A stretch of 64,000 nt of DNA from positions 1,798,001-1,862,000 of the forward strand of contig NZ_JAGP01000001.1 in the NCBI RefSeq assembly GCF_000526715.1. The letters run 5' to 3'. Origin of the DNA: Hydrogenovibrio kuenenii DSM 12350. GTDB taxonomy: Bacteria; Pseudomonadota; Gammaproteobacteria; Thiomicrospirales; Thiomicrospiraceae. Shown here one piece after another: positions 1 through 64,000 of the stretch. Position numbers and translations under genes: made by a program. Position 1 is the stretch's first letter, and every line of letters starts with the position of its first letter. Below the pieces are notes generated by a model. It was not told the DNA's origin. It saw only the letters and a program-made list of their open reading frames with translations, and did no database searches.

Positions 1-508
1 GCAAAAAAGGTTTTTGGGGGTTGCTAAAACGAATTGTCAGAATACCGAACCGTTTTACATTTACATGAGGAATCCCTGAGGGGCCAGTATATTCGGCTGT
101 TTTACTCTTAGTTTCACCTTGCCATTTCGTAATGTCTTTGAGATAAAAACAACCGAATTCATTCATGTGATTACGATAAACGCCTAAATCTTTTGAAAAA
201 TCAAAAAATAGATAATAATCACCTACTTTCATAGCTTGATTATGAACAAAACCAGTAATCAATGCGAATTTTTTAAACTTAGATTTATTTTTAATAAATT
301 CTGGAAGAAATAACAGTACCCCAACAAGAAACAACGAAACACTTATTAAAAAGAACATAACAAGTGTCCCTGAGCCTTTTAATCCATCTTCTCCATTTAA
401 CAGAAAAGCAACAATCGTAATTAATAAAAAAAGAGCAGTTGGGATTAACGCTAAACCAGCTAATCCAAAAAATATATACCCTATAAGCTTAAGGAGCTTA
501 AAAAACAT
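1..508 (-). CDS. Partial membrane protein, function unknown
   Basis: The reading frame opens at an ATG at 508, preceded by AAGGAAATAAT, and stays open to the left edge, so about 169 residues are visible and the C-terminus is missing. Residues about 8-35 and 50-68 are two hydrophobic segments joined by a short acidic loop. After them comes a soluble part (residues about 70-169) with aromatic and basic residues and no catalytic motif I recognise. The layout (two N-terminal membrane helices followed by a soluble domain) resembles small DUF-type membrane proteins common in accessory regions. It is not close enough to the next operon to be called part of it. Confidence 0.6.
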   Translation of the reverse strand, partial: MFFKLLKLIGYIFFGLAGLALIPTALFLLITIVAFLLNGEDGLKGSGTLVMFFLISVSLFLVGVLLFLPEFIKNKSKFKKFALITGFVHNQAMKVGDYYLFFDFSKDLGVYRNHMNEFGCFYLKDITKWQGETKSKTAEYTGPSGIPHVNVKRFGILTIRFSNPQKPFL

Positions 509-663
509 TATTATTTCCTTTTAATGTGTCTGATAGAGCTTCAAGTCACAAGTACAGCCTATGCGATTGAGCGCGTTCAGAATTCTGTGTCATTCCTTTG
601 CGGTAATCTTCAATTTAATTAAGCGCTGATAATTTACCATATCACGACAAAACCACAAGCATT

Positions 664-1188
664 TTAATACACACTTTTACGCAATAGATTCCATTGCCAG
701 ATATGCATCAATACATCGTTATTTGCCTTATGGTGAGACAATCCGTTTGATTTGAATTTTTGTCTGGCCAATAGATAGGATTTTAGAATTTGTGAGTCAC
801 TAAAATCTAATGCTTCATATAACTCTGAAATCAATTGAAACGCCGGCATCGGATAGTTATGCCTCGTTATTTCAGCACAATCATCCAATAGCATGAACAG
901 CCAGTTCAAATCCATATTCGAATCGGCATAAACGGTTTGCCCTTTTAGGTCTTCACTAAATTTTTCTGCAACTGAAATGGCATCTATCCCATGTTGTTTC
1001 AAATAGTCTAGATACAAGCCATGCATACTCTCAGCGTTGTAGTCCCACAAGTAAGTGTCTTTTTGCCAGACCTCCAATGGTTTGATTTCAAATGTCTTTA
1101 CATTATCCTCGCTTGAACCATAAGCGACTTGCACAGGAAATCCCTGCATTGAAGACGCCTCGAAATCAAGGAAGATGGGACTATTCAT
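664..1188 (-). CDS. DnaQ-like (DEDDh) 3'-5' exonuclease
   Basis: This 174-residue protein has the three exonuclease motifs of the DnaQ/RNase T fold. Motif I is the N-terminal FLDFEAS (Asp and Glu), motif II lies in YADSNMDLNWL, and motif III is HHKANND near the C-terminus (His and Asp, DEDDh type). The family removes nucleotides from DNA or RNA 3' ends using two metal ions. It is a minimal domain without a polymerase or BRCT partner. Its ATG at 1188 overlaps the end of the upstream phosphatase gene (stop at 1181) by 8 bases, so it is probably translationally coupled as the last gene of a five-gene operon. Substrate (DNA or RNA) cannot be told from sequence. Confidence 0.8.
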   Translation of the reverse strand: MNSPIFLDFEASSMQGFPVQVAYGSSEDNVKTFEIKPLEVWQKDTYLWDYNAESMHGLYLDYLKQHGIDAISVAEKFSEDLKGQTVYADSNMDLNWLFMLLDDCAEITRHNYPMPAFQLISELYEALDFSDSQILKSYLLARQKFKSNGLSHHKANNDVLMHIWQWNLLRKSVY

Positions 1189-1912
1189 TTTCAGCTATCC
1201 TTACCAGTAGTTCGTCGATACTCATAAGCGTCAATTGACCGCTTCTATCAAAGGTATCGATAAAGCCGCTGTATTTTCCAAACACTGGCTTTGGAAAACA
1301 GGAGTGACCATGAATCGTATAATCTATATCCACTAAAGGTCTTTCCTTTCCATTAGCAGTATCAGCAGCATGGCGTCGGTGTCTTAGCGCTCTTTCTCGA
1401 ATGTCTCTATCCTCTAGAGCGCCAACAAACACTTTCCAGCTATCTATGTCCGGTGGCATACCGGCATGGACAATACCCAGCTTTTTACCTTTAACATTCA
1501 ACTCGATGGCAAAAGGCAGGTGCTTGAGTTTTTCTGCAACCGCTTGCCTTTGAGCATCACTTAGGTCAAAAAACCATGAACTTTCAAACAATGTTATCTG
1601 TAGATAAGTTTCTTCTGCACCATATTCTTTATAGCCGCCGGACAACATGACTCTTTCTTCCGCATAGATATCTAAAATAAATTGTTCATGATTTCCTCTA
1701 ACTGAAAAGAACCAAGGTTCATCAATGAGGGTTAGAGTTTTTAGACTCTCATCCCCCCTATCGACCAAATCCCCTACTGCAAAAAGCCGGTCTCGATCAA
1801 AATCAAACCCAGCGTGACTTAACGCATCCATCAGAGGTTGATAGCGCCCATGGATATCACCTACCAAGAAATCTCGCCCTTTTTGGTTATCAGTGAATTT
1901 CCTGACAAACAT
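1181..1912 (-). CDS. PrpA/lambda-phosphatase-type metallophosphatase (copy 2)
   Basis: A 243-residue calcineurin-like phosphatase of the bacterial PrpA/PrpB and phage lambda type. Metal-binding motifs are visible in order: GDIHG (residues 18-22), GDLVDRG (47-53), RGNHE (72-76), a histidine in IVHAGMP and IHGHS near residue 210. This family acts on phosphoserine/threonine/tyrosine and in some members on nucleotides such as diadenosine tetraphosphate. The ATG at 1912 shares a base with the stop of the upstream paralogue (TAATG) and has GAAGGAG in front. It is the fourth gene of the operon and looks like a tandem duplicate of its neighbour. Real substrate unknown. Confidence 0.85.
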   Translation of the reverse strand: MFVRKFTDNQKGRDFLVGDIHGRYQPLMDALSHAGFDFDRDRLFAVGDLVDRGDESLKTLTLIDEPWFFSVRGNHEQFILDIYAEERVMLSGGYKEYGAEETYLQITLFESSWFFDLSDAQRQAVAEKLKHLPFAIELNVKGKKLGIVHAGMPPDIDSWKVFVGALEDRDIRERALRHRRHAADTANGKERPLVDIDYTIHGHSCFPKPVFGKYSGFIDTFDRSGQLTLMSIDELLVRIAENE

Positions 1913-2709
1913 TACTGAACTCCTTCACAGACTCTTTTGGCAATCTCTTCAACACTCATAATCGTTAATTCACCAGTTATATGCCCAGTGTCTATCCATA
2001 GCTGATTACCACACTGGACAGGCTCATGAACCCCCATGTGGCCATGAACTGTCGCCAGCACTCCATCGACATTCCGTTCAATAAAGTCTCTCGGACTAAC
2101 ATGTCTATTACTAAAAGGGTCATAGGCGTTCATAATTTGAGTACGGTTCCAGGTCGCCTCTTCTCGTAACTCACGACTCAACTTGAGCTTAGATAAAAAC
2201 GATGTCCAATTGTCACAACTTCCTGGTACCTCTGCATGCACGAGACCAATGTCACCCCAAGGGGTTTGCAGCGTAATCGCATAAGGCAAAGCAGAGAGCA
2301 GCTGATAAATGCGCTCTCTTGCCGAGGCATCTCTTAGTTTATAAAACCATTTTCCACCATTCATCATATGAATCTGTTTAATCTCATAGCGAGACCTTTG
2401 CAAGTTCTGATAAATCGATACAACACTACTGGGCGATTCAAAATACTCAACGACAAACTGGTCATGATTGCCTCGAATCGCATAAAACCAATCGTTTTGA
2501 TACAGCATATCCAATACCCGAACGTTATCTTTGCCTCGGTCAATCAAATCCCCTAAAGAAAAGAGTCTGTCGGCCTCTGGATTAAAAGCTACACGATCTA
2601 ACGCTCGTTGTAGCTTTTTCAAATGACCGTGAATATCGCCGACAATAAAATCCCTTCCCTTTTCATTCGAGGGAATGGTTAGATGTATCGGTTTGTCGAA
2701 CTCACTCAT
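1912..2709 (-). CDS. PrpA/lambda-phosphatase-type metallophosphatase (copy 1)
   Basis: A 265-residue calcineurin-like phosphatase. I place the start at the internal ATG at 2709 because AAGGAAAACAA precedes it; the longer frame to 2766 would add residues overlapping the upstream gene. Motifs: GDIHG (24-28), GDLIDRG (53-59), RGNHD (79-83), IGLVHAEVP and TVHGH in the C-terminal half. All metal ligands of the PPP-like fold appear present, so it should be active. It is paralogous to the next gene downstream (same motif order and similar C-terminal WIDTGHITGELTIMS / FIDTFDRSGQLTLMS ends). Third gene of the five-gene operon. Confidence 0.85.
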   Translation of the reverse strand: MSEFDKPIHLTIPSNEKGRDFIVGDIHGHLKKLQRALDRVAFNPEADRLFSLGDLIDRGKDNVRVLDMLYQNDWFYAIRGNHDQFVVEYFESPSSVVSIYQNLQRSRYEIKQIHMMNGGKWFYKLRDASARERIYQLLSALPYAITLQTPWGDIGLVHAEVPGSCDNWTSFLSKLKLSRELREEATWNRTQIMNAYDPFSNRHVSPRDFIERNVDGVLATVHGHMGVHEPVQCGNQLWIDTGHITGELTIMSVEEIAKRVCEGVQ

Positions 2710-2732
2710 TTGTTTTCCTTGCTGCTTGTTTT

Positions 2733-3449
2733 TTATGCCTTGGCATTGACGCTTTGCAACTTGCACATTGTTTTGTCACCATCATGCGTTATCTCAAACA
2801 TCTGCGGCAATCTCGACAAATATCCTGCATTGCCCATCAATGCACTATTGAGTGCCAGATAGCTTTTATCTACTACTCTATCACCATACCCCTCGTGGAT
2901 ATGTCCAAAAAGATGGGCGCCGATTTGCAACTCATCAATGCGTTGTCGCAGAAACGGACAACCTAAATTCGGCTGATGACTCTTTGATAACTGATTGTTA
3001 TCCAATAGACCGTAGGCCGGTCCATGGGTAATCAATACATCGGTTTTTTCTGGGATTTGGTCCCAAAAAGTTTTCTGCTCTTCTGGATATAGCTGAAAAG
3101 ACCAATCCATAAATTCCGGAGTAAAGGGCGACCCCCAGAAATAAATTCCATCGATCTCAACGCCCTTGTTCATTAAGAGGGTGATACCTAGGTCTTCAAT
3201 GTCTTTTAATGCGGCTTTGTCCTCTAGGTTATAAATGGTCTCGAAAAACTTGTCATGGTTACCAGGCACCAGGATTTTGTGGTCATAATCCAACTTAGAA
3301 AACCAGTCTAAAAACGCATAGCATTCATTAACGCCACCGACACGCGATACATCACCAGAATGCACAATCACATCCGCCGAATAGCTTGAAATAGAAGCAT
3401 CCAGAAAACGATGTGCGCCATGGGTATCCGATATATGAACAACTCTCAT
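2733..3449 (-). CDS. Calcineurin-like metallophosphoesterase (Mre11/UPF0046-like)
   Basis: This 238-residue protein has a different branch of the metallophosphoesterase fold from its two neighbours. Motifs: HISDTHG (D8, H10), HSGDVSR (D33), PGNHD (residues 62-66), ITHGP and FGHIHEGYG. The short DTHG start and GHIHEGYG end are typical of small phosphodiesterases related to UPF0046/YfcE-like proteins, which act on phosphodiesters or nucleotides. It begins 13 bases after the AAA+ ATPase stop and ends 24 bases before the next start, consistent with one transcript. Two phosphatase types plus an exonuclease in one operon suggest nucleic acid end or nucleotide processing, which is inference. Confidence 0.82.
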   Translation of the reverse strand: MRVVHISDTHGAHRFLDASISSYSADVIVHSGDVSRVGGVNECYAFLDWFSKLDYDHKILVPGNHDKFFETIYNLEDKAALKDIEDLGITLLMNKGVEIDGIYFWGSPFTPEFMDWSFQLYPEEQKTFWDQIPEKTDVLITHGPAYGLLDNNQLSKSHQPNLGCPFLRQRIDELQIGAHLFGHIHEGYGDRVVDKSYLALNSALMGNAGYLSRLPQMFEITHDGDKTMCKLQSVNAKA

Positions 3450-3461
3450 CCCTATATTCTC

Positions 3462-4529
3462 CTAATAAAACCCAATGCGTCGTGGCTCATCTTCTTGATA
3501 GCGTTGCTGCCACTGTAAATCGTCAGGCATCAAATTGTTTCGATTCGCTTGTATAGCTTTGGCATAAGCACTTTCAAACACCTGAATCATTTGTCTAGGA
3601 CTCATCGATTCCAGAATATTCAAGACTTCAGCTGACAGCTCATCAAACTGAATACTAAGCGCATATTCTTCTTGTAAATTATGGTGCACACTTTTGGCTA
3701 CCATTCTTACCTGGTCTGTTGTGAGATTTGGAATCTTAAAGACTCGAAACCGTGACACAATGGCCGGGTGAATTTTGTTCACATCATTTGCAGCAGCCAC
3801 AAAATTGATACAACTCGCATTAAAAGCCACAGCTTGACCATAGCACTGGTCTATAAACTTAGAGGCGGCATTAGGTTCCAACAAATCATACATTGCAATC
3901 ATTGGGTCTCCACCGTTGCCATTAGACTGAATGACTTTATCCAGCTCATCCAAAAAGTAAATAAAGTTGCCTACTTCTTGGGTTAATAATTGGCTTGCAA
4001 TAGAGCCGGGTTTTGCGCCATTCCAACTGGAATCCATACCCGCCAACCCAAAATTCGAGGATAAGGCACCGGCATTCTCCTGAACAAATGGCACATTCAA
4101 AATACCGCTTAGCTTATTTAAAAACGCGGTTTTACCAACCCCGGGCTCTCCTACGAGTAATAAGGGCTTAAAATGCACAATCTTTTTTCCAGCCAACATC
4201 AATGTCATTTGACTTTCTAAAAAATCAATGACCTCAGAAAAATTTGGAAAGCTTTTTTTCATACCCTCTAAGTTTTTTAAAATCGTTTTATTGACTGGCT
4301 GCAAAAGCTTCCAGTCACACATTGACTCTAGACCTGAAAATAAATCTCTCTGAACTTTGTTAACTGACTCGATATGCTCTTTTTTTATAAACACTTGCAG
4401 AGCATTTTTCTTTCTCGCCAAAACCCTAGATTCTTCTTTTGCTACCGCTTCTTTTTCTTTTTCCTGCGCTTTCTCAGCCTTAAATGCCTTCATCCTTTGT
4501 TTTGCGCGTTGTTGCGATTCATCATCCAT
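3462..4529 (-). CDS. AAA+ ATPase with Lon-like ATPase module, no protease domain
   Basis: 355 residues. The first 45 are highly charged (Lys/Glu/Ala/Arg-rich) and probably form a coiled coil. The AAA+ core follows: Walker A GEPGVGKT (127-134), Walker B FLDELDK (192-198), sensor 1 asparagine in AAANDV (about 248), arginine-finger region SRFR (259-262) and a C-terminal helical lid. The ATPase sequence recalls Lon, but the serine/lysine peptidase domain is absent, so it cannot be a protease by itself. It is the promoter-proximal gene of the five-gene minus-strand operon and is divergent from the HsdS/HsdM-like pair across about 150 AT-rich bases. Likely acts as an ATP-driven remodeller or sensor; partners unknown. 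Confidence 0.8.
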   Translation of the reverse strand: MDDESQQRAKQRMKAFKAEKAQEKEKEAVAKEESRVLARKKNALQVFIKKEHIESVNKVQRDLFSGLESMCDWKLLQPVNKTILKNLEGMKKSFPNFSEVIDFLESQMTLMLAGKKIVHFKPLLLVGEPGVGKTAFLNKLSGILNVPFVQENAGALSSNFGLAGMDSSWNGAKPGSIASQLLTQEVGNFIYFLDELDKVIQSNGNGGDPMIAMYDLLEPNAASKFIDQCYGQAVAFNASCINFVAAANDVNKIHPAIVSRFRVFKIPNLTTDQVRMVAKSVHHNLQEEYALSIQFDELSAEVLNILESMSPRQMIQVFESAYAKAIQANRNNLMPDDLQWQQRYQEDEPRRIGFY

Positions 4530-4680
4530 ATTACATTCCTCTCATTTGAATACCATGGCCTAAGCCATAAGCATTCATAAACTATATTCTATATATAATT
4601 TTATAAAAGTGAAAGATTTTTGATTATTTTTTATATATAATCTACTAAACAACATTTATGACCATTTGTATGTAACACAC
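4530..4680. promoter_or_regulatory. Divergent promoter region between AAA+ operon and HsdS/M-like pair
   Basis: This 151-base gap is very AT-rich and contains two TATATATAAT-type stretches (about 4590-4600 and 4632-4640), each suitable as a -10 element for one of the divergent transcripts. No clear TTGACA box or operator palindrome was found. Shared control of both gene sets from here is plausible but inferred. Confidence 0.4.
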
Positions 4681-5307
4681 ATGACAACAATCAATATTTC
4701 TGAAATTGCAGAGTTTATTTCTGGCATTGCTTTTGGGAAGGTCAAGCAACTCAATGTCCCATTATCAGTGGCACATACAGAAACGGTTACAAAACTGATT
4801 CGCCCGCAGGATTTACCCAAATCAGGACTATTGAATGCGGAACATCTGCACACAATCCCGACAGTCGAATTAAATGGCGAGCAGCATAATCAAATTCAAT
4901 CTCATCACTTGATTCGATCCAACGACATACTGGTCGTTTCTAAGGGGTCAAGTTTTCGCTCAGCCATTGTTAAAGAGCTTGAAACAGATGTGCGGTTTGT
5001 CATTAATAATAATTTGATTGTGATTCGCCCGAATGAAGTGCCCGCAGACTTTCTATCTTTAATGCTAAACACGCGCTGGTTTTACGAAAACTACATCGCT
5101 CCCCATCAAAAGGACCAACTTTCAGTCAGCATCAAACAACTTAAAGAAACCCAACTAGTAGAGCCCAACTTGGAACAGAAACTGCATTTTGAGGAAGTGC
5201 TAGAAACCTATCACAATGAACTGGATGCATTGGACAAACTCCAATTAGCCGCTAAAGCACATGTGGATAGCTATCTTCTTGAAGCTATCTTTGAGAACAA
5301 TGGATAG
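4681..5307 (+). CDS. Type I restriction S-subunit-like specificity protein (single-TRD size)
   Basis: About 208 residues from the ATG at 4681; a TTG five codons upstream is less likely. The layout is that of half an HsdS subunit: an N-terminal target-recognition-like region containing ISGIAFGKVKQL, the typical phrase NDILVVSKGSSFRSAIV (pattern of type I TRDs: gDil..rg..), a line ending LSLMLNTRWFYENYIAPHQ, and a C-terminal helix LDALDKLQLAAKAHVDSYLLEAIF resembling the conserved spacer helix. Full HsdS proteins have two such halves and about 400 residues. It lies 5 bases upstream of an HsdM-like gene. No HsdR nuclease is nearby, so this is not a complete type I system. Confidence 0.7.
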   Translation: MTTINISEIAEFISGIAFGKVKQLNVPLSVAHTETVTKLIRPQDLPKSGLLNAEHLHTIPTVELNGEQHNQIQSHHLIRSNDILVVSKGSSFRSAIVKELETDVRFVINNNLIVIRPNEVPADFLSLMLNTRWFYENYIAPHQKDQLSVSIKQLKETQLVEPNLEQKLHFEEVLETYHNELDALDKLQLAAKAHVDSYLLEAIFENNG

Positions 5308-5312
5308 GCGTC

Positions 5313-6689
5313 ATGAAAAGAACCACTCGAATTCTCAACTTCTCTGCATCCCCTGCTGCCAAAACAGACCTAGTACCGGTTCTATATTCGCTTTTGTCAG
5401 CGGTGAATTTTCTAAAAAAAGAGGATGCACTTACCTTAACGGTCTTGCTATGTTGGTGTCGATTCAACCAACCAGGTGAGTTTTTAAAAATACAGCATGC
5501 TTTACAGACTAAAGATGTCGACTCAGCTTCTTGTTTACTCGACAACTTATACCAGCAACAAAAGCTGAGTCTGCCTTTCAGTAAAGCGCACTTTTTGGAC
5601 ATTTTTAGAATGGGTAAACCTGAAACCAATCTTAGTAGGTTTTCCGAACTGTTTCATGGACTGTCTAATGAACAATACGATGCCCATCAACTTTCACATT
5701 CGCTATACCAACTCATTCGTCAGAACACACAGACATTTGAAACCCAGGTTTTAAGTAGCAATTCGCTTGAGTTTATAGAAGCGTTGCTAACGCAGCTTAA
5801 CTTACCTGAACATGTAAAAATAATGGATGGTGCTGCATCTTTTGGTCTACTACTACAGCACTTTATCAGCGAAGACGATGAGGTTATCCTGACAGAGCAA
5901 TCGGAAGACCGTTTGCTGCTCTCGAAACTTATACTTAGCCTTCGGGGTATCAGCTCGGTTACCTTCAATAATCATAATCCCTTATGCCAAGAAACAGCAG
6001 TCATTTCAGAAAACGCAGATATTTATTTGAGCTTTCCTAAACAACCTTATGCATTATCGGTTAACGAGCGCAATGCCGACCACTTTTATCTTCCTGAAGA
6101 CCATCATGGCTTGGTCAATCGCAATTCAGCTGATGCTTTGTGGATACAATATGGCTTGTTTCATTTAAACCAAAACGGCAAACTATTGTTGGTAGTCCGA
6201 GATGGCTTTCTATCTCGTTTGGGCTATGACTTAATCGTCAGAAAACAACTGATTCAAAAAAACCTAGTGGATTGTGTGGTTCATTTGAATGCGCATCCAA
6301 GTTTTAAAGGCCAACACCTGAGTCTGTTGGTGTTAGACAAATCAAGAACCTTGGATTCTCTTCCTGTTAGAGTTTTCGATCTCAGAAGTTTATCTGCATA
6401 TGAACGACACGAACTTGATATTGATATGATTATAAATTCAACACAAGAAGCCTATGAAGCCCATGTCGATGCCAGACTCATACCAAACATCAGAATGACG
6501 TTATCTTTTAAAGCTATCCAAAATCATCATTACAGTTTAGACTCAGCTGACTATCGCCAGGATTTATCAAAGGATAATCATCAATGGTCGTCTTCTAAGA
6601 TAACCTATCAGCACTACCAAGAGACCTACAAAGACTTTTGCAAGCAGCATGAAAAGCTTATAAAACTAACTTCTCTCAAAAAGCATTGA
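5313..6689 (+). CDS. HsdM-like protein with degenerate methyltransferase motifs
   Basis: 458 residues following the S-like gene by 5 bases. The arrangement (helical N-terminus to about 130, Rossmann-like core 150-345, C-terminal tail) matches N6-adenine methyltransferases of type I systems. The region QYGLFHLNQNGKLLLVVRDGFL resembles the HsdM stretch after motif IV. The key motifs are altered: motif I reads DGAASFG (172-178) and the catalytic (N/D)PP(Y/F) site is replaced by LSFPKQPY (239-246). I infer that it cannot methylate DNA and may act as a DNA-binding or sensor partner of the S-like protein. It could also be an unusual active enzyme with divergent motifs. Confidence 0.6.
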   Translation: MKRTTRILNFSASPAAKTDLVPVLYSLLSAVNFLKKEDALTLTVLLCWCRFNQPGEFLKIQHALQTKDVDSASCLLDNLYQQQKLSLPFSKAHFLDIFRMGKPETNLSRFSELFHGLSNEQYDAHQLSHSLYQLIRQNTQTFETQVLSSNSLEFIEALLTQLNLPEHVKIMDGAASFGLLLQHFISEDDEVILTEQSEDRLLLSKLILSLRGISSVTFNNHNPLCQETAVISENADIYLSFPKQPYALSVNERNADHFYLPEDHHGLVNRNSADALWIQYGLFHLNQNGKLLLVVRDGFLSRLGYDLIVRKQLIQKNLVDCVVHLNAHPSFKGQHLSLLVLDKSRTLDSLPVRVFDLRSLSAYERHELDIDMIINSTQEAYEAHVDARLIPNIRMTLSFKAIQNHHYSLDSADYRQDLSKDNHQWSSSKITYQHYQETYKDFCKQHEKLIKLTSLKKH

Positions 6690-6702
6690 TGAATTGAGTG
6701 AC

Positions 6703-7800
6703 TTAGTGCTTCATTCCTGGAGCAGCCTTGGTATTAAAATCAAACCCAACAGCAGCTGGTCGATGGGCATTAAACTGATTGACCCTAGCAACGTCTGCCG
6801 AGTCAGCCACTACTGAGAAACCAACTCGACCATTGAGTTTTCGACCATAAGACTGAGTTGCAGTTTGATTTGAGCGGTGTCCCATTAATGCAGCCAATTC
6901 ATTTAAACCGATACCACTTTTTTTAGCATTCGCTGAGAATTGATGTCTGCCGCTATAAAGTGTGATGCGATTTTTCTTGGCTATTTTTTGAAGCTGGGGG
7001 TTGGTTCGATAGAGTTGCCCTAAAAACTGTCGAGCTTTTTGCAAATACTTATCCGCCTCATATCTTATATAAGTTGCCATGGCTTCCTCGTATTGCTTTT
7101 GAGTCAATTGATTTTTTGATACAGGATTTCCTGAAGCTTGAAATTTTTGCGTAGCTTCTTTTTTCAACTGATTGAAAATTTTCTTCAGCTTATAGGGATG
7201 AGTAAATACATCAATACTTTTTCCAAAACTGGTAAGAGCCTCATCACTCAATCGAATAGTACGAGTATCGCCATGACATCTATCATTAGTGTTTTTTGCA
7301 TTTAAAACCCTAATACCAACCGTTTTTCCTGCACTGTCTTTTTGCCACTTAAAATCCAACCATTCAATTGGCCTCAGCCCCCAAATCATTGACGCACTTA
7401 TCATATGAATAATGAACTCGGAATACTGCGATTTTGAGTTGGTCAAAACATCAAATAATATCGCCAGACTTTTGAAATTAATGTGCTTGGCTTTGAGACT
7501 CGAAGTGCGTTTTCCAAAAGTTTCCTGCACCCGCTTTTTAGAGTGGCTGGATTTTAAGAAATCTGGATAGACTGTTGCGATATCGATATCAAATTTAACC
7601 ATCGCATAATACCTTACAGCACTTCTATATTGGCGCCTGGTTGACGGAGACAAGTGGTCTGCTTTGGTATGCAACCACTCCAAGAATGTTGCCCAATTGC
7701 GATAAGTCGACAAATTGTGATTGGTTTCAGTTTCATAACTGTTGATTAATGACTCGGTTCTTTTTTGATAAGCGATTATCGTTAAATTACTTTTGCTCAT
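6703..7800 (-). CDS. Tyrosine recombinase / integrase-family protein
   Basis: 365 residues. The catalytic domain shows the first arginine in WGLRPIEW (about residue 135), the H/YxxR box as YSGRHQF, and MGHRSNQTATQSYG with the histidine and the nucleophilic tyrosine near residue 325. The N-terminal half contains a SAM-like core-binding domain (STRRQYRSAVRYYAM). Insertions between the arginine motifs (residues about 190-270) are lysine/glutamine-rich. It faces the HsdM-like gene (convergent, 13 bases apart). It fits plasmid- or ICE-type recombinases rather than phage P4-type integrases. No att-like repeat was recognised immediately beside it, so its target is unknown. Confidence 0.78.
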   Translation of the reverse strand: MSKSNLTIIAYQKRTESLINSYETETNHNLSTYRNWATFLEWLHTKADHLSPSTRRQYRSAVRYYAMVKFDIDIATVYPDFLKSSHSKKRVQETFGKRTSSLKAKHINFKSLAILFDVLTNSKSQYSEFIIHMISASMIWGLRPIEWLDFKWQKDSAGKTVGIRVLNAKNTNDRCHGDTRTIRLSDEALTSFGKSIDVFTHPYKLKKIFNQLKKEATQKFQASGNPVSKNQLTQKQYEEAMATYIRYEADKYLQKARQFLGQLYRTNPQLQKIAKKNRITLYSGRHQFSANAKKSGIGLNELAALMGHRSNQTATQSYGRKLNGRVGFSVVADSADVARVNQFNAHRPAAVGFDFNTKAAPGMKH

Positions 7801-8024
7801 CTTAACTTCCGTACGTTACATCTATAATATTTAGAGCATACAGTAAGAACGAAAAACTTGAAAAGAGCAAAAACCTGGGATTTCGATAAAAGTTAGAAGT
7901 ATTTATTCAATAGGATTTTTTACACCAAATTACATTGTTTTGATTTATTTTTTTACACCAAACTTTATGGTCTTCTATTTTTTTACACCAAATTACCATA
8001 TCCAATTCTATTCCATCAGCCGCT
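7801..8024. other. Recombinase upstream region with three direct repeats
   Basis: This gap holds three copies of TTTTTTACACCAAA with starts at 7916, 7948 and 7978. The ACACCA cores are at 7922, 7955 and 7985, a 30-33-base period near three helical turns. All have the same orientation. They lie between the 5' end of the recombinase gene (7800) and the 3' end of umuC (8025), so a role as operator or iteron-like binding site for an element protein is plausible. Confidence 0.6.
7916..7997 (+). repeat. Three direct repeats TTTTTTACACCAAA(A/C)T
   Basis: Copies begin at 7916, 7948 and 7978 with near-perfect conservation of T-tract plus ACACCAAA. The regular spacing on one strand suggests cooperative protein binding, as in iterons or recombinase/repressor operators. 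No adjacent replication initiator gene is present, so an origin is not supported. Confidence 0.7.
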
Positions 8025-9386
8025 TTAACACTTAACGGCCAGTAACTCACTCCACCTAGTCGTAAACCGCTTCGACATCAAATCCCGTTTCATCTGCCAA
8101 TCTGTTTTTGATTTGATGCCAGATGAACCAAGGAAAACGCAGTCTCTTCCCTCTTTTTGGTTAACGCTATCAAGGGCTTTCATCAAGGCATCGAATTTAT
8201 CACTTGGTGCGTAATGAGGATTAGGGGCGAATACATCCAACTGACATGGACCTTTAAAAGCAATTTCAGATAAAGTGATACCGGCTTTTTGGTAATTCAC
8301 GCCGGGTCTATAGATGTGTTTTAAGAGTCGTCTTGCATGCTTGGCCAACAGTATGGTGTTATCGGTTGGATAGACCAATCCAACTGATTGGCCATTGGCA
8401 TAATAGGGTTCTTTTTTGTCATGAGGATTAGAGCGGATATAGACAGATAACACTGAACACACTGAGTTTTGTTTTCTAAGCTTTTCTCCGGCTCTGGCGG
8501 TATAGGTCACCACCGCTTGTTCGAGTTCTTTATAACTGGTGACTTTCTTGCCAAAGGAACGAGAAGAGACAATCTGTTTTTTCGGCACTGGATTTTCTTC
8601 CAGTTGATAACAGGCTTGGCCATTCAGCTCTCTCACCGTCTTTTCCATCACCACACCGTACTTCTTGCGGATCGCAGTGATACTTGCCTGTTTGAGGTCA
8701 AGTGCAGTATTGAAACCATCGGCTTTAAGACGTTTGGTGTATTGTCTCCCTATCCCCCAGATATTGGAGATATCCACCTTAGAGTATAGATGATTGAGCG
8801 TGGAGTCAGATAAAGCAGTTAAATCCAGTACGCCCTCATAACCTTCTACTTTCTTGGCGAGATGATTGGCTAGCTTGGCTTGGGTTTTAGATGCCCCAAT
8901 ACCAACCGCTACCGGAATACCGATGTATTGATAGACGGTGGCTTTAATATCTTGAGCCAGTTCTGTGAGGTCGGTCAGTTGGTTGATTCCAGTCAGGTCA
9001 ATAAAGGACTCATCTATGGAGTAGATTTCTTGTCTAGGCGCAAACTGCCCAATAATGGTGTGCATCCGATTAGACATATCGGCATAGAGTTCATAGTTGG
9101 AACTGAATACCGCTGTCTGATATTTTGCTAAAACGTCTTTAACCTTGAAATAAGGCTGGAACATCATGCTGGTTCGGGTAGCGGCCTGGTAGCCTCCTTT
9201 TCCCATACTCCCTTGGTTATGATTGAGGATTTCAGCATTGAGCTGCTTGGCAAGTTGATTGGCAGCAACAATACAACCATCGTTATTGGAAAGCACCACA
9301 ACCGGACGCGTCCATAGCTCAGGCCGAAAGGCTGCTTCACAGGAAGCATAGAAGCTATTACCATCTACCAATGCAAAAACAGCCAT
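8025..9386 (-). CDS. umuC: Y-family DNA polymerase V catalytic subunit
   Basis: 453 residues from the ATG at 9386; a TTG 16 codons upstream would extend it but MAVFALVDGNSFYASCE is the standard UmuC start. Motifs: D8 in VDGNSFY, YSIDESFIDLTG (catalytic Asp-Glu), helix-hairpin-helix region DISNIWGIGRQY, and the typical C-terminus WQMKRDLMSKRFTTRWSEL. UmuC performs error-prone translesion synthesis, normally with cleaved UmuD. No umuD/lexA-like peptidase gene is adjacent, so it would rely on a distant one or be inactive. It is slightly longer than the E. coli protein (422 residues). Isolated umuC genes are common on mobile elements. Confidence 0.93.
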   Translation of the reverse strand: MAVFALVDGNSFYASCEAAFRPELWTRPVVVLSNNDGCIVAANQLAKQLNAEILNHNQGSMGKGGYQAATRTSMMFQPYFKVKDVLAKYQTAVFSSNYELYADMSNRMHTIIGQFAPRQEIYSIDESFIDLTGINQLTDLTELAQDIKATVYQYIGIPVAVGIGASKTQAKLANHLAKKVEGYEGVLDLTALSDSTLNHLYSKVDISNIWGIGRQYTKRLKADGFNTALDLKQASITAIRKKYGVVMEKTVRELNGQACYQLEENPVPKKQIVSSRSFGKKVTSYKELEQAVVTYTARAGEKLRKQNSVCSVLSVYIRSNPHDKKEPYYANGQSVGLVYPTDNTILLAKHARRLLKHIYRPGVNYQKAGITLSEIAFKGPCQLDVFAPNPHYAPSDKFDALMKALDSVNQKEGRDCVFLGSSGIKSKTDWQMKRDLMSKRFTTRWSELLAVKC

Positions 9387-9415
9387 ATCAAACTCACACA
9401 AAATAAAGGAAAATC

Positions 9416-9433
9416 TGCACAATAGACTGTGCA
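9416..9433. promoter_or_regulatory. Palindromic operator candidate upstream of umuC
   Basis: TGCACAATAGACTGTGCA has 6-base arms (TGCACA / TGTGCA) and a 6-base spacer, 30 bases upstream of the umuC ATG. The position suits a repressor operator for a DNA-damage gene. It does not match the enterobacterial LexA consensus CTGT-N8-ACAG closely, so the binding protein is uncertain. Confidence 0.45.
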
Positions 9434-9641
9434 AAATTAGATAAGATTGTCTTTATTTTATGATAAATGTAACAATATTCAAATGGAATGATGACACTCT
9501 TCCACAATTCATGTGGATAAGGTTTTGGATAACGTAAAAACAACTGACTTAAGTCATTGAATACAAACCTGGCTTGCATGGCTGCTTAATTTTTAGCCAT
9601 AACATTATAAAATTAACGCAATATATGATTAGGAAAACACT

Positions 9642-10376
9642 TTGAGAATACTATTTGCCCTACTACTTGGTCTAACTACTATAACCGTTCAAGCTGGTGC
9701 GCCTTCTTCGTTCTCTAAGGCGAAAGAAATGCTCTATACCCAAGTGTATCCTAGCCATGGCTACACCATCTATACCGGCTGCCCTTGGCATATCACAAAG
9801 GGAAACAAGAAAGTGGTGGATTTAGAAGCCTGTGGATTGGCAAATGCTTTTCCCAAAAAGCAGATGAAACGTGCACAACGAGTTGAAGCTGAGCATGTCA
9901 TACCAGCAAGTTGGTTCTTAAAGAAAAATGGCCAATGGCGCCAATGTGCAATTGACGCAAAACAACATCATAAGAACGCTCGTAAGTATTGTCAAAAACA
10001 TGACCCTGAATATCGACGAGCGCATAACGATTTAGTGAATCTGTTCCCGTCTGTCGGTCAAATCAACGCTGACCGTTCTAATAAGCCTTATGCTGAAGCA
10101 TTATCCGGAAATAAGGAGAAGACCTTTAGAGGTCAAGGTGAAAACGGAAGAACGATTGTGATTACTTCTCGTGTTGCCATCCCGCCAAAAGAAATTCGCG
10201 GGGATGTGGCTAGAATCGCTTTTTATTATGAACGTACTTATGGCTTGAAACTAAGCAAGCGACAAAATGAATTGTTTGAGCAGTGGTCGAAAATCGATCC
10301 TGTATCGCAAGAAGAACTCGCCAGAAATGATAAAATTAAACGAGTACAAGGCTGGTCAAATCCACTTCAAAAATAA
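9642..10376 (+). CDS. endA: Secreted EndA/endonuclease I family DNase
   Basis: 244 residues starting at TTG 9642 behind AGGAAAACAC. Residues 1-18 form a signal peptide (MRILFALLLGLTTITVQA). The body matches periplasmic/extracellular endonuclease I: SFSKAKEMLY, YTGCPW, the catalytic histidine in RVEAEHVIPASWF (H85), RAHNDLVNLFPSVGQINADRSN and several cysteines (C47, C64) for disulfides. It cleaves double-stranded DNA with Mg2+. The family is around 210-240 residues, so this is full length. On an accessory region it may degrade incoming or environmental DNA. It is followed 12 bases later by a small secreted protein gene. Confidence 0.93.
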   Translation: MRILFALLLGLTTITVQAGAPSSFSKAKEMLYTQVYPSHGYTIYTGCPWHITKGNKKVVDLEACGLANAFPKKQMKRAQRVEAEHVIPASWFLKKNGQWRQCAIDAKQHHKNARKYCQKHDPEYRRAHNDLVNLFPSVGQINADRSNKPYAEALSGNKEKTFRGQGENGRTIVITSRVAIPPKEIRGDVARIAFYYERTYGLKLSKRQNELFEQWSKIDPVSQEELARNDKIKRVQGWSNPLQK

Positions 10377-10388
10377 AAGGAATACTGC

Positions 10389-10757
10389 GTGTTAAAAACA
10401 AACTATGTTTTTTTACTTTATTCAATTTTGCTCTATTCAATGCCTTCTCAAGCCTATGAGGTAAAAAGTGGTAACAGGGTTCATTATCAAGGAGCTTATC
10501 TATGTAATAATACACAGAAAGCTGAAATTACCAATACTCATTTATATTTTGCAAATGTTCCATTTAAATTTCACATAAGTGGTTATGTTAATAACAACCC
10601 AAACAACTATGTTTATGATGCATTTTCATATGGAAACGAACATGCCACTTTTTTTCCAGTACCTAATAATGGTTTTAATTTAATAATTCATACAACTGAA
10701 CAACTAATTAATAGAGAAAAACCTAAGTATATTGGATATTGCGAAAAAATTAATTAA
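10389..10757 (+). CDS. Small secreted protein, unknown
   Basis: 122 residues from GTG 10389, behind AAAAGGAATACTGC. Residues 1-22 are a signal peptide ending PSQA/YE. The mature part is rich in Asn, Tyr and Phe with two cysteines (C39 and one near the C-terminus, GYCEKIN) that could form a disulfide. I do not recognise the family. It is 12 bases after endA on the same strand and may share its transcript. Base composition is much more AT-rich than the core genes to the right, consistent with acquired DNA. Confidence 0.6.
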   Translation: MLKTNYVFLLYSILLYSMPSQAYEVKSGNRVHYQGAYLCNNTQKAEITNTHLYFANVPFKFHISGYVNNNPNNYVYDAFSYGNEHATFFPVPNNGFNLIIHTTEQLINREKPKYIGYCEKIN

Positions 10758-10808
10758 TGCCTAAGCTCTATGTAGTCACTTGTAAAGATTATTTCAGGAG
10801 AAGAAATC

Positions 10809-11270
10809 GTGATTGCCAATATTTTTAAAATTGTTTTTCAAAATTTCCAGAAATTTATAGTGACATGGATCGTAGTTCTACTAGTTAATCAAATCTTTAT
10901 CTTTCACGCTTGCTTTGCACCTTACTGCATTATCGCAGCATTACCACATACATCAGTGATTGCCGCATTGATTACTTTCTTTATGAATCAAGAGAGTAAG
11001 AACAGTAACTCTAACATTAACCGATATCACGAATCTTCTGAGTACTTAGAAAATAGAAATACTTATAATTCAGCAGAGCGTTCAGAAGAGCTTAAGAAGT
11101 TATCTTCAAATAAATTTTCTGCTCAAGATGGACAGGATATGCCCACCTGTCCAATTTGCGGAGCCTCAATGAAAAGAAGAACTGCTAGATATGGCCCTCA
11201 CGCTGGCCAAGATTTTTGGGGATGCTCTAAGTATCCTAATTGCAAGGGGATTAGAAATATTGATTCCTAG
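10809..11270 (+). CDS. Membrane-anchored protein with topoisomerase-type zinc ribbon
   Basis: 153 residues from GTG 10809, behind CAGGAGAAGAAATC. Two hydrophobic segments (about 15-32 and 38-59) are followed by a polar linker and a C-terminal C4 zinc ribbon: CPIC (114, 117) and CSKYPNC (139, 145), with the surrounding GPHAGQDFWGCSKYPNCKGI typical of the topoisomerase I C-terminal finger (Pfam zf-C4_Topoisom type). Such ribbons bind single-stranded DNA and also occur alone or joined to nuclease domains. Membrane attachment plus a DNA-binding ribbon next to a secreted DNase is suggestive but not proof of a shared job. Confidence 0.7.
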   Translation: MIANIFKIVFQNFQKFIVTWIVVLLVNQIFIFHACFAPYCIIAALPHTSVIAALITFFMNQESKNSNSNINRYHESSEYLENRNTYNSAERSEELKKLSSNKFSAQDGQDMPTCPICGASMKRRTARYGPHAGQDFWGCSKYPNCKGIRNIDS

Positions 11271-11295
11271 TTTTTATAGTAAAAAGGACAAAATA

Positions 11296-11592
11296 ATGAA
11301 GAATATAACGGTTTTCTTAACTTTACTGTTGGCGGCAAGCAATGCTTATTCATATGAGGCATCTTGCAACACCGATGATGGAAAAACTTTTCAAATTACA
11401 GTTCAAAACAAGGTTCTTACAGTCAACAACAAATATAACCATTACTACCAAGGTAAAACATTTACTGGCTTTTACAAATACTCGAATGATAAATACACTT
11501 ACTATACAGGAACATTTTCCAATGGAGGTTTCCCGATTGAAGTAAAAAATAAATGGGGCTTGGATGCAAAAGGAGAGTGCAGATTTAAATAG
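11296..11592 (+). CDS. Small secreted protein, unknown
   Basis: 98 residues from the ATG at 11296 (AAAAAGGACAAAATA in front). The longer frame back to 11191 overlaps the previous gene and lacks a ribosome site. Residues 1-20 form a signal peptide (MKNITVFLTLLLAASNAYSY). The remaining domain has two cysteines (CNTDDGK and the terminal GECRFK), a pattern like small periplasmic proteins with one disulfide. It resembles the secreted protein at 10389 in size and composition. No family recognised. Confidence 0.6.
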   Translation: MKNITVFLTLLLAASNAYSYEASCNTDDGKTFQITVQNKVLTVNNKYNHYYQGKTFTGFYKYSNDKYTYYTGTFSNGGFPIEVKNKWGLDAKGECRFK

Positions 11593-11678
11593 GTTAAATT
11601 ATCAACTAATAATTAAAGCTATAAATCAAAAAAGTAACAAAGATGTGGCCAAATTTACTTTAACACTACAATTGAAGT

Positions 11679-11720
11679 ATAAAATAGCTAAGAAATGACT
11701 AGTAAATTAGTGGCGATTTA
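11679..11720 (+). repeat. Dispersed inverted-end repeat copy A
   Basis: This stretch (AAGAAATGACTAGTAAATTAG and the following GTGGCGATT) closely matches the left end of the element at 17658-17994 read on the other strand, including TATAAAATAGCTAAGAA ahead of the terminal 24 bases. It overlaps the upstream part of the next membrane protein frame, which is why I start that gene at 11743. Confidence 0.7.
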
Positions 11721-11742
11721 CATATCAAAACATAGGTTATCA

Positions 11743-12693
11743 ATGAAACATTCTGATCCCGACAATTTTTTGCAACCCAAGGTTACAAGGGCTTCACTAG
11801 CATTAAAATATTGGGGGACTTTTAATTTATTAGCACTAGCAATTTCATATTTCTTACCCATAACAACCTCTCACCATCTATTTTTTTTTAGGTCAACCGA
11901 AAGTTGGGGTTCATTAACTATTAGCGCATTAAGAAACACCGAATTCATTAACTTATTTTTTATATTTATTTTTTTCTTATTTCCAATGTACCAAGTATTT
12001 CTGACATTATTTACTAGCAGAAAAACTTCTAATCATGTCCTTTCACAACTTTTTTTAAATTCTCAAAAAATCTTTCTTTTTCTAAACATATTTATACTTT
12101 CGGTATTTCTATCAATCTTTTTTCTGAAAAATGTACAGGCACAAGTTGGATTTTATAGCTACATATTTGTTTTAATTTCAAACTCAATTCTGATATTTGT
12201 TTTAAAGAATCATCTGACCTCTGACGATACTATTAATCAGTATCGTAAAGAAATTTTTTCAAAAAAAAATAACGTAGTAAAAAAACTTTTAAAAAGGTAC
12301 ACCACAATAACTTTAATCTTAGCTGTAATCGCACTTGCATTTTATATCTGGTCTAAAAGCAAAAATGTCAGCCAATCAGCAGAAATAGGCTCAAATCAAA
12401 TTCAAGCGGAAAGACAATTAGCTCCAGCATCTTTATATGACTCTAAACTTCGCTCAGCTATAAAGAACTCAGATGATTTATCTAAATATGAATTAGAGTT
12501 TCTTCAAGCTACGAACAACCTAATTGAATCAGGAAAATGTTCATTGGATGACTTTGAATATAATGGAGGTTGGTCAAGAGTCGCTAAAAGAAACTTACTT
12601 TATTTTACTTTTTGTGGTGGCCACACAATCAAAAACAGAATTTATTTAAATGTCAGTGATGGAGACCTAATGTATGAAAACCTTCCATACTGA
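11743..12693 (+). CDS. Polytopic membrane protein, unknown
   Basis: 316 residues from the ATG at 11743, preceded by AGGTTATCA. The frame is open back to 11695, but those codons lie in a dispersed repeat. Five hydrophobic segments are visible (approximately residues 26-42, 70-90, 108-130, 136-154 and 184-204). They are followed by a soluble C-terminal domain of about 110 residues containing two cysteines (GKCSLDDFEYNGGWS and FCGGHT). No transport or enzymatic motif recognised. The gene is strongly AT-rich and sits just left of a tRNA-Arg fragment that marks an island boundary. Confidence 0.6.
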   Translation: MKHSDPDNFLQPKVTRASLALKYWGTFNLLALAISYFLPITTSHHLFFFRSTESWGSLTISALRNTEFINLFFIFIFFLFPMYQVFLTLFTSRKTSNHVLSQLFLNSQKIFLFLNIFILSVFLSIFFLKNVQAQVGFYSYIFVLISNSILIFVLKNHLTSDDTINQYRKEIFSKKNNVVKKLLKRYTTITLILAVIALAFYIWSKSKNVSQSAEIGSNQIQAERQLAPASLYDSKLRSAIKNSDDLSKYELEFLQATNNLIESGKCSLDDFEYNGGWSRVAKRNLLYFTFCGGHTIKNRIYLNVSDGDLMYENLPY

Positions 12694-12714
12694 TAGAATT
12701 GAATACAAATGACA

Positions 12715-12757
12715 CGCCCGAAGGGAGTCGAACCCCTAACCGCTCGGTTCGTAGCCG
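12715..12757 (-). repeat. 3' fragment of tRNA-Arg(ACG), left att core
   Basis: These 43 bases are identical to 15560-15602. Read on the minus strand they give the anticodon arm (loop CTACGAA, anticodon ACG), the variable region, the T arm (GGGGTTCGACTCCC) and most of the acceptor strand. The 5' half of the tRNA is missing and the CCA end is changed (TGACA in place of TGGTG), so this is not a functional tRNA. It fits an attachment-site copy left by integration at a tRNA-Arg 3' end. Confidence 0.85.
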
Positions 12758-12796
12758 TTAAAACAATCATTAAAAATCAATAACTTACTTTATACT

Positions 12797-12859
12797 TTCC
12801 CACAACATACCCCCTGTTTAGCCCCGCTTATATGCGATTTGCAGAAGTTCTTGTGGGAA
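12797..12859. repeat. TTCCCACAA repeats near left att core (arm-type sites?)
   Basis: TTCCCACAA at 12797-12805 and its reverse complement TTGTGGGAA at 12851-12859. The same 9-mer occurs four times just inside the right att core (15419-15481). It is otherwise seen once in the window, inside an unrelated ABC transporter gene. Likely integrase or excisionase binding sites. Confidence 0.55.
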
Positions 12860-13053
12860 AAAACGCACCTTTATTTTTCACCTAAACCCAATAACCTCAA
12901 CCCTTTTCCTAAACACCTGTCAAATTAGAAAGTGCTTTGCACCTTCTCCAAGGTTTCTATTTCGTTTAACGTTAACGGAAAGTGAAAAAACTGCTTTTTT
13001 TGGATCATATAATTTTCTTAACAACTGATTAAAAAATTGAAAAGGATAAATAT

Positions 13054-13167
13054 ATGCAAAAATTAAAAAATACAGCGCTAGACATACAGTTCAAATTTGG
13101 TTGGAAAAATATTTTTTTCTGTTTAAATATCAAAAAATACTTTGAAACAAAAAATGTAGGTAATTGA
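13054..13167 (+). CDS. Small ORF upstream of CoiA-like gene (possible leader)
   Basis: 37 codons from the ATG at 13054 with AAAAGGATAAATAT in front, ending TGA at 13165-13167, five bases before the ATG of the CoiA-like gene. The peptide begins MQKLKNTALDIQFKFGW and is lysine- and phenylalanine-rich. It could be a leader that couples translation of the nuclease, a toxin-like peptide, or a chance frame. The good ribosome site and tight coupling favour expression. Confidence 0.4.
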   Translation: MQKLKNTALDIQFKFGWKNIFFCLNIKKYFETKNVGN

Positions 13168-13172
13168 AAGAG

Positions 13173-14270
13173 ATGAAAACTCCTTATGCAAAGTTAAATC
13201 TCGAAAATGTTCTTTCGTTCTCTGAATTCATTCCTGCATGTAATGCTGAAAAGGGAAAAGACTATTACTGCCCTGATTGCAATTCAGTTGTTAGAAGAAG
13301 GATAAGTTCTAAAGGCCTAGCCCATTTCTATCATTTAGGCGTGGAATGTTCAGGTGGTGGACTTGAAACAACTTTGCACTTACTCGCTAAAAGCTTATTA
13401 GAGAAGTACAAAAAAATTTGGATACCAAATTGCATCACAGGATATAAGTTCTTTCTTCCAAGTAAAGATTCATGTGGTAAATTTCATCGCCCTGTACTTA
13501 GTCCAAAAGACATTTCAACAATAAATAAGAACCAACCTCAACCTTACTTTTATGAGGTTTGCTACTTACCATCAAATTTCAACCCACCTAAGCCTCAACC
13601 GGGTGTTCACATCATTTACAAAAACTTTTCATATGGACTAATGGATATTGAAGCCATCGAAATTGAAAAATCATTAGACATCATTCGACCCGATATTTAC
13701 GCAACTATTAATGGGAAAAAACACCTTATAGAAATTGCAAATACACATTTTGTAGATAGTGAAAAACTGGCAAAAATTAGATACTTGGATATTCCGAGCA
13801 TTGAAATTAATATTAGTACAATGGCTATTGCCTGCCCTGAAGAACTTCTGACCCTGTTAATTAAACCAAATAGATCTACATCATGGCTCCACTACTCAAA
13901 TCAACTTCTCACAGATTTTGCAGCCGAAAGTGAAACTTATATTGAACAATATATAGCTCAAACAGAACGAAATTTTACACCACAAGAAAAAATTAAACAC
14001 CAGCAATTTCAATCTCATGCGAATCAAATTCAGTTAATCACACCTAAAGCCTGGGAAAAAGGAATGCCTAAACTAATTGGATCAGAAGTAGAAGTAGTAC
14101 ATGCGAAAATTGCTCGATCAAACCGAATTAATAGATTTGGAAAAGATGATTATCTCGTTCAAACTATTGCGAGTGCACATGATTGGTTACTCTTATCAAA
14201 AAGCGACGAGCTATACAAAAAAGAACCGGCCCTGTTAAAAAAGTATTTTAACGTTAAACAACAACCCTAA
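13173..14270 (+). CDS. CoiA-like protein: zinc ribbon plus PD-(D/E)XK-type nuclease fold
   Basis: 365 residues from ATG 13173 (a TTG at 13164 is an alternative start). The N-terminus has a zinc-binding set C33, C36, H51, H54, C59 in the order CPDC...HFYHLGVEC, followed by the amphipathic TTLHLLAKSLLEK, as in competence protein CoiA. The centre has a nuclease-like core: RPDIYATINGKKHLIEIAN, with D174 and E187 as metal ligands; the usual lysine is replaced by Ala/Asn, as in several CoiA relatives. The C-terminal third is unassigned. CoiA-like proteins occur in competence and in defence or mobile loci. It is translationally close (16 bases) to the HNH endonuclease gene, so the two probably work together. 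Confidence 0.65.
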   Translation: MKTPYAKLNLENVLSFSEFIPACNAEKGKDYYCPDCNSVVRRRISSKGLAHFYHLGVECSGGGLETTLHLLAKSLLEKYKKIWIPNCITGYKFFLPSKDSCGKFHRPVLSPKDISTINKNQPQPYFYEVCYLPSNFNPPKPQPGVHIIYKNFSYGLMDIEAIEIEKSLDIIRPDIYATINGKKHLIEIANTHFVDSEKLAKIRYLDIPSIEINISTMAIACPEELLTLLIKPNRSTSWLHYSNQLLTDFAAESETYIEQYIAQTERNFTPQEKIKHQQFQSHANQIQLITPKAWEKGMPKLIGSEVEVVHAKIARSNRINRFGKDDYLVQTIASAHDWLLLSKSDELYKKEPALLKKYFNVKQQP

Positions 14271-14286
14271 CTCAGGGATAAACAAC

Positions 14287-15342
14287 ATGAAAAATCCAAA
14301 GTGGATGAATGAAGTAACTGAAGCATTTCGAGCTCATAATGGAGTAGCTTCTCTGAAGGACATTTATCAATACATAACCACACATTCAAAAAGCGACTAT
14401 GCCGATCCCAAAACTTGGGAAGCGCAAATTCGAAGAGTCATATACACGCATTCTAGTGATTGCGAAATTTTTAACGGCAAAGATGACTTGTTTATCTCAG
14501 AAGATGGGAAAGGAAATGGAGTTTGGAGAATGCGTTCATCTTACAATGTAGAAAGTGTGAGTGAATTAAAAGACCTACCAATTGGTGCTTTATTAAACGC
14601 AACGCAAATTAGCCAGATTACAGGGATAAACCAAGTAAAAGGGATACATCCTGTAAATTCTGATAGTGTAAATGCTGTCATACTATGCACAACTGGAAGC
14701 AATAATGACTACCCAAATGAGTGGATTCAAAAATATAATACTTTGAAATATTATTTGGAAGGAAAGAAAACTGACACTGGGGAAAAGAAATATAACCCTA
14801 GTATAAAGTCCAACTTAGTCGTAAATAATGCAACAGAATCAAGTCCCTTATTAGTATTTTCAAGATCTAAGAAAAACGAAAAATTCACTTTTTTTGGTAA
14901 GTTTGTCCCAGAAAAACATATTGTCCATGAAGCTGATGGAGGAATGTTTTTTATTCTTCAACGGATTCACCACCCTATGCAATTGGGAAGTATTTTAACC
15001 TCAGAAGATGATGAACAATTTCCTGAGGGTAAAATTAAAGAACGCATGCATAAAACGCGAGAAAGAAACTCTAGATTAATTGCTGAAGCAAAAAAACAAT
15101 TCAAAGCAAAACACGGCAAATTATTCTGCGAGATATGTGGCTTCAACTTTGAAGAAAAATATGGTCATGAGATTGGAAAAGATTTTATTGAAGCACACCA
15201 CACAAAACCTATTTCTGAGCTAAAAGAGAACGATACCACAAATATTTCTGATTTAGCTATGGTTTGCTCAAACTGTCATAGAATGATACACAGAGCAAGG
15301 CCCTGGAAATCACCTCAGGACTTAAAATCGATTCTGGAGTGA
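14287..15342 (+). CDS. HNH restriction-type endonuclease with N-terminal winged helix
   Basis: 351 residues. Residues 1-83 look like a winged-helix/HARE-type module (FRAHNGVASLKDIYQYI... GVWRMR). Residues about 95-225 form a middle domain that may recognise modified DNA (SRA/YDG-like in layout: KGIHP, YNTLKYYLEGK, LLVFSRSKK, FTFFGKF), although I cannot confirm the family. Residues 278-336 are an HNH nuclease of McrA type: C281, C284, EAHHTKP (H304, H305), C327, C330, H331, H335. This architecture suggests a methylation-dependent restriction enzyme. It is the last gene of the island bounded by tRNA-Arg fragments. Confidence 0.8.
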   Translation: MKNPKWMNEVTEAFRAHNGVASLKDIYQYITTHSKSDYADPKTWEAQIRRVIYTHSSDCEIFNGKDDLFISEDGKGNGVWRMRSSYNVESVSELKDLPIGALLNATQISQITGINQVKGIHPVNSDSVNAVILCTTGSNNDYPNEWIQKYNTLKYYLEGKKTDTGEKKYNPSIKSNLVVNNATESSPLLVFSRSKKNEKFTFFGKFVPEKHIVHEADGGMFFILQRIHHPMQLGSILTSEDDEQFPEGKIKERMHKTRERNSRLIAEAKKQFKAKHGKLFCEICGFNFEEKYGHEIGKDFIEAHHTKPISELKENDTTNISDLAMVCSNCHRMIHRARPWKSPQDLKSILE

Positions 15343-15418
15343 TTTTTTGGGGAGTAAATAGACTACTCGGTTTGTAACCGAGTGAACAATCTTTAATTTT
15401 CAATAGGTTAGAGATGGA

Positions 15419-15481
15419 TTCCCACAAAAGTTCCCACAATAGAGTACCTTTTGCTAATTTTTGTGGGAATTTCCCACAAAA
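15419..15481. repeat. Four TTCCCACAA repeats including a 23-base palindrome
   Basis: Direct copies begin at 15419 and 15431 (12-base period). A palindrome TTTTGTGGGAA-T-TTCCCACAAAA spans 15459-15481. The clustering beside the att core at 15560 and the matching pair inside the other att core suggest arm-type integrase binding sites. Confidence 0.6.
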
Positions 15482-15554
15482 TCTTGACTGATTTTAGACG
15501 TCAAAAAACGACTTGAGAACAAGCTTAATACATTGATTTTAAAGGGAAAATAAA

Positions 15555-15608
15555 TGGTGCGCCCGAAGGGAGTCGAACCCCTAACCGCTCGGTTCGTAGC
15601 CGAGTACT
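15555..15608 (-). repeat. 3' part of tRNA-Arg(ACG) including CCA, right att core
   Basis: On the minus strand this reads AGTACTCGGCTACGAACCGAG, the full anticodon stem-loop (anticodon ACG), then the T arm and acceptor strand ending GCGCACCA. The bases further right do not supply D arm or 5' acceptor sequence, so the gene is incomplete. Bases 15560-15602 are identical to 12715-12757. Together they bound a 2.9-kb unit. Confidence 0.85.
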
Positions 15609-15705
15609 TGTTACAAATATTTTTAGCGAGTTTTTGAAACTGCAGTTATTAATTGAATCTTCTATCTGACCTCTACAAATTAATATCAATTCGACAATAC
15701 TTCTC

Positions 15706-17064
15706 TTAGACAGCTACGTTTTTTTGTTTGTCTTTAGTATTAGGCGGCATATTCCTCGCCATAATTTCAAGAGCAGTTTTGGCTTGTGAGGGCGCAAGGT
15801 GACCATAGTGTTGTTCAATCATCTCCGTAGACTTGTGCCCAACCAGTTTGGCTACAGAAAACAGTGGAATTCCATTTTGAACCAGCTTAGAAATAAAATG
15901 GTGTCTCAGAGAGTAAAAATTCAAACTTTCATCTAAACCACCCAGTTTTTTTATGTTTTCCCAACCCGTCAAGTGAGCTTTTTTATCCATTCTAGCGCCA
16001 GCTCTAGGACTTGGAAAAACCAAACCAGTTGAAAGATTTCCTTGTTGCTCATTCCACTTTTTCATTATTTCAATAATTTCATTTGGAAGGGGTAAATCGA
16101 TCTGTATCGGTGATTGATTTGCCTTTGTATGATGTATTGTTTTTTCTGGATATTTAACAAGTCTTCCAAAGTCCAAATTGAGCTCATCCCAAGTGAGACC
16201 AAGTAAATCTCCAGAACGCATGCCAGTGAAATAAGCAAGATAAGTAAATGGGACTATCCAGTGACAATAGGTAAGTTTTTCAAACGATGGTAAGTCAGGC
16301 TTTCCATGCTTTATGGAACTTTTTCTTCGGTTTCTAACAACTTCATTATAGGAATCAATTCCTTTAAAAAGTGAACTGACCTCTTCATCAGTCAATATTC
16401 TTCTTTTCTTTTTATTATCTGCTTCAAACGATAATGCATCAGCCTTAGATTGCTTTAAAAGGAGTGATTTTTTAGGTAACGGATTTTTAGAAATAAACTC
16501 AGCTTCTTCTGCAAGATTAAGCACAGCTTTTAATGCTTGATAAGCTTTTAGTACAGTTGCATATTTAACTTCTTTTTCACGTTTAATTTGCCAAGATTGA
16601 ATATCCTGCTTGGTGATATCTTCCATGTTCATTTCGAACAAGTGCCCGAAATTTCTTCTCAAGATTGACAACACCTCTTTTGAAGTTTCATTTCGACTAA
16701 TATGATTGGCATAATAGCCATTCACAAAGGAGCCTAGGTTCTTTTGTTCTTCCAGTTGTTTATTACGAACAGCATACTTTTTTGTTAAGCGTTTTTGTTC
16801 TAAAGGGTCAACGCCACCAGCGATGATATCTATAGCCTTTTGAGCTGCTAAGGCAGGTTTAATTTCACTGAACTTTCCAATGGTAACATCTCTTCTTTTA
16901 CCAAAATCATCTTGATATCTCAGTCTGAAAGACACCCCATTTTTCATTCTTTTTGCATAAAAACCTGTGATTTTTGTGCAATAAATCTTGTCATGGACAG
17001 AAGAACTTCTTAAAAAGTCACCAATTTTCGACTCAGTTAAGCTTGTAACCGTTGGTTTAGCCAT
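15706..17064 (-). CDS. P4-type tyrosine integrase
   Basis: 452 residues. The N-terminal part (YCTKITGFYAKRMKNGVSFRLRYQDDFGKRRDVTIGKF... AAQKAIDIIAGGVDP) is the arm-binding domain (DUF4102-like) of P4/tRNA-island integrases. A core-binding domain spans about 110-200. The catalytic set is complete: R in FTGMRSGDL, K in HHTKAN, HxxR-type YSLRHHF, GHKSTEM and the nucleophile in EQHYGHL. It lies between a tRNA-Arg fragment 98 bases beyond its 3' end and a tRNA-Pro fragment 179 bases upstream of its start, so either tRNA could be its target. It is probably responsible for at least one of the islands here. Confidence 0.92.
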   Translation of the reverse strand: MAKPTVTSLTESKIGDFLRSSSVHDKIYCTKITGFYAKRMKNGVSFRLRYQDDFGKRRDVTIGKFSEIKPALAAQKAIDIIAGGVDPLEQKRLTKKYAVRNKQLEEQKNLGSFVNGYYANHISRNETSKEVLSILRRNFGHLFEMNMEDITKQDIQSWQIKREKEVKYATVLKAYQALKAVLNLAEEAEFISKNPLPKKSLLLKQSKADALSFEADNKKKRRILTDEEVSSLFKGIDSYNEVVRNRRKSSIKHGKPDLPSFEKLTYCHWIVPFTYLAYFTGMRSGDLLGLTWDELNLDFGRLVKYPEKTIHHTKANQSPIQIDLPLPNEIIEIMKKWNEQQGNLSTGLVFPSPRAGARMDKKAHLTGWENIKKLGGLDESLNFYSLRHHFISKLVQNGIPLFSVAKLVGHKSTEMIEQHYGHLAPSQAKTALEIMARNMPPNTKDKQKNVAV

Positions 17065-17242
17065 GTTTCACCCTCCAAAAAAAGTCGCCAAAAAGTCACC
17101 ATATGTTGACTTAAAACCAGGTAAAACACAATAAAACTTTTAAAAAGGAATGTGACAAAAAACAACGTATCTTGTTGATATTATGGGTATATATACACTA
17201 CACCTATAATTTTAGCAAATTCCAATATAGATGAAGAACGGA

Positions 17243-17290
17243 ATGGGGTGGCGGGGGTCGTAGGTTCAAATCCTACTGTCCCGACCAATT
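17243..17290 (+). repeat. 3' half of tRNA-Pro(GGG), left island repeat
   Basis: 48 bases, from the anticodon loop (ATGGGGT, anticodon GGG) through the T arm GTAGGTTCAAATCCTAC to CCCGACCA plus AATT. It is repeated at 29587-29634 with one mismatch. The upstream bases do not form the tRNA 5' half. Assignment to Pro(GGG) rests on the loop and on the acceptor strand, which implies a CGGGA start as in gammaproteobacterial tRNA-Pro. Confidence 0.85.
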
Positions 17291-17554
17291 ATTTCCAATA
17301 AAATCAACGGCATACAATTACGCCTAAATTTTTAATTTACTCTCCAAAACAGCCATTCCCTGCATAAAACCAACACACCCATACAGAAAAAACCTTTACA
17401 ATTCAACCAGTTAACTCAGACTCAACCTCTACAACAAAATCCTGAGCCAAGTTTTACGTGAATACCCCCGTCTTAGCATGGCGGGAGTCTAGAGCAACGC
17501 CAAGAAATTAAATAGCTAAATATCAACAACTTACAAAACACACATACAGTTTCA

Positions 17555-17594
17555 TTTGTTCTTAGTTGCTCCTGTTTGTTCTTAGTTGTTCCTA
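17555..17594 (+). repeat. Two tandem 20-base units
   Basis: TTTGTTCTTAGTTGCTCCTG is followed directly by TTTGTTCTTAGTTGTTCCTA (two mismatches). Function unknown. Confidence 0.7.
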
Positions 17595-17657
17595 AAAATT
17601 GCTACCTTACTGAGACCTCCAAAGTAAAATATCGTACGAAAGTGCATGAAAGCATTT

Positions 17658-17994
17658 AATCGCCACTAATTTACTAGACACTTCTTAGCCATTTTATAAT
17701 GGTTAAAAACGGTATTTTTTACGGTTTCAATAGGAACAAAACCTATAAATGTCTTTTAAAAACAATGTGTTACAAAAGGTGAATGGCGCGCCCGAAGAGC
17801 TATATTTATTGAATAATAAAAAAGTCTGTGCCTTGATTCACCAAGCTTTATGGATAAAGGACATTCAAGGTTTACATACATGGAAACAAACTTATGTGAA
17901 TTGTTCGACAAATTGATAACAGTTTAGCACTGCAATACCTAAAACACTCATTACTAATGAATAGCACAAAGTGTCTGGTAAATTAGTGGCGATT
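17658..17994. mobile_element. MITE-like element with 24-base inverted ends
   Basis: The left end AATCGCCACTAATTTACTAG (then ACAC) at 17658-17681 and the right end at 17971-17994 are inverted copies with one mismatch, 337 bases apart. No transposase gene lies between, so this is a MITE or a decayed IS. No clear target duplication is seen. Related end sequences occur at 11679-11720 and 29362-29405. Confidence 0.65.
17749..17916 (+). CDS. Doubtful 55-codon ORF inside the inverted-end element
   Basis: ATG 17749 to TGA 17914-17916; the peptide begins MSFKNNVLQKVNGAPEELY. AGGAAC lies upstream but with wide spacing. It may be a remnant of a transposase or a chance frame. It contains GGCGCGCCCGAAG, resembling the 3' end of the tRNA-Arg fragment. 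Confidence 0.2.
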   Translation: MSFKNNVLQKVNGAPEELYLLNNKKVCALIHQALWIKDIQGLHTWKQTYVNCSTN

Positions 17995-18059
17995 CACTGG
18001 TTAAATTGTTCTAAAGATGTGGTCACTTTTACGTGACGTGACCACTACAGTTTGCTTCA

Positions 18060-19067
18060 TTAATTTTTTGAATCACTTGGCTTATAGAGTCGTTCGGGTG
18101 CGGGAAAACCACAGCTGGTTCCATCTTTAACTCGAACAGCATCATCCCATGGCAGATTGTAGATTCCTTTGGTTATATCTGTCATGTAAGTATAGGGGCA
18201 ATCGGTTGCTCCGCCTTTTACGGCCACATATCCTCTATGGCCAAATTGGTAAATATTATTTTCAACTCCCCATGTAATTCTAGCTTCGTCAACTAAATCT
18301 GGTCGAACTTCTGCTGTAATAATTTCATCAGGTATGCTGTTTCCTTCAACGATTGAGGAACCATCAAAGTTAACAATCATGCCCTCGCCCATGGAGTTAA
18401 AAGTGTCATCTGAACCCGCAAGACAAACACTGGCGGTGACCATTAGATTGCAGAATGCATTGGCTTGATTGGTGATTTTCCAGCTGTGTTTGATAGGTGC
18501 GGTATAACCTGCCGTGCGAAGCATGACATTTGCGCCTTTGTAGGCGCATTCTCTAGCCATTTCAGGAAACATGCCATCGTGACAGATAATTAGAGCCAGT
18601 TTTGAACCATTGGGTCCGTCACAAACAGGAATACCTAGATCACCAGGCTCCCAGGGTTCAACCGGAACCCATGGGTGAAGTTTGCGATAAAAGAGTTTTA
18701 CTTCACCGCTGTCATCAATGATTAAGCCTGTGTTGTAGGGGTTGCCGTTAGGGTTGTATTCCATAATTGAAAAACAGCCCCATATTTTATTTTCACGACA
18801 AGCGCTTTGAAAGGCTTGTACTTCTGGACCATCGCGATGACACATAATTTCATCGCTGATATCCATTGAAAGTCCATGTAAGCAATATTCTGGAAACACA
18901 ACCAAATCCATTCTAGGCATTCGATTTCTTGCTTTACTGACCAATTCACAGACTTTTTGCGTTTCGTTTGCAAGGTCATTAGGTGTTTTAACGTTGGGGA
19001 GTTGTTTTTGAACGAGTCCAATTACAATTCCTTTGTCCGATTTATTAAGGCCGCCAAGTCCACTCAT
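18060..19067 (-). CDS. amiF: Formamidase
   Basis: 335 residues of the nitrilase superfamily, closest in my knowledge to Helicobacter AmiF (334 residues). It hydrolyses formamide to formate and ammonia. The catalytic triad is visible as E60 (FPEY), K129 (FYRKL) and C162 (IICHDGM). AmiF-type signatures include FSIMEYNPNGNPYNT, PWEPGDLGIPVCDGP and NIYQFGHRGYVAVKGG. The start ATG at 19067 follows AAGGAGATCAACCC. It is the last gene of the minus-strand metabolic cluster, after an alpha/beta hydrolase and a CodB-like permease. This points to formamide being released from an imported nitrogen compound. Confidence 0.92.
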   Translation of the reverse strand: MSGLGGLNKSDKGIVIGLVQKQLPNVKTPNDLANETQKVCELVSKARNRMPRMDLVVFPEYCLHGLSMDISDEIMCHRDGPEVQAFQSACRENKIWGCFSIMEYNPNGNPYNTGLIIDDSGEVKLFYRKLHPWVPVEPWEPGDLGIPVCDGPNGSKLALIICHDGMFPEMARECAYKGANVMLRTAGYTAPIKHSWKITNQANAFCNLMVTASVCLAGSDDTFNSMGEGMIVNFDGSSIVEGNSIPDEIITAEVRPDLVDEARITWGVENNIYQFGHRGYVAVKGGATDCPYTYMTDITKGIYNLPWDDAVRVKDGTSCGFPAPERLYKPSDSKN

Positions 19068-19105
19068 GGGTTGATCTCCTTGTAAATTTTTGAATTGTGC
19101 TTAGA

Positions 19106-19129
19106 AAGGGTGATTGAAAAATCACCCTT
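19106..19129. terminator. Hairpin between alpha/beta hydrolase gene and amiF
   Basis: AAGGGTGATT-GAAA-AATCACCCTT is a perfect 10-bp stem with a 4-base loop. There is no long T tract, so it may be an mRNA processing or stabilising stem, or a partial attenuator, rather than a full terminator. Confidence 0.5.
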
Positions 19130-19140
19130 GAGAAGTCAGA

Positions 19141-20154
19141 TTAACTCGCTAAAAGCTCTTTTAGCGCATCATCTATAAATGTAACATCTACACTGTTCAG
19201 CCCAGGGCCACCAGCGAAATGTCCCCAAACAGATGGGATTGGACGGAACTCAGCATTTGGCATTTTGCTAACTTCATACTCGTTATCTTCCGGAGGGAAG
19301 TATAAGTCAGTCGCACCAGGCATTACAATCGCCTTAGCCGTGATTGACCCCAAGGCTTTTTCAAAATCGCCTTCGTATATTGGGTTAGCACTGATGTCTC
19401 CATATTGCCATGTCCATAACATAGCCAATAGGTTGTTGGCATCACGATCCAAAAAGAATCCTTCCCAGAAGGCAACTAAGAAGTCTTCTAGCGATGAGTA
19501 GCCAAGCACTTTATATAACTCTTGACGATAGAATGGTTGAGAGAATCCCCAGCCTGCATAAACACGAGCCATTGCTCTAAGCCCTTTCGTTGGTGGTTTT
19601 TCATACCACCCATGTTCAAAAGCAGAATCAGCAGTTAGAGCAGACTTCACCCCTTCAAGAAAGACGAAGTTGTGTGGAGATGTTTTCGCAGAGCCACAGA
19701 AAGGCGCAATGCGTTCAACCATATCTGGGTATTGCGCACCCCATTGATAGGTTTGTTGAGCGCCCATTGACCAACCAGTAACAAGTGCAATTTTTCCAAT
19801 TCCAAATAACTCCGTAACCAACTTGTGCTGAGCGGTTACGTTATCAAATAGAGTTGTACCAGGGAAACGCGCCTTGTCGTAAGGTACTGGCATATTGCTC
19901 GGTGATGAAGACAGACCGTTGCCCAACATGTTGGGAATGATAATAAAGTATTTGTCTGGGTCTAAGGCCATGCCAGAGCCAATTAGCCACTCATTATCAT
20001 AGTGTTGTCCAGAATACCAAGTCGGATAAACGATGACATTGTCTTTAGCATCGTTTAACGTTCCAAACGTTTTGTATGCCAGCTTGGCATCTCTTAGAGT
20101 TGCCCCGCCTTGAATTACAAAGTCACCTAAGTTAAAAAATTTATAGTCTTGCAT
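19141..20154 (-). CDS. MetX-like alpha/beta fold hydrolase
   Basis: 337 residues related to homoserine acetyltransferase-like alpha/beta hydrolases. The nucleophile elbow is GWSMGAQQ (serine), the acid is in PGATDLYFPPEDN, and the histidine is in WGHFAGGPG. The N-terminal phrase LNDAKDNVIVYPTWYSGQHYDNEWLIGSGMALDPDKYFIIIPN is typical. The homoserine-binding features of true MetX are not obvious, so a hydrolase role is more likely. It lies between codB-like and amiF genes, 38 and 73 bases away, so it may cleave the imported compound and feed formamide to AmiF. This role is inferred. Confidence 0.8.
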   Translation of the reverse strand: MQDYKFFNLGDFVIQGGATLRDAKLAYKTFGTLNDAKDNVIVYPTWYSGQHYDNEWLIGSGMALDPDKYFIIIPNMLGNGLSSSPSNMPVPYDKARFPGTTLFDNVTAQHKLVTELFGIGKIALVTGWSMGAQQTYQWGAQYPDMVERIAPFCGSAKTSPHNFVFLEGVKSALTADSAFEHGWYEKPPTKGLRAMARVYAGWGFSQPFYRQELYKVLGYSSLEDFLVAFWEGFFLDRDANNLLAMLWTWQYGDISANPIYEGDFEKALGSITAKAIVMPGATDLYFPPEDNEYEVSKMPNAEFRPIPSVWGHFAGGPGLNSVDVTFIDDALKELLAS

Positions 20155-20192
20155 AATGATAAGTCTCCAAATTATTGCGTTAAATTCGTTTA

Positions 20193-21524
20193 TTACTTTT
20201 TCGTTGAAAGGCTTGAATCACTGCTTCGCGCCATAATTGCCAAGTAAGCCAATCCACCAATCACCGCTGAAGAAACAGCCGTAGATAATCCTGGGAAAGA
20301 TTTTTCAACAATAAACGCCGCAACTGAACCAATTGCCCAAGCAATAAATGCTTTCGGACGCCAGTCAGAATCAATTTCAGAATTTTTTCGTAACAAATAT
20401 TGGTCAACCAAAATGATGGCACCAATAGGAGGAACGATAATGCCCAGTAAACTTAACCATTGGATGAAGAACGCCCAAACGTTGGTAGCAGCAACAACGA
20501 TACCGATAGCACCAAGAACGATAGCTAACAAACGCATATGGCTTCCTAGAATTCTCGACCAGCCTGTTGCCGCGTTATAAAGACAATGTGAGCAAACAGA
20601 ACCTAGGTTTAAAAGTAGAAAAATAAAGGCAACAACGGCTAACCAACCGACGTTTTGTGCAACCATATAGCCAAACATATTATCTGAACCAAATGGGTTT
20701 GCATCAGGAACTGCCAATGCCGCTGTCATCACTCCACCCACGAGCATTGCAATCATGTTTGCAAATGGAAATGCGCTAAAAGTTGCGACAAGAGAGCTTT
20801 TTGAGTCTTTAGCCCAGCGATTGAAGTCTCCCGTTACGGTTCCTGCATCAACAAACAGTGCGATAACCATGGTAAGGCCAATGCCAAACGCCATAGGAAC
20901 ATCAGGGTGATTACCAGGATAAGCTACGATTTTCGCCCATGTCGTCGTGCTAGCAGCATCAAAAGCGACCCATAATCCAAGAATGACGAAAAGCGGTGCC
21001 GAAATCATTCCTATCCAATGAAGGCCACGAACCCCTAAAAAGGTAATTGAGATATACAAAACACCTGCAATGATGGTCATCATCACATAGTTAATTTCAT
21101 AAGCGCTGTGTATCAATGCCCCTGTAATCCCTGTCTGTACAGCAAACCAACCCAAAAGCAATGTTGACAAGAGCCCCGAAGCCAGTACATAACCTTTTTT
21201 ACCAAAAACAATACTGGCTAAAAGTGCAAAGTTATACCCTTTTTTAGTTCCGATAAGCCCTAAGCCACCTACATACAAAAACATGAGTAGATTACCAATA
21301 ATCATCGCCCATAGTGCATCAACAAATCCCATACCCATTACAAGTAATGAGCCTGTCATAGCACCAGTGATAATCATCGGAAATCCAACCCAAACCATAC
21401 TGACCGAGAACATGCTTCGTCTTGCTTTCGCAGGTACGGCACAATGTTCATATTCTTCTCCGAGGACGTGGTCGACCTCTCCTTCTATATGCTCAATAGC
21501 AGTTTCATGTTTTGAACCTGGCAT
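20193..21524 (-). CDS. NCS1-family cytosine/purine permease (CodB-like)
   Basis: 443 residues with about 12 membrane segments. The N-terminal cytoplasmic stretch ends VPAKARRSMFSVSMVWVGFPMIITGA, and KKGYNFALLASIVFGKKGY, DAGTVTGDFNRWAKD and SVCSHCLYNAATGWSRIL match CodB-type nucleobase:cation symporters. Members import cytosine, hydantoins, allantoin or related heterocycles. The substrate here is unknown; the neighbouring formamidase argues for a nitrogen-rich compound. It heads the codB-hydrolase-amiF transcript, with a 352-base upstream gap likely holding its promoter. AAGGAGATAAAGGT precedes the ATG. Confidence 0.88.
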   Translation of the reverse strand: MPGSKHETAIEHIEGEVDHVLGEEYEHCAVPAKARRSMFSVSMVWVGFPMIITGAMTGSLLVMGMGFVDALWAMIIGNLLMFLYVGGLGLIGTKKGYNFALLASIVFGKKGYVLASGLLSTLLLGWFAVQTGITGALIHSAYEINYVMMTIIAGVLYISITFLGVRGLHWIGMISAPLFVILGLWVAFDAASTTTWAKIVAYPGNHPDVPMAFGIGLTMVIALFVDAGTVTGDFNRWAKDSKSSLVATFSAFPFANMIAMLVGGVMTAALAVPDANPFGSDNMFGYMVAQNVGWLAVVAFIFLLLNLGSVCSHCLYNAATGWSRILGSHMRLLAIVLGAIGIVVAATNVWAFFIQWLSLLGIIVPPIGAIILVDQYLLRKNSEIDSDWRPKAFIAWAIGSVAAFIVEKSFPGLSTAVSSAVIGGLAYLAIMARSSDSSLSTKK

Positions 21525-21876
21525 ACCTTTATCTCCTTAAAGAAATCACATTTATTACTTTGGTTTTTAAAACCACATAAAGAAAAAGAACCGCCATTGG
21601 TTATACAAAACACCTTTCAATGCGTTACTACTTTGTAACTAAATGAGTTTTTTATGTGTACTTACTGACTAGTTAACAATTCAAACGATAAGAACGCTAT
21701 CGGTATCACTATTCACTAAAATTTTTATCGATACTTACTACAAATTACACACAACACCACTTGGTGAAGTTTGTGATTTAACTGACTACTTCGAGTCATC
21801 AAAACTGAAAAAACTCTGTTTATCGAGAACTAAAATAATTAAACTCCTCCTACTCAAAAAACAAACACATATGCAT
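21525..21876. promoter_or_regulatory. Upstream region of codB-like gene
   Basis: 352 non-coding bases between the TSUP gene end and the permease start. A CACCA-CT-TGGTG inverted repeat lies at 21755-21766. No sigma-54 (GG-N10-GC) element was found on the minus strand. It probably carries the promoter of the codB-hydrolase-amiF unit. Confidence 0.4.
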
Positions 21877-22689
21877 TTAGAGTCCAACGGACTGCAAAAA
21901 CATTTTTATACTGACCAAAAAAAGCATTACCGCAAAAACTTTTTTTAATGCCGTTGCATTTAATTTTTGTGCAAGTCGAACCCCAACCGGAGCAAACAAA
22001 ACGGTTAATGGAACAATGGTTAAAAAACTAGGGAAATTAACAAAGCCATATGTTCCGACTGGGCTACCCACTGGAGTGGTTCCGAGAAATAACATAATTA
22101 ACGACCCCGGTAAGGCAATAATTAATCCAAATGCTGACGCTGTACCAACGGCTCTATGCATCACGAAATTGAACTTCGATAAAGTGGGAACCCCTAAAGT
22201 TCCTCCACCAATGCCAATCATCACTGGCAAAAAACCAAGCAAACTGGCAATGATTTTTTGTGTTTTTGGACTCGGTAACTTTACCTGACCGCTTTGCTTT
22301 TTATTCAGTAGCATTTTTACTGAAACCCCGCCAGCGATTAACGCGAACAGCATCACAAATAATGCGCTATTAATTTTAGAGGTTAATGCTGCCCCCAAAA
22401 TGACCCCTAAACAAATCCACAGCCACCATTGCCGAATCAAGTTCCAATCCACATTTCCTCTAAGGTTGTGTGCGCGTATCGAGCTAATCGATGTTGGCAC
22501 AATAGTAGCCAACGATGTTCCTGTTGCGAGGCTCATCGCCTCAACACTTCCCATACCTAGAGACTGAAACACAAAATAGAGTACTGGGACAATAACGATA
22601 CCGCCTCCAACACCTAATAAACCGGCCAATATCCCAGAGGCTGCTCCAGTTATTACCAGTGCTAAAAATAATTCCGAATATTCAACCAT
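21877..22689 (-). CDS. TSUP-family (TauE/SafE) anion exporter/permease
   Basis: 270 residues with about 8 membrane segments and the family motif GLLGVGGGIVIVPVLYF in the first helix pair, repeated in degenerate form as GIGGGTLGVPTL in the second half. TSUP proteins move sulfite, sulfoacetate or other organic anions. It starts 1 base after the stop of the gamma-glutamyltransferase-like gene and is co-transcribed with it. It may export an acidic end product of the pathway such as oxamate or a sulfonate; this is a guess. Confidence 0.85.
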   Translation of the reverse strand: MVEYSELFLALVITGAASGILAGLLGVGGGIVIVPVLYFVFQSLGMGSVEAMSLATGTSLATIVPTSISSIRAHNLRGNVDWNLIRQWWLWICLGVILGAALTSKINSALFVMLFALIAGGVSVKMLLNKKQSGQVKLPSPKTQKIIASLLGFLPVMIGIGGGTLGVPTLSKFNFVMHRAVGTASAFGLIIALPGSLIMLFLGTTPVGSPVGTYGFVNFPSFLTIVPLTVLFAPVGVRLAQKLNATALKKVFAVMLFLVSIKMFLQSVGL

Positions 22690-22690
22690 T

Positions 22691-24265
22691 TCAAATATTC
22701 ACGCTATATGATTGGCCGTCACTTCTAGGATCTGAAGCGGCTTCAATGTCTCCGGAAACATCCAACACCAGCATGCCCGCATGCCCCATCATTTCGGAAT
22801 AATCTGCAACGCTCTCAACATCATGGCCTTTTGCCTGAAAAGCATCGTCCAATCTTTCATACAGTGATTTCTCAAGTTTGAGGTTATTTTGAGAATTTCC
22901 CCACGTTCGCCCAAGTAACCATCTTGGTTCGGCCACTGCTGCCTTAGGAGATAATCCATCATAAACATAACGGCTCAAAATAGCTGCTTGGGTTTGAGGC
23001 TGACCTTCTCCCCCCATCGTGCCATATACCATTCTGCGGCCATCGTTAAACTGACACATCGCAGGATTCAAGGTATGAAAGGGTTTCAATTTAGGTGACA
23101 ACGCATTTAGGTTCGACGCATCCAAACTGAAGCCGACACCTCGATTGTTCCACACCAATCCATATTCAGGAACGGTAACACCGCTTCCAAACTCCCAATA
23201 AAGACTCTGGATATAACTGACCATCACACCATGTTGGTCAATAGCTCCCATCCAAACTGTGTCGCCAGGTTGTGCAACATAAGGCCAAGGTAAGGCATTC
23301 TCTGCGTTCACTTTTTGGCTCAACTCGCTTAAAAAATCATCAGTCAGATAGTTAGGCAAGCTGTCCGGCAATCTCTGTGGATCGGTTATCAACTGGTCAC
23401 GCAGCATAAAAGCTTGTTTGGTGCACTCAATCAGGTGATGAATTTTTTGCTCTTCATTCCAATCAGTTTGGTAAAGCCGATCATAGAGTCCGATAATAAT
23501 TAATGAGGCCAAACCCTGAGTCGGTGCCCCGAGGTTATAGAGTGTGCCAAAAGAAGTCTCACAAGTAAGCACTTCCATTGTGTCGGCTCGGTAATCGTGC
23601 AAATCCTTTAAACAAACAGGGCTACCTGCTGTTTTGAGTGCCATAGCAATGTTGTCTGCAACTTCACCTTGATAAAAATCTAACAATCCATTTTTCGCGA
23701 GTTTTTTCAATAAGCGAGCCTGCCCAGGCTGCTTAAAAATTTGCCCTTTTTTCAAAGGCTGTCGATCATTCAGAAACGCTTCTTCATAACCAATCACACA
23801 AAGTAATTCTGACAATTTGCTATCAGAAGCTTGGGCTAGCGTTTCTGTAACCTCGATACCTTGTTCGGCAAACCGAACAGCCTCTTCAAATAGCTGTTCA
23901 AGGTTTGCCTGCGTACCTATGTTTTCGGTTGCCCAAGCCAATGCATGATGCCAACCTGAAACCGCACCAGCAACAGTCAATGCCGCTCTTCCACCTCGGC
24001 TAGGAAGTTGATTTTCATCTTTATAGAAATCGAGTGTTGCTGCTTGAGCAGAACAACCCGAAGCATCTATCGCATAAGGCGCTTCTCCCGGCTTCTGAAT
24101 CAACCAAAAGCCATCTCCACCCATGCCAGTCATATGGGGATAAAGTACAGAAATACTTGCAGCGGCAGCGACCATCGCTTCAACTGCCGATCCACCTTGC
24201 TGTAGAATCTTTAAACCTGTTTGACTGGCTAAATCATGCGGTGCTGTAAATGCGACTTGAACCAC
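22691..24265 (-). CDS. Gamma-glutamyltransferase-family amidohydrolase (HpxW-like)
   Basis: 524 residues of the Ntn-hydrolase GGT family. N-terminal signature TAPHDLASQTGLKILQQGGSAVEAMVAAAA and HMTGMGGDGFW. The self-processing/nucleophile threonine is in PGDTVWMGAIDQHGVMVSY, and GSGVTVPEYGLVWNNRG and YGTMGGEGQPQTQ follow. No signal peptide is present, so it is cytoplasmic, unlike Ggt. VYPHMTG(M/L)GGDGFWLI resembles oxamate amidohydrolase HpxW and related proteins, which release ammonia from oxamate. In this island it sits with RidA, an SDR and an ABC importer. Substrate uncertain; glutathione breakdown seems less likely. Confidence 0.8.
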   Translation of the reverse strand: MVQVAFTAPHDLASQTGLKILQQGGSAVEAMVAAAASISVLYPHMTGMGGDGFWLIQKPGEAPYAIDASGCSAQAATLDFYKDENQLPSRGGRAALTVAGAVSGWHHALAWATENIGTQANLEQLFEEAVRFAEQGIEVTETLAQASDSKLSELLCVIGYEEAFLNDRQPLKKGQIFKQPGQARLLKKLAKNGLLDFYQGEVADNIAMALKTAGSPVCLKDLHDYRADTMEVLTCETSFGTLYNLGAPTQGLASLIIIGLYDRLYQTDWNEEQKIHHLIECTKQAFMLRDQLITDPQRLPDSLPNYLTDDFLSELSQKVNAENALPWPYVAQPGDTVWMGAIDQHGVMVSYIQSLYWEFGSGVTVPEYGLVWNNRGVGFSLDASNLNALSPKLKPFHTLNPAMCQFNDGRRMVYGTMGGEGQPQTQAAILSRYVYDGLSPKAAVAEPRWLLGRTWGNSQNNLKLEKSLYERLDDAFQAKGHDVESVADYSEMMGHAGMLVLDVSGDIEAASDPRSDGQSYSVNI

Positions 24266-24413
24266 TATTATTCCTTATTGATTAGTTTGCAAAAGCACCT
24301 AAACAACTTCTTTTCTTTAGCCGAGCGTTAATAAGCCAAAGTTAACTTCATACTTAAAACCTATCTAAAATAGGATTTCCCTAGCACTACTTTTTCTTGT
24401 AACCGCAGACAAA

Positions 24414-24809
24414 TTAATTTTTTCGAACCATCAAATCGATTTCAACCAATGCCTGACAAGCCAACCCCGTTACGCCCACACAAGTTCTTGCTGGCAGCTT
24501 CCCTTCCGGAAAATAGCTTTTATAAACCTGATTCATCAAAGCATAATCTCTCTCAAATTCTGTGATGTATACTCGTGAATTGACCACTCTATCAAGCCCA
24601 AGTCCTAGCCCATTTAAAACAATGACAAGGTTATCCATAACCCTACGTGTTTGCGCCTCAATACCTTCTGGTAAAGGCGCCTCGGGGTCATCTGGAAATG
24701 TTGGCATTTGCCCCGTGATCATAACCCAACCATCTACTTCTACCGCATGACTAAACGGAGCCACGGGCGTAGGTGCTTCCTTAACCATATGAAATATCAA
24801 TTCACTCAT
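24414..24809 (-). CDS. RidA/YjgF/UK114-family protein
   Basis: 131 residues from ATG 24809 (GGAGAAAGAA in front). An upstream TTG start is unlikely because it would consume the ribosome site. Family signatures: VMITGQMP (around residue 32), RRVMDNLVIVLNGLGLGLDRVVNSRVYITE, and the conserved arginine and C-terminal ARTCVGVTGLACQALVEID. RidA members deaminate enamine/imine intermediates, and some (RutC) act in pyrimidine catabolism. Located between the ABC ATPase and GGT-like genes, it probably clears a reactive intermediate of the island pathway. Confidence 0.9.
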   Translation of the reverse strand: MSELIFHMVKEAPTPVAPFSHAVEVDGWVMITGQMPTFPDDPEAPLPEGIEAQTRRVMDNLVIVLNGLGLGLDRVVNSRVYITEFERDYALMNQVYKSYFPEGKLPARTCVGVTGLACQALVEIDLMVRKN

Positions 24810-24853
24810 TTCTTTCTCCAAATACTTTGTAAACTTAAATTAATTTAAAGCGA

Positions 24854-25702
24854 CTAAGAGTCGTTCTTACGCAGACTGGTCAATCGCATCAATTTGTCCA
24901 GGTTAGAATTGACGCCTGATGTCTCCCGTATTCGATGCAATATCGTATTTTTTAATTCCAAAAACTCCGGATGGTTTTTCACATCCTGACTTCGCTCGCT
25001 TCCGCCAGGTAAACTGATATCGTAGATGCTGTCTATTCTTCCTGGGTTAGGAGCCATAACAACCACCCTATCTGCTAGATAAATTGCTTCCTCCACATCA
25101 TGAGTTACAAAAACAATCGTACTTTTTTCTATTTCAAACAGATGCAAAATAAGGTCATGCATGACCTCTCTTGTCTGCGCATCCAGGGCACCGAAAGGCT
25201 CGTCCATTAACAGCACGTCCGGTTTTGACATCAAAGCTCGTGCGATAGCAACCCTTTGTCTCATCCCCCCTGAAAGTTGATTTGGGTGGCTATCTTGAAC
25301 TTTTTCCAGTCCCATAAGGTCCAGCAAAGCGTATGACCTATCGACCATAGACCCAATATCCCCCAGTCCATTCCCTTGACCGTTGATCTTAAGGTTTCTA
25401 CTGAACTGAATGTTTTCTTTGACCGTCAGCCATGGATAAAGGCTATAGTCCTGAAAGACCATGGCCCTATCCTTGCCTGGTTTATTGACAATTTCCTCAT
25501 CAACTAAAACCTGCCCTTTTGTTAATTTTTCAAGACCGCCTATGATCCGAAGAAGCGTCGACTTCCCACAACCGGAAGCACCAACCAGTGCAACAAATTC
25601 ATTTTCTTTAACCGTCAAATCTATGCTTTCCAGAACTTCTACCGCACCTTTTTTAGTGATGAACGTCTTATTTAGCCCACTGATTATTATCTTATCGTTC
25701 AT
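24854..25702 (-). CDS. ABC transporter ATPase (SsuB/TauB/ThiZ type)
   Basis: 282 residues from ATG 25702; the longer frame begins inside the upstream permease gene. Walker A GASGCGKST (41-49), Q loop FQDYSLYPW, signature LSGGMRQRVAIARAL and Walker B VLLMDEPFGALD are intact. Belongs to the nitrate/sulfonate/pyrimidine ABC importer group. It follows the permease stop by 10 bases and powers uptake with the permease and the binding protein at 27507. Confidence 0.92.
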   Translation of the reverse strand: MNDKIIISGLNKTFITKKGAVEVLESIDLTVKENEFVALVGASGCGKSTLLRIIGGLEKLTKGQVLVDEEIVNKPGKDRAMVFQDYSLYPWLTVKENIQFSRNLKINGQGNGLGDIGSMVDRSYALLDLMGLEKVQDSHPNQLSGGMRQRVAIARALMSKPDVLLMDEPFGALDAQTREVMHDLILHLFEIEKSTIVFVTHDVEEAIYLADRVVVMAPNPGRIDSIYDISLPGGSERSQDVKNHPEFLELKNTILHRIRETSGVNSNLDKLMRLTSLRKNDS

Positions 25703-25712
25703 ATTAAAACCT

Positions 25713-26558
25713 TTAGTGGTAAAGCCATGGGAAAGCACGGCGATGAATAAAACGAAACAACTGATCCATAGCTAAACCGATGACACCAATCAGCAATATC
25801 CCAACAAAAATTTTGTCCGTTTGTAAAAAACGTTGAGCTTTTAGAATTGCATAACCTAGCCCAGAGTTAGCCGCCACCATTTCAGCCACGACCAAATATG
25901 TCCAAGCCCATCCGAGCGTCACTCTCAAGGTATCTAAAATAGCAGGCATTGCGGACTTTAATATCACTAAATTCAGTATCTCACCCTGGCTCGCCCCCAT
26001 GGTTTGTCCGGCCTCTATCTGAGCCATTGGAACGCGCCTGATATCTTCCGAAATCATCAAAATCATCTGGAAAAACGTCCCTATCCAAATAATTGTTATT
26101 TTCCCTCCCTCATCAATTCCGACCCATAGCAGAACTAAAGGTACAAATGCCACTGCCGGCATATACCTTGCAAACTCAATGATCGGTTCAAAAAAAGCCT
26201 GAACTGGGCGATAGGAACCTATAAACAAACCTAAAGGAATAGCGATTGCAGCAGAAATGAGAAAACCGGAAGTCACTCTAAACATACTAATCAACGTATC
26301 ATTGATTAAGTCACCTTCACTAAACCAAGATGCCATCCTTGCAATAACATCACCGGGGCTAGGCAAAAAAATCTTATTGAAAACGCCCAGTTCTGACAGT
26401 ACTTCCCAAGTACCAAAAAAAAGAATAAAGCTAACAAAAACGATACTTAAATAGAGACTTTGATCTAAATCTCCCCGTATCCGCCAAACAGCATTTCTTA
26501 CACAATTATTTGTCTCTTCTTTAGCATTTTGCTGTAACTTTTTTCTAAATGGCCACAT
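25713..26558 (-). CDS. ABC transporter permease (SsuC/TauC/ThiX type)
   Basis: 281 residues. A hydrophobic N-terminal helix (about 36-54) and five more helices are visible. The coupling motif region EAGQTMGASQGEILNLVILKSAMPAILDTLRVTLGWAW fits the EAA loop of BPD_transp_1 permeases. Partner of the ATPase directly downstream and of the SBP upstream; the SDR gene is inserted between permease and SBP. Substrate unknown, but the group covers sulfonates, nitrate and pyrimidines. Confidence 0.92.
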   Translation of the reverse strand: MWPFRKKLQQNAKEETNNCVRNAVWRIRGDLDQSLYLSIVFVSFILFFGTWEVLSELGVFNKIFLPSPGDVIARMASWFSEGDLINDTLISMFRVTSGFLISAAIAIPLGLFIGSYRPVQAFFEPIIEFARYMPAVAFVPLVLLWVGIDEGGKITIIWIGTFFQMILMISEDIRRVPMAQIEAGQTMGASQGEILNLVILKSAMPAILDTLRVTLGWAWTYLVVAEMVAANSGLGYAILKAQRFLQTDKIFVGILLIGVIGLAMDQLFRFIHRRAFPWLYH

Positions 26559-26730
26559 ATCTATTTACCTAACATTAAATAGCTCTTACAACATCGACAA
26601 ATAACTAAACCCAAGTCTTTCAATTTAATGTCTAATCGCACAACATCAAATCTTCAAATCGATTTTGCCTTTAAACTCACAAACAAAAGTTCTACGATTA
26701 AAAGCCGCCCAAACATAGGGCAGCTCTTAC

Positions 26731-27507
26731 CTACATAAGCGTCTTGCCACCATCCGCCATAATAGATGCCCCTTGAATAAAGGAGGCATCATCCGTTGAT
26801 AAAAATAACGCGACCTTTGCTATTTCATCTGGCGTTCCCAATCGACCTAACGGAATCGTTGACACTGCCTCACTCCGAGAAGCCTTTGGGTCAGAAAAAT
26901 GCTCAAACTCTGCATTTAACATTGGTGTTTCAACAGGACCAGGGCAAAGAATATTCACCCTAATCCCATCCAATGCCACCTCCAATGCAAGAGAGCGTGA
27001 AAAAGAAACCACAGCCCCCTTTGAAGCGCAATAGGCCGAAAAATCCGGTTGTGCGACAAATGCCAACTCAGATGCCACATTGATCACCACACCCTTCTTT
27101 TGCTCCTTCATAATAGGAACAACTAGCTTACACAGTCGATAGGAAGCTAAAAAATTAACGCCCAAGGTATCTAGCAACAGCTTTTCATCGGTCTCTTCAA
27201 TCGAGGCAACCTTTGAAATACCTGCCACATTACACAAGATATCTACATGACTTTCCTTGGATTGAACCATCTCAACCCACTCTTCAATTGAATTCCCATC
27301 CAGTAAATTCACTTCATGGAAAACGAAAGAGCCTGCTGAGCCTTTAAGCTCAGTCTCCATAGCCCTTCCTTCTTCAACGCCGATATCTGCGCCATAAACC
27401 TTGGCTCCATTCCAAGCGAATAATTTAGCTATTGCTTGACCTATTCCACTACTCGTCCCTGTGACTAGTGCTGTTAGGCCGACAAGTTTTAAATCATTCG
27501 CCTGCAT
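26731..27507 (-). CDS. Short-chain dehydrogenase/reductase (SDR)
   Basis: 258 residues. Cofactor motif TGTSSGIG (16-23), D in GADIG (suggesting NAD preference), CNVAG (NNAG-like), catalytic S in INVASELAF and YCASK, plus the ILCPGPVETPM motif. A classical SDR acting on a hydroxyl or carbonyl group. The ATG at 27507 overlaps the stop of the binding-protein gene (TAATG), so coupled translation is likely. Its place between transporter genes suggests it acts on the imported compound; exact substrate unknown. Confidence 0.9.
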   Translation of the reverse strand: MQANDLKLVGLTALVTGTSSGIGQAIAKLFAWNGAKVYGADIGVEEGRAMETELKGSAGSFVFHEVNLLDGNSIEEWVEMVQSKESHVDILCNVAGISKVASIEETDEKLLLDTLGVNFLASYRLCKLVVPIMKEQKKGVVINVASELAFVAQPDFSAYCASKGAVVSFSRSLALEVALDGIRVNILCPGPVETPMLNAEFEHFSDPKASRSEAVSTIPLGRLGTPDEIAKVALFLSTDDASFIQGASIMADGGKTLM

Positions 27508-28559
27508 TATTTACCGCCCTTTACGAAGGATGAATCAATCACACTTGAGGAGGTCACCGACTCAGATATTAGTTTTTGCTCTAGCATGAACTTATTCATA
27601 TCTGAAACTGTTTTGTAATAAGGCCCTTGTTTAGAAGGCGTGCCTAATGCAGCGACATTATCTTCTCTGCTATACATTCTGACACCTTCCCACATTTCTT
27701 TGAATTCCTTCACCGAAACATCAGAAGCCTTCGCCATAATTTTATAAGCATCATCAGGGTTAGTTTTAATGTAATCCAAAGCATCAAACCACGCATTCAA
27801 TACACGCTTGACATCTTCACTTCTGTTTTTAGCAGTTTCATCACTGACAGCCAATACATCCACAATTGCGTTCGGAGTATCTTTACTTGTCGCTAAAAAC
27901 TTACCGCCAGACTTGATGGCCTGAGAGCCGTAGGGTTCCCACGTTACAGCCGCGTCAACAGTTTTTGCTAAAAATGCGCTTCCCGCATCGGCAGCACCCA
28001 TATTTAAAAGCTGCACATCCTTTGGAGACACCCCATTTTTTTCAAGCACTGTATTCAAGAAAAAGTTACTAACCCCACCGACCTCTAAAGCGATTTTTTT
28101 CCCTTTCAGGTCTTTAACACTATCAATGTTTCTTGTGACCAGCATGTCCGCGCCATAAGACTCATCATTCAAAAGAACAATCTTTGTCCCAACGCCTTTA
28201 GCTGCAATCGACACTATGTCGTTCGTTGCTAATGAACAGGCATCCAAGTGACCTGAAGCAAGTGCCGTCATTGAGTTCGCCTGCACTCCAAAAAAGACCA
28301 GCTTTGCATTCGCATGATTTTTCTCAAGCAGCCCTTTCTCCTTTACAATCCACCACGGCATCCAACCAACCCAAATATTTACACCAACCTTTAATGGGTC
28401 TTTAGAAGAAGCATATGACGGACTCTGCTGAGCAAACAGCACGGCTACCAACATCATAAATACTGCTTTTTTTCTACCATTACGCATATATGAAAAAATT
28501 TTATTCAGCGGATTAGAAAACACTCTTTTGAGTGTTGCATTTCTAGATATTGTTTTCAC
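27507..28559 (-). CDS. ABC substrate-binding protein (NMT1/SsuA/TauA type)
   Basis: 350 residues. An unusually long basic N-terminus (about 30 residues) precedes a signal-type hydrophobic stretch (VFMMLVAVLFAQQSPSYA, cut after about residue 51). A later start near residue 25 is possible. The mature part, VGVNIWVGWMPWWIVKEKGLLEK and ASGHLDACSLATNDIVSIAAKG, is characteristic of NMT1/THI5-like periplasmic binding proteins for sulfonates or pyrimidines. First gene of the minus-strand uptake operon and divergent from the Lrp-type regulator, which likely controls it. Confidence 0.9.
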   Translation of the reverse strand: MKTISRNATLKRVFSNPLNKIFSYMRNGRKKAVFMMLVAVLFAQQSPSYASSKDPLKVGVNIWVGWMPWWIVKEKGLLEKNHANAKLVFFGVQANSMTALASGHLDACSLATNDIVSIAAKGVGTKIVLLNDESYGADMLVTRNIDSVKDLKGKKIALEVGGVSNFFLNTVLEKNGVSPKDVQLLNMGAADAGSAFLAKTVDAAVTWEPYGSQAIKSGGKFLATSKDTPNAIVDVLAVSDETAKNRSEDVKRVLNAWFDALDYIKTNPDDAYKIMAKASDVSVKEFKEMWEGVRMYSREDNVAALGTPSKQGPYYKTVSDMNKFMLEQKLISESVTSSSVIDSSFVKGGK

Positions 28560-28895
28560 TGTCGAAACCTCTATGTAATAAAGTTATTTGTAAACCACCT
28601 CATCACCAACGATAGCAAGTAGAGTGCCAAAGAACAACACCACTATAAACGATTGTTTTTTATACAATTATTAAAAATACAACCTTAAAGTTCACGGGAT
28701 AGAAAGATTAATGCACCAAATTAAATTTTCACTAAAAACGCACCAAATAAACAAAAACATTCATTATTTGTTTACAATGTATACAATAAAATTTTATTAT
28801 CAGCAGATTCATCATTTACAGCTATAGCATTAGCTAATTTTATGTGCATTTGTATATTTTTTATATTGCACCAAAAAGTGCAAAAAGAGGCCTAT
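28560..28895. promoter_or_regulatory. Divergent control region with GCACCAAA repeats
   Basis: 336 non-coding bases. The 9-base direct motif (T/C)GCACCAAA occurs at 28712, 28739 and 28867. The last copy is also part of the palindrome TTGCAC-CAAAAA-GTGCAA (28866-28883), just upstream of the regulator's ribosome site. The pattern fits an autoregulated Lrp-type regulator that also controls the divergent transporter operon. Confidence 0.55.
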
Positions 28896-29339
28896 ATGAA
28901 TAAAGACAATCAGATCATCGAATTATTGGTTACGGACGGGAGATTATCTTTTGCTGACATCGCAAGAGAAATAGGTGTTTCAAGAGCATTTGCTCGACAA
29001 AAAGTCCAAAAACTTCTTGATGATGGAATCATTGAGCAATTTACCGCTGTAATAAATCCTTTTAAATATGGTAAATCGTTATCTGCCTTTCTTGATGTGA
29101 AAGTTGCCCCACTAGCAATTGAAGAAATTGCCAACCAACTAGCATCATGCCCAGAAGTTATTAGCCTGTACATAATGAGTGATATGAAAAGTTTGCATAT
29201 TCACACCCTTACCGATGATCAAGAAGGACTAACAGAATTTGCTCACAAATGGCTATTTTCTAGAGAAGGCATTTTAGAAGTTGATTGCAAAACTTTACTA
29301 AAACGTGTCAAAAATCGACGAGGAGGGCCAAGGCTCTAA
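28896..29339 (+). CDS. Lrp/AsnC-family transcriptional regulator
   Basis: 147 residues from ATG 28896 behind AAAGAGGCCTAT; the frame upstream lacks a ribosome site. Residues 1-50 are an AsnC-type winged helix (DNQIIELLVTDGRLSFADIAREIGVSRAFARQKVQKLLDDGII), and residues 60-135 a RAM-like ligand domain (LSAFLDVKVAPLAIEEIANQLASCPEVISLYIMS). The C-terminal tail is basic (KRVKNRRGGPRL). Divergent from the ABC/SDR/RidA/GGT operon, so it is the probable pathway regulator responding to an amino-acid-like or amine ligand. Confidence 0.88.
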   Translation: MNKDNQIIELLVTDGRLSFADIAREIGVSRAFARQKVQKLLDDGIIEQFTAVINPFKYGKSLSAFLDVKVAPLAIEEIANQLASCPEVISLYIMSDMKSLHIHTLTDDQEGLTEFAHKWLFSREGILEVDCKTLLKRVKNRRGGPRL

Positions 29340-29361
29340 ACTTAACAAAACTGATAACTGT

Positions 29362-29405
29362 AAATTCCACAAATTTACTAGACACTTCTTAGTCATTTCA
29401 TAATA
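29362..29405 (-). repeat. Dispersed inverted-end repeat copy
   Basis: TTTACTAGACACTTCTTAG is shared exactly with 17670-17688, and the flanks are partly conserved (TCATTTCATAATA against CCATTTTATAATG). It lies just inside the right island boundary, mirroring the element near the left boundary. Confidence 0.7.
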
Positions 29406-29586
29406 GTCAAATAAGAGGTGTTAAACGATAAGTAAACGCCACCTAGAAAATTAAAAATTTAGTAAAAAAGATATAACAAAACAAGCTTATCCGATTTCTG
29501 AAAAAAATCACAAAGAAACCTATAACAAATTGTTTTTAAAGGGAATTAAAAATAATGGCCTAGTAAAAAAACCTCACGAACAGTCT

Positions 29587-29634
29587 ATGGGGTGGCGGGG
29601 GTCGTAGGTTCAAATCCTACTATCCCGACCAATT
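29587..29634 (+). repeat. 3' half of tRNA-Pro(GGG), right island repeat
   Basis: 47 of 48 bases match 17243-17290 (G to A in the acceptor strand). Same orientation, so the pair forms direct repeats around a 12.4-kb segment. It is likely the attR boundary with core chromosome on its right. Confidence 0.85.
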
Positions 29635-29873
29635 GTATCAAGGCTTTCGAGCAATCATCCCTTATAAAGTTTTCTTTTCAAATCCCAATAGTCACCATTT
29701 CTTTTCTACTTTAAATGTTCTTAACATTTTCAATGTATGCTTCATAAGATAAATTCGAACGTATCGTGTTTTGAATCTGGAAAACTCATATACATCAAAA
29801 GTTTACCCATACTACAATGTAAATAACAAGGGTGATTCTATTCTGGAATATGGATTGGACAAGGAGAAAAATA

Positions 29874-30206
29874 ATGCTAGTAACTTTTCGAACTGAAGCG
29901 CATGCCGGGATAACAATGTTTGGTGACGTTGCAAAATTCATGTTAAAAAAAATGGGACACAGTGCAACAATACCCGGAGCAATCCTCGCTGAGGATGTAG
30001 CTGCTGCCCTTAATAGCTTAACCAGCGCACTTGAAGCTAATACAGACACAAACAGTGAGAGCAATAAAAATGCCTGGGATGACCCGGGGGTTAGCAGACA
30101 AAGTCGAGCACTGCCTTTAATTGAATTACTAAAAGCAGCATCTGAACAAAACTGTAATGTCATGTGGGATGAAGCTGGAGTCACAGAACCTGGCATTACA
30201 ATTTAA
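29874..30206 (+). CDS. DUF1840 family protein
   Basis: 110 residues from ATG 29874 with ACAAGGAGAAAAATA in front. The N-terminus LVTFRTEAHAGITMFGDVAKFMLKKMGHSATIPGAILAEDV is the DUF1840 signature (M..GdvA..LL..MG). A Ser/Asn-rich linker precedes a C-terminal helix RALPLIELLKAAS. Small cytoplasmic protein of unknown role, common in beta- and gammaproteobacteria, so it probably marks the return to core chromosome. An overlapping minus-strand frame is a shadow. Confidence 0.82.
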   Translation: MLVTFRTEAHAGITMFGDVAKFMLKKMGHSATIPGAILAEDVAAALNSLTSALEANTDTNSESNKNAWDDPGVSRQSRALPLIELLKAASEQNCNVMWDEAGVTEPGITI

Positions 30207-30358
30207 CAATAACTGATTAGCTATTTGATGATGAAAACGCCGCTTATAGAAAAAGAGGGAATTCTTAACTAGAGCACCGTATAAATTTGGTGTCTTAGAG
30301 AAAGCTTCCCGGCACCCTGAGAAATTAATACTTTCTTAGCCGCAATTACAGATACAGA

Positions 30359-30919
30359 TTAACCTGAAAAATGTGCATCCAATCCTTCACAAATCAAATG
30401 ATTTAGAAACGTATGGGCTTCTTGAATACGAGCCGTTTGTTTGGAATGGATAGGGAAACAGTAGTCAGCTGTTTTAAGTAATGGAGAATCCTTACTGCCA
30501 ATCAAAGCGATGGTTAAACAGCCTTTTTCTTGCGCGACTTCCATGCCTTTTAAGATGTTTGCACTCGTACCTGAAGTACTGATGCCAATCACCACATCAC
30601 CAGGACGGGCAAGCGCGTCAATTTGACGGGAAAAAATGGTTTCGAATTCAAAGTCATTCGAATGCGCAGTCAACAGCGAACTATCGGTAGTTAACGCAAT
30701 GGAAGCTAGGGGTTGACGGTTAATCACATAACGCACCATTAGCTCGGCTGCCATGTGTTGCGCTTCAGCAGCACTACCACCATTACCCATCCAAAGCACT
30801 TTAGCGCCCGATTCAAGTGCCTCGATAATTTTTTGCACCACTTCTTCAAGGGTGTCGGCTGCATTTAATACCGATTCAATCGCTTTAACATGCTCTTGAT
30901 GCGCGGCTTCGATATTCAT
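30359..30919 (-). CDS. gmhA: Sedoheptulose 7-phosphate isomerase (GmhA/DiaA-type SIS protein)
   Basis: 186 residues from ATG 30919 (AAAGAGGAATAAC ahead). It has a single SIS domain: WMGNGGSAAEAQHMAAELMVRY, TTDSSLLTAHSNDFEFETIFSRQIDALARPGDVVIGISTSGTSANI and AHTFLNHLICEGLD. GmhA makes D-glycero-D-manno-heptose 7-phosphate, the first step to the LPS inner-core heptose. DiaA is a close relative in sequence, but placement right after hldE (start inside a 32-base gap) supports GmhA. Confidence 0.88.
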   Translation of the reverse strand: MNIEAAHQEHVKAIESVLNAADTLEEVVQKIIEALESGAKVLWMGNGGSAAEAQHMAAELMVRYVINRQPLASIALTTDSSLLTAHSNDFEFETIFSRQIDALARPGDVVIGISTSGTSANILKGMEVAQEKGCLTIALIGSKDSPLLKTADYCFPIHSKQTARIQEAHTFLNHLICEGLDAHFSG

Positions 30920-30950
30920 GTTATTCCTCTTTATCATTAAATGAAGGCTT

Positions 30951-32366
30951 TTAGTCTTCATCTTGTATTTTTTCTACGAGTTTGGTGGTTGAATAGCCTT
31001 CCCAAAAAGAGAGTACAGCCACTTCACCACCATTTTCCCAAACGCATTTTGAACCGGCAATATCTTCAGGCTTATAGTCTCCACCTTTAACCAAAACATC
31101 TGGCTTTAGGAAACATATAAGGTTTTCTGGCGTATCTTCTTCAAAAGGCACAACCCAATCAACACAGCTCAGTGCTGACAACAACTCCATACGACTTTCT
31201 AGTGGAACGATGGGGCGTGTCTCTCCTTTAAGACGCTTAACAGAGTCATCTGAGTTGACTGCTACGATTAGACGATTACCTTGCTTGGCCGCTTCGTTCA
31301 AGTAACGGACATGGCCGCTATGCAATAAATCAAAACAACCGTTCGTCATCACGACGCGTTCGCCTTTATCCTGAGCAATCTCAACCAAGGATTTAACTTC
31401 TTCTTTGCTCATCGACGCATAACCTTGGTGACGCATGGATGCATTCAACTGTTCATCTAGCTCGGCTTTGGTTACTGTCGAAGTACCGACTTTTCTGACC
31501 ACGATACTGGCGGCTTCATTAGCTAACTGCATGGCTTTTTTCAACCCTAGACCACTGGCAAAAGCGGTGGCTAAAGTGGCCATAACAGTATCTCCAGCCC
31601 CAGTCACATCAAATACTTCTTGTGCCTGAGACTTAAGCAAATAAGGCTTATCGCCTTTTTCGACCAATGCCATGCCATTTTCACTACGTGTCACCAGCAG
31701 AGCATCCAAAGACAAGGTTTTAATCAAGTCTTCAGCTTTGGTAATTAAGTCTGCTGTATCTGAACACTCTCCGACAATTTGCTCAAACTCTTGTTGATTC
31801 GGTTTGATTAAAGTTGCACCTTGATAGCGAGAAAAATCGAGCCCTTTAGGATCAATTAAAACAGGAATATTTGCTTGTTTGGCGTGCGTAATTATTTTTT
31901 CAACAAATTGCAAAGTACCTTTCGCATAGTCGGAAATCACCAACACATCAAAATTTGATACTTCTGTTGCAACTTTATCAGCAACCATTTGAGCTGTTTG
32001 CTCTGGAATAGCATTTTCAAAATCCATGCGAATAAGCTGTTGATGATGACTTAGCACCCTTAGCTTACAAATCGTACCACTATCAGTGCTAACCCATACT
32101 GGGCGTACACCCGCATTGGCCACCACTTCTGTCAATTGCTCACCAAACGGATCATTCCCAATGGTTCCGATTAGGGAAACCTCGGCGCCTAGCGCAGCTA
32201 TATTCATCGCCACGTTGGCCGCACCACCGGCACGTACCTCATCAGTATTCACTTTTACAACAGGAACCGGAGCTTCCGGCGAAATGCGGCGTGCAGAACC
32301 AGACCAATATTGGTCTAACATCACATCGCCGACAACAAGAATTTTAGCATTGGAAAAATCGTGCAT
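30951..32366 (-). CDS. hldE: Bifunctional heptose 7-phosphate kinase / heptose 1-phosphate adenylyltransferase
   Basis: 471 residues, the usual length. The N-terminal PfkB kinase domain (to about 310) has RAGGAANVAMNIAALGA and the catalytic FDVTGAGDTVMA. The C-terminal nucleotidyltransferase (about 340-471) has TNGCFDLLHSGHVRYL (HxGH) and VNSDDSVKRLKG. It makes ADP-heptose precursors for LPS and is also the source of the innate-immune metabolite HBP. Upstream of gmhA in one operon. Confidence 0.96.
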   Translation of the reverse strand: MHDFSNAKILVVGDVMLDQYWSGSARRISPEAPVPVVKVNTDEVRAGGAANVAMNIAALGAEVSLIGTIGNDPFGEQLTEVVANAGVRPVWVSTDSGTICKLRVLSHHQQLIRMDFENAIPEQTAQMVADKVATEVSNFDVLVISDYAKGTLQFVEKIITHAKQANIPVLIDPKGLDFSRYQGATLIKPNQQEFEQIVGECSDTADLITKAEDLIKTLSLDALLVTRSENGMALVEKGDKPYLLKSQAQEVFDVTGAGDTVMATLATAFASGLGLKKAMQLANEAASIVVRKVGTSTVTKAELDEQLNASMRHQGYASMSKEEVKSLVEIAQDKGERVVMTNGCFDLLHSGHVRYLNEAAKQGNRLIVAVNSDDSVKRLKGETRPIVPLESRMELLSALSCVDWVVPFEEDTPENLICFLKPDVLVKGGDYKPEDIAGSKCVWENGGEVAVLSFWEGYSTTKLVEKIQDED

Positions 32367-32495
32367 AAGAACCTAGAACAATGGATTTAATGGAATTCGA
32401 TTTTCATTCATTCCGTGATTGGATTAGAATACGGTAATTTTAAAATTTAACGACTCGCTATTCTATCACAGGCTTTTCAGGATAGCTTCAAACTC

Positions 32496-33170
32496 GTGGA
32501 CTTCCCCTACATGTTTTATTATTTAAGAACTAACTTTAATTCTCTACTATTTTTAAGCCTTCTATCAATCATTACACCCAAAGCTGCCTATGCAGAAGAC
32601 AGTAACAATAACTTGATGAACTTAGCTATATGGAGTGCTGTCGCTTCATTCGGGTTTGCTTGTTACAACGGCCAAGCACCTTGCTCATTGAACCCTGAAT
32701 TAAACACGGATAAATCAACACTATCGTTTGACACGGGTTCAGATCACTCTATCAAGCAAAACCGTATCGCGCTGGGTGCTGATTGGCAAAATCCTTTATT
32801 TGAAAATGACTCCTTCAGCATTAATGGCCGCTGGGAAATTAACGCAAACGAATGGCACTCTACACTGAAAAACCCTAAAAACAAAAGCGGTTGGATTATC
32901 GGTTTAACACCTGTTTTTCACTACAATTGGAAGCTAGGCTCTTTCACCCCTTATTTTGAAGCAGGTGCGGGACCACAGTTTATTTCCAACATCACCATTG
33001 AAAACAACTATAAATCGACGCAATTCCAGTTCGGTGACATCTTAGGGCTAGGTATTTCAACCAAACATTTTGAAATAGGGTATCGTTATTTGCATATTTC
33101 AAATGCTAATATAGAACTCCCTAACCCGGGAACCAACTTTCACAACTTACATATTGGCTATAAATTCTAG
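32496..33170 (+). CDS. pagL: PagL-like lipid A 3-O-deacylase (outer membrane)
   Basis: 224 residues from GTG 32496, or 219 from ATG 32511; the ribosome site is weak for both. A signal peptide ends near PKAAYA/ED. The rest is a small beta-barrel ending in aromatic HIGYKF. The PagL active-site signature is present: FEIGYRYLHISNANIELPNPGTN with catalytic His and Ser (HIS) and a Glu following. PagL removes the 3-O acyl chain of lipid A. It is placed between LPS heptose and Kdo genes, consistent with LPS tailoring. Confidence 0.8.
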   Translation: MDFPYMFYYLRTNFNSLLFLSLLSIITPKAAYAEDSNNNLMNLAIWSAVASFGFACYNGQAPCSLNPELNTDKSTLSFDTGSDHSIKQNRIALGADWQNPLFENDSFSINGRWEINANEWHSTLKNPKNKSGWIIGLTPVFHYNWKLGSFTPYFEAGAGPQFISNITIENNYKSTQFQFGDILGLGISTKHFEIGYRYLHISNANIELPNPGTNFHNLHIGYKF

Positions 33171-33184
33171 TCAAGCAGGAGTTT

Positions 33185-34135
33185 TTGACCACCACTATGG
33201 ATACTATTGAAATCGCCAAACGCGTCTTCCATATTGAGGCAGACGCCATCAGACATCTAGAAACCTTATTGGACAAACAGTTTAACGATTCGGTTCAAGC
33301 GATCCTGGCCGCTAAAGGACGTGTGGTGATTTGCGGCATGGGAAAATCCGGTTTGATTGGTAAAAAAATCATGGCGACTCTAGCCAGCACTGGCACGCCT
33401 TGCTTCTTCATGCACCCTGGTGAAGCTTTTCATGGCGACTTAGGTATGGTCACGCCCGATGATGTGTTTATCGCACTGTCCAACTCGGGCGAAACAGAAG
33501 AAGTCATCAAGCTGCTGCCGTTCCTGAAAGACAACGGCAATGTCATCGTCTCGATCACTGGCAAACCGGAATCGACCCTAGCCCAAAACTCTCATTACCA
33601 TTTGAACATTGCTGTGCCACAAGAAGCCTGCCCATTGCAATTAGCACCAACTTCTTCCACAACAGCGACTCTGGTAATGGGAGATGCTTTAGCGGTTGCC
33701 TTAATGGAAGCCAGAGGCTTTCAGCCACATGATTTTGCACGATTCCATCCAGGCGGCAGCTTAGGCAGAAAACTTCTGACGCGTGTGCGCCATGAAATGA
33801 AATCCGAAAACCTACCTTTTGTTGCAGGAACAGATGACATTAAAACCGTCATTCATTCCATATCAGAAGGTCGTCTAGGTCTCTGTATTATCGATAACGG
33901 TAAAGGCATTATCACTGATGGCGATTTAAGACGCCATATGGAGGCCGACCTAGTTGGTTTAATGGAAAAAACCGCAGCAGACATTATGAATGCGACACCT
34001 AAAACAATTAATGCTGAAGCAAGACTTTCTGAAGCTGAAGAGCTGATGAATCAAAAGAAAATCACGTCTTTATTGGTTGAGGATGCCAACCAGATTGTCG
34101 GCGTCATACAAATCTACGACTTGAATCCACATTAA
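33185..34135 (+). CDS. kdsD: D-arabinose 5-phosphate isomerase
   Basis: 316 residues from TTG 33185 (CAGGAG close upstream); ATG 33197 is the alternative. SIS domain about 40-175 with VVICGMGKSGLIGKKI, HPGEAFHGDLGMV and SNSGETEEVI, then two CBS domains (about 205-315, ending TSLLVEDANQIVGVIQIYDL). It converts ribulose 5-phosphate to arabinose 5-phosphate, the first step of Kdo synthesis. Followed 15 bases later by waaA. Confidence 0.95.
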   Translation: MTTTMDTIEIAKRVFHIEADAIRHLETLLDKQFNDSVQAILAAKGRVVICGMGKSGLIGKKIMATLASTGTPCFFMHPGEAFHGDLGMVTPDDVFIALSNSGETEEVIKLLPFLKDNGNVIVSITGKPESTLAQNSHYHLNIAVPQEACPLQLAPTSSTTATLVMGDALAVALMEARGFQPHDFARFHPGGSLGRKLLTRVRHEMKSENLPFVAGTDDIKTVIHSISEGRLGLCIIDNGKGIITDGDLRRHMEADLVGLMEKTAADIMNATPKTINAEARLSEAEELMNQKKITSLLVEDANQIVGVIQIYDLNPH

Positions 34136-34150
34136 TTCAACAGGCTGTTT

Positions 34151-35440
34151 ATGAACGCGCTGCTTTATCGACTTTTACTTTGGTTAGCTTTCCCCCTAAT
34201 CGTCTATCAAGCTGCCAAACGCTGTCGTAAAGCAGACCGTACACGTGACGACCAAACCCCAAAAATTCCACACTGTCTTGCCGCACGGTTTGGCTTAAAT
34301 CCAACAAAATTCAAGCAAGATGGTATTTGGATTCACGCGGTTTCCGTTGGTGAAACACGCTCCATTTTTCCATTGCTCAAAGCCCTTAAACAATCTTATC
34401 CAGATTTACCCATCACACTCACCAGCGGTTCCACCCAAGGCGCCATCCAAGCACTAAAATTTGCACCTGTTGAAATACAGCACCAAATGATTCCCTACGA
34501 CTACCCTTTCGCAGTGAAACGGTTTTTAAATCAAATCAAACCCAAACTGGTCATTATGGTGGAGACCGAAATCTGGCCAAATTTATACCAGGCCTGTGCA
34601 GACAAAAACATCCCTCTCATACTTGCCAATGCACGCCTCAAGGATAAGTCGTTTGAAGCCTATTCAAAATTTGGTGGCACACTGGTTAAAAACGCATTGA
34701 ACCAAACCCACCTCATCGCTGCGCAATTCAAGCAAGACAAGGCTAACTTTGCCGCGCTAGGTGCAAAAGAAGATAAAATCAAAATATTGGGCAACCTCAA
34801 GTTTGATATTGAAGTTGCTCGAGACCTTGAGGAAAAAGCTAAATACTGGCGTTGGGAGAACCAAGCAGAACAACGTTTTATTTGGGTTGCGGCAAGCACA
34901 CACAAGCACGAAGAAGAGTTGATGTTGCAAGCGCATCAAGCACTGCTAAAACATCAACCAAATGCGTTATTGATACTGGTACCACGTCATACAGATCGTT
35001 TTACTGAAGTTGCCGAGTTATTGGAACCAAGCTCCGCATCCATTCGCTCAAAAAACGAAAATGTAACCAACGCCAAGCAGGTTTATCTAGCCGATACGAT
35101 TGGTGAGTTGATGTTGTGGTTTCAAATAGCAGATGTCGCTTTTATTGGCGGCAGCCTGGTAGATTTTGGCGGCCACAACATACTAGAACCAGCGGCACTC
35201 AACAAGCCTGTATTATCCGGGCAATACCACCAAAACCTGCAAGCGCTATACGATTCTTTTAAAGAGGATGCTGCGGTGATTATTTCTAAAGATGCTGACG
35301 AACTCGCACAACAATTGATTGAATTGGCAAACCACCCTGAAAAAAGACAAGCCGCAGCAGAAAAAGCATTTAAATGTTTTAGAAAGCAATCCGGTGCACT
35401 AAAGCACTTAATGGCAGAAATCCATACATTACTGAAGTAA
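34151..35440 (+). CDS. waaA: Kdo transferase (3-deoxy-D-manno-octulosonic acid transferase)
   Basis: 429 residues, GT30 family. An N-terminal membrane anchor (LLYRLLLWLAFPLIVYQAA) precedes IWIHAVSVGETRS (catalytic Glu), ETEIWPNLYQAC, RFIWVAASTHKHEEEL and the C-terminal FIGGSLVDFGGHNILEPAAL. It adds Kdo to lipid IVA on the cytoplasmic face of the inner membrane. In operon with kdsD. The gene ends 10 bases before a hairpin of the 18-base repeat family. Confidence 0.95.
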   Translation: MNALLYRLLLWLAFPLIVYQAAKRCRKADRTRDDQTPKIPHCLAARFGLNPTKFKQDGIWIHAVSVGETRSIFPLLKALKQSYPDLPITLTSGSTQGAIQALKFAPVEIQHQMIPYDYPFAVKRFLNQIKPKLVIMVETEIWPNLYQACADKNIPLILANARLKDKSFEAYSKFGGTLVKNALNQTHLIAAQFKQDKANFAALGAKEDKIKILGNLKFDIEVARDLEEKAKYWRWENQAEQRFIWVAASTHKHEEELMLQAHQALLKHQPNALLILVPRHTDRFTEVAELLEPSSASIRSKNENVTNAKQVYLADTIGELMLWFQIADVAFIGGSLVDFGGHNILEPAALNKPVLSGQYHQNLQALYDSFKEDAAVIISKDADELAQQLIELANHPEKRQAAAEKAFKCFRKQSGALKHLMAEIHTLLK

Positions 35441-35450
35441 ATGCTTTAAC

Positions 35451-35502
35451 CCCAGCCTGGTAGTTTTTTGCAAAACAACATCTGAAAATCTGCCAGGCTG
35501 GG
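35451..35502. repeat. Inverted pair of the CCCAGCCTGG repeat (waaA/hemN gap)
   Basis: CCCAGCCTGGTAGTTTTTTG at 35451 and AAAATCTGCCAGGCTGGG at 35485-35502 form a hairpin between two convergent genes. One arm has lost two bases of the GATTTT end. Probably works as a terminator as well as a repeat site. Confidence 0.8.
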
Positions 35503-35533
35503 TATCTTGAATAACTTGTGAAAACGTTATGGG

Positions 35534-35558
35534 AAAGCCAACTCACAGGTTGGCTTTT
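35534..35558. terminator. Bidirectional terminator between waaA and hemN
   Basis: AAAGCCAAC-TCACAG-GTTGGCTTTT: a perfect 9-bp stem with 6-base loop, followed by T residues on the plus strand. It lies 9 bases past the end of hemN. Confidence 0.8.
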
Positions 35559-35566
35559 GTAATCTT

Positions 35567-36949
35567 TTAGATCACTTTAGAGAAACGGTTCTGCACTTCC
35601 GGCTTCATATAGGCATCGAAGACCATACAGATATTGCGAATCAATAATCGTCCCGCTGGGGTGACAAAAATATCCGAATCTGTCACAGTCACCAAACCAT
35701 CTTCCATCATCGGTTTTAATGCTTGCAGCTCTTTGGCAAAATATTCATCAAAATGAATACCCCACCGTTGATTCAGCTTATCGAAGTTCAAATGAAAATG
35801 ACTGATCAAACGGGTAATCACATCACGGCGCAGTTCGTCATCTTCCGTTAAGTGCACCCCTCTAAAGGTCGCCAAATGCCCAGCATCAATCGCTTGATAA
35901 TATTCATCAAGCCCTTTGTAATTCTGCGCATAGGTATTATCGATTAGGGAAATGGACGTTGCGCCCATACCGATCAAGTCACACTCTGCGTGCGTCGAGT
36001 AACCCTGGAAGTTACGGTATAGCGTTTCATTGCGTTGTGCGACGGCCAATTCATCATCCGGTTTGGCGAAGTGATCCATGCCGATATAAACATAACCGGC
36101 TTCCAGCAAACGATTGGTTGTGGCATGCAAAATCGCCAGCTTTTCATCTGGCGAAGGCATATCCGCTTCATTCATTTTCTTTTGTGTCGGGAACAAACTC
36201 GGCATATGCGCATAGTTAAAGATTGAAAAACGATCTGGTTCAGCTTCCAACACTCGATCTAAAGTTTTGATAAAACCAGACTCCGTTTGGAATGGCAGAC
36301 CATAAATCAAATCGACATTCACCGACATAAAGCCAAATTCTCGTGCACCTTCCAAAACTTCGAACGTTTGCTTCTGGGTTTGAATGCGATTAACGGCTTT
36401 TTGCACTTTTTCATCAAAATCCTGCACGCCAAGACTCATGCGATTAAAGCCCAGATTTCGTAACAGCTTTACCGACTCTTTATTGGCTTCACGCGGGTCG
36501 ATTTCAATCGAGTATTCACCAGAGTCGTCATCATGCAGATTAAAGAAACGACGGGTGGTTTCCATTAACTCAGACATTTCATCCATATTGATAAAAGTCG
36601 GTGTTCCACCACCCCAGTGCAGTTGATCCACTTTTCGGCTAGGATCAAAAAGCTTGGATTGCATTTCGATTTCTTTATATAGGCGTTCTAGATAAGGTGT
36701 AGTTTTGGAACGATCACGCGTCCAGACTTTGTTGCAAGCACAGAAAAAACAGACCGTGTCACAAAAAGGAATATGGAAATACAAAGACAAATTTCGACCA
36801 GAAGCATTGCTACGCTCTGCAGCCGCTTCATAATCTGCAATACCAAAATCGTTTTCAAACTGAAGCGCTGTTGGGTAGGAAGTGTACCTTGGCCCAGTTT
36901 GGTTATAACGTTTAATCAGCTCTTCATTAAATTGAATACTTTGTTCCAC
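35567..36949 (-). CDS. hemN: Oxygen-independent coproporphyrinogen III dehydrogenase
   Basis: 460 residues from GTG 36949, behind AAAAAGGGATTGAT; a TTG start at 36985 would add 12 residues and has no ribosome site. The E. coli protein is 457 residues. N-terminus LIKRYNQTGPRYTSYPTALQF is typical. The radical SAM cluster motif is CDTVCFFCAC, with a further cysteine used in HemN. It oxidatively decarboxylates coproporphyrinogen III without oxygen, in the haem pathway. An FNR-like box lies upstream, suggesting anaerobic induction. Confidence 0.94.
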   Translation of the reverse strand: MEQSIQFNEELIKRYNQTGPRYTSYPTALQFENDFGIADYEAAAERSNASGRNLSLYFHIPFCDTVCFFCACNKVWTRDRSKTTPYLERLYKEIEMQSKLFDPSRKVDQLHWGGGTPTFINMDEMSELMETTRRFFNLHDDDSGEYSIEIDPREANKESVKLLRNLGFNRMSLGVQDFDEKVQKAVNRIQTQKQTFEVLEGAREFGFMSVNVDLIYGLPFQTESGFIKTLDRVLEAEPDRFSIFNYAHMPSLFPTQKKMNEADMPSPDEKLAILHATTNRLLEAGYVYIGMDHFAKPDDELAVAQRNETLYRNFQGYSTHAECDLIGMGATSISLIDNTYAQNYKGLDEYYQAIDAGHLATFRGVHLTEDDELRRDVITRLISHFHLNFDKLNQRWGIHFDEYFAKELQALKPMMEDGLVTVTDSDIFVTPAGRLLIRNICMVFDAYMKPEVQNRFSKVI

Positions 36950-37070
36950 ATCAATCCCTTTTTCGTTCTTATTTTTGAACTGCAACAGCGCCTGTTATCC
37001 AGTTTTTATTCATGCAATGCCGAATATTATCGCTATCCCAAAAAGCGGCATAATGCATAATGCATTTAAC

Positions 37071-37084
37071 ATGATTTATATCAA
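37071..37084 (-). promoter_or_regulatory. FNR/Anr-type box upstream of hemN
   Basis: Minus-strand TTGATATAAATCAT matches the TTGAT-N4-ATCAA consensus with one mismatch. It is 121 bases upstream of the hemN GTG. CATTAT and GATAAT, possible -10 boxes, lie between, although their spacing to the FNR site is not exactly the class II distance. Confidence 0.6.
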
Positions 37085-37651
37085 TTAATAAGACTTAAAT
37101 TCTTCATCATCATGCGTTTGCTTGATGACATCCAACACGGTGTATTTAACTGTTTCTTTCGGAGAGTTCTCTGCAAGTTTCAGCTGATGCATCAGTGCTT
37201 GCATGACTGTTTCTGATGGTAGAGCCAAACCTGCCCAGTAGCTTAGTGCACCGCAAATAATGTTCAAATCTACAGATTTCTCGTTTTCTAAAAAGACTTT
37301 ATTGTGCTCAATAGATTGAAAAACTCGATTAGCAAAGATATGCGCCCCTTCGGTTTCTTTTCCAAGTGATAAAATAATAAAGAGACCTTTATCTTCAATA
37401 AAGAACAGCATATCTTCGGTTCTAGCAATCAACTCAATCGCTTTTGCTATGTGGCTCACGACTCTCTCGGAGCTTGCATATTCGCCAAGACCTACAATAA
37501 TCATATCCAGCCAAAAATCGTGTCTTTTAGCAAAAGCACTTGAACGTTCCAGTTCAATTTCAAGCACATCGACATTTAAAAATTTTCTAAAGCCGTCATC
37601 ATTGGTACTATCGTCTAATTCTCTTCCAAAAATATCCAATCGCATACCCAT
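37085..37651 (-). CDS. Degenerate GGDEF-like protein
   Basis: 188 residues from ATG 37651 with AAGGAATGACATC ahead; a TTG at 37684 would overlap rlmKL. The protein has the pattern of a GGDEF fold: DVLEIELERSSAFAKRHDFWLDMIIVGL, a central helix ERVVSHIAKAIELIARTEDM and then IEDKGLFIILSLGKETEGAHIFANRVFQSIEHN. At the active-site position it reads EDKGLF instead of GGDEF, so it cannot make c-di-GMP. It may bind a ligand or be a regulatory remnant. It follows rlmKL by 11 bases. Confidence 0.6.
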   Translation of the reverse strand: MGMRLDIFGRELDDSTNDDGFRKFLNVDVLEIELERSSAFAKRHDFWLDMIIVGLGEYASSERVVSHIAKAIELIARTEDMLFFIEDKGLFIILSLGKETEGAHIFANRVFQSIEHNKVFLENEKSVDLNIICGALSYWAGLALPSETVMQALMHQLKLAENSPKETVKYTVLDVIKQTHDDEEFKSY

Positions 37652-37662
37652 GATGTCATTCC

Positions 37663-39867
37663 TTATTGTCGTGAAAAGATCCAAGCTTGGTGAATCTTCG
37701 CGTTGCGCTTAAAGTCCTGCGGCATTGTTGATTGGGTAATATTTTCAATATGCCAGGCATCTTCAAAAGCTGACATATCTAATTTAAACTTTCTTAAATT
37801 ATTTGAAAAAATCAGCTTGCCATTTTCACTTAGTAATTTCAATGTTTTTTCTAGCAAATCAACATGATCGCGTTGAATATCTAATGTGCCTTCCATTCGC
37901 TTAGACGTTGAAAAGGAAGGTGGATCTATAAAAATCAAATCATAGGTTTTACTAGGCTTTTCGGCCTCTTTATCCAACCACTCTAAAACATTTTCTTGAA
38001 GTAATTGGTGGTCTCTTTCATCAATATTATTAACCATAAAGTTATGTTTTGCCCAGTAAAGATAGGTCTTTGACATATCCAAACTCAAGCTCGACTTACA
38101 GCCAAACACTGCTGCCTCGGCAGTTGCTGTGGCGGTGTAACAAAACAAATTCAGCAAGCTTTTACCATGACTTAACTCAGCCACTTTTTGACGCACTAAA
38201 CGGTGATCTAAGAATAAGCCGGTATCAAGATAATCTGTAAAGTTCACTCTCAGTTTGGTCTGATTTTCTTCAATGGTGAAAAAGTGTTTTTGCTCTTCCA
38301 AGCGTTCGTACTGCGCTTTACCTTTTTGACGTTCACGCACTTTAAAATGAATAGAACTTGGCAAAACCCCAAACACTTCAGGTAAAACCGACATGGCTTC
38401 ATACAAACGTCGTTTCGCTTTGGTAGGGTTAACGGTTTTCGGTGGTGCATATTCTGCAACAACAATATGACGAGCAGACTCAAACGTCTCATACACATCT
38501 ATCGCTAAAGAGTATTCTGGAATATCGGCATCATAAACACGATAGGCGCGCACATTTTCTTTCTTGACCCAGGACTTAAGTCCTTTCATATTTTTTCGAA
38601 TGCGGTTCGCCACCATTTGCGCATTTTCGGAGACAGATAAGTCAGGAAATTGTTGTTTGACCTGAGCTGCCAAATCGACACCAATATTCAATGCAGGTTC
38701 ACGGAACCAGATTTCTTCAACATCAAAACGGAACAAGCGACATTCCATCGCACCGTTAAAAAAATCATGAGAACGTTTTGCTTTCATCCCTAAAAACATG
38801 CCAAGCTCAGTGTGGCAGGTCAATACAGATGCCTTCCACCCAACAAACTCAGACTTAATGTATTCACCTAGTGATTGGTAGATTTGTTTAACAGTATCCT
38901 CATCTCCTAAACGCTCGCCATATGGCGGATTGGATACGACTAGACCAGGTGCCCAATCACCCCACCGGCGCCCCTGCTCAGCAGACATTTGTTTGATTTC
39001 AATCGCATCATCATAGCCTGCATTAATAACCGCATCTCGTGCAATATCCAATGACTTATGTGAAATATCTGAGCCATAAATATTAGGCAAGGACTGCAGC
39101 CCTTTGGATTCTCTCTCTTCAGCTTCGGCAACCAGCTTCTGCCAGAGTTCAGCGTCATGACCCTTCCAACGATTTAACAACATGTTATTGGCTTTGAACA
39201 AACCTGGTGCACAGTCGGAAGCTATCATCGCTGCTTCAATTAAAAAAGTTCCTGAACCACACATAGGGTCATAAAGGCATCCACCCTCACGCGCTATCTC
39301 TTGCCATTGACTACGCATCAAAATAGCTGCCGCGACATTTTCCTTTAAAGGAGCCGTCACTTGCTGACCTTCACGATAGCCACGCTGATGTAACGAATAA
39401 CCTATCAAATCAATACTCAAGGTCAATTCATTACGATTTAAATGGGCGTGAACGCGTAAATCCGGGTTTTCCGTATCAACGAACGGACGTCTATTTTCTA
39501 AGTCTTGAAAAAAATCGACAATACCGTCTTTTACTTTCAAGGCACCATAATGACTGTGCGTAATGCCTACGCCTTGGCCGGAAAAAGAAACGGCAAAACT
39601 GCCTGTAGAAGGGAGATGATTGCGCCAATCAAGTTGTGCAACCTGCTCGGTAAGATCTTCTTGATTTGCTAACTCGCACTCTAAGACAATCAAATACACT
39701 CGGTTAGCTAAGCGAGACCATAAACATGCTCGGTAGCCAACTTCCAAGCTACCTTCAAACGTAGCACCTGTTGGCTGCATTTTGATATTCTCGGCACCAA
39801 AAGATAACAATTCTTCTCTTAAAAGTTCAGACAGGCCTTTAGGGGCGGTAGCAAAAAAACGACACAT
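37663..39867 (-). CDS. rlmL: Bifunctional 23S rRNA methyltransferase (G2445 N2 / G2069 N7)
   Basis: 734 residues (RlmKL fusion). N-terminal THUMP domain (about 40-160) precedes a first methyltransferase with YDPMCGSGTFLIEAAM, VVSNPPYGERLG (NPPY) and a second, RlmK-like, methyltransferase with LLNLFCYTATATAEAA and FIDPPSFSTSKRM. Both catalytic motifs are intact. It modifies the peptidyl-transferase region of 23S rRNA. Divergent from the transglycosylase gene. Confidence 0.95.
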   Translation of the reverse strand: MCRFFATAPKGLSELLREELLSFGAENIKMQPTGATFEGSLEVGYRACLWSRLANRVYLIVLECELANQEDLTEQVAQLDWRNHLPSTGSFAVSFSGQGVGITHSHYGALKVKDGIVDFFQDLENRRPFVDTENPDLRVHAHLNRNELTLSIDLIGYSLHQRGYREGQQVTAPLKENVAAAILMRSQWQEIAREGGCLYDPMCGSGTFLIEAAMIASDCAPGLFKANNMLLNRWKGHDAELWQKLVAEAEERESKGLQSLPNIYGSDISHKSLDIARDAVINAGYDDAIEIKQMSAEQGRRWGDWAPGLVVSNPPYGERLGDEDTVKQIYQSLGEYIKSEFVGWKASVLTCHTELGMFLGMKAKRSHDFFNGAMECRLFRFDVEEIWFREPALNIGVDLAAQVKQQFPDLSVSENAQMVANRIRKNMKGLKSWVKKENVRAYRVYDADIPEYSLAIDVYETFESARHIVVAEYAPPKTVNPTKAKRRLYEAMSVLPEVFGVLPSSIHFKVRERQKGKAQYERLEEQKHFFTIEENQTKLRVNFTDYLDTGLFLDHRLVRQKVAELSHGKSLLNLFCYTATATAEAAVFGCKSSLSLDMSKTYLYWAKHNFMVNNIDERDHQLLQENVLEWLDKEAEKPSKTYDLIFIDPPSFSTSKRMEGTLDIQRDHVDLLEKTLKLLSENGKLIFSNNLRKFKLDMSAFEDAWHIENITQSTMPQDFKRNAKIHQAWIFSRQ

Positions 39868-39981
39868 GAAAATATTCTCGGGAAATAAGCGTTATTTTAC
39901 TGCATTCATAGCAACCTCTTAGTAAAATAAACGCTAGACAATAAATAGACACATTATAACGAACACTCTGGACGCGTAATT

Positions 39982-41238
39982 TTGGGCACACGACAAACAC
40001 GATTAAAACCTCTTTTTCTGGTTTTAACCCTTAGCTTTTTTGCATTGCTACTCAATAATTCTTTGGCTTATGCAGGCGCTTATACTCCACCAGCAGACCA
40101 AAATGAAACCAACTTTCAAAAGTGGGTTACCACCTTTAAAAAACAAGCGCTAAAACAAGGTATTTCTCAAAAAACACTGGATATTGCTTTCAAAAACGTA
40201 CACCTAAATCTTCGTGTTCTAGAATTAGATCGTCGTCAGCCAGAGTTCGCCCAAACATTCTGGCAGTATTTCAACCGAGCAGTGACTGATTGGCGTATCG
40301 TCAAAGGGAAATTACTACTTAAGAAATATCATGCAGAATTGGCTGAAGTCACCAAAAAATACGGTGTGCCAGAACGCTTCCTTGTCTCTTTCTGGGGCAT
40401 GGAAACCAACTTTGGCAGCTATACCGGCAGCACACCAATCATCGAGTCTCTCGCAACACTTTCTTACGATAACCGTCGTTCCGATTTTTTCAGCAAGGAA
40501 CTCATTAGTGCCTTGAAAATACTCGACCAGGGCAATGTGACAGTTGATGAAATGAAAGGCTCTTGGGCGGGCGCAATGGGTCAATGCCAATTTATGCCAA
40601 GCAACTATCTAAAATACGCAGTAGATGGCGACAAATCTGGTCATAAAGATCTCTGGAACAGTTTGCCAGATGTTTTCAACTCTATGGGAAATTTCCTTCA
40701 AGCACTAGGTTGGCAACGTGGAGAAAATTGGGGACGTGAAGTAAAACTACCAAAAGGGTTTGATTTAACACTCGCGGATGGAAAAACCAAACACCCACTT
40801 GCCTATTGGCAAAAACTAGGCCTTAAGCTAGCTGATGGACGACCAATCCCTCATGAAGCAATGGATGCTGCTTTAGTCTTACCTTACGACTATAGAGGCC
40901 CTGCTTTTTTGGTATATGACAACTACTTCGTTATTAAAAGATGGAACCGTTCCGATAGCTATGCACTTGCTGTTGCTCACCTAGCTGATAGGTTGGTTGG
41001 TCGCCCTGAATTATCTAAATCAGCCCCCAAAGATGACCGTTCACTTTCCCATCAACAGATTATTGAATTACAAAACCGTCTGCAACGTGAACATTATGAC
41101 ATCGGGATTTTAGACGGTATTATTGGTGGCAAAACACGTCAAGCTGTTCGCGACTACCAAATCAAAATGCACCTACCACCAGATGGTTACCCTTCTTACC
41201 GAATGTTGCAAATTCTAAGAAAAAACCAAGGCGATTAA
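39982..41238 (+). CDS. Lytic murein transglycosylase (MltB family) with peptidoglycan-binding domain
   Basis: 418 residues from TTG 39982 (weak ribosome site). A signal peptide (about 1-32, ending SLAYA) is followed by the GH103 catalytic domain with VSFWGMETNFGSYTG (catalytic Glu), GSWAGAMGQCQFMPSNY and FNSMGNFLQALGW. At the C-terminus is a PG_binding_1 repeat, LQNRLQREHYDIGILDGIIGGKTRQAVRDYQ. It cleaves peptidoglycan glycan strands with 1,6-anhydro ends. There is no lipobox, so it is periplasmic. Confidence 0.9.
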   Translation: MGTRQTRLKPLFLVLTLSFFALLLNNSLAYAGAYTPPADQNETNFQKWVTTFKKQALKQGISQKTLDIAFKNVHLNLRVLELDRRQPEFAQTFWQYFNRAVTDWRIVKGKLLLKKYHAELAEVTKKYGVPERFLVSFWGMETNFGSYTGSTPIIESLATLSYDNRRSDFFSKELISALKILDQGNVTVDEMKGSWAGAMGQCQFMPSNYLKYAVDGDKSGHKDLWNSLPDVFNSMGNFLQALGWQRGENWGREVKLPKGFDLTLADGKTKHPLAYWQKLGLKLADGRPIPHEAMDAALVLPYDYRGPAFLVYDNYFVIKRWNRSDSYALAVAHLADRLVGRPELSKSAPKDDRSLSHQQIIELQNRLQREHYDIGILDGIIGGKTRQAVRDYQIKMHLPPDGYPSYRMLQILRKNQGD

Positions 41239-41323
41239 ACACTAGACCTAGATTCCATTTTACAAATTGATCTCTTACTCTCTTAATGCAAAAAAGATAA
41301 AATGTTATTAGGGGAGAAGGAAA

Positions 41324-41476
41324 GTGAATCGCATGGATAGCAAAAACATAAAGACAATTAGAACAAACTTGCCAAGTGCTTATCAGTTCTGGAAGTTAAT
41401 GAGTAAGCTCACTAAATTAAACAATTTAGAGCTTAAGCAAAAGCGTGCGTCCTCTCAGCAAATCAAACAAGCTTAA
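41324..41476 (+). CDS. Small basic protein of 50 residues, unknown
   Basis: GTG 41324 behind GGGGAGAAGGAAA, ending TAA 41474-41476. The peptide is MNRMDSKNIKTIRTNLPSAY... and ends QQIKQA; it is lysine-, leucine- and asparagine-rich with one tryptophan. The strong ribosome site and the repeat-hairpin terminator 28 bases downstream support a real gene. No family recognised. Confidence 0.5.
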   Translation: MNRMDSKNIKTIRTNLPSAYQFWKLMSKLTKLNNLELKQKRASSQQIKQA

Positions 41477-41503
41477 TTCAACCGACAAGCAACAAATCCA
41501 ATC

Positions 41504-41556
41504 AAAATCTGCCAGGCTGGGGTAGTTTATAAAATTAACCCAGCCTGGCAGATTTT
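41504..41556. repeat. Inverted pair of the CCCAGCCTGG repeat (before lspA end)
   Basis: AAAATCTGCCAGGCTGGG (41504-41521) and CCCAGCCTGGCAGATTTT (41539-41556) form an 18-bp stem, followed by A/T-rich sequence. It lies between the small plus-strand ORF and the convergent lspA gene. Confidence 0.85.
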
Positions 41557-41606
41557 AAAAATAAAACACTTAAAGATTTAATGCAGACAAAGCGTAGGAA
41601 AAACGC

Positions 41607-42149
41607 TTAGGAATTAGACTTTGATTCCTCTGAATCTCGGTCTGTTTTTTTCAGGAAAAACTCTGAAATCAACAAAGCTACTGCGCCAATAGAAATGGCG
41701 ACATCAGCAACATTGAATGTAGCGTAATGCCAAATCCCGATATAAAAGTCGATAAAATCTGTCACTCGACCGGCCACAATACGATCAATAACATTACCCA
41801 AAGCGCCACTCAGCACTAAATTAATCCCTACTAACTCAAGTGACCATTTACTAGGCAAACGCTTCAACCAAAGCAATAAAACAACACTAACTGCTACCGC
41901 CAAAGCTGAAAACAACCAACGTTGCCAACCCCCCATATCTGCCAGAAAACTGAATGCTGCACCTTCGTTATAAACAAGCGTGAAGTTTAAGTGCGGCAAC
42001 ACCGCAACAGGTACACCAAACTCTAAAGCGCTGTTCACCCAGTATTTGGTAAGCTGATCCAGCACGATTACCACCAAAGCCAACCACAAAGTAATCAACC
42101 CTGTTGAACGCCACCCTGCTTTCAGATTATTGTTTTGATCAGACATCAT
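41607..42149 (-). CDS. lspA: Lipoprotein signal peptidase (signal peptidase II)
   Basis: 180 residues with four membrane segments. Motifs: VLDQLTKYWV, VYNEGAAFSFL, GALGNVIDRI (first catalytic Asp) and FIDFYIGIWHYATFNVADVAISIG (second Asp). It cleaves the signal peptide of prolipoproteins after lipidation. Starts 5 bases downstream of ileS, as in the classic ileS-lspA order. Confidence 0.96.
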   Translation of the reverse strand: MMSDQNNNLKAGWRSTGLITLWLALVVIVLDQLTKYWVNSALEFGVPVAVLPHLNFTLVYNEGAAFSFLADMGGWQRWLFSALAVAVSVVLLLWLKRLPSKWSLELVGINLVLSGALGNVIDRIVAGRVTDFIDFYIGIWHYATFNVADVAISIGAVALLISEFFLKKTDRDSEESKSNS

Positions 42150-42153
42150 CTAA

Positions 42154-44985
42154 CTATGCAAAATGGCGTGTTTCGCCTTCTCCATAAACATTGTCAACAC
42201 AACGCTGACACAACTCTTCGTCTTCAGCATGCGTACCCACATCATCACGATGATGCCAACAACGTCCGCACTTAGGTTTTTCCGTTGCATTTGCATCAAT
42301 CCACAATCCTGCCATTTCAGTCTCAACCGTCGAGCCTGACTTCTCACTTGAAGGTAGCACCTTCGCATAAGATGTAATCAAAACAAATCTCAGCTCGTCT
42401 TCCAAACATTGAATTTGTTTAAGCAATGCATCATCAGCATAAAGCGTGACTTCTGCTGTCAAAGAGCCTTTAACAGTCCCTTCATTACGCAGCACTTCCA
42501 ATTGCTTAGACACAGCAGAACGCACAGACATAATTGCATCCCAATAAGCGGAGTTCATTGACTGACTTTCATCCAAAGCTGTTAGACCTTGATACCATTC
42601 TTCAACAAAAATGGTTTCACTGCGTTCGCCAGGTAAAGTTTTCCAAATTTCTTCTGCTGTAAAACTCAATATCGGCGCAATCCAGCGCGTTAATGCTTCA
42701 ACGATATGATACAAAGCGGTTTGTGCTGAACGTCTTGGTAAACCATCTGGCTTACAGGTATATTGACGATCTTTAATCACATCTAAATAAAACGCACCCA
42801 AATCCATTGAACAGAAATGAGTCACCGCTTGATAAATAGCATGGAAGTTATAAGCTTCATAAGCCTCAATAATTTCTTGTTGTAAGCTGTGTGCTTTACC
42901 AACAACCCATTGATCCAAAGGCAACATATCGTTATAGGCGATTTGATCCGTTTTAGGGTTAAAACCATTGATATTGGCTAACAAGAAACGTGAGGTGTTA
43001 CGGATACGACGATAAGCATCAGCCGTACGGTTAATGATTTCATCGGAAACCGTCATTTCATAGCGGTAGTCCGCAGCAGAAATCCACAAACGCAAAATAT
43101 CCGCACCATATTTATTGGCAATATCCTGAGGTGCAACCACGTTCCCCTTAGATTTCGACATTTTTTTACCGTCTTTATCAACGGTAAAACCATGCGTCAG
43201 CACTTGTTTATAAGGGGCTTTGCCGTGAATCGCCAAAGATGTCAACATTGAAGATTGGAACCAACCGCGGTGCTGATCCGACCCTTCCAAATACAAATCT
43301 GCTGGCGCTGACAATTCGTCACGCTGATCCAATACCGCGTAATGAGAAATACCGGAATCAAACCAAACGTCCAAAATATCGGTCACTTGCTCGTAATCAC
43401 CTGCATCAGCACCCAGCAAGGTTTCAGGTTCTAGATCATACCAAGCATCAATGGACTTCTCTTCAACCATCTGCGCGACTTTTTCCATCAACGTCAGGGT
43501 ATCAGGATGCATTTCACCCGTCACTTTATGCACGAATATTGTAATCGGCACGCCCCAGAAACGTTGTCTGGAAATACACCAATCAGGACGACCTTCAACC
43601 ATCCCTTCGATACGGCTTTGACCCCATTCAGGCACCCACTGCACCTGCTTAATTTCTTTCAAGGCATCGTCGCGCAAGCCCGCTTGCGTCATACTGATAA
43701 ACCACTGTGGTGTTGCTCTAAAAATCAGCGGTGTTTTAGTACGCCAGCAATGCGGATAGCTGTGGACAATCGCTTCGTGATGCACCAAGGCTTTGTGCTC
43801 TTGTAGCACTTCAATGACATGATCATCAACTTTCAGTACATTTTCACCTTCAAACAAAGGGGTTCCTGCAACAAAGTTACCATTACCATCAACTGGGCAA
43901 TCCACTTCCAAATCATATTTCAAGCCGACAGCATAGTCTTCTTGACCATGGCCAGGCGCGGTATGTACACAACCTGTACCCGCATCAGTGGTGACGTGAT
44001 CTCCCAAAATAATCGGTACAACTCGATCATAGAAAGGATGCTGCAGGCGAATCAAGTCGAATTGGTCACCTCTGCCATAAGCGATAACACGATAGGTTTC
44101 AAAGCCCCATTTATCCATGACATCTTTCAATAGTGCTTCTGCAACAAACAGCTTTTCAGGACCATGCTCGCCATTTACTTGAACGATGGCATATTCCAAT
44201 TCTGGGTTAATCGAAACAGCTTGGTTAGCAGGCAAAGTCCAAGGAGTCGTTGTCCAAATAACCACAGACAATGGTCCTTCACCTAAATGATCTTCAACAT
44301 GATGACAACGCTTAAAGAAAGCTTCTTCGTCGATCACCTTAAAACGAACATCAATGGCATGAGAGCGTTTATCTTCATACTCAACCTCAGCTTCTGCCAA
44401 TGCAGAATGGCCGCCAACACTCCAATAAACAGGCTTCGTCCCCTTGACCAAATGACCATTTTCAATCATTTTTGCCAAAGCTCGAATCTCATCCGCTTCA
44501 TATTTAAAATCTTTTGTCAGATAAGGGTTTTGCCAATCCGCCATCACACCAAGGCGTTTAAAATCCTGCATCTGCCCATCAACCTGCTTCTGAGCATAAT
44601 CACGGCAAGCCTGTCTGAACTCAGTTGCACCGATCTTCTTGCCAACCTTGCCTTTTTTCTTTTCTACATTCAATTCAATAGGCAAACCATGACAATCCCA
44701 GCCAGGTACATAAGGGGCATCAAAACCGTTCAACCCTTTAGACTTGATAATCATATCCTTGAGCACTTTATTGACCGCATGACCAATATGAATATTACCG
44801 TTCGCGTATGGAGGTCCATCATGCAAAATGAATTTTGGACGCCCTTCCATCGCATTACGCACAGTTTTATAAAGTGCTTCGCTTTCCCATTTTTCTACCT
44901 GAGCAGGCTCACGATTCGGCAAATTACCGCGCATCGGAAAATCTGTTTCGGGAAGGTTTAAAGTCGGTTTATAGTCTTTGGCCAT
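42154..44985 (-). CDS. ileS: Isoleucyl-tRNA synthetase
   Basis: 943 residues. Class I signature [13 protein letters not shown] near residue 60, editing (CP1) domain, KMSKSKGN loop and a C-terminal zinc site [12 protein letters not shown]...ELCQRC. Full length. Charges tRNA-Ile and hydrolyses mischarged valine. Between ribF and lspA in the canonical order. Confidence 0.98.
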
Positions 44986-45040
44986 AGTTTGCTTCTAGTC
45001 GTTTAAATCAAGTTTAAAAAAATTTTGTTTAATTGTATTT

Positions 45041-45982
45041 CTAGTCGATGTGCAATATATTTTTGGCTTGTTGCACATCTTGTTCTATCTGAGCCTTGAG
45101 CGTATCCAGTGAGTCAAACTTCATCTCTGAGCGAATAAACTGATGTAGTTTCACGCCGACATGGCTGCCGTAAACATCTTTCGTCCAGTTGAATAAGTGC
45201 ACTTCAATAGAAGGTCGTAATCCATCAACTGTCGGACGAACACCAATATTAGCGATGCCTGGCCAGTCATTTTCCGCGAGGCCGGAAACATAAACAGTAT
45301 AAACCCCTTCAACAGGCATTTGTAATCGCTTTGGGTTCAGGTTCAGGGTACGAAAGCCAAGCTGACGACCCAAGCGTTGTCCATGTATGACTCGACCCTT
45401 AAAGTAAAAAGGCTTGTTCAACAATGCCTGCACCAAATCTAAATCATGCGCACTCAAGGCTTGGCGAATCCGTGTACTACTGACTCTATCGCCTTGAAAC
45501 AAAAGCGTCGGCATGTCATCAACAACAAAGCCATGCTCTTTCCCTTTTTCAACCAGGGTTTGAAAAGAGCCTTCACGGTTTTTGGCAAAACGAAAATCAT
45601 CACCAACAACCAGTTGTTTCACATTTAGCTTGGCGACCAACAAGTCTTCAACAAATGTATTTGCACACATCTGTGCAAAACGCTCATCAAAACGGCAAAC
45701 CAACACATAATCCACATCGGTTTGTCCAAATGCATCAAGTTTTTCTCGAAGATTCATCAATCTAACGGGGGCACGTTCTGGAGCGAAAAACTCAATCGGC
45801 AGAGGTTCAAACAACATCACCACACTGGGTAAGCCTGCCGTCTTAGCGTCAGTTGCAACCTGACCCAAAATCCTCTGATGTCCAAGATGAACACCATCAA
45901 AATTTCCGATTGTCAGCACACACCCTTTCTCAAACGCATCACACATTCGATTTAAATTATGCAAACCGCGAATTAATTGCAT
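45041..45982 (-). CDS. ribF: Bifunctional riboflavin kinase / FAD synthetase
   Basis: 313 residues from ATG 45982, matching the E. coli length. The frame is open 15 codons further but MQLIRGLHNLN is the family start. The N-terminal nucleotidyltransferase has LTIGNFDGVHLGH, and the C-terminal flavokinase has GRVIHGQRLGRQLGFRTLN and NIGVRPT. Makes FMN and FAD. Upstream of ileS. Confidence 0.96.
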   Translation of the reverse strand: MQLIRGLHNLNRMCDAFEKGCVLTIGNFDGVHLGHQRILGQVATDAKTAGLPSVVMLFEPLPIEFFAPERAPVRLMNLREKLDAFGQTDVDYVLVCRFDERFAQMCANTFVEDLLVAKLNVKQLVVGDDFRFAKNREGSFQTLVEKGKEHGFVVDDMPTLLFQGDRVSSTRIRQALSAHDLDLVQALLNKPFYFKGRVIHGQRLGRQLGFRTLNLNPKRLQMPVEGVYTVYVSGLAENDWPGIANIGVRPTVDGLRPSIEVHLFNWTKDVYGSHVGVKLHQFIRSEMKFDSLDTLKAQIEQDVQQAKNILHID

Positions 45983-46108
45983 AGCTACGGTGTTTTTACC
46001 TTTGTTTTTCCTGTTGATAACTCTCAAGCCTAAGCGTGAAATTATAGCCGATTATCTTTACTTATAGGCTGCTAAAATTTAAGGAATTTCATGTTTAATA
46101 CCAAAGAA

Positions 46109-47644
46109 TTAAGCAGCGCCTCTTTTCCATTGAGAAGGACGAACACCCAACATCATTAAAGCCGCAAAATAGATAATCACCGCGCCACCGACAAGCATGA
46201 ACAACCAACCAATCCTATGCCATGCATCAAAAGCCAGCCAAACTGAATCCGCTGGCATCATTTCTTGTAAAAACAGAATCAAAAGACCATTTGCCAATAA
46301 AATTTGCCCCCAAAGCTTGGGCCAACCAGCTTCATGAACCAGCACACCAGACTTCTTCAAATTCCAATACAATAGTCCTGCATTAACAAAAGCGGCGATA
46401 GAGGTTGCTGCAGCCAATCCTACGTGCGCAAAAGGACCAATTAAAATTAAGTTTAAAACGGTGTTCACTACCAAAGCAATCACTGCGATTTTGACTGGTA
46501 TTTTCATTTCCTTCCTAGCATAAAACGCAGGTGCTAGAATCTTCACCAAAATAAAGCCAAGTAATCCAAAACCATAGGCAATTAAACTTTTCCCTGCCAT
46601 CAACACATCATGATCACTGAATGCACCGTAATTAAATAAACTAACCAACAAAGGCTTGGCTAAAATCACCAATCCCAGTGTCGCAGGTATACCCAGAATA
46701 AATACGAGTCTTAAAGCGCTATCCAAATCTTGCCTAAATCCTTCCCAATCTTTATTCGCGGCTTTTTTTGACAATCCTGGCAAAACAACCGTTGCCAAAG
46801 CTACACCAAACACACCCAATGGAAATTCCATTAAACGATCTGAGTAATACAACCAAGAGACCGATCCCGTGACCAAAAAAGATGCCAATACGGTATCAAT
46901 TAATAGATTAATTTGAGCGACAGAAACACCAAACAAAGCTGGTAGAATCAAGCGTTTTACTTCATGCACACCTGGGTCATCATAGCGCCGAGGCTTCGGC
47001 AGCAATCCCAGTTTCATCAAAAAAGGCACATGAAACAATAATTGCACAACCCCCGCAACCAACACCCCCCAGGCCAAAGCCATGATTGGAACCGACAGCA
47101 AAGGTGAAATCCATACGGCAAAGGTAATCAGCACCAGATTCAAAAATACAGGGGTGAATGCAGGCACTGCAAACTGGTTATAGGTATTCAAAATTGCCGA
47201 GGACAAAGCTACGAAAGAAATCAATAACAAATAGGGAAAGGTAATCGATAACATATCTGATGCAAGCTTGAACTTTTCGGGGTAATCGATAAACCCAGGC
47301 GCAAACACCATCATCCACAAACTTGAACCAAACACGCCGAATGCAGTTACAACCAGCAAAATGCTCCCAAGTCTAAAACTGATTGCATTAACCAGGTGCC
47401 GAACTGCTTCTATGCCTTTTTTCTCTTTTGCTTCAGCCAAGACAGGAACAAAAGCTTGTGAAAAAGCGCCTTCCGCAAACAAACGACGGAAAAAATTAGG
47501 TATTTTAAAGGCGACAAAAAAAGCATCCGCACCAGTTGACGCACCAAAATAACGTGCTATCACCATATCACGGACAAAACCGAGTACACGAGAGATCATG
47601 GTCATACTTCCGACTGTAGCCGTAGCTTTAATCAATCTTTTCAC
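46109..47644 (-). CDS. murJ: Lipid II flippase
   Basis: 511 residues from GTG 47644, which has AAAAAGGATCGAA in front and gives exactly the usual length. An ATG nine codons earlier lacks a ribosome site. About 14 membrane segments. MurJ/MOP signatures TATVGSMTMISRVLGFVRDMVIARYFG, FRRLFAEGAFSQAFVPV and YSDRLMEFPLGVFGVALATVVLP are present. Moves lipid II across the inner membrane. Between rpsT and ribF. Confidence 0.95.
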   Translation of the reverse strand: MKRLIKATATVGSMTMISRVLGFVRDMVIARYFGASTGADAFFVAFKIPNFFRRLFAEGAFSQAFVPVLAEAKEKKGIEAVRHLVNAISFRLGSILLVVTAFGVFGSSLWMMVFAPGFIDYPEKFKLASDMLSITFPYLLLISFVALSSAILNTYNQFAVPAFTPVFLNLVLITFAVWISPLLSVPIMALAWGVLVAGVVQLLFHVPFLMKLGLLPKPRRYDDPGVHEVKRLILPALFGVSVAQINLLIDTVLASFLVTGSVSWLYYSDRLMEFPLGVFGVALATVVLPGLSKKAANKDWEGFRQDLDSALRLVFILGIPATLGLVILAKPLLVSLFNYGAFSDHDVLMAGKSLIAYGFGLLGFILVKILAPAFYARKEMKIPVKIAVIALVVNTVLNLILIGPFAHVGLAAATSIAAFVNAGLLYWNLKKSGVLVHEAGWPKLWGQILLANGLLILFLQEMMPADSVWLAFDAWHRIGWLFMLVGGAVIIYFAALMMLGVRPSQWKRGAA

Positions 47645-47800
47645 TTCGATCCTTTTTAGCGAAAACCCCATACATTGGGAAGGGATACACTTATTGCCAT
47701 ATACAACACTTTACAGAATCATATCAATAGTTGCGTAACTTACAACCTTAAACCCTCTAAATAGATATCAAATGACTTGAAAGGTATTTTTCAGACATAA

Positions 47801-47826
47801 AAAAACCGGGATATACCCGGTTTCTT
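47801..47826. terminator. rpsT terminator
   Basis: AAAACCGGG-ATATA-CCCGGTTT with A-tracts on one side and T-rich TTTCTTTT on the other. It lies 24 bases past the rpsT stop on its coding strand, so rpsT is mainly a separate transcript from murJ. Confidence 0.85.
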
Positions 47827-47849
47827 TTCAACTTGCCAATTAAAGCAAA

Positions 47850-48113
47850 TTACGCCATTGCTTTAACACGAGCGTTCAAACGGCTCTTGCTACGTGACGC
47901 TTTGTTTTTCTCAATAATGCCCTTACGAGCCATACCATCTAGACTTGATTGAGCAACACGGAAAGCAGCAGTAGCTGCTTCTTTGTCACCAGCTTCAATA
48001 GCATGAAGAACTTTTTTTACAGTTGTACGCATTGCAGCACGCATACCTGCATTATGCTGGCGATGCGCTTCGGCTTGACGTGCTCTTTTTCTAGCTTGTA
48101 CTGAGTTTGCCAT
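47850..48113 (-). CDS. rpsT: 30S ribosomal protein S20
   Basis: 87 residues with the family start [34 protein letters not shown] and the lysine/arginine-rich end [18 protein letters not shown]. Binds 16S rRNA early in 30S assembly. Followed by a strong terminator; the upstream gap is shared with the Amt-GGDEF gene. Confidence 0.97.
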
Positions 48114-48596
48114 TTTAGTTTTGTCTCCAAAAATTCTGTTATTTCAATTATTTAAAGCCGATACGCATCGACTAGTACTCATTCCGAAAGGGCTAAATCT
48201 TTCCGAAAGCACTATAAATGTTTGAAAGGATTGCGAAATTATCCACATCTGACCCCAAACTGTCAAACTTATTTTCAATCAAAGCACTATTTATAATGCA
48301 AATAGCGGTCATGCAAGCAAATCTCAAAAAAACATCAGACTTTGTCTGCTTAGATCACTATATTCTTCTACAGAAATACGCTATAAGCTTGTCATATAAC
48401 GCACCGAAATCGATCAATCAATACCAAAAACAAACATAAATAACGCTAATAGAATAAGTCACCATCAATAAATCATCACAATATCTTAATAAAACTATAA
48501 ATAATAATTATGGTTCTTATTTTGCTTGCTTAATGTAAACGTAAGCTGTATTTAAGCACGTGCAATTATAAACTATTAACGGGTAGGTACCGACCT
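48114..48596. promoter_or_regulatory. Gap between rpsT and Amt-GGDEF gene
   Basis: 483 bases without a supported gene; a 73-codon plus-strand frame at 48218 lacks a ribosome site and family. It contains the rpsT promoter region and the sigma-54 promoter at 48511. Confidence 0.5.
48511..48526 (+). promoter_or_regulatory. Sigma-54 (-24/-12) promoter for Amt-GGDEF
   Basis: TGGTTCTTATTTTGCT has the invariant GG and GC with exactly 10 bases between and the TTGC(T) -12 element. It is 71 bases upstream of the ATG. An NtrC-type nitrogen control would fit an ammonium transporter gene. I did not find a clear NtrC site (GCAC-N7-GTGC) nearby. Confidence 0.6.
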
Positions 48597-50432
48597 ATGA
48601 GCGAACAACCTGTCGATATACTATGGGTTTTATTTAGTGCCGTTTTGGTCGCAATCATGCAACCTGGTTTTACAGCGCTTGAAGCAGGTGCCACCCGAGC
48701 AAAAAATTCCATTTCAACCGCCATCAAGAACTTCAGCGACTTCTTAATTGCTTTTACAGTGTTCACCATAACCGGCGCTAGCATTATGCTTGGTACCAGC
48801 CATGACGGCTGGTTTGGCTGGAGCCCGATTTTCTTTTATGAAAACAGCCTACCAAACACAACTCTAATGTTATTCCATGCCATGTTTGCTTCAACCGCCG
48901 TCACCATTATCTCAGGCGCCATTGCAGAAAGAACCAAATATGCTTCTTACCTTTTTATCGCGCTAATAGTCTCTTTATTTATCTACCCTCTCCAAGCGCA
49001 TTGGGCATGGAACTCTGACGGTTGGCTAGCACAATTTGGTTTTATAGATTTTGCGGGCTCCACCGTTGTGCATTCAGTCGGAGGCTGGGCTGCTCTAGCA
49101 GCAATCTTAATTATTGGTCCTCGTATCGGCCGTTTTGAAAATGGCGTACATAACTTTGATCAATCCAATTTGGCTTTCAGCGCATTGGGGGTGTTTCTTA
49201 TCTGGCTAGGCTGGATAGGTTTTAACGGAGGCAGCGTCTTAGCACTTAACAAAGAAACAGGATCTGTGATTACAAACACGCTAATCGCTGGATCAACAGG
49301 AGGACTTGCAGGACTTCTTATCAGCCGAATTTTAACGAAATACTATCAAGTAAACGATATCATGAATGGTGTCTTGGCAGGCCTTGTATCCATTACCGCA
49401 TCCGCTCATTTAGCAACCATTTCATCATCAATGGCGATTGGTTTTGCAGGAACAATCGCCTATATGATCGGCAAATATGTACTGGTTAAGTTTCGAATAG
49501 ACGATGCTATTGAAGCGGTTCCCGTACATTTATTTGCAGGTATAACAGGAACACTTGCCGTTGCGTTTCTTGTGCCACCTGAACATTTTCTTGAACAATT
49601 AAAAGATCAAGTCACAGGAATTGTCACTATTGGCATACTATCCTTCGGCATTACCTACATTTCGCTAAAAACCTTTAACCACTTCTATAAATTACGCGTA
49701 TCCGAAACCGATGAAATACTGGGATTAAATATCAGCGAACACCAAGCATCAACCTCTATGTATGACTTAGCTACTGCTATGAACATTCAAGCTAAAGGGC
49801 AAGATTTTTCTAAAAAAATCCTTGTAGAACCTCAATCGGATGCATATCTAATTGCCACTTACTACAACCATGTTACGCAAGCATTCAATCAATTAAGCGC
49901 TGATAAAGAAGCTTTGCTAGAAGAAACATACAAGATGGCACATTACGACCTACTAACAGGTCTTGCCAAAAGAAATGTCTTATCCGATAGCCTCAGCAAA
50001 GCTGTTCAAAAACTTGAACGCCAACCACAAACTCATGCTGTGCTTTTCATTGATCTGGACGGCTTCAAAAACATTAATGACCAATTTGGACATGATGCAG
50101 GAGATATTGTTATTAAAGCTTCTGCCGACCGTATTCTTAAAACAATTAGAAAAACCGATTTGGCTGCCCGATTTGGTGGCGATGAATTCGTTGTACTACT
50201 AGAAAACATCCAAAATGATAGCTTTGCTGCGCAAGTCACTGAAAAAGTGATTGAAAACTTAAAACAACCCATCGAGTTAACCAATGGAGAAATTGGCTAC
50301 ATAAGCGCTTCAGTAGGCTTAAAAATTTTTGATGATAAGTTGAAAACAAGTGTTGATAGCATATTAAAAGATGCCGACAACGCCATGTATGAGGCTAAGA
50401 GACGAGGTAAAGGACAATGGGTGGTCGCGTAA
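48597..50432 (+). CDS. Ammonium transporter fused to GGDEF diguanylate cyclase
   Basis: 611 residues. Residues about 5-385 are a complete Amt domain: TLMLFHAMFASTAVTIISGAIAERTKY (Phe gate), DFAGSTVVHSVGG (twin-His H159), AVPVHLFAGITGT (H311) and the Amt C-terminal tail DEILGLNISEH (372-382). After a helical linker comes a GGDEF domain (about 448-611) with GGDEF intact at 527-531 and the inhibitory I-site RKTD (518-521) exactly five residues ahead. It should sense or transport ammonium and make c-di-GMP in response. It sits behind a sigma-54 promoter. Separate Amt and GGDEF proteins are usual; fusions are known but rare. Confidence 0.92.
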   Translation: MSEQPVDILWVLFSAVLVAIMQPGFTALEAGATRAKNSISTAIKNFSDFLIAFTVFTITGASIMLGTSHDGWFGWSPIFFYENSLPNTTLMLFHAMFASTAVTIISGAIAERTKYASYLFIALIVSLFIYPLQAHWAWNSDGWLAQFGFIDFAGSTVVHSVGGWAALAAILIIGPRIGRFENGVHNFDQSNLAFSALGVFLIWLGWIGFNGGSVLALNKETGSVITNTLIAGSTGGLAGLLISRILTKYYQVNDIMNGVLAGLVSITASAHLATISSSMAIGFAGTIAYMIGKYVLVKFRIDDAIEAVPVHLFAGITGTLAVAFLVPPEHFLEQLKDQVTGIVTIGILSFGITYISLKTFNHFYKLRVSETDEILGLNISEHQASTSMYDLATAMNIQAKGQDFSKKILVEPQSDAYLIATYYNHVTQAFNQLSADKEALLEETYKMAHYDLLTGLAKRNVLSDSLSKAVQKLERQPQTHAVLFIDLDGFKNINDQFGHDAGDIVIKASADRILKTIRKTDLAARFGGDEFVVLLENIQNDSFAAQVTEKVIENLKQPIELTNGEIGYISASVGLKIFDDKLKTSVDSILKDADNAMYEAKRRGKGQWVVA

Positions 50433-50470
50433 GAAAAAAGCTTACCCTACGAAAAGAAAGCGTATTTGCT

Positions 50471-50941
50471 CTACTCTCGGTGGTATGGATGGTTTTGCAA
50501 TACAGACCAAGCTCGGTAAATTTGCTCAGCCACCACAACCCTGACCAAAGGATGAGGCAGCGTCAATTTCGACAGGCTCCACTTCCATCTTGCGGCAGCA
50601 ACCAAGTCAGCATGCAAACCATCAGGACCACCTACAATCAACGCAACATCCTGACCTGAACACAACCAATCATCAAGTTTCTGTGACAACTTCAAAGTTG
50701 TTGGCTGCTCGCCATGCTCATCCAAAACCACCAATTGAGCATTTTTGGGTACTGCAGCAAGAATTCGCTTAGCTTCTTCTTCCTTATAACCATCGACATT
50801 ACCCGTTTTACCACGTACAGCCATAGGTAATTCCACCAGTTTCAAAGAACAGGATTTTGGAAGACGTTTAACGTATTCTTGATAACCTTCTTGAACCCAC
50901 TTGGGCATTTTTTGCCCAACGACAATAAAATGAATAATCAT
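50471..50941 (-). CDS. rlmH: 23S rRNA pseudouridine-1915 N3-methyltransferase
   Basis: 156 residues, SPOUT fold. VALIVGGPDGLHADLV and the C-terminal LSKLTLPHPLVRVVVAEQIYRAWSVLQNHPYHRE contain the knot and catalytic residues. Acts on 70S ribosomes. In operon with rsfS and nadD. Confidence 0.97.
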   Translation of the reverse strand: MIIHFIVVGQKMPKWVQEGYQEYVKRLPKSCSLKLVELPMAVRGKTGNVDGYKEEEAKRILAAVPKNAQLVVLDEHGEQPTTLKLSQKLDDWLCSGQDVALIVGGPDGLHADLVAAARWKWSLSKLTLPHPLVRVVVAEQIYRAWSVLQNHPYHRE

Positions 50942-50983
50942 ACTAATCGTTACTTAACGACAAACTTGTTCGGAGACACTTTA

Positions 50984-51340
50984 TTAAGCTTTAACAGAAG
51001 CTGGTGCTTCTTGAGCTGAAGGCGCTTGCCAAAGTTTTTCCAACTGGTAATGAGCACGTGCTGATTCAGTCATAACATGCACCACCGCGTTACCAATATC
51101 CACCAATACCCAATCAGGCTCTGGCCCTGCTTCAACACCCATCGGCGGCTCACCAGCATCTTTAAACGCCTGTGCAACAGCTTGACCAGTAGAACGTACA
51201 TGCGCTGTAGAGGTTCCCGTAGCCACTACCATAAGGTCGGTAAAAGTACATAATTCAGTTACATCCAGAACCTGTATATCTCTGGCTTTACTGTCTTCTA
51301 AAGTTTTAACGATTAGATTTTCAACGGCTTTAATTTCCAT
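50984..51340 (-). CDS. rsfS: Ribosomal silencing factor
   Basis: 118 residues with the family core IQVLDVTELCTFTDLMVVATGTSTAHVRSTGQAVAQAF and EAGPEPDWVLVDIGNAVVHVMTESARAHYQLEKLW. Binds L14 and blocks subunit joining in starvation. Between nadD and rlmH. Confidence 0.97.
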   Translation of the reverse strand: MEIKAVENLIVKTLEDSKARDIQVLDVTELCTFTDLMVVATGTSTAHVRSTGQAVAQAFKDAGEPPMGVEAGPEPDWVLVDIGNAVVHVMTESARAHYQLEKLWQAPSAQEAPASVKA

Positions 51341-51370
51341 CTTTTCGTATGGTTCCTCTTAATTTTGAGT

Positions 51371-52015
51371 TTATCGATAAAGTTTGTGTTCTTTAATATA
51401 GCGCGCAACACTTTCAGGCATCAGATAATCCACAGGATCACCGTGCGTCAAATAAGAGCGAAGTGCGGTGGCACTTAGATCTAATTGAGTGATAGGCAAA
51501 TCCACAATCTGCCCAGCTTCCTGTGTTAAATTCGGCACCCATCTATGATGAAATATTCTGCCTATTTCACCTTCTGAAGGTACAGGTTCACCAGGTCGAT
51601 GCGTAACCACAAGATTAGCCAGTTTCAAAATTCTCTGCCAATCTCGCCAAGTATCAAACTTAGCAAAGGCATCTGTTCCCATCATCAGCACTAGCATGGC
51701 ATCTGACTCTTGTTGTTTCAGTTTTTCAAGAGTCTGAACCATATAAGACGGTCCCCCCATTTCAATTTCGATTCTATCTAATTTGAATTTAGGTTGATTT
51801 TTTATCGCCAATTCAATCATTTCGCACCGTTGTTCGGCGGAAACTTGAGGCGTATCTCGATGAACGGGTTGATAGGCAGGAACAAAACGCATCTCATCCA
51901 AGTGAAGCGCATTGAGAACTTCTAAAGCCGGGCGTAAATGACCGAAATGAATCGGATCAAAAGTACCACCGTTAATGCCAATTAAACGTTTAAGCTGCAA
52001 ATAACTGTCTCTCAA
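51371..52015 (-). CDS. nadD: Nicotinate-nucleotide adenylyltransferase
   Basis: 214 residues from TTG 52015; another TTG five codons later is also possible and neither ribosome site is strong. GINGGTFDPIHFGHLRP is the nucleotidyltransferase HxGH motif; LDLSATALRSYL is the second motif. Makes NaAD in NAD synthesis. Divergent from the J-domain gene; heads the nadD-rsfS-rlmH operon. Confidence 0.95.
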   Translation of the reverse strand: MRDSYLQLKRLIGINGGTFDPIHFGHLRPALEVLNALHLDEMRFVPAYQPVHRDTPQVSAEQRCEMIELAIKNQPKFKLDRIEIEMGGPSYMVQTLEKLKQQESDAMLVLMMGTDAFAKFDTWRDWQRILKLANLVVTHRPGEPVPSEGEIGRIFHHRWVPNLTQEAGQIVDLPITQLDLSATALRSYLTHGDPVDYLMPESVARYIKEHKLYR

Positions 52016-52040
52016 TAACTTTATTGTTATTATAACAATT

Positions 52041-52673
52041 ATGACTCAGATGCATAACGCTATTCCCGATATTCCAGATGCCTTAGAAACAACGCTTTGG
52101 CAGCTACTTTCAGATGGCAAGCGCTATAAAGAATACGATCTACTCAAAACCTTGGTTGAATTTGGCTTCGAACAGTTCACTCCCTCTCTAGAACCCTTAG
52201 AGCTATTTCGCTCACACTTTCTACTCTTCCACCTGCTTTATCGACTGCAAGATAAGTGGCAACAGGAACAAAAAGGGATTTTGGCGATTCATAGCTTGGA
52301 AATCCGCTTACTCTCAACAAAGCAAACAAGTACAACAGATATAGCCAGCCTGGCAGATTTTGGCGAAACGCCAGCTGAAGTCAAAGCCTACTACCTAGAC
52401 TATTCAACCTTTCTCGAAACCCAAGAACAGGAAGTTATCGAATTGTTAGACAGCTTTTGGAATAGCTTTGGTGAACGACCTGCTCAACACACAATAAACA
52501 TCAGCAAAGAAGAATCCATAACCATTCTACAAATTAATGGTCATTTGAGTGCTGAACAAATCAATCGACAATTCCGTAAACTTTCGCAGGTTCATCATCC
52601 AGACAAAGGCGGTGATGCTGACACTTTTAGAAAACTATGTGAAGCACGTGATCGTTTAAAAATGGAAGTTTAG
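52041..52673 (+). CDS. DnaJ-related protein with C-terminal J domain
   Basis: 210 residues. The first ~140 residues match the DNAJ_related N-terminal domain (PF12339-type; LLSDGKRYKEYDLLKTLVEFGFEQF, LELFRSHFLLFHLLYRLQDKW). Residues about 150-210 are a J domain with HPD at 186-188 (HHPDKGGDADTFRKL). Likely a DnaK co-chaperone of unknown client. One 18-base CAGCCTGG repeat is embedded in frame at about residues 102-107 (SLADFG). No strong ribosome site at ATG 52041. Confidence 0.8.
   Translation: MTQMHNAIPDIPDALETTLWQLLSDGKRYKEYDLLKTLVEFGFEQFTPSLEPLELFRSHFLLFHLLYRLQDKWQQEQKGILAIHSLEIRLLSTKQTSTTDIASLADFGETPAEVKAYYLDYSTFLETQEQEVIELLDSFWNSFGERPAQHTINISKEESITILQINGHLSAEQINRQFRKLSQVHHPDKGGDADTFRKLCEARDRLKMEV
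52344..52361 (+). repeat. Single CAGCCTGGCAGATTTT repeat inside the J-domain gene
   Basis: GCCAGCCTGGCAGATTTT, one base different from the full unit at its first position. It lies in the coding sequence (SLADF), so its conservation is not explained by a terminator role. Confidence 0.8.
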
Positions 52674-52680
52674 ACATGAC

Positions 52681-52720
52681 CCCAGCCTGGTAGATTTTAA
52701 TCAAAATCTACCAGGCTGGG
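52681..52720. repeat. Inverted pair of the CCCAGCCTGG repeat (J-protein/proA gap)
   Basis: CCCAGCCTGGTAGATTTT (52681-52698) and AAAATCTACCAGGCTGGG (52703-52720) form a perfect 18-bp stem with a 4-base loop, between two convergent genes. Acts as a plausible bidirectional terminator. Confidence 0.88.
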
Positions 52721-52738
52721 TAAAAGCAGAATTAAGCG

Positions 52739-53998
52739 CTATTGACGGATATGCCCATCACCTAGCACGATATATTTTTGAGATGTCAGCCCTTCCAGAC
52801 CGACAGGTCCTCGCGCATGGAATTTATCGGTACTGATACCGATTTCCGCCCCCAGACCATACTCGAATCCATCAGCAAAACGCGTTGAAGCATTTATCAT
52901 CACTGAACTGGAATCTACCTGCGCCAAGAAGCGACGAGAAGTAGTGATACTTTCGGTAATAATCGATTCCGTATGGCCCGAACTGTACTGAGCGATATGT
53001 TCCATAGCACCATTAACATCCGCAACCACCTTGATGGACAAGATTGGCGCTAGATACTCAGTTGCCCAATCTTCATCGGTCGCCGCTTTCATATCAACAA
53101 TCGCACGGGTTTTTTCGCAACCGCGCAACTCTACCCCTTTTTCTTGATAGGCTCTGGCTAGAACAGGCAAAATTTCCTGTGCGCGGCTTTCTGCAATCAA
53201 TAATGTTTCCATCGCATTACACACGCCATAACGATGCGTTTTGGCATTCAAAGCAACTTTCACCGCCTTGTCGGCATCCGCATCATCGTCGATATAGACA
53301 TGACAAATACCATCCAAATGCTTAATCACAGGTACGCGTGCGCCTTGGCTGATACGCTCGATCAAGCTTTTACCACCGCGAGGAATAATGACATCGATAT
53401 ACTCAGGCATGGCGATCATCTCACCCACTGCTTCACGATCCGTGGTTTCCACCACTTGTACAGCGGCCTCAGGTAAACCCGCTGTTTTCAGCGCCTGTTG
53501 AATACAAGCGGCCAATGCATGATTAGAAAAGTAAGCTTCAGAACCACCTCGTAAAACCGTAGCGTTACCAGATTTCAAACACAAAGCGGCTGCATCAATA
53601 GTGACATTGGGGCGTGACTCATAAATAATTCCTACCACACCTAAAGGCACGCGCATTTTGCCAACCTGAATCCCAGAAGGCAGATAATTCATATCTTCAA
53701 TTTCACCGATTGGATCTTTCAAACCCGCAATCTGACGCAACCCTTCAGCCATCGTCGCAATGGTTTTATCCGTCATCGCCAAACGATCTAACATTGCTTC
53801 ATCCAGCCCTTTCGCTTTGCCTGCCTCCAAATCTTTTTGATTCTCAGCTTTCAAAGTGTCTGCTTGCGCAACCAATGCTTCTGCAATGCTCAATAATGCA
53901 TGATTTTTCTGCTCAGTTGTCGCGACAACCAATTCACGAGATGCCTTGCGTGCTTTTTGCCCAAGACTTTGCATCATTTGTTGAATATCATTGCTCAT
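52739..53998 (-). CDS. proA: Gamma-glutamyl phosphate reductase
   Basis: 419 residues. Catalytic cysteine in [13 protein letters not shown]; signature [36 protein letters not shown] and C-terminal [24 protein letters not shown]. Second step of proline synthesis. Placed downstream of holA, where many gammaproteobacteria have nadD directly. Confidence 0.97.
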
Positions 53999-54022
53999 TT
54001 AATTTCTCTTCTTCTACACACT

Positions 54023-55054
54023 TTACTGTGAAATTTTAAATACCAATTCAGACAAGCCAACCCACTCATCACCTTGATTCAGCCCTTTGATTTGAAAATC
54101 AATTTGCATTGCCAAACCAAGCAACGATTGCCAATAATTCAAGTCATGGCGTCTTAAGGCTGCATTAAATTCATTTTGTTTTGATGACCAAATTCTCAAC
54201 TGCTTAAACACTTGTGCCAAGTTGGTCGTTTGCTGCTTTTGGCTGATCGCAATCAGCTGCCGTAACTCTTTGGACAACAGCCACAAAACGATCGGTGCTT
54301 CCAAACCTTCTTGCCTTAAACGATGCAAAATTTGCAACGCATATTGTGTTTTGCCCAACAACATTGCCGTGCTCAAGGCAAATAACTGATAGTGCGCTTG
54401 ATCTGCAACGGATTGCGCAATTTGCTCTACCGTTAACAAACTGCCTTGTGGAAATAACAATCCTAGCTTTTCCAGCTCTTGATCCGCTGCCAGCAAATTC
54501 CCTTCCACGCGTTGCGCCAACTCAGCCGCAGCTTCATTATCCAACTGTAATCCAATTTCACCAGCACGCTTCTGACACCATTGAATCAGTGCATTCCCTT
54601 CTATGGGCTTGGACTGTACAACTAAGCCCTGAGCTTCTATCGCCTGATACCATTTTGATTTGGTTTGGCGGCTATCCAACTTCTCGCAGGTAATCACAAC
54701 AACCGTTTCTAGTTCAGCACCAGACACCATCAACGACTGCTGCTGATTCAACCAGTCACGAATGAACTCACCACCGTCTTTTCCCGGCGTGCCTTTAGGC
54801 ATATCCAGTTCGATAACACGCTTATCTGCAAACAAACTCATTGCCTGAGTATCCATTTGCAAATCCTGCCAATTAAATTGCGTCTCTACATCATAACGAT
54901 CACGCTGCATAAAACCTTGAGCTTTCAAGCCTTCACGCAAAGCGTCTAATGCCAAGCGAACATACAGCGGTTCTTCACCATAAATCAGCACCAACGGTAC
55001 CATCTGAAAACCAGATTGTTGTACCTGCCTAATAAACGCTGGTGCCGTAATCAT
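54023..55054 (-). CDS. holA: DNA polymerase III delta subunit
   Basis: 343 residues. N-terminal ATPase-like core LVLIYGEEPLYVRLALDALREGL, GTPGKDGGEFIRDWL and EAAAELAQRVEGNLLAADQELEKLGLLF match HolA. It opens the beta clamp within the clamp loader. Between lptE and proA. Confidence 0.95.
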   Translation of the reverse strand: MITAPAFIRQVQQSGFQMVPLVLIYGEEPLYVRLALDALREGLKAQGFMQRDRYDVETQFNWQDLQMDTQAMSLFADKRVIELDMPKGTPGKDGGEFIRDWLNQQQSLMVSGAELETVVVITCEKLDSRQTKSKWYQAIEAQGLVVQSKPIEGNALIQWCQKRAGEIGLQLDNEAAAELAQRVEGNLLAADQELEKLGLLFPQGSLLTVEQIAQSVADQAHYQLFALSTAMLLGKTQYALQILHRLRQEGLEAPIVLWLLSKELRQLIAISQKQQTTNLAQVFKQLRIWSSKQNEFNAALRRHDLNYWQSLLGLAMQIDFQIKGLNQGDEWVGLSELVFKISQ

Positions 55055-55060
55055 ATTTCG

Positions 55061-55630
55061 TTACTTCACCTTTGGTTGCAAAGGCTGTAATTTTGCATAA
55101 GCCCGATTTAATCGATCAATGACTTGCAGCGCAACTTCCGTTACCATCTGTCGTTTAATCGATTGTAACTCTCGATTAGACGCCTGTGCTTGAGCAGCAT
55201 TTACACTACGGTCACGAAAAGCAACCGCCTGAGCAGTTATCACTTCTTTTTCCGTCGCAACAACTTGTGCATTAAATGGCTGAACCATTTTCAGCAATTC
55301 ACCTGACACGTTACCATAAGCATCGCGTGCAGTTATAGAGGTTTTCAACTGAGTGGCCTGTAGATTCAAAACCAATTCTGCATTGGCTAAGTTACCAACG
55401 ACCTTTACCCCCATAGACTGAAACTGCTGAGTCAACACCTGTGCCAAATCATTTCTGACACCAGAGTTTTGTACTATTTTTATTGAGTGATAGGTTGCTG
55501 TTGCGGCTTCACCCATGCCTTTCAGGTGAAATCCACAAGCTGACAAAAACAAAGTCACCGTAAAAAGCAGACCAAGCCCTAGTGATCGAACACCCCCAGC
55601 CTGGTAGATTTTGAATGCGACTTTGTTCAT
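55061..55630 (-). CDS. lptE: LPS-assembly lipoprotein
   Basis: 189 residues. Signal peptide with lipobox LSAC, lipidation at C32, followed by GFHLKGMGEA, the LptE start. LptE plugs LptD for LPS insertion in the outer membrane. The n-region before the hydrophobic stretch contains KIYQAGG, encoded by a CCCAGCCTGG repeat copy; no shorter Met start exists. Between leuS and holA. Confidence 0.92.
   Translation of the reverse strand: MNKVAFKIYQAGGVRSLGLGLLFTVTLFLSACGFHLKGMGEAATATYHSIKIVQNSGVRNDLAQVLTQQFQSMGVKVVGNLANAELVLNLQATQLKTSITARDAYGNVSGELLKMVQPFNAQVVATEKEVITAQAVAFRDRSVNAAQAQASNRELQSIKRQMVTEVALQVIDRLNRAYAKLQPLQPKVK
55596..55613 (-). repeat. Single CCCAGCCTGGTAGATTTT repeat inside lptE
   Basis: The perfect 18-base unit lies in the lptE signal-peptide coding region (plus strand CCCAGCCTGGTAGATTTT), with no inverted partner. 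Confidence 0.85.
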
Positions 55631-55633
55631 CTT

Positions 55634-58694
<3,061 letters not shown>

Positions 58695-58704
58695 TTCCAC
58701 CAAC

Positions 58705-58754
58705 CCCAGCCTGGTAGATTTTTAATCGACAATAATAAAATCTACCAGGCTGGG
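58705..58754. repeat. Inverted pair of the CCCAGCCTGG repeat (YbeL-like/lnt gap)
   Basis: CCCAGCCTGGTAGATTTT (58705-58722) and AAAATCTACCAGGCTGGG (58737-58754) flank 14 bases and form an 18-bp stem between convergent genes. Confidence 0.88.
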
Positions 58755-58769
58755 GGCTTATGCCTATGC

Positions 58770-60323
58770 CTACCCTTCTTCTTTAGGCATTCCTTTTTTA
58801 TAAAAACGTATTGCCAACACAACCAACAAACCAAGTGCCATCAAAATCTGTATTGGCAACAGCTTCCATTTCGCAAAGAAAGTTTCCCCTTCATAAGGTT
58901 GTACATCGCCTTTAAGCACACCGGCTTTATAAGGCGGTATTTGCGCTTTAATCTGACCGTCCGTTCCAACGATAATGGTGTACCCTGTATTGGTGCTACG
59001 AGCAATTTCACGCCCTAACTCCAACGCACGCATTTGTACATCCTGTACCTGCTGAGCCGGTTCAAACGAGTGAGCAAACCAAGCGTCATTACTGACCGTA
59101 ATCAAATAACGGGTATTGGCGACCGTCTTCGCCATTTCATCACCAAAAGCGATTTCATAGCAAACCGTTACACCCGCCATTTGCCCGCCAAGCTTCATCG
59201 GCTTATTAACCACATCGCCTTCACTAAACTCAGAGAATGGAATATTGAACAGTAAGCTCAATGCTTTAAAAAAGTTAGAAAACGGAAAGTATTCACTAAA
59301 AGGCACCAAGTGTTTTTTGTAGTAACGCTCTTTTGGATTACCTGCATTAACCAATGCATTGTAATATTTCGAATGATCTTTATTGCGAGCAATCACACCC
59401 AATAAAATGTCTTTTTGCAACAACTTGGCATCTTCAATAAATGAATTAAGCGCACCCACTTCAACCAGATCGTAATAGGCAGGAATAGCTGTCTCTGGCC
59501 AAACAATCACATCAGCATCCATACTGTCTTTGGTCTGCTTTACATACACTTTTAGCGAAGGTATAAACTCTGATTCAAGCCATTTCTTATCTTGCGAAAT
59601 ATTACCTTGTAACAAAGCAACCTTAACAGGCTTGTCCACGGGTTTTACCCACTGCACCTGCTTTAAACCTGCACCGACTAACCACACAAAAGCAAAAGCC
59701 GCACTGACTTGCAACCACATGCGGGATTTAAGCATCAGTAAAAACAGGCCTGCAGAGATAGCAATTGCAAAGCTTACGCCCAACACACCAAACACAGGCG
59801 CGTAGCCATCCAACCAAGTTCCTATGTGTGTATTACCTGCTAATAAAAACGGGAACCCCGTAAACCAAGAGCCGCGAACCCATTCCATTAATACCCAGAC
59901 CGTCGGCATCATAATCGCCAAATCTACCCACGCGTACTTGGGGTTAGACTGCTTTAGCTTAGAAACCAACAAACCGGCAATCATTAAATACAAAGACAAG
60001 AAAACGACAAAAACCATCGTTGCCAATACAGAAGTGATCAGAGACATACCAGAATAAAAATACATGCTGGAGAAAAGCCAACTGGTGCCAACACCAAACA
60101 ACCCAAGGCCAAACCAAAGCCCTATACGCATCGCATCAAAAGTGGTTTCCGACTTTTGCCATAACAAGAAAAGCCCCACAAGCGTTGCTAAGATAGCTGG
60201 CGAAACATTAAAAGGCGCAAATGCCAGCACACTTGCTACACCTAATACTAAAGCGTAAAGAGCTGATCGATCCGGATAAAAAATAGAAAAAGGTTTTGCG
60301 AGGGTTTTAAAAAATTTCATCAA
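58770..60323 (-). CDS. lnt: Apolipoprotein N-acyltransferase
   Basis: 517 residues. N-terminal membrane helices, then a nitrilase-like domain with Glu in IVWPETAIP, Lys in RYYKKHLVPFSEYFPF and Cys in GVTVCYEIAF. Adds the third acyl chain to lipoproteins. Separated from corC by a terminator-like hairpin, unlike many relatives where they are one operon. Confidence 0.96.
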   Translation of the reverse strand: MMKFFKTLAKPFSIFYPDRSALYALVLGVASVLAFAPFNVSPAILATLVGLFLLWQKSETTFDAMRIGLWFGLGLFGVGTSWLFSSMYFYSGMSLITSVLATMVFVVFLSLYLMIAGLLVSKLKQSNPKYAWVDLAIMMPTVWVLMEWVRGSWFTGFPFLLAGNTHIGTWLDGYAPVFGVLGVSFAIAISAGLFLLMLKSRMWLQVSAAFAFVWLVGAGLKQVQWVKPVDKPVKVALLQGNISQDKKWLESEFIPSLKVYVKQTKDSMDADVIVWPETAIPAYYDLVEVGALNSFIEDAKLLQKDILLGVIARNKDHSKYYNALVNAGNPKERYYKKHLVPFSEYFPFSNFFKALSLLFNIPFSEFSEGDVVNKPMKLGGQMAGVTVCYEIAFGDEMAKTVANTRYLITVSNDAWFAHSFEPAQQVQDVQMRALELGREIARSTNTGYTIIVGTDGQIKAQIPPYKAGVLKGDVQPYEGETFFAKWKLLPIQILMALGLLVVLAIRFYKKGMPKEEG

Positions 60324-60384
60324 TTTTTCTTTATAAAATTAGCGTAAAAACGTCAGTCAACTAACCGCTTGACTCTCATAAACA

Positions 60385-60408
60385 AAAGGAGCAATTGACT
60401 GCTCCTTT
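60385..60408. terminator. Terminator between corC and lnt
   Basis: AAAGGAGCA-ATTGAC-TGCTCCTTT, a perfect 9-bp stem with 6-base loop. On the corC strand it is followed by TGTTTAT, so it may attenuate read-through into lnt. Confidence 0.7.
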
Positions 60409-60454
60409 ATACTTTTATTACTTAAACAAACTCAAAACTTACAACCAACCAAAC

Positions 60455-61324
60455 TTAATCAGAAGCTAAAGATTCACCAGAATCGCCACCCGTTTCCAGT
60501 GGTTGTGTGACGATAAAGTTATCAACACGTCTGCCATCAGATTTTGATACTTTAAACATCAACCCTGAAAATTCAAACATCTCATCTTCCAACGGAATGC
60601 GTCCAAGCTCTTTTGAAATCAATCCACCAATGGTTTCCAACTGCTCATCGGTAAGTTCCGTCTTGAAGAAATCATTAAAATCTTCAAGTGAGGTAATTGC
60701 TTCAACTAAAAAACCGCCGGAAACATGTTTTTGAATATTATCTTCACTCTCGTCATGCTCATCTTCAATGTCACCAACGATTTCTTCCAAAACGTCTTCG
60801 ATAGTCACAAGTCCAGCTAACTCACCATACTCATCAACGACCAATGCCATATGGTTTCGGCTTTTTTTGAACTCTTTCAAAAGCACATTCAAGCGTTTAC
60901 TTTCGGACACCATGACAGGCGCACGATAAAGCTCTCTCAGTTGAGATAAATTCGTCAAGTCATGCTTAGTTACAGCTTGCAAGACATCTTTTGCCAACAA
61001 CATGCCCACAACTTCATCTGTGTCGGCAGAGAAAACAGGATATCGAGAATGCGCAGATTCTAAAATCTTTTCCAGAATCACATCTACCGGATCCGCTTCA
61101 TCAACATAACTGAGCTGAACCTTAGGCACCATGACATCCCGCACACGGGTATCGAACACATTTAACACCCCTTTTATCATCACCAAGGCATCATGTTCAA
61201 TTAAATCCTGAGCCTGAGCATCTTCTAAAAGAGTTTCTAAATCTTCCCGACTCTCCGGTTCCGTTGTGAAAATCTTTGCCAGTTTTTCAAGCCACGAAGA
61301 GCCGCTACTACTGTCACTACTCAT
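60455..61324 (-). CDS. corC: CBS-domain transporter-associated protein
   Basis: 289 residues. Two CBS domains (RDVMVPKVQLSYVDEADPVDVILEKI and HMALVVDEYGELAGLVTIEDVLEEIVGDIEDEHD) and a C-terminal CorC/HlyC domain (LEDFNDFFKTELTDEQLETIGGLI). YbeX/CorC; linked to Mg2+/Co2+ efflux and ribosome maturation. 75 bases after ybeY. Confidence 0.94.
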   Translation of the reverse strand: MSSDSSSGSSWLEKLAKIFTTEPESREDLETLLEDAQAQDLIEHDALVMIKGVLNVFDTRVRDVMVPKVQLSYVDEADPVDVILEKILESAHSRYPVFSADTDEVVGMLLAKDVLQAVTKHDLTNLSQLRELYRAPVMVSESKRLNVLLKEFKKSRNHMALVVDEYGELAGLVTIEDVLEEIVGDIEDEHDESEDNIQKHVSGGFLVEAITSLEDFNDFFKTELTDEQLETIGGLISKELGRIPLEDEMFEFSGLMFKVSKSDGRRVDNFIVTQPLETGGDSGESLASD

Positions 61325-61399
61325 GTACGTTATGTACTCCTTTCAACTACAAAATATAATCTTAGTCTACGAAGATGCCATTTTCAGGCAACTCAATAC

Positions 61400-61891
61400 T
61401 TACTCTTTAATAGGTTCATAAGGGGAATCAAAACCTAATCCCGTTAAGATTTCTATTTCTAAAGCTTCCATCTCTTCTGCTTCCGCATCATCCATATGGT
61501 CATAACCTTGTAAATGCAAGCAGCCGTGCACAATCATATGTGCCCAATGCGCTAAAATCGGCTTATGCTGCTCAGCAGCTTCGCGCGCAACAACTGGCGC
61601 GCAAATAACCAAATCACCTAAATATGGTAGCTCTTCGTGTACTAGTTCAAGCAGCCCTGGAGGGTTTTCAAATGGAAACGATAAAACATTGGTCGGATAA
61701 TCCTTACCACGATAATTTCGGTTAAGCGTTTGGCTTTCAGCCTCTTCGACAATACGAATCACCATTTCAACTTCGCCAGATGCCCAATCCTGCATCAAGG
61801 AAGCAGAGACCCATTTTTCACATTGCTCAATTGTTGGCAACTCAACAGATTCGCTTGACAGAAGTTCCATTTGATAATCAATATGAATCAT
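61400..61891 (-). CDS. ybeY: Endoribonuclease YbeY
   Basis: 163 residues. The three-histidine zinc motif [14 protein letters not shown] is intact, with NVLSFPFE upstream. Single-strand RNase in 16S rRNA 3' maturation and ribosome quality control. The start overlaps the phoH stop by 4 bases. Confidence 0.96.
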
Positions 61892-62865
61892 TTCTCATTC
61901 ACTCCTGATTGTCTTCGATCAAACACATCATAGGCCTGAACAATTTTTTGTACAAGGTTGTGGCGTACAACATCTTTCGACATGTAAAAAGTGAAACCAA
62001 TTTCAGGCACGCCTTCCAACACTTCTATCACATGTCGTAAACCCGACTTCTGATTTTTTGGTAGATCACACTGAGTAATGTCTCCGGTAATAACAGCCTT
62101 AGAGCCAAAACCAATTCGCGTCAGAAACATTTTCATTTGTTCAGTACTGGTATTTTGCGCTTCATCCAAAATAATAAAGGCTTCATTCAAAGTACGACCA
62201 CGCATAAATGCCAGCGGTGCGATTTCAATAATATGGCGTTCTATCATGCGTTCAACCTGCTCAAAGCCGAGCATTTCAAACAAAGCATCAAATAATGGGC
62301 GTAAATAAGGATCCACTTTTTGACTTAAATCACCGGGTAAAAACCCGAGTTTTTCTCCCGCTTCTACCGCTGGGCGCGTCAGAATAATACGACGCACTTC
62401 TTCTTTCTCTAAAGCTTCAACGGCAGCAGCCACTGCCAAATAGGTTTTTCCTGTTCCCGCAGGCCCAATACCAAAATTAACATCATAATCTTGAATGGAT
62501 CGAATATAGTTTGCTTGATTCGGGTTGCGCGTTTTAATTACTTTTTTACGTGTTTTGATTAAAACTTGGGAGTCATCCATCACTTTAACATCATCATATC
62601 CGACAGACTGTAATGCGATATGGACTTTTTCAGGTTCAAGCGGTTCTTTTAACGCTTGAGCATAGAGGTCTCGCAAAAAGCTTTCTGTTTTGACCAAGCG
62701 ATCTGGCAACCCCGTCACACTGAACTTAAAACCTAGATGATTAATTTCTACGCCCAAGCGTAACTCAATCTGAGCTAAGTGCTCGCTTTGCCAACCACAC
62801 AGGTTTACCAAAGCGTCATTTTGTTCGGGAGAAAGCTGAAATTGAATGGTATGGAGGGTTGTCAA
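61888..62865 (-). CDS. ybeZ: PhoH-like ATPase (YbeZ)
   Basis: 325 residues. Walker [13 protein letters not shown], Walker [10 protein letters not shown] and the conserved [12 protein letters not shown] helicase-type partner of YbeY. N-terminal KH-like part. Immediately precedes ybeY in the operon and follows miaB by 106 bases. Confidence 0.96.
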
Positions 62866-62971
62866 TGAATTCGACTGCCTTGGTAGTAAGATAGTAATAG
62901 ATGACTAAATCTTAATGAATTGCTCAACGAATTACAATGACGATTTCATGACCGGCATCTTAGCGTCAAAA

Positions 62972-64000
62972 TCAGACCGCATAGTACTGGCGCTGAGTAA
63001 ACTTTTCCGCTTCTGGCGTTGCGACAAGCTTACCTTTTAAAGAGTTGACATAGGCTTCAATAATCTCAACATCCACAAACTGGCCAATCAACTCAGGTGA
63101 ACCTTCAAAATTTACAACACGGTTATTTTCAGTACGACCAGAAACCTCTGTCGTAGCATTACGAGACAAGCTCTCAACCAATACTCGCTGTACACTGCCA
63201 ACCATAGAGGCACTAATGGCTGCTGTTTGTTCATTCAACATGTCTTGTAAAGCTTGCAAGCGGCGCTTTTTGGTATGCATCTCAACATCATCCGGCAAGC
63301 TTGACGCTGGCGTACCTGGTCTTGGGCTATAGATAAAGCTAAATGATCGGTCATAATTCATTTCTTTAACCAAAGCCAATGTTTCTTTAAAGTCATCACA
63401 AGTTTCACCAGGGAAGCCAATAATAAAATCACCAGACAAGCTTAAGTTAGGGCGTAGCTTGAGAATTTTGCGAATCGTTGATTTATACTCAATCGCCATA
63501 TGGTTACGCTTCATTATTGCCAATACGCGATCCGAGCCTGATTGAATCGGTAAATGCAAATGAGAGACAAGTTCTGGCACTTCTGCATAACAATCAATCA
63601 AACTCTGCGTCATCTCATTTGGATGAGATGTGGTGTAACGAATACGATCAATCCCCTCCACGGCTCTTACCGCATGAATTAATACCGCTAAATCGGCAAT
63701 CTCGCCATCCGGCATCTCACCACGGTAAGCGTTGACGTTTTGGCCAAGCAAATTAACTTCTCTCACACCCTGCTCAGCAAGGGTTTCAATTTCTGCCATT
63801 ACATCAGCAAATGGTCGGCTAAATTCTTCACCACGCGTATAAGGCACCACACAGAACGTACAATATTTAGAACAGCCTTCCATTACAGAGACAAAGGCCG
63901 ATACACCGTTCGATTCTGGCGCGGCCAGATTATCGAACTTCTCAATTTCAGGGAAGGAAATATCAATCACAGCACGTTTTTTAAACTTCCTATCCTTTGC
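62972..64000 (-). CDS. miaB: tRNA-2-methylthio-N6-dimethylallyladenosine synthase, N-terminus cut by window
   Basis: The frame is open from 62972 to the right edge, so 342 residues are visible and the N-terminal ~110 are outside. Radical SAM cluster [41 protein letters not shown] and a C-terminal TRAM domain ([17 protein letters not shown]). Adds the methylthio group to A37 of tRNAs reading UNN codons. First gene of the ybeZYX cluster. Confidence 0.96.

Follow-up and report, generated by a model that had tools for sequence, protein, structure and literature searches.

Genomic islands that target tRNA genes are recognized by Islander-type criteria (PMC4383910, PMC6501319), and several described families come close to the locus analyzed here. 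The ssrA islands of Dehalococcoides, as described in PMC3146451, resemble it in that unrelated islands stand in tandem behind one tRNA-like gene, with displaced 3′ repeats and metabolic cargo, and the Dehalococcoides vcr islands measure ~12 kb; the definition of cis-mobilizable elements (CIMEs) used below is also the one given there. Tycheposons and additive flexible islands (PMC10872708) likewise have a tRNA at one end and nitrogen-related cargo, the former with a tyrosine recombinase and the latter with tRNA 3′-end repeats along the array. Within what is probably the same genus as our host, Hydrogenovibrio SP-41 and XCL-2 have strain-specific islands, and SP-41 is reported to have a formamidase close to its urease genes, in one region with that cluster (PMC6501319).

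The window, meaning the whole stretch of 64,000 nucleotides that was analyzed, contains a 12.3-kb island that is very probably the older, integrase-less, and now largely fixed member of a tandem array (Table 1). The order is tRNA-Pro, a 27.8-kb island, a tRNA copy, the 12.3-kb island, a second tRNA copy, and the gmhA-hldE side. The preliminary description had reported 48-base direct repeats with one mismatch and no tRNA 5′ half in either copy, had expected the intact tRNA-Pro to the left of the window, and had taken the DNA left of 17243 for a second tandem island; all of this was borne out. The sole mismatch between the copies, at repeat position 36, is also the mismatch to the tRNA-Pro gene and sits in the core-proximal copy, while the three bases beyond the tRNA part are common to both copies, and two of them are also found 3′ of the intact gene. 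That gene, tRNA-Pro(GGG) at C1:1787335-1787411, lies to the left of the window, 10.59 kb from its start, and both displaced 3′ parts are oriented like it. Similarity to tRNA-Pro is 44-45/45, far above the best values obtained by chance in two shuffles of the region (24/45 and 26/45), and the conserved 31 nt occur at three places in the genome with ≤3 mismatches and at none in the reversed control. ARAGORN called zero tRNAs over the window, and Rfam gave no match. In the Islander sense, a tRNA gene and a displaced 3′ fragment of it are thus both present, with the particularity that a displaced copy also forms the left end of the 12.3-kb island and that the intact gene heads the array.

Table 1. 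Features of the tandem array at tRNA-Pro(GGG), in window coordinates, with the evidence for each assignment.
Feature	Position	Strand	Evidence or remark
Right-hand 17.2 kb of 27.8-kb island	1..17242		Left end and intact tRNA-Pro outside window
Tyrosine integrase of 27.8-kb island (Phage_integrase and arm DNA-binding domain)	15706..17064	-	Domain match
Paired 11-nt arm-type repeats (AAAAAGTCGCC / AAAAAGTCACC)	17078..17102	+	27.8-kb island, right end
tRNA-Pro(GGG) 3′ part (nt 33-77 and 3 bases)	17243..17290	+	Right end of 27.8-kb island, left end of 12.3-kb island; 47 nt equal intact tRNA-Pro region
Relic bounded by IS3-like inverted ends (34 nt, 88%)	17650..18002		353 bp
Formamidase (AmiF type)	18060..19067	-	NF009803, 572 bits vs cut-off 406; PDB 5g3o, 2dyu
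MetX-like alpha/beta hydrolase, PRK07581 subfamily	19141..20154	-	570 bits vs cut-off 332
NCS1 family permease, CodB/CytX-like	20193..21524	-	Pfam above cut-off; NCBIfam models below cut-off
TauE/SafE family permease	21877..22689	-	Pfam
Gamma-glutamyltransferase family protein	22691..24265	-	Pfam above cut-off; TIGR00066 below cut-off (294 vs 358)
RidA-family protein	24414..24821	-	Pfam above cut-off; TIGR00004 below cut-off
ABC transporter ATPase (nitrate/taurine/sulfonate type)	24854..25738	-	NCBIfam models below cut-off
ABC transporter permease (TauC/SsuC-like)	25713..26558	-	NCBIfam models below cut-off
Short-chain dehydrogenase/reductase (SDR)	26731..27507	-	NCBIfam
Substrate-binding protein, SsuA family	27507..28559	-	TIGR01728, 192.8 bits vs cut-off 163.5; PDB 2x26
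Lrp/AsnC-type regulator	28842..29339	+	Pfam, NCBIfam
Second IS3-like end relic	29367..29411	+	Same orientation as 17663-17707, 89%
Second tRNA-Pro(GGG) 3′ part, one mismatch	29587..29634	+	Right end of 12.3-kb island
First conserved core genes on right, presumably gmhA-like and hldE-like	30359..32366	-	Common to relatives

Comparison with relatives, which the preliminary description had proposed, shows the DNA to be foreign. In the related genomes G003 and G008 the same flanks surround 18.1 and 6.4 kb of non-homologous DNA, each insert running from the tRNA to a tRNA-Pro copy that closes it, and G009 has the flanks and a diverged tRNA-Pro(GGG) without an island; the region is thus absent or replaced in relatives, as the Islander sense of an island has it. 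We found no relative in which the 12.3-kb island occupies the tRNA-Pro site by itself. The expectation that core genes start directly after the right copy held from gmhA (30359) onward but not for the ~0.7 kb before it, which includes an ORF at 29832-30206 and gave no blastn alignment with G003 or G008.

The two islands differ in their recombination functions. In the 27.8-kb unit, the integrase lies inside the island, as in the Islander sense, adjoins the right tRNA copy, and has an uninterrupted ORF; its relatives adjoin other tRNA 3′ halves. There are four PF00589 places in the genome, two putatively of Xer type and two within the 27.8-kb island, and the only match over the cut-off besides two putative Xer matches, which we take for XerC and XerD, is this integrase. 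The 25 nt of the paired repeats beside it recur ~55 bp in from the left boundary of the same island and would be bound by the integrase. For the 12.3-kb island, an integrase was ruled out by Pfam (10 of the 11 main ORFs, the eleventh being an SDR by NCBIfam) and by a six-frame search with PF00589, and tblastn with ten integrases (E≤1) found no remnant of one. Neither end of the 12.3-kb island yielded the arm repeats of the 27.8-kb island. By a criterion chosen after the island ends had been inspected, the three other tRNA-Pro islands have arm pairs at 6/6 ends and the 12.3-kb island at 0/2, against a background of 21/466 windows; a nested tRNA-Arg unit scored 0 at its left end and 5 at its right end. 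In a test for words common to both ends of an island, the 27.8-kb island alone exceeded its shuffles (34 vs a shuffle maximum of 15); the 12.3-kb island (16), G008 (15), and G003 (11) all failed to surpass their shuffle maximum of 16.

Both relatives' islands lack an integrase and have arm pairs. Candidate helpers examined in their genomes were five non-Xer integrase places in G003 and one locus with two matches in G008. Across 11 genomes, the G008 pair, GCTGACA-N4/5-GCTGACA, is confined to the two ends of the G008 island, and none of these genomes has an integrase with that pair. GTAGCA-N5-GTAGCA occurs at exactly two places in G003 (the right end of the island and just upstream of an integrase at locus L186) and at none in our genome, in G008, or in the reversed control. 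The L186 pair may be the trace of a helper integrase, but we regard it as a lead that falls short of proof: a stop codon interrupts the integrase ORF, which by eye targets the 3′ end of a tRNA-Met-like gene, and the left arm pair of the G003 island (GGTCACA) does not match.

There are 11 main ORFs in the 12.3-kb island. The formamidase scores above its curated cut-off, and the motifs VFPEY, YRKLHPW, and ICHDG, which we take to be the E, K, and C motifs of AmiF formamidases, align with PDB 5g3o. The gamma-glutamyltransferase has its best PDB match in 5hft, whose chain junction corresponds to query residues 335/336. As judged from these families, the cargo probably serves inducible uptake and breakdown of small amides and of gamma-glutamyl or sulfonate-like compounds for nitrogen, the substrates being those that the families suggest. 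The cargo consists of at least two modules of different origin, one of them 84-92% identical to Thiomicrorhabdus. At E≤1e-60, an AmiF-type formamidase was found in one of 11 genus genomes (our own, with none in G001) and in 4/62 family genomes, the other three belonging to genus g5. Among the best 80 of at least 590 formamidase loci, an NCS1 permease lies nearby in five and a MetX-like gene in two; ABC ATPase matches near 41 of these 80 were mostly generic (~30% identity), and we gave them no weight as support. The gamma-glutamyltransferase is present in 12/274 genomes including our own, and in the 11 others TauE lies nearby in four and an Lrp regulator in three. A conserved block of ABC, RidA, and SDR genes with the gamma-glutamyltransferase was not found in those 11 genomes, which counts against a single-pathway reading. 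The first 345 bp of the island had no other match in 11 genus genomes. A literature search on the whole gene set found no relevant paper, and the formamidase and NCS1 permease pair did not appear among the matches listed. The host is a marine sulfur bacterium and a chemolithoautotroph, and this 12-kb block holds nutrient-scavenging genes.

We propose that the array arose by tandem accretion, in which the 27.8-kb island with its own integrase would have arrived later at the same tRNA gene and displaced the 12.3-kb island. Having neither an integrase nor paired arm repeats, the 12.3-kb island is probably fixed, or movable only via recombination between tRNA copies, although the missing arm pairs could alternatively mean that its present ends differ from the original ones. 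Also weighing against this proposal are the failure to find a relative with the inner island by itself, which bears on the order of arrival, the similar GC content of nearby DNA, the ~0.7 kb beyond the last tRNA copy that G003 and G008 do not share, and the outcome of the shared-word test. We give practically no credence to ordinary core DNA with chance tRNA-like repeats: the island (41.0%) and the right-hand part of the window (42.5%) are similar in GC content, but the repeat is far above chance and relatives have the same flanks without the 12.3-kb DNA, G003 and G008 with unrelated DNA there, so the region is not core, and these two genomes together with G009 refute this explanation. It is also quite unlikely that the island is a working cis-mobilizable element, the neighbor's integrase using the outer tRNA-Pro sites to move the two islands together, or the inner one. 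In favor of this, all three positions have near-identical core sites (47-48 nt) and the integrase ORF next door is intact; 15 of the 31 Dehalococcoides ssrA islands are devoid of integration modules and have been proposed to be cis-mobilizable (PMC3146451). Against it, the neighbor's arm repeats were not found at the 12.3-kb ends, and most of the related integrases that were compared have arm pairs of differing sequence, so that the neighbor's integrase may not recognize other ends.

A different entry route, somewhat improbable in our view, is that the cargo came into a much smaller, older tRNA-Pro remnant through transposition of the IS3-family type or homologous recombination between IS relics; the tRNA copies would then mark the limits of the remnant rather than of the vehicle that brought the cargo. 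Just inside each end is a relic whose end sequence is presumably of the IS3 family; the two share one orientation and bracket all main cargo ORFs, and the left one encloses a tRNA-Arg 3′ scrap (~17783-17797, by eye) and holds sequence that overlaps and adjoins a tRNA-Arg copy in G003. However, an IS3-type composite transposon has two complete IS with transposase, and here there are only partial ends, the left relic being a patchwork; Pfam and NCBIfam found no transposase among the 11 main ORFs, and an IS3-like end is also present at 11678-11718 within the neighbor. Tandem accretion remains our preferred reading, and we tentatively consider a further one, still on the doubtful side, in which the locus is served by non-autonomous islands that received integrase in trans from a visiting element and were then orphaned, the 12.3-kb island being the oldest stage, with its arms lost. 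Across three related species, three of four tRNA-Pro islands lack an integrase, and two of these have, at each end, paired 11/12-nt arm repeats like those found next to this integrase family.

One locus thus illustrates how a chemolithoautotroph gains nutrient genes, with unrelated islands stacked behind one tRNA gene and an inner island that has lost, or never had, the means of leaving. Genomic islands without their own integrase are a known kind, which the 12.3-kb island exemplifies well; less expected are the relatives' islands, which are integrase-less yet have arm pairs. Paired 11-nt repeats of the sort found beside this integrase family may flag integrase-less mobile islands that integrase-requiring finders miss, and if a non-autonomous class is real, the arm pair would be the signature by which to find them.

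Among the known systems, the SP-41 and XCL-2 islands differ in that tRNA-Pro goes unmentioned in the main text of that report (PMC6501319), and tycheposons in that the 12.3-kb island has no recombinase of its own. Like CIMEs, the 12.3-kb island has attachment-site-like flanking repeats, adjoins an integrase-bearing element, and carries no integration or transfer genes among its main ORFs (Pfam, NCBIfam), but there is no sign that the neighbor's integrase can use its ends, where arm pairs were not found. The Dehalococcoides ssrA islands have a serine recombinase at the gene-proximal end and a tmRNA target (PMC3146451), whereas in the present array the integrase is of the tyrosine type, lies at the neighbor island's far end, and targets tRNA-Pro.

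The tRNA-Pro(GGG) copies bracketing the 12.3-kb island each comprise nucleotides 33-77 of the tRNA (its last 45 nt) plus three bases and differ from each other at one position only, so the 48-base repeats with one mismatch of the preliminary description stand. The window corresponds to C1:1798001-1862000. A conserved 31-mer of these copies occurs at three places in the 2.45-Mb genome, all on the same strand, and the third is an intact tRNA-Pro(GGG) to the left of the window, where it had been predicted. Over a 47-nt stretch, the first copy matches this intact gene at every position and the second departs from it at one. An intact tRNA-Pro and two displaced 3' copies on one strand therefore indicate a tandem array of two islands, in the order tRNA-Pro, 27,831-bp island (the second island anticipated on the left), tRNA copy, 12,299-bp island, tRNA copy and the gmhA-hldE side of the chromosome.

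Features of the tRNA-Pro array and other repeats (window positions unless prefixed with C1)
Feature	Position	Remark
Intact tRNA-Pro(GGG)	C1:1787335-1787411	left of the window
Direct repeats (three) starting TTTTTTACACCAAA	7916-8011	between second recombinase-like gene and polymerase V-like gene
tRNA-Arg(ACG) 3' fragments	12701-12757 and 15546-15602	minus strand; bracket the nested 2.8-kb unit
Integrase of 27.8-kb island	15706-17064	start ~180 bp from right tRNA copy
First tRNA-Pro 3' copy	17243-17290	
Partial IS3-like end, left	17650-18002	same orientation as right one; just within left end of 12.3-kb island
Partial IS3-like end, right	29367-29411	same orientation as left one; just within right end of 12.3-kb island
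Second tRNA-Pro 3' copy	29587-29634	
Dispersed repeat, core CCAGCCTGG(T/C)AGATTTT	35470-58754	both orientations
Copy of the dispersed repeat	41504-41556	near-perfect hairpin

The 27.8-kb neighbour contains type I restriction-modification genes, a polymerase V-like gene (identified by reading its translation) and two recombinase-like genes; its integrase is of the tyrosine type. It also harbors a nested 2.8-kb unit between tRNA-Arg fragments (anticodon assigned by eye). This unit lacks an integrase; it holds a CoiA-like and an HNH (type IV-like) gene, and TTCCCACAA repeats sit close to its inner end on either side. Far off, at C1:821088, there is another close match to the fragments, the third copy. 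An identical 25-nt stretch at each end of the 27.8-kb island consists of two 11-nt-spaced repeats (AAAAAGTCGCC AAAAAGTCACC), which we read as putative arm-type binding sites of the integrase, with support from comparable repeat pairs at related integrase loci. Among 10 such loci (our own, eight from the bacterial family and one from the class), nine have an 11-nt-spaced pair 14-81 nt upstream of the matched integrase start, and the pair sequences vary between most loci, those of L153 and L154 being alike, as are those of L155 and L156. Slightly beyond the pair lies a tRNA 3' half: our own tRNA-Pro, five tRNA-Val-like (anticodon by eye), three tRNA-His and one tRNA-like 3' end. At L150-L157, integrases of this bacterial family adjoin 11-nt-spaced pairs of varying sequence together with tRNA-Val-like or tRNA-His 3' halves.

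No integrase was found in the 12.3-kb island by Pfam in 10 of its 11 main ORFs (the eleventh, the SDR, was scanned with NCBIfam) or by a six-frame PF00589 search, and tblastn with ten integrases detected no remnant there. PF00589 matches four places in the whole genome: two taken for XerC and XerD, the integrase of the 27.8-kb island and a weak second match in that island. Paired 11/12-nt repeats were present at 6/6 ends of the 27.8-kb island and of the tRNA-Pro islands in two relatives, G003 and G008, and at 0/2 ends of the 12.3-kb island, counts for which the criterion was fixed only after inspecting the island ends; background windows had a pair in 21/466 (200 bp) or 24/310 (300 bp) cases. 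The left end of the 12.3-kb unit has two TTAGTTG copies spaced by 20 nt, which were not accepted as arms. The left end of the G003 island qualifies by one pair only, unlike its right-end pair in sequence, and in a shared-word test between island ends only the 27.8-kb island beat shuffles, none of the other three (G008, G003 and the 12.3-kb unit) doing so. A later and stronger check was genome-wide: the G008 pair occurs at exactly two places across 11 genomes, both ends of its integrase-less island. Three integrase-less islands were found in all, and those of G003 and G008 retain arm pairs.

Comparison with relatives also agreed with an island at this locus. All 11 genus genomes have a tRNA-Pro match, and additional 3' copies are found in three (our own, G003 and G008), which have both flanks in common and in which the flanks enclose unrelated DNA. 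The tRNA-Pro lies 18,060 bp from its copy in G003 and 6,386 bp in G008, and tblastx (E<=1e-4) found no similarity of these inserts to either of our islands or between our two islands, the sole similarity being G003 versus G008, mostly over IS3-type DNA. The G003 (L032/L033, 18.1 kb) and G008 (L034, 6.4 kb) islands carry defence-like genes (PDC-M30A-like, PDC-M70A-like and dGTPase-like, among 3 proteins scanned) and arm pairs at both ends, with no integrase. G009 has the flanks and no island, with ~1.8 kb ahead of gmhA; its tRNA-Pro(GGG) at this locus (L041:5573-5649) is ~73% identical to that of the other ten genomes, possibly through gene replacement. In five of the seven remaining genomes a distance of at least 52 kb separates tRNA-Pro from hldE, and in the other two, G006 and G007, these genes are on separate contigs.

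Written as GTAGCA-N5-GTAGCA, the right-hand pair of the G003 island has two occurrences in that genome, one at the island's right end and the other at position 500057. The latter is directly upstream of a relative of the 27.8-kb island's integrase (25-29% identity) that is interrupted by a stop codon and adjoins a tRNA-Met-like 3' end (L186, G003:C1:497500-501000), so an integrase with related arms has visited G003 at another tRNA. Such an integrase is a possible helper of the G003 tRNA-Pro island, but its core target differs from tRNA-Pro and its pair is not matched by the island's left pair.

All cargo ORFs of the 12.3-kb island are uninterrupted from start to stop. On the minus strand, from left to right, they encode a formamidase, a MetX-like hydrolase, an NCS1 permease, TauE, gamma-glutamyltransferase, RidA, an ABC ATPase, an ABC permease, an SDR and an SsuA-like binding protein; the plus strand carries one main ORF, the rightmost, for an Lrp-type regulator. 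The first three genes (module A) share 84-92% protein identity with three genomes of another genus of the family, g5 (two of the three are named Thiomicrorhabdus). Among these genomes the 3.4-kb module occupies two distinct locations; ARAGORN found no intact tRNA-Pro in the surrounding 40-44 kb, and a tRNA-Met adjoins the module in one genome (G046). The NCS1-formamidase pair is next to a biuret amidohydrolase (above cut-off) in Kushneria and Domibacillus, with an allophanate hydrolase also nearby in Kushneria, and these neighbours point to a role of module A in nitrogen scavenging from small amides. Gamma-glutamyltransferase, TauE and Lrp (module B) recur in other Gammaproteobacteria, and the two clusters inspected both have a TRAP transporter in place of the ABC transporter (binding protein assigned by NCBIfam in G144 and by reading in G328). 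The island thus combines at least two modules, whose substrates are predicted. A published study (PMC6501319) reports a formamidase, EC 3.5.1.49, in Hydrogenovibrio sp. SP-41; this may be the other formamidase family, and in G001, of the same genus, there was no AmiF-type match at E<=1e-60.

The IS3-like relics, the left one a patchwork including a scrap of a tRNA-Arg 3' end, suggest that the outer ends of the 12.3-kb island were remodelled, which could explain its missing arm pairs. The cargo may also have arrived via these elements, which lie just inside both ends. The simplest and most likely history is that the 12.3-kb island would have entered at tRNA-Pro as the older element and been remodelled by insertion sequences, losing its integrase and arms, and that the 27.8-kb element would then have entered at the restored tRNA-Pro. 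That the mismatch lies in the more distant of the two tRNA-Pro copies agrees with this order without proving it, and the 12.3-kb unit is probably fixed today.

Both tandem islands at tRNA genes and islands without an integrase have been described before, and the integrase-less islands of G003 and G008, with their arm pairs, might move in trans. The nearest published parallel found is that of the Dehalococcoides ssrA islands, which are likewise tandem and of which 15 of 31 have no integration module, cis-mobilization being the mode proposed for them (PMC3146451).
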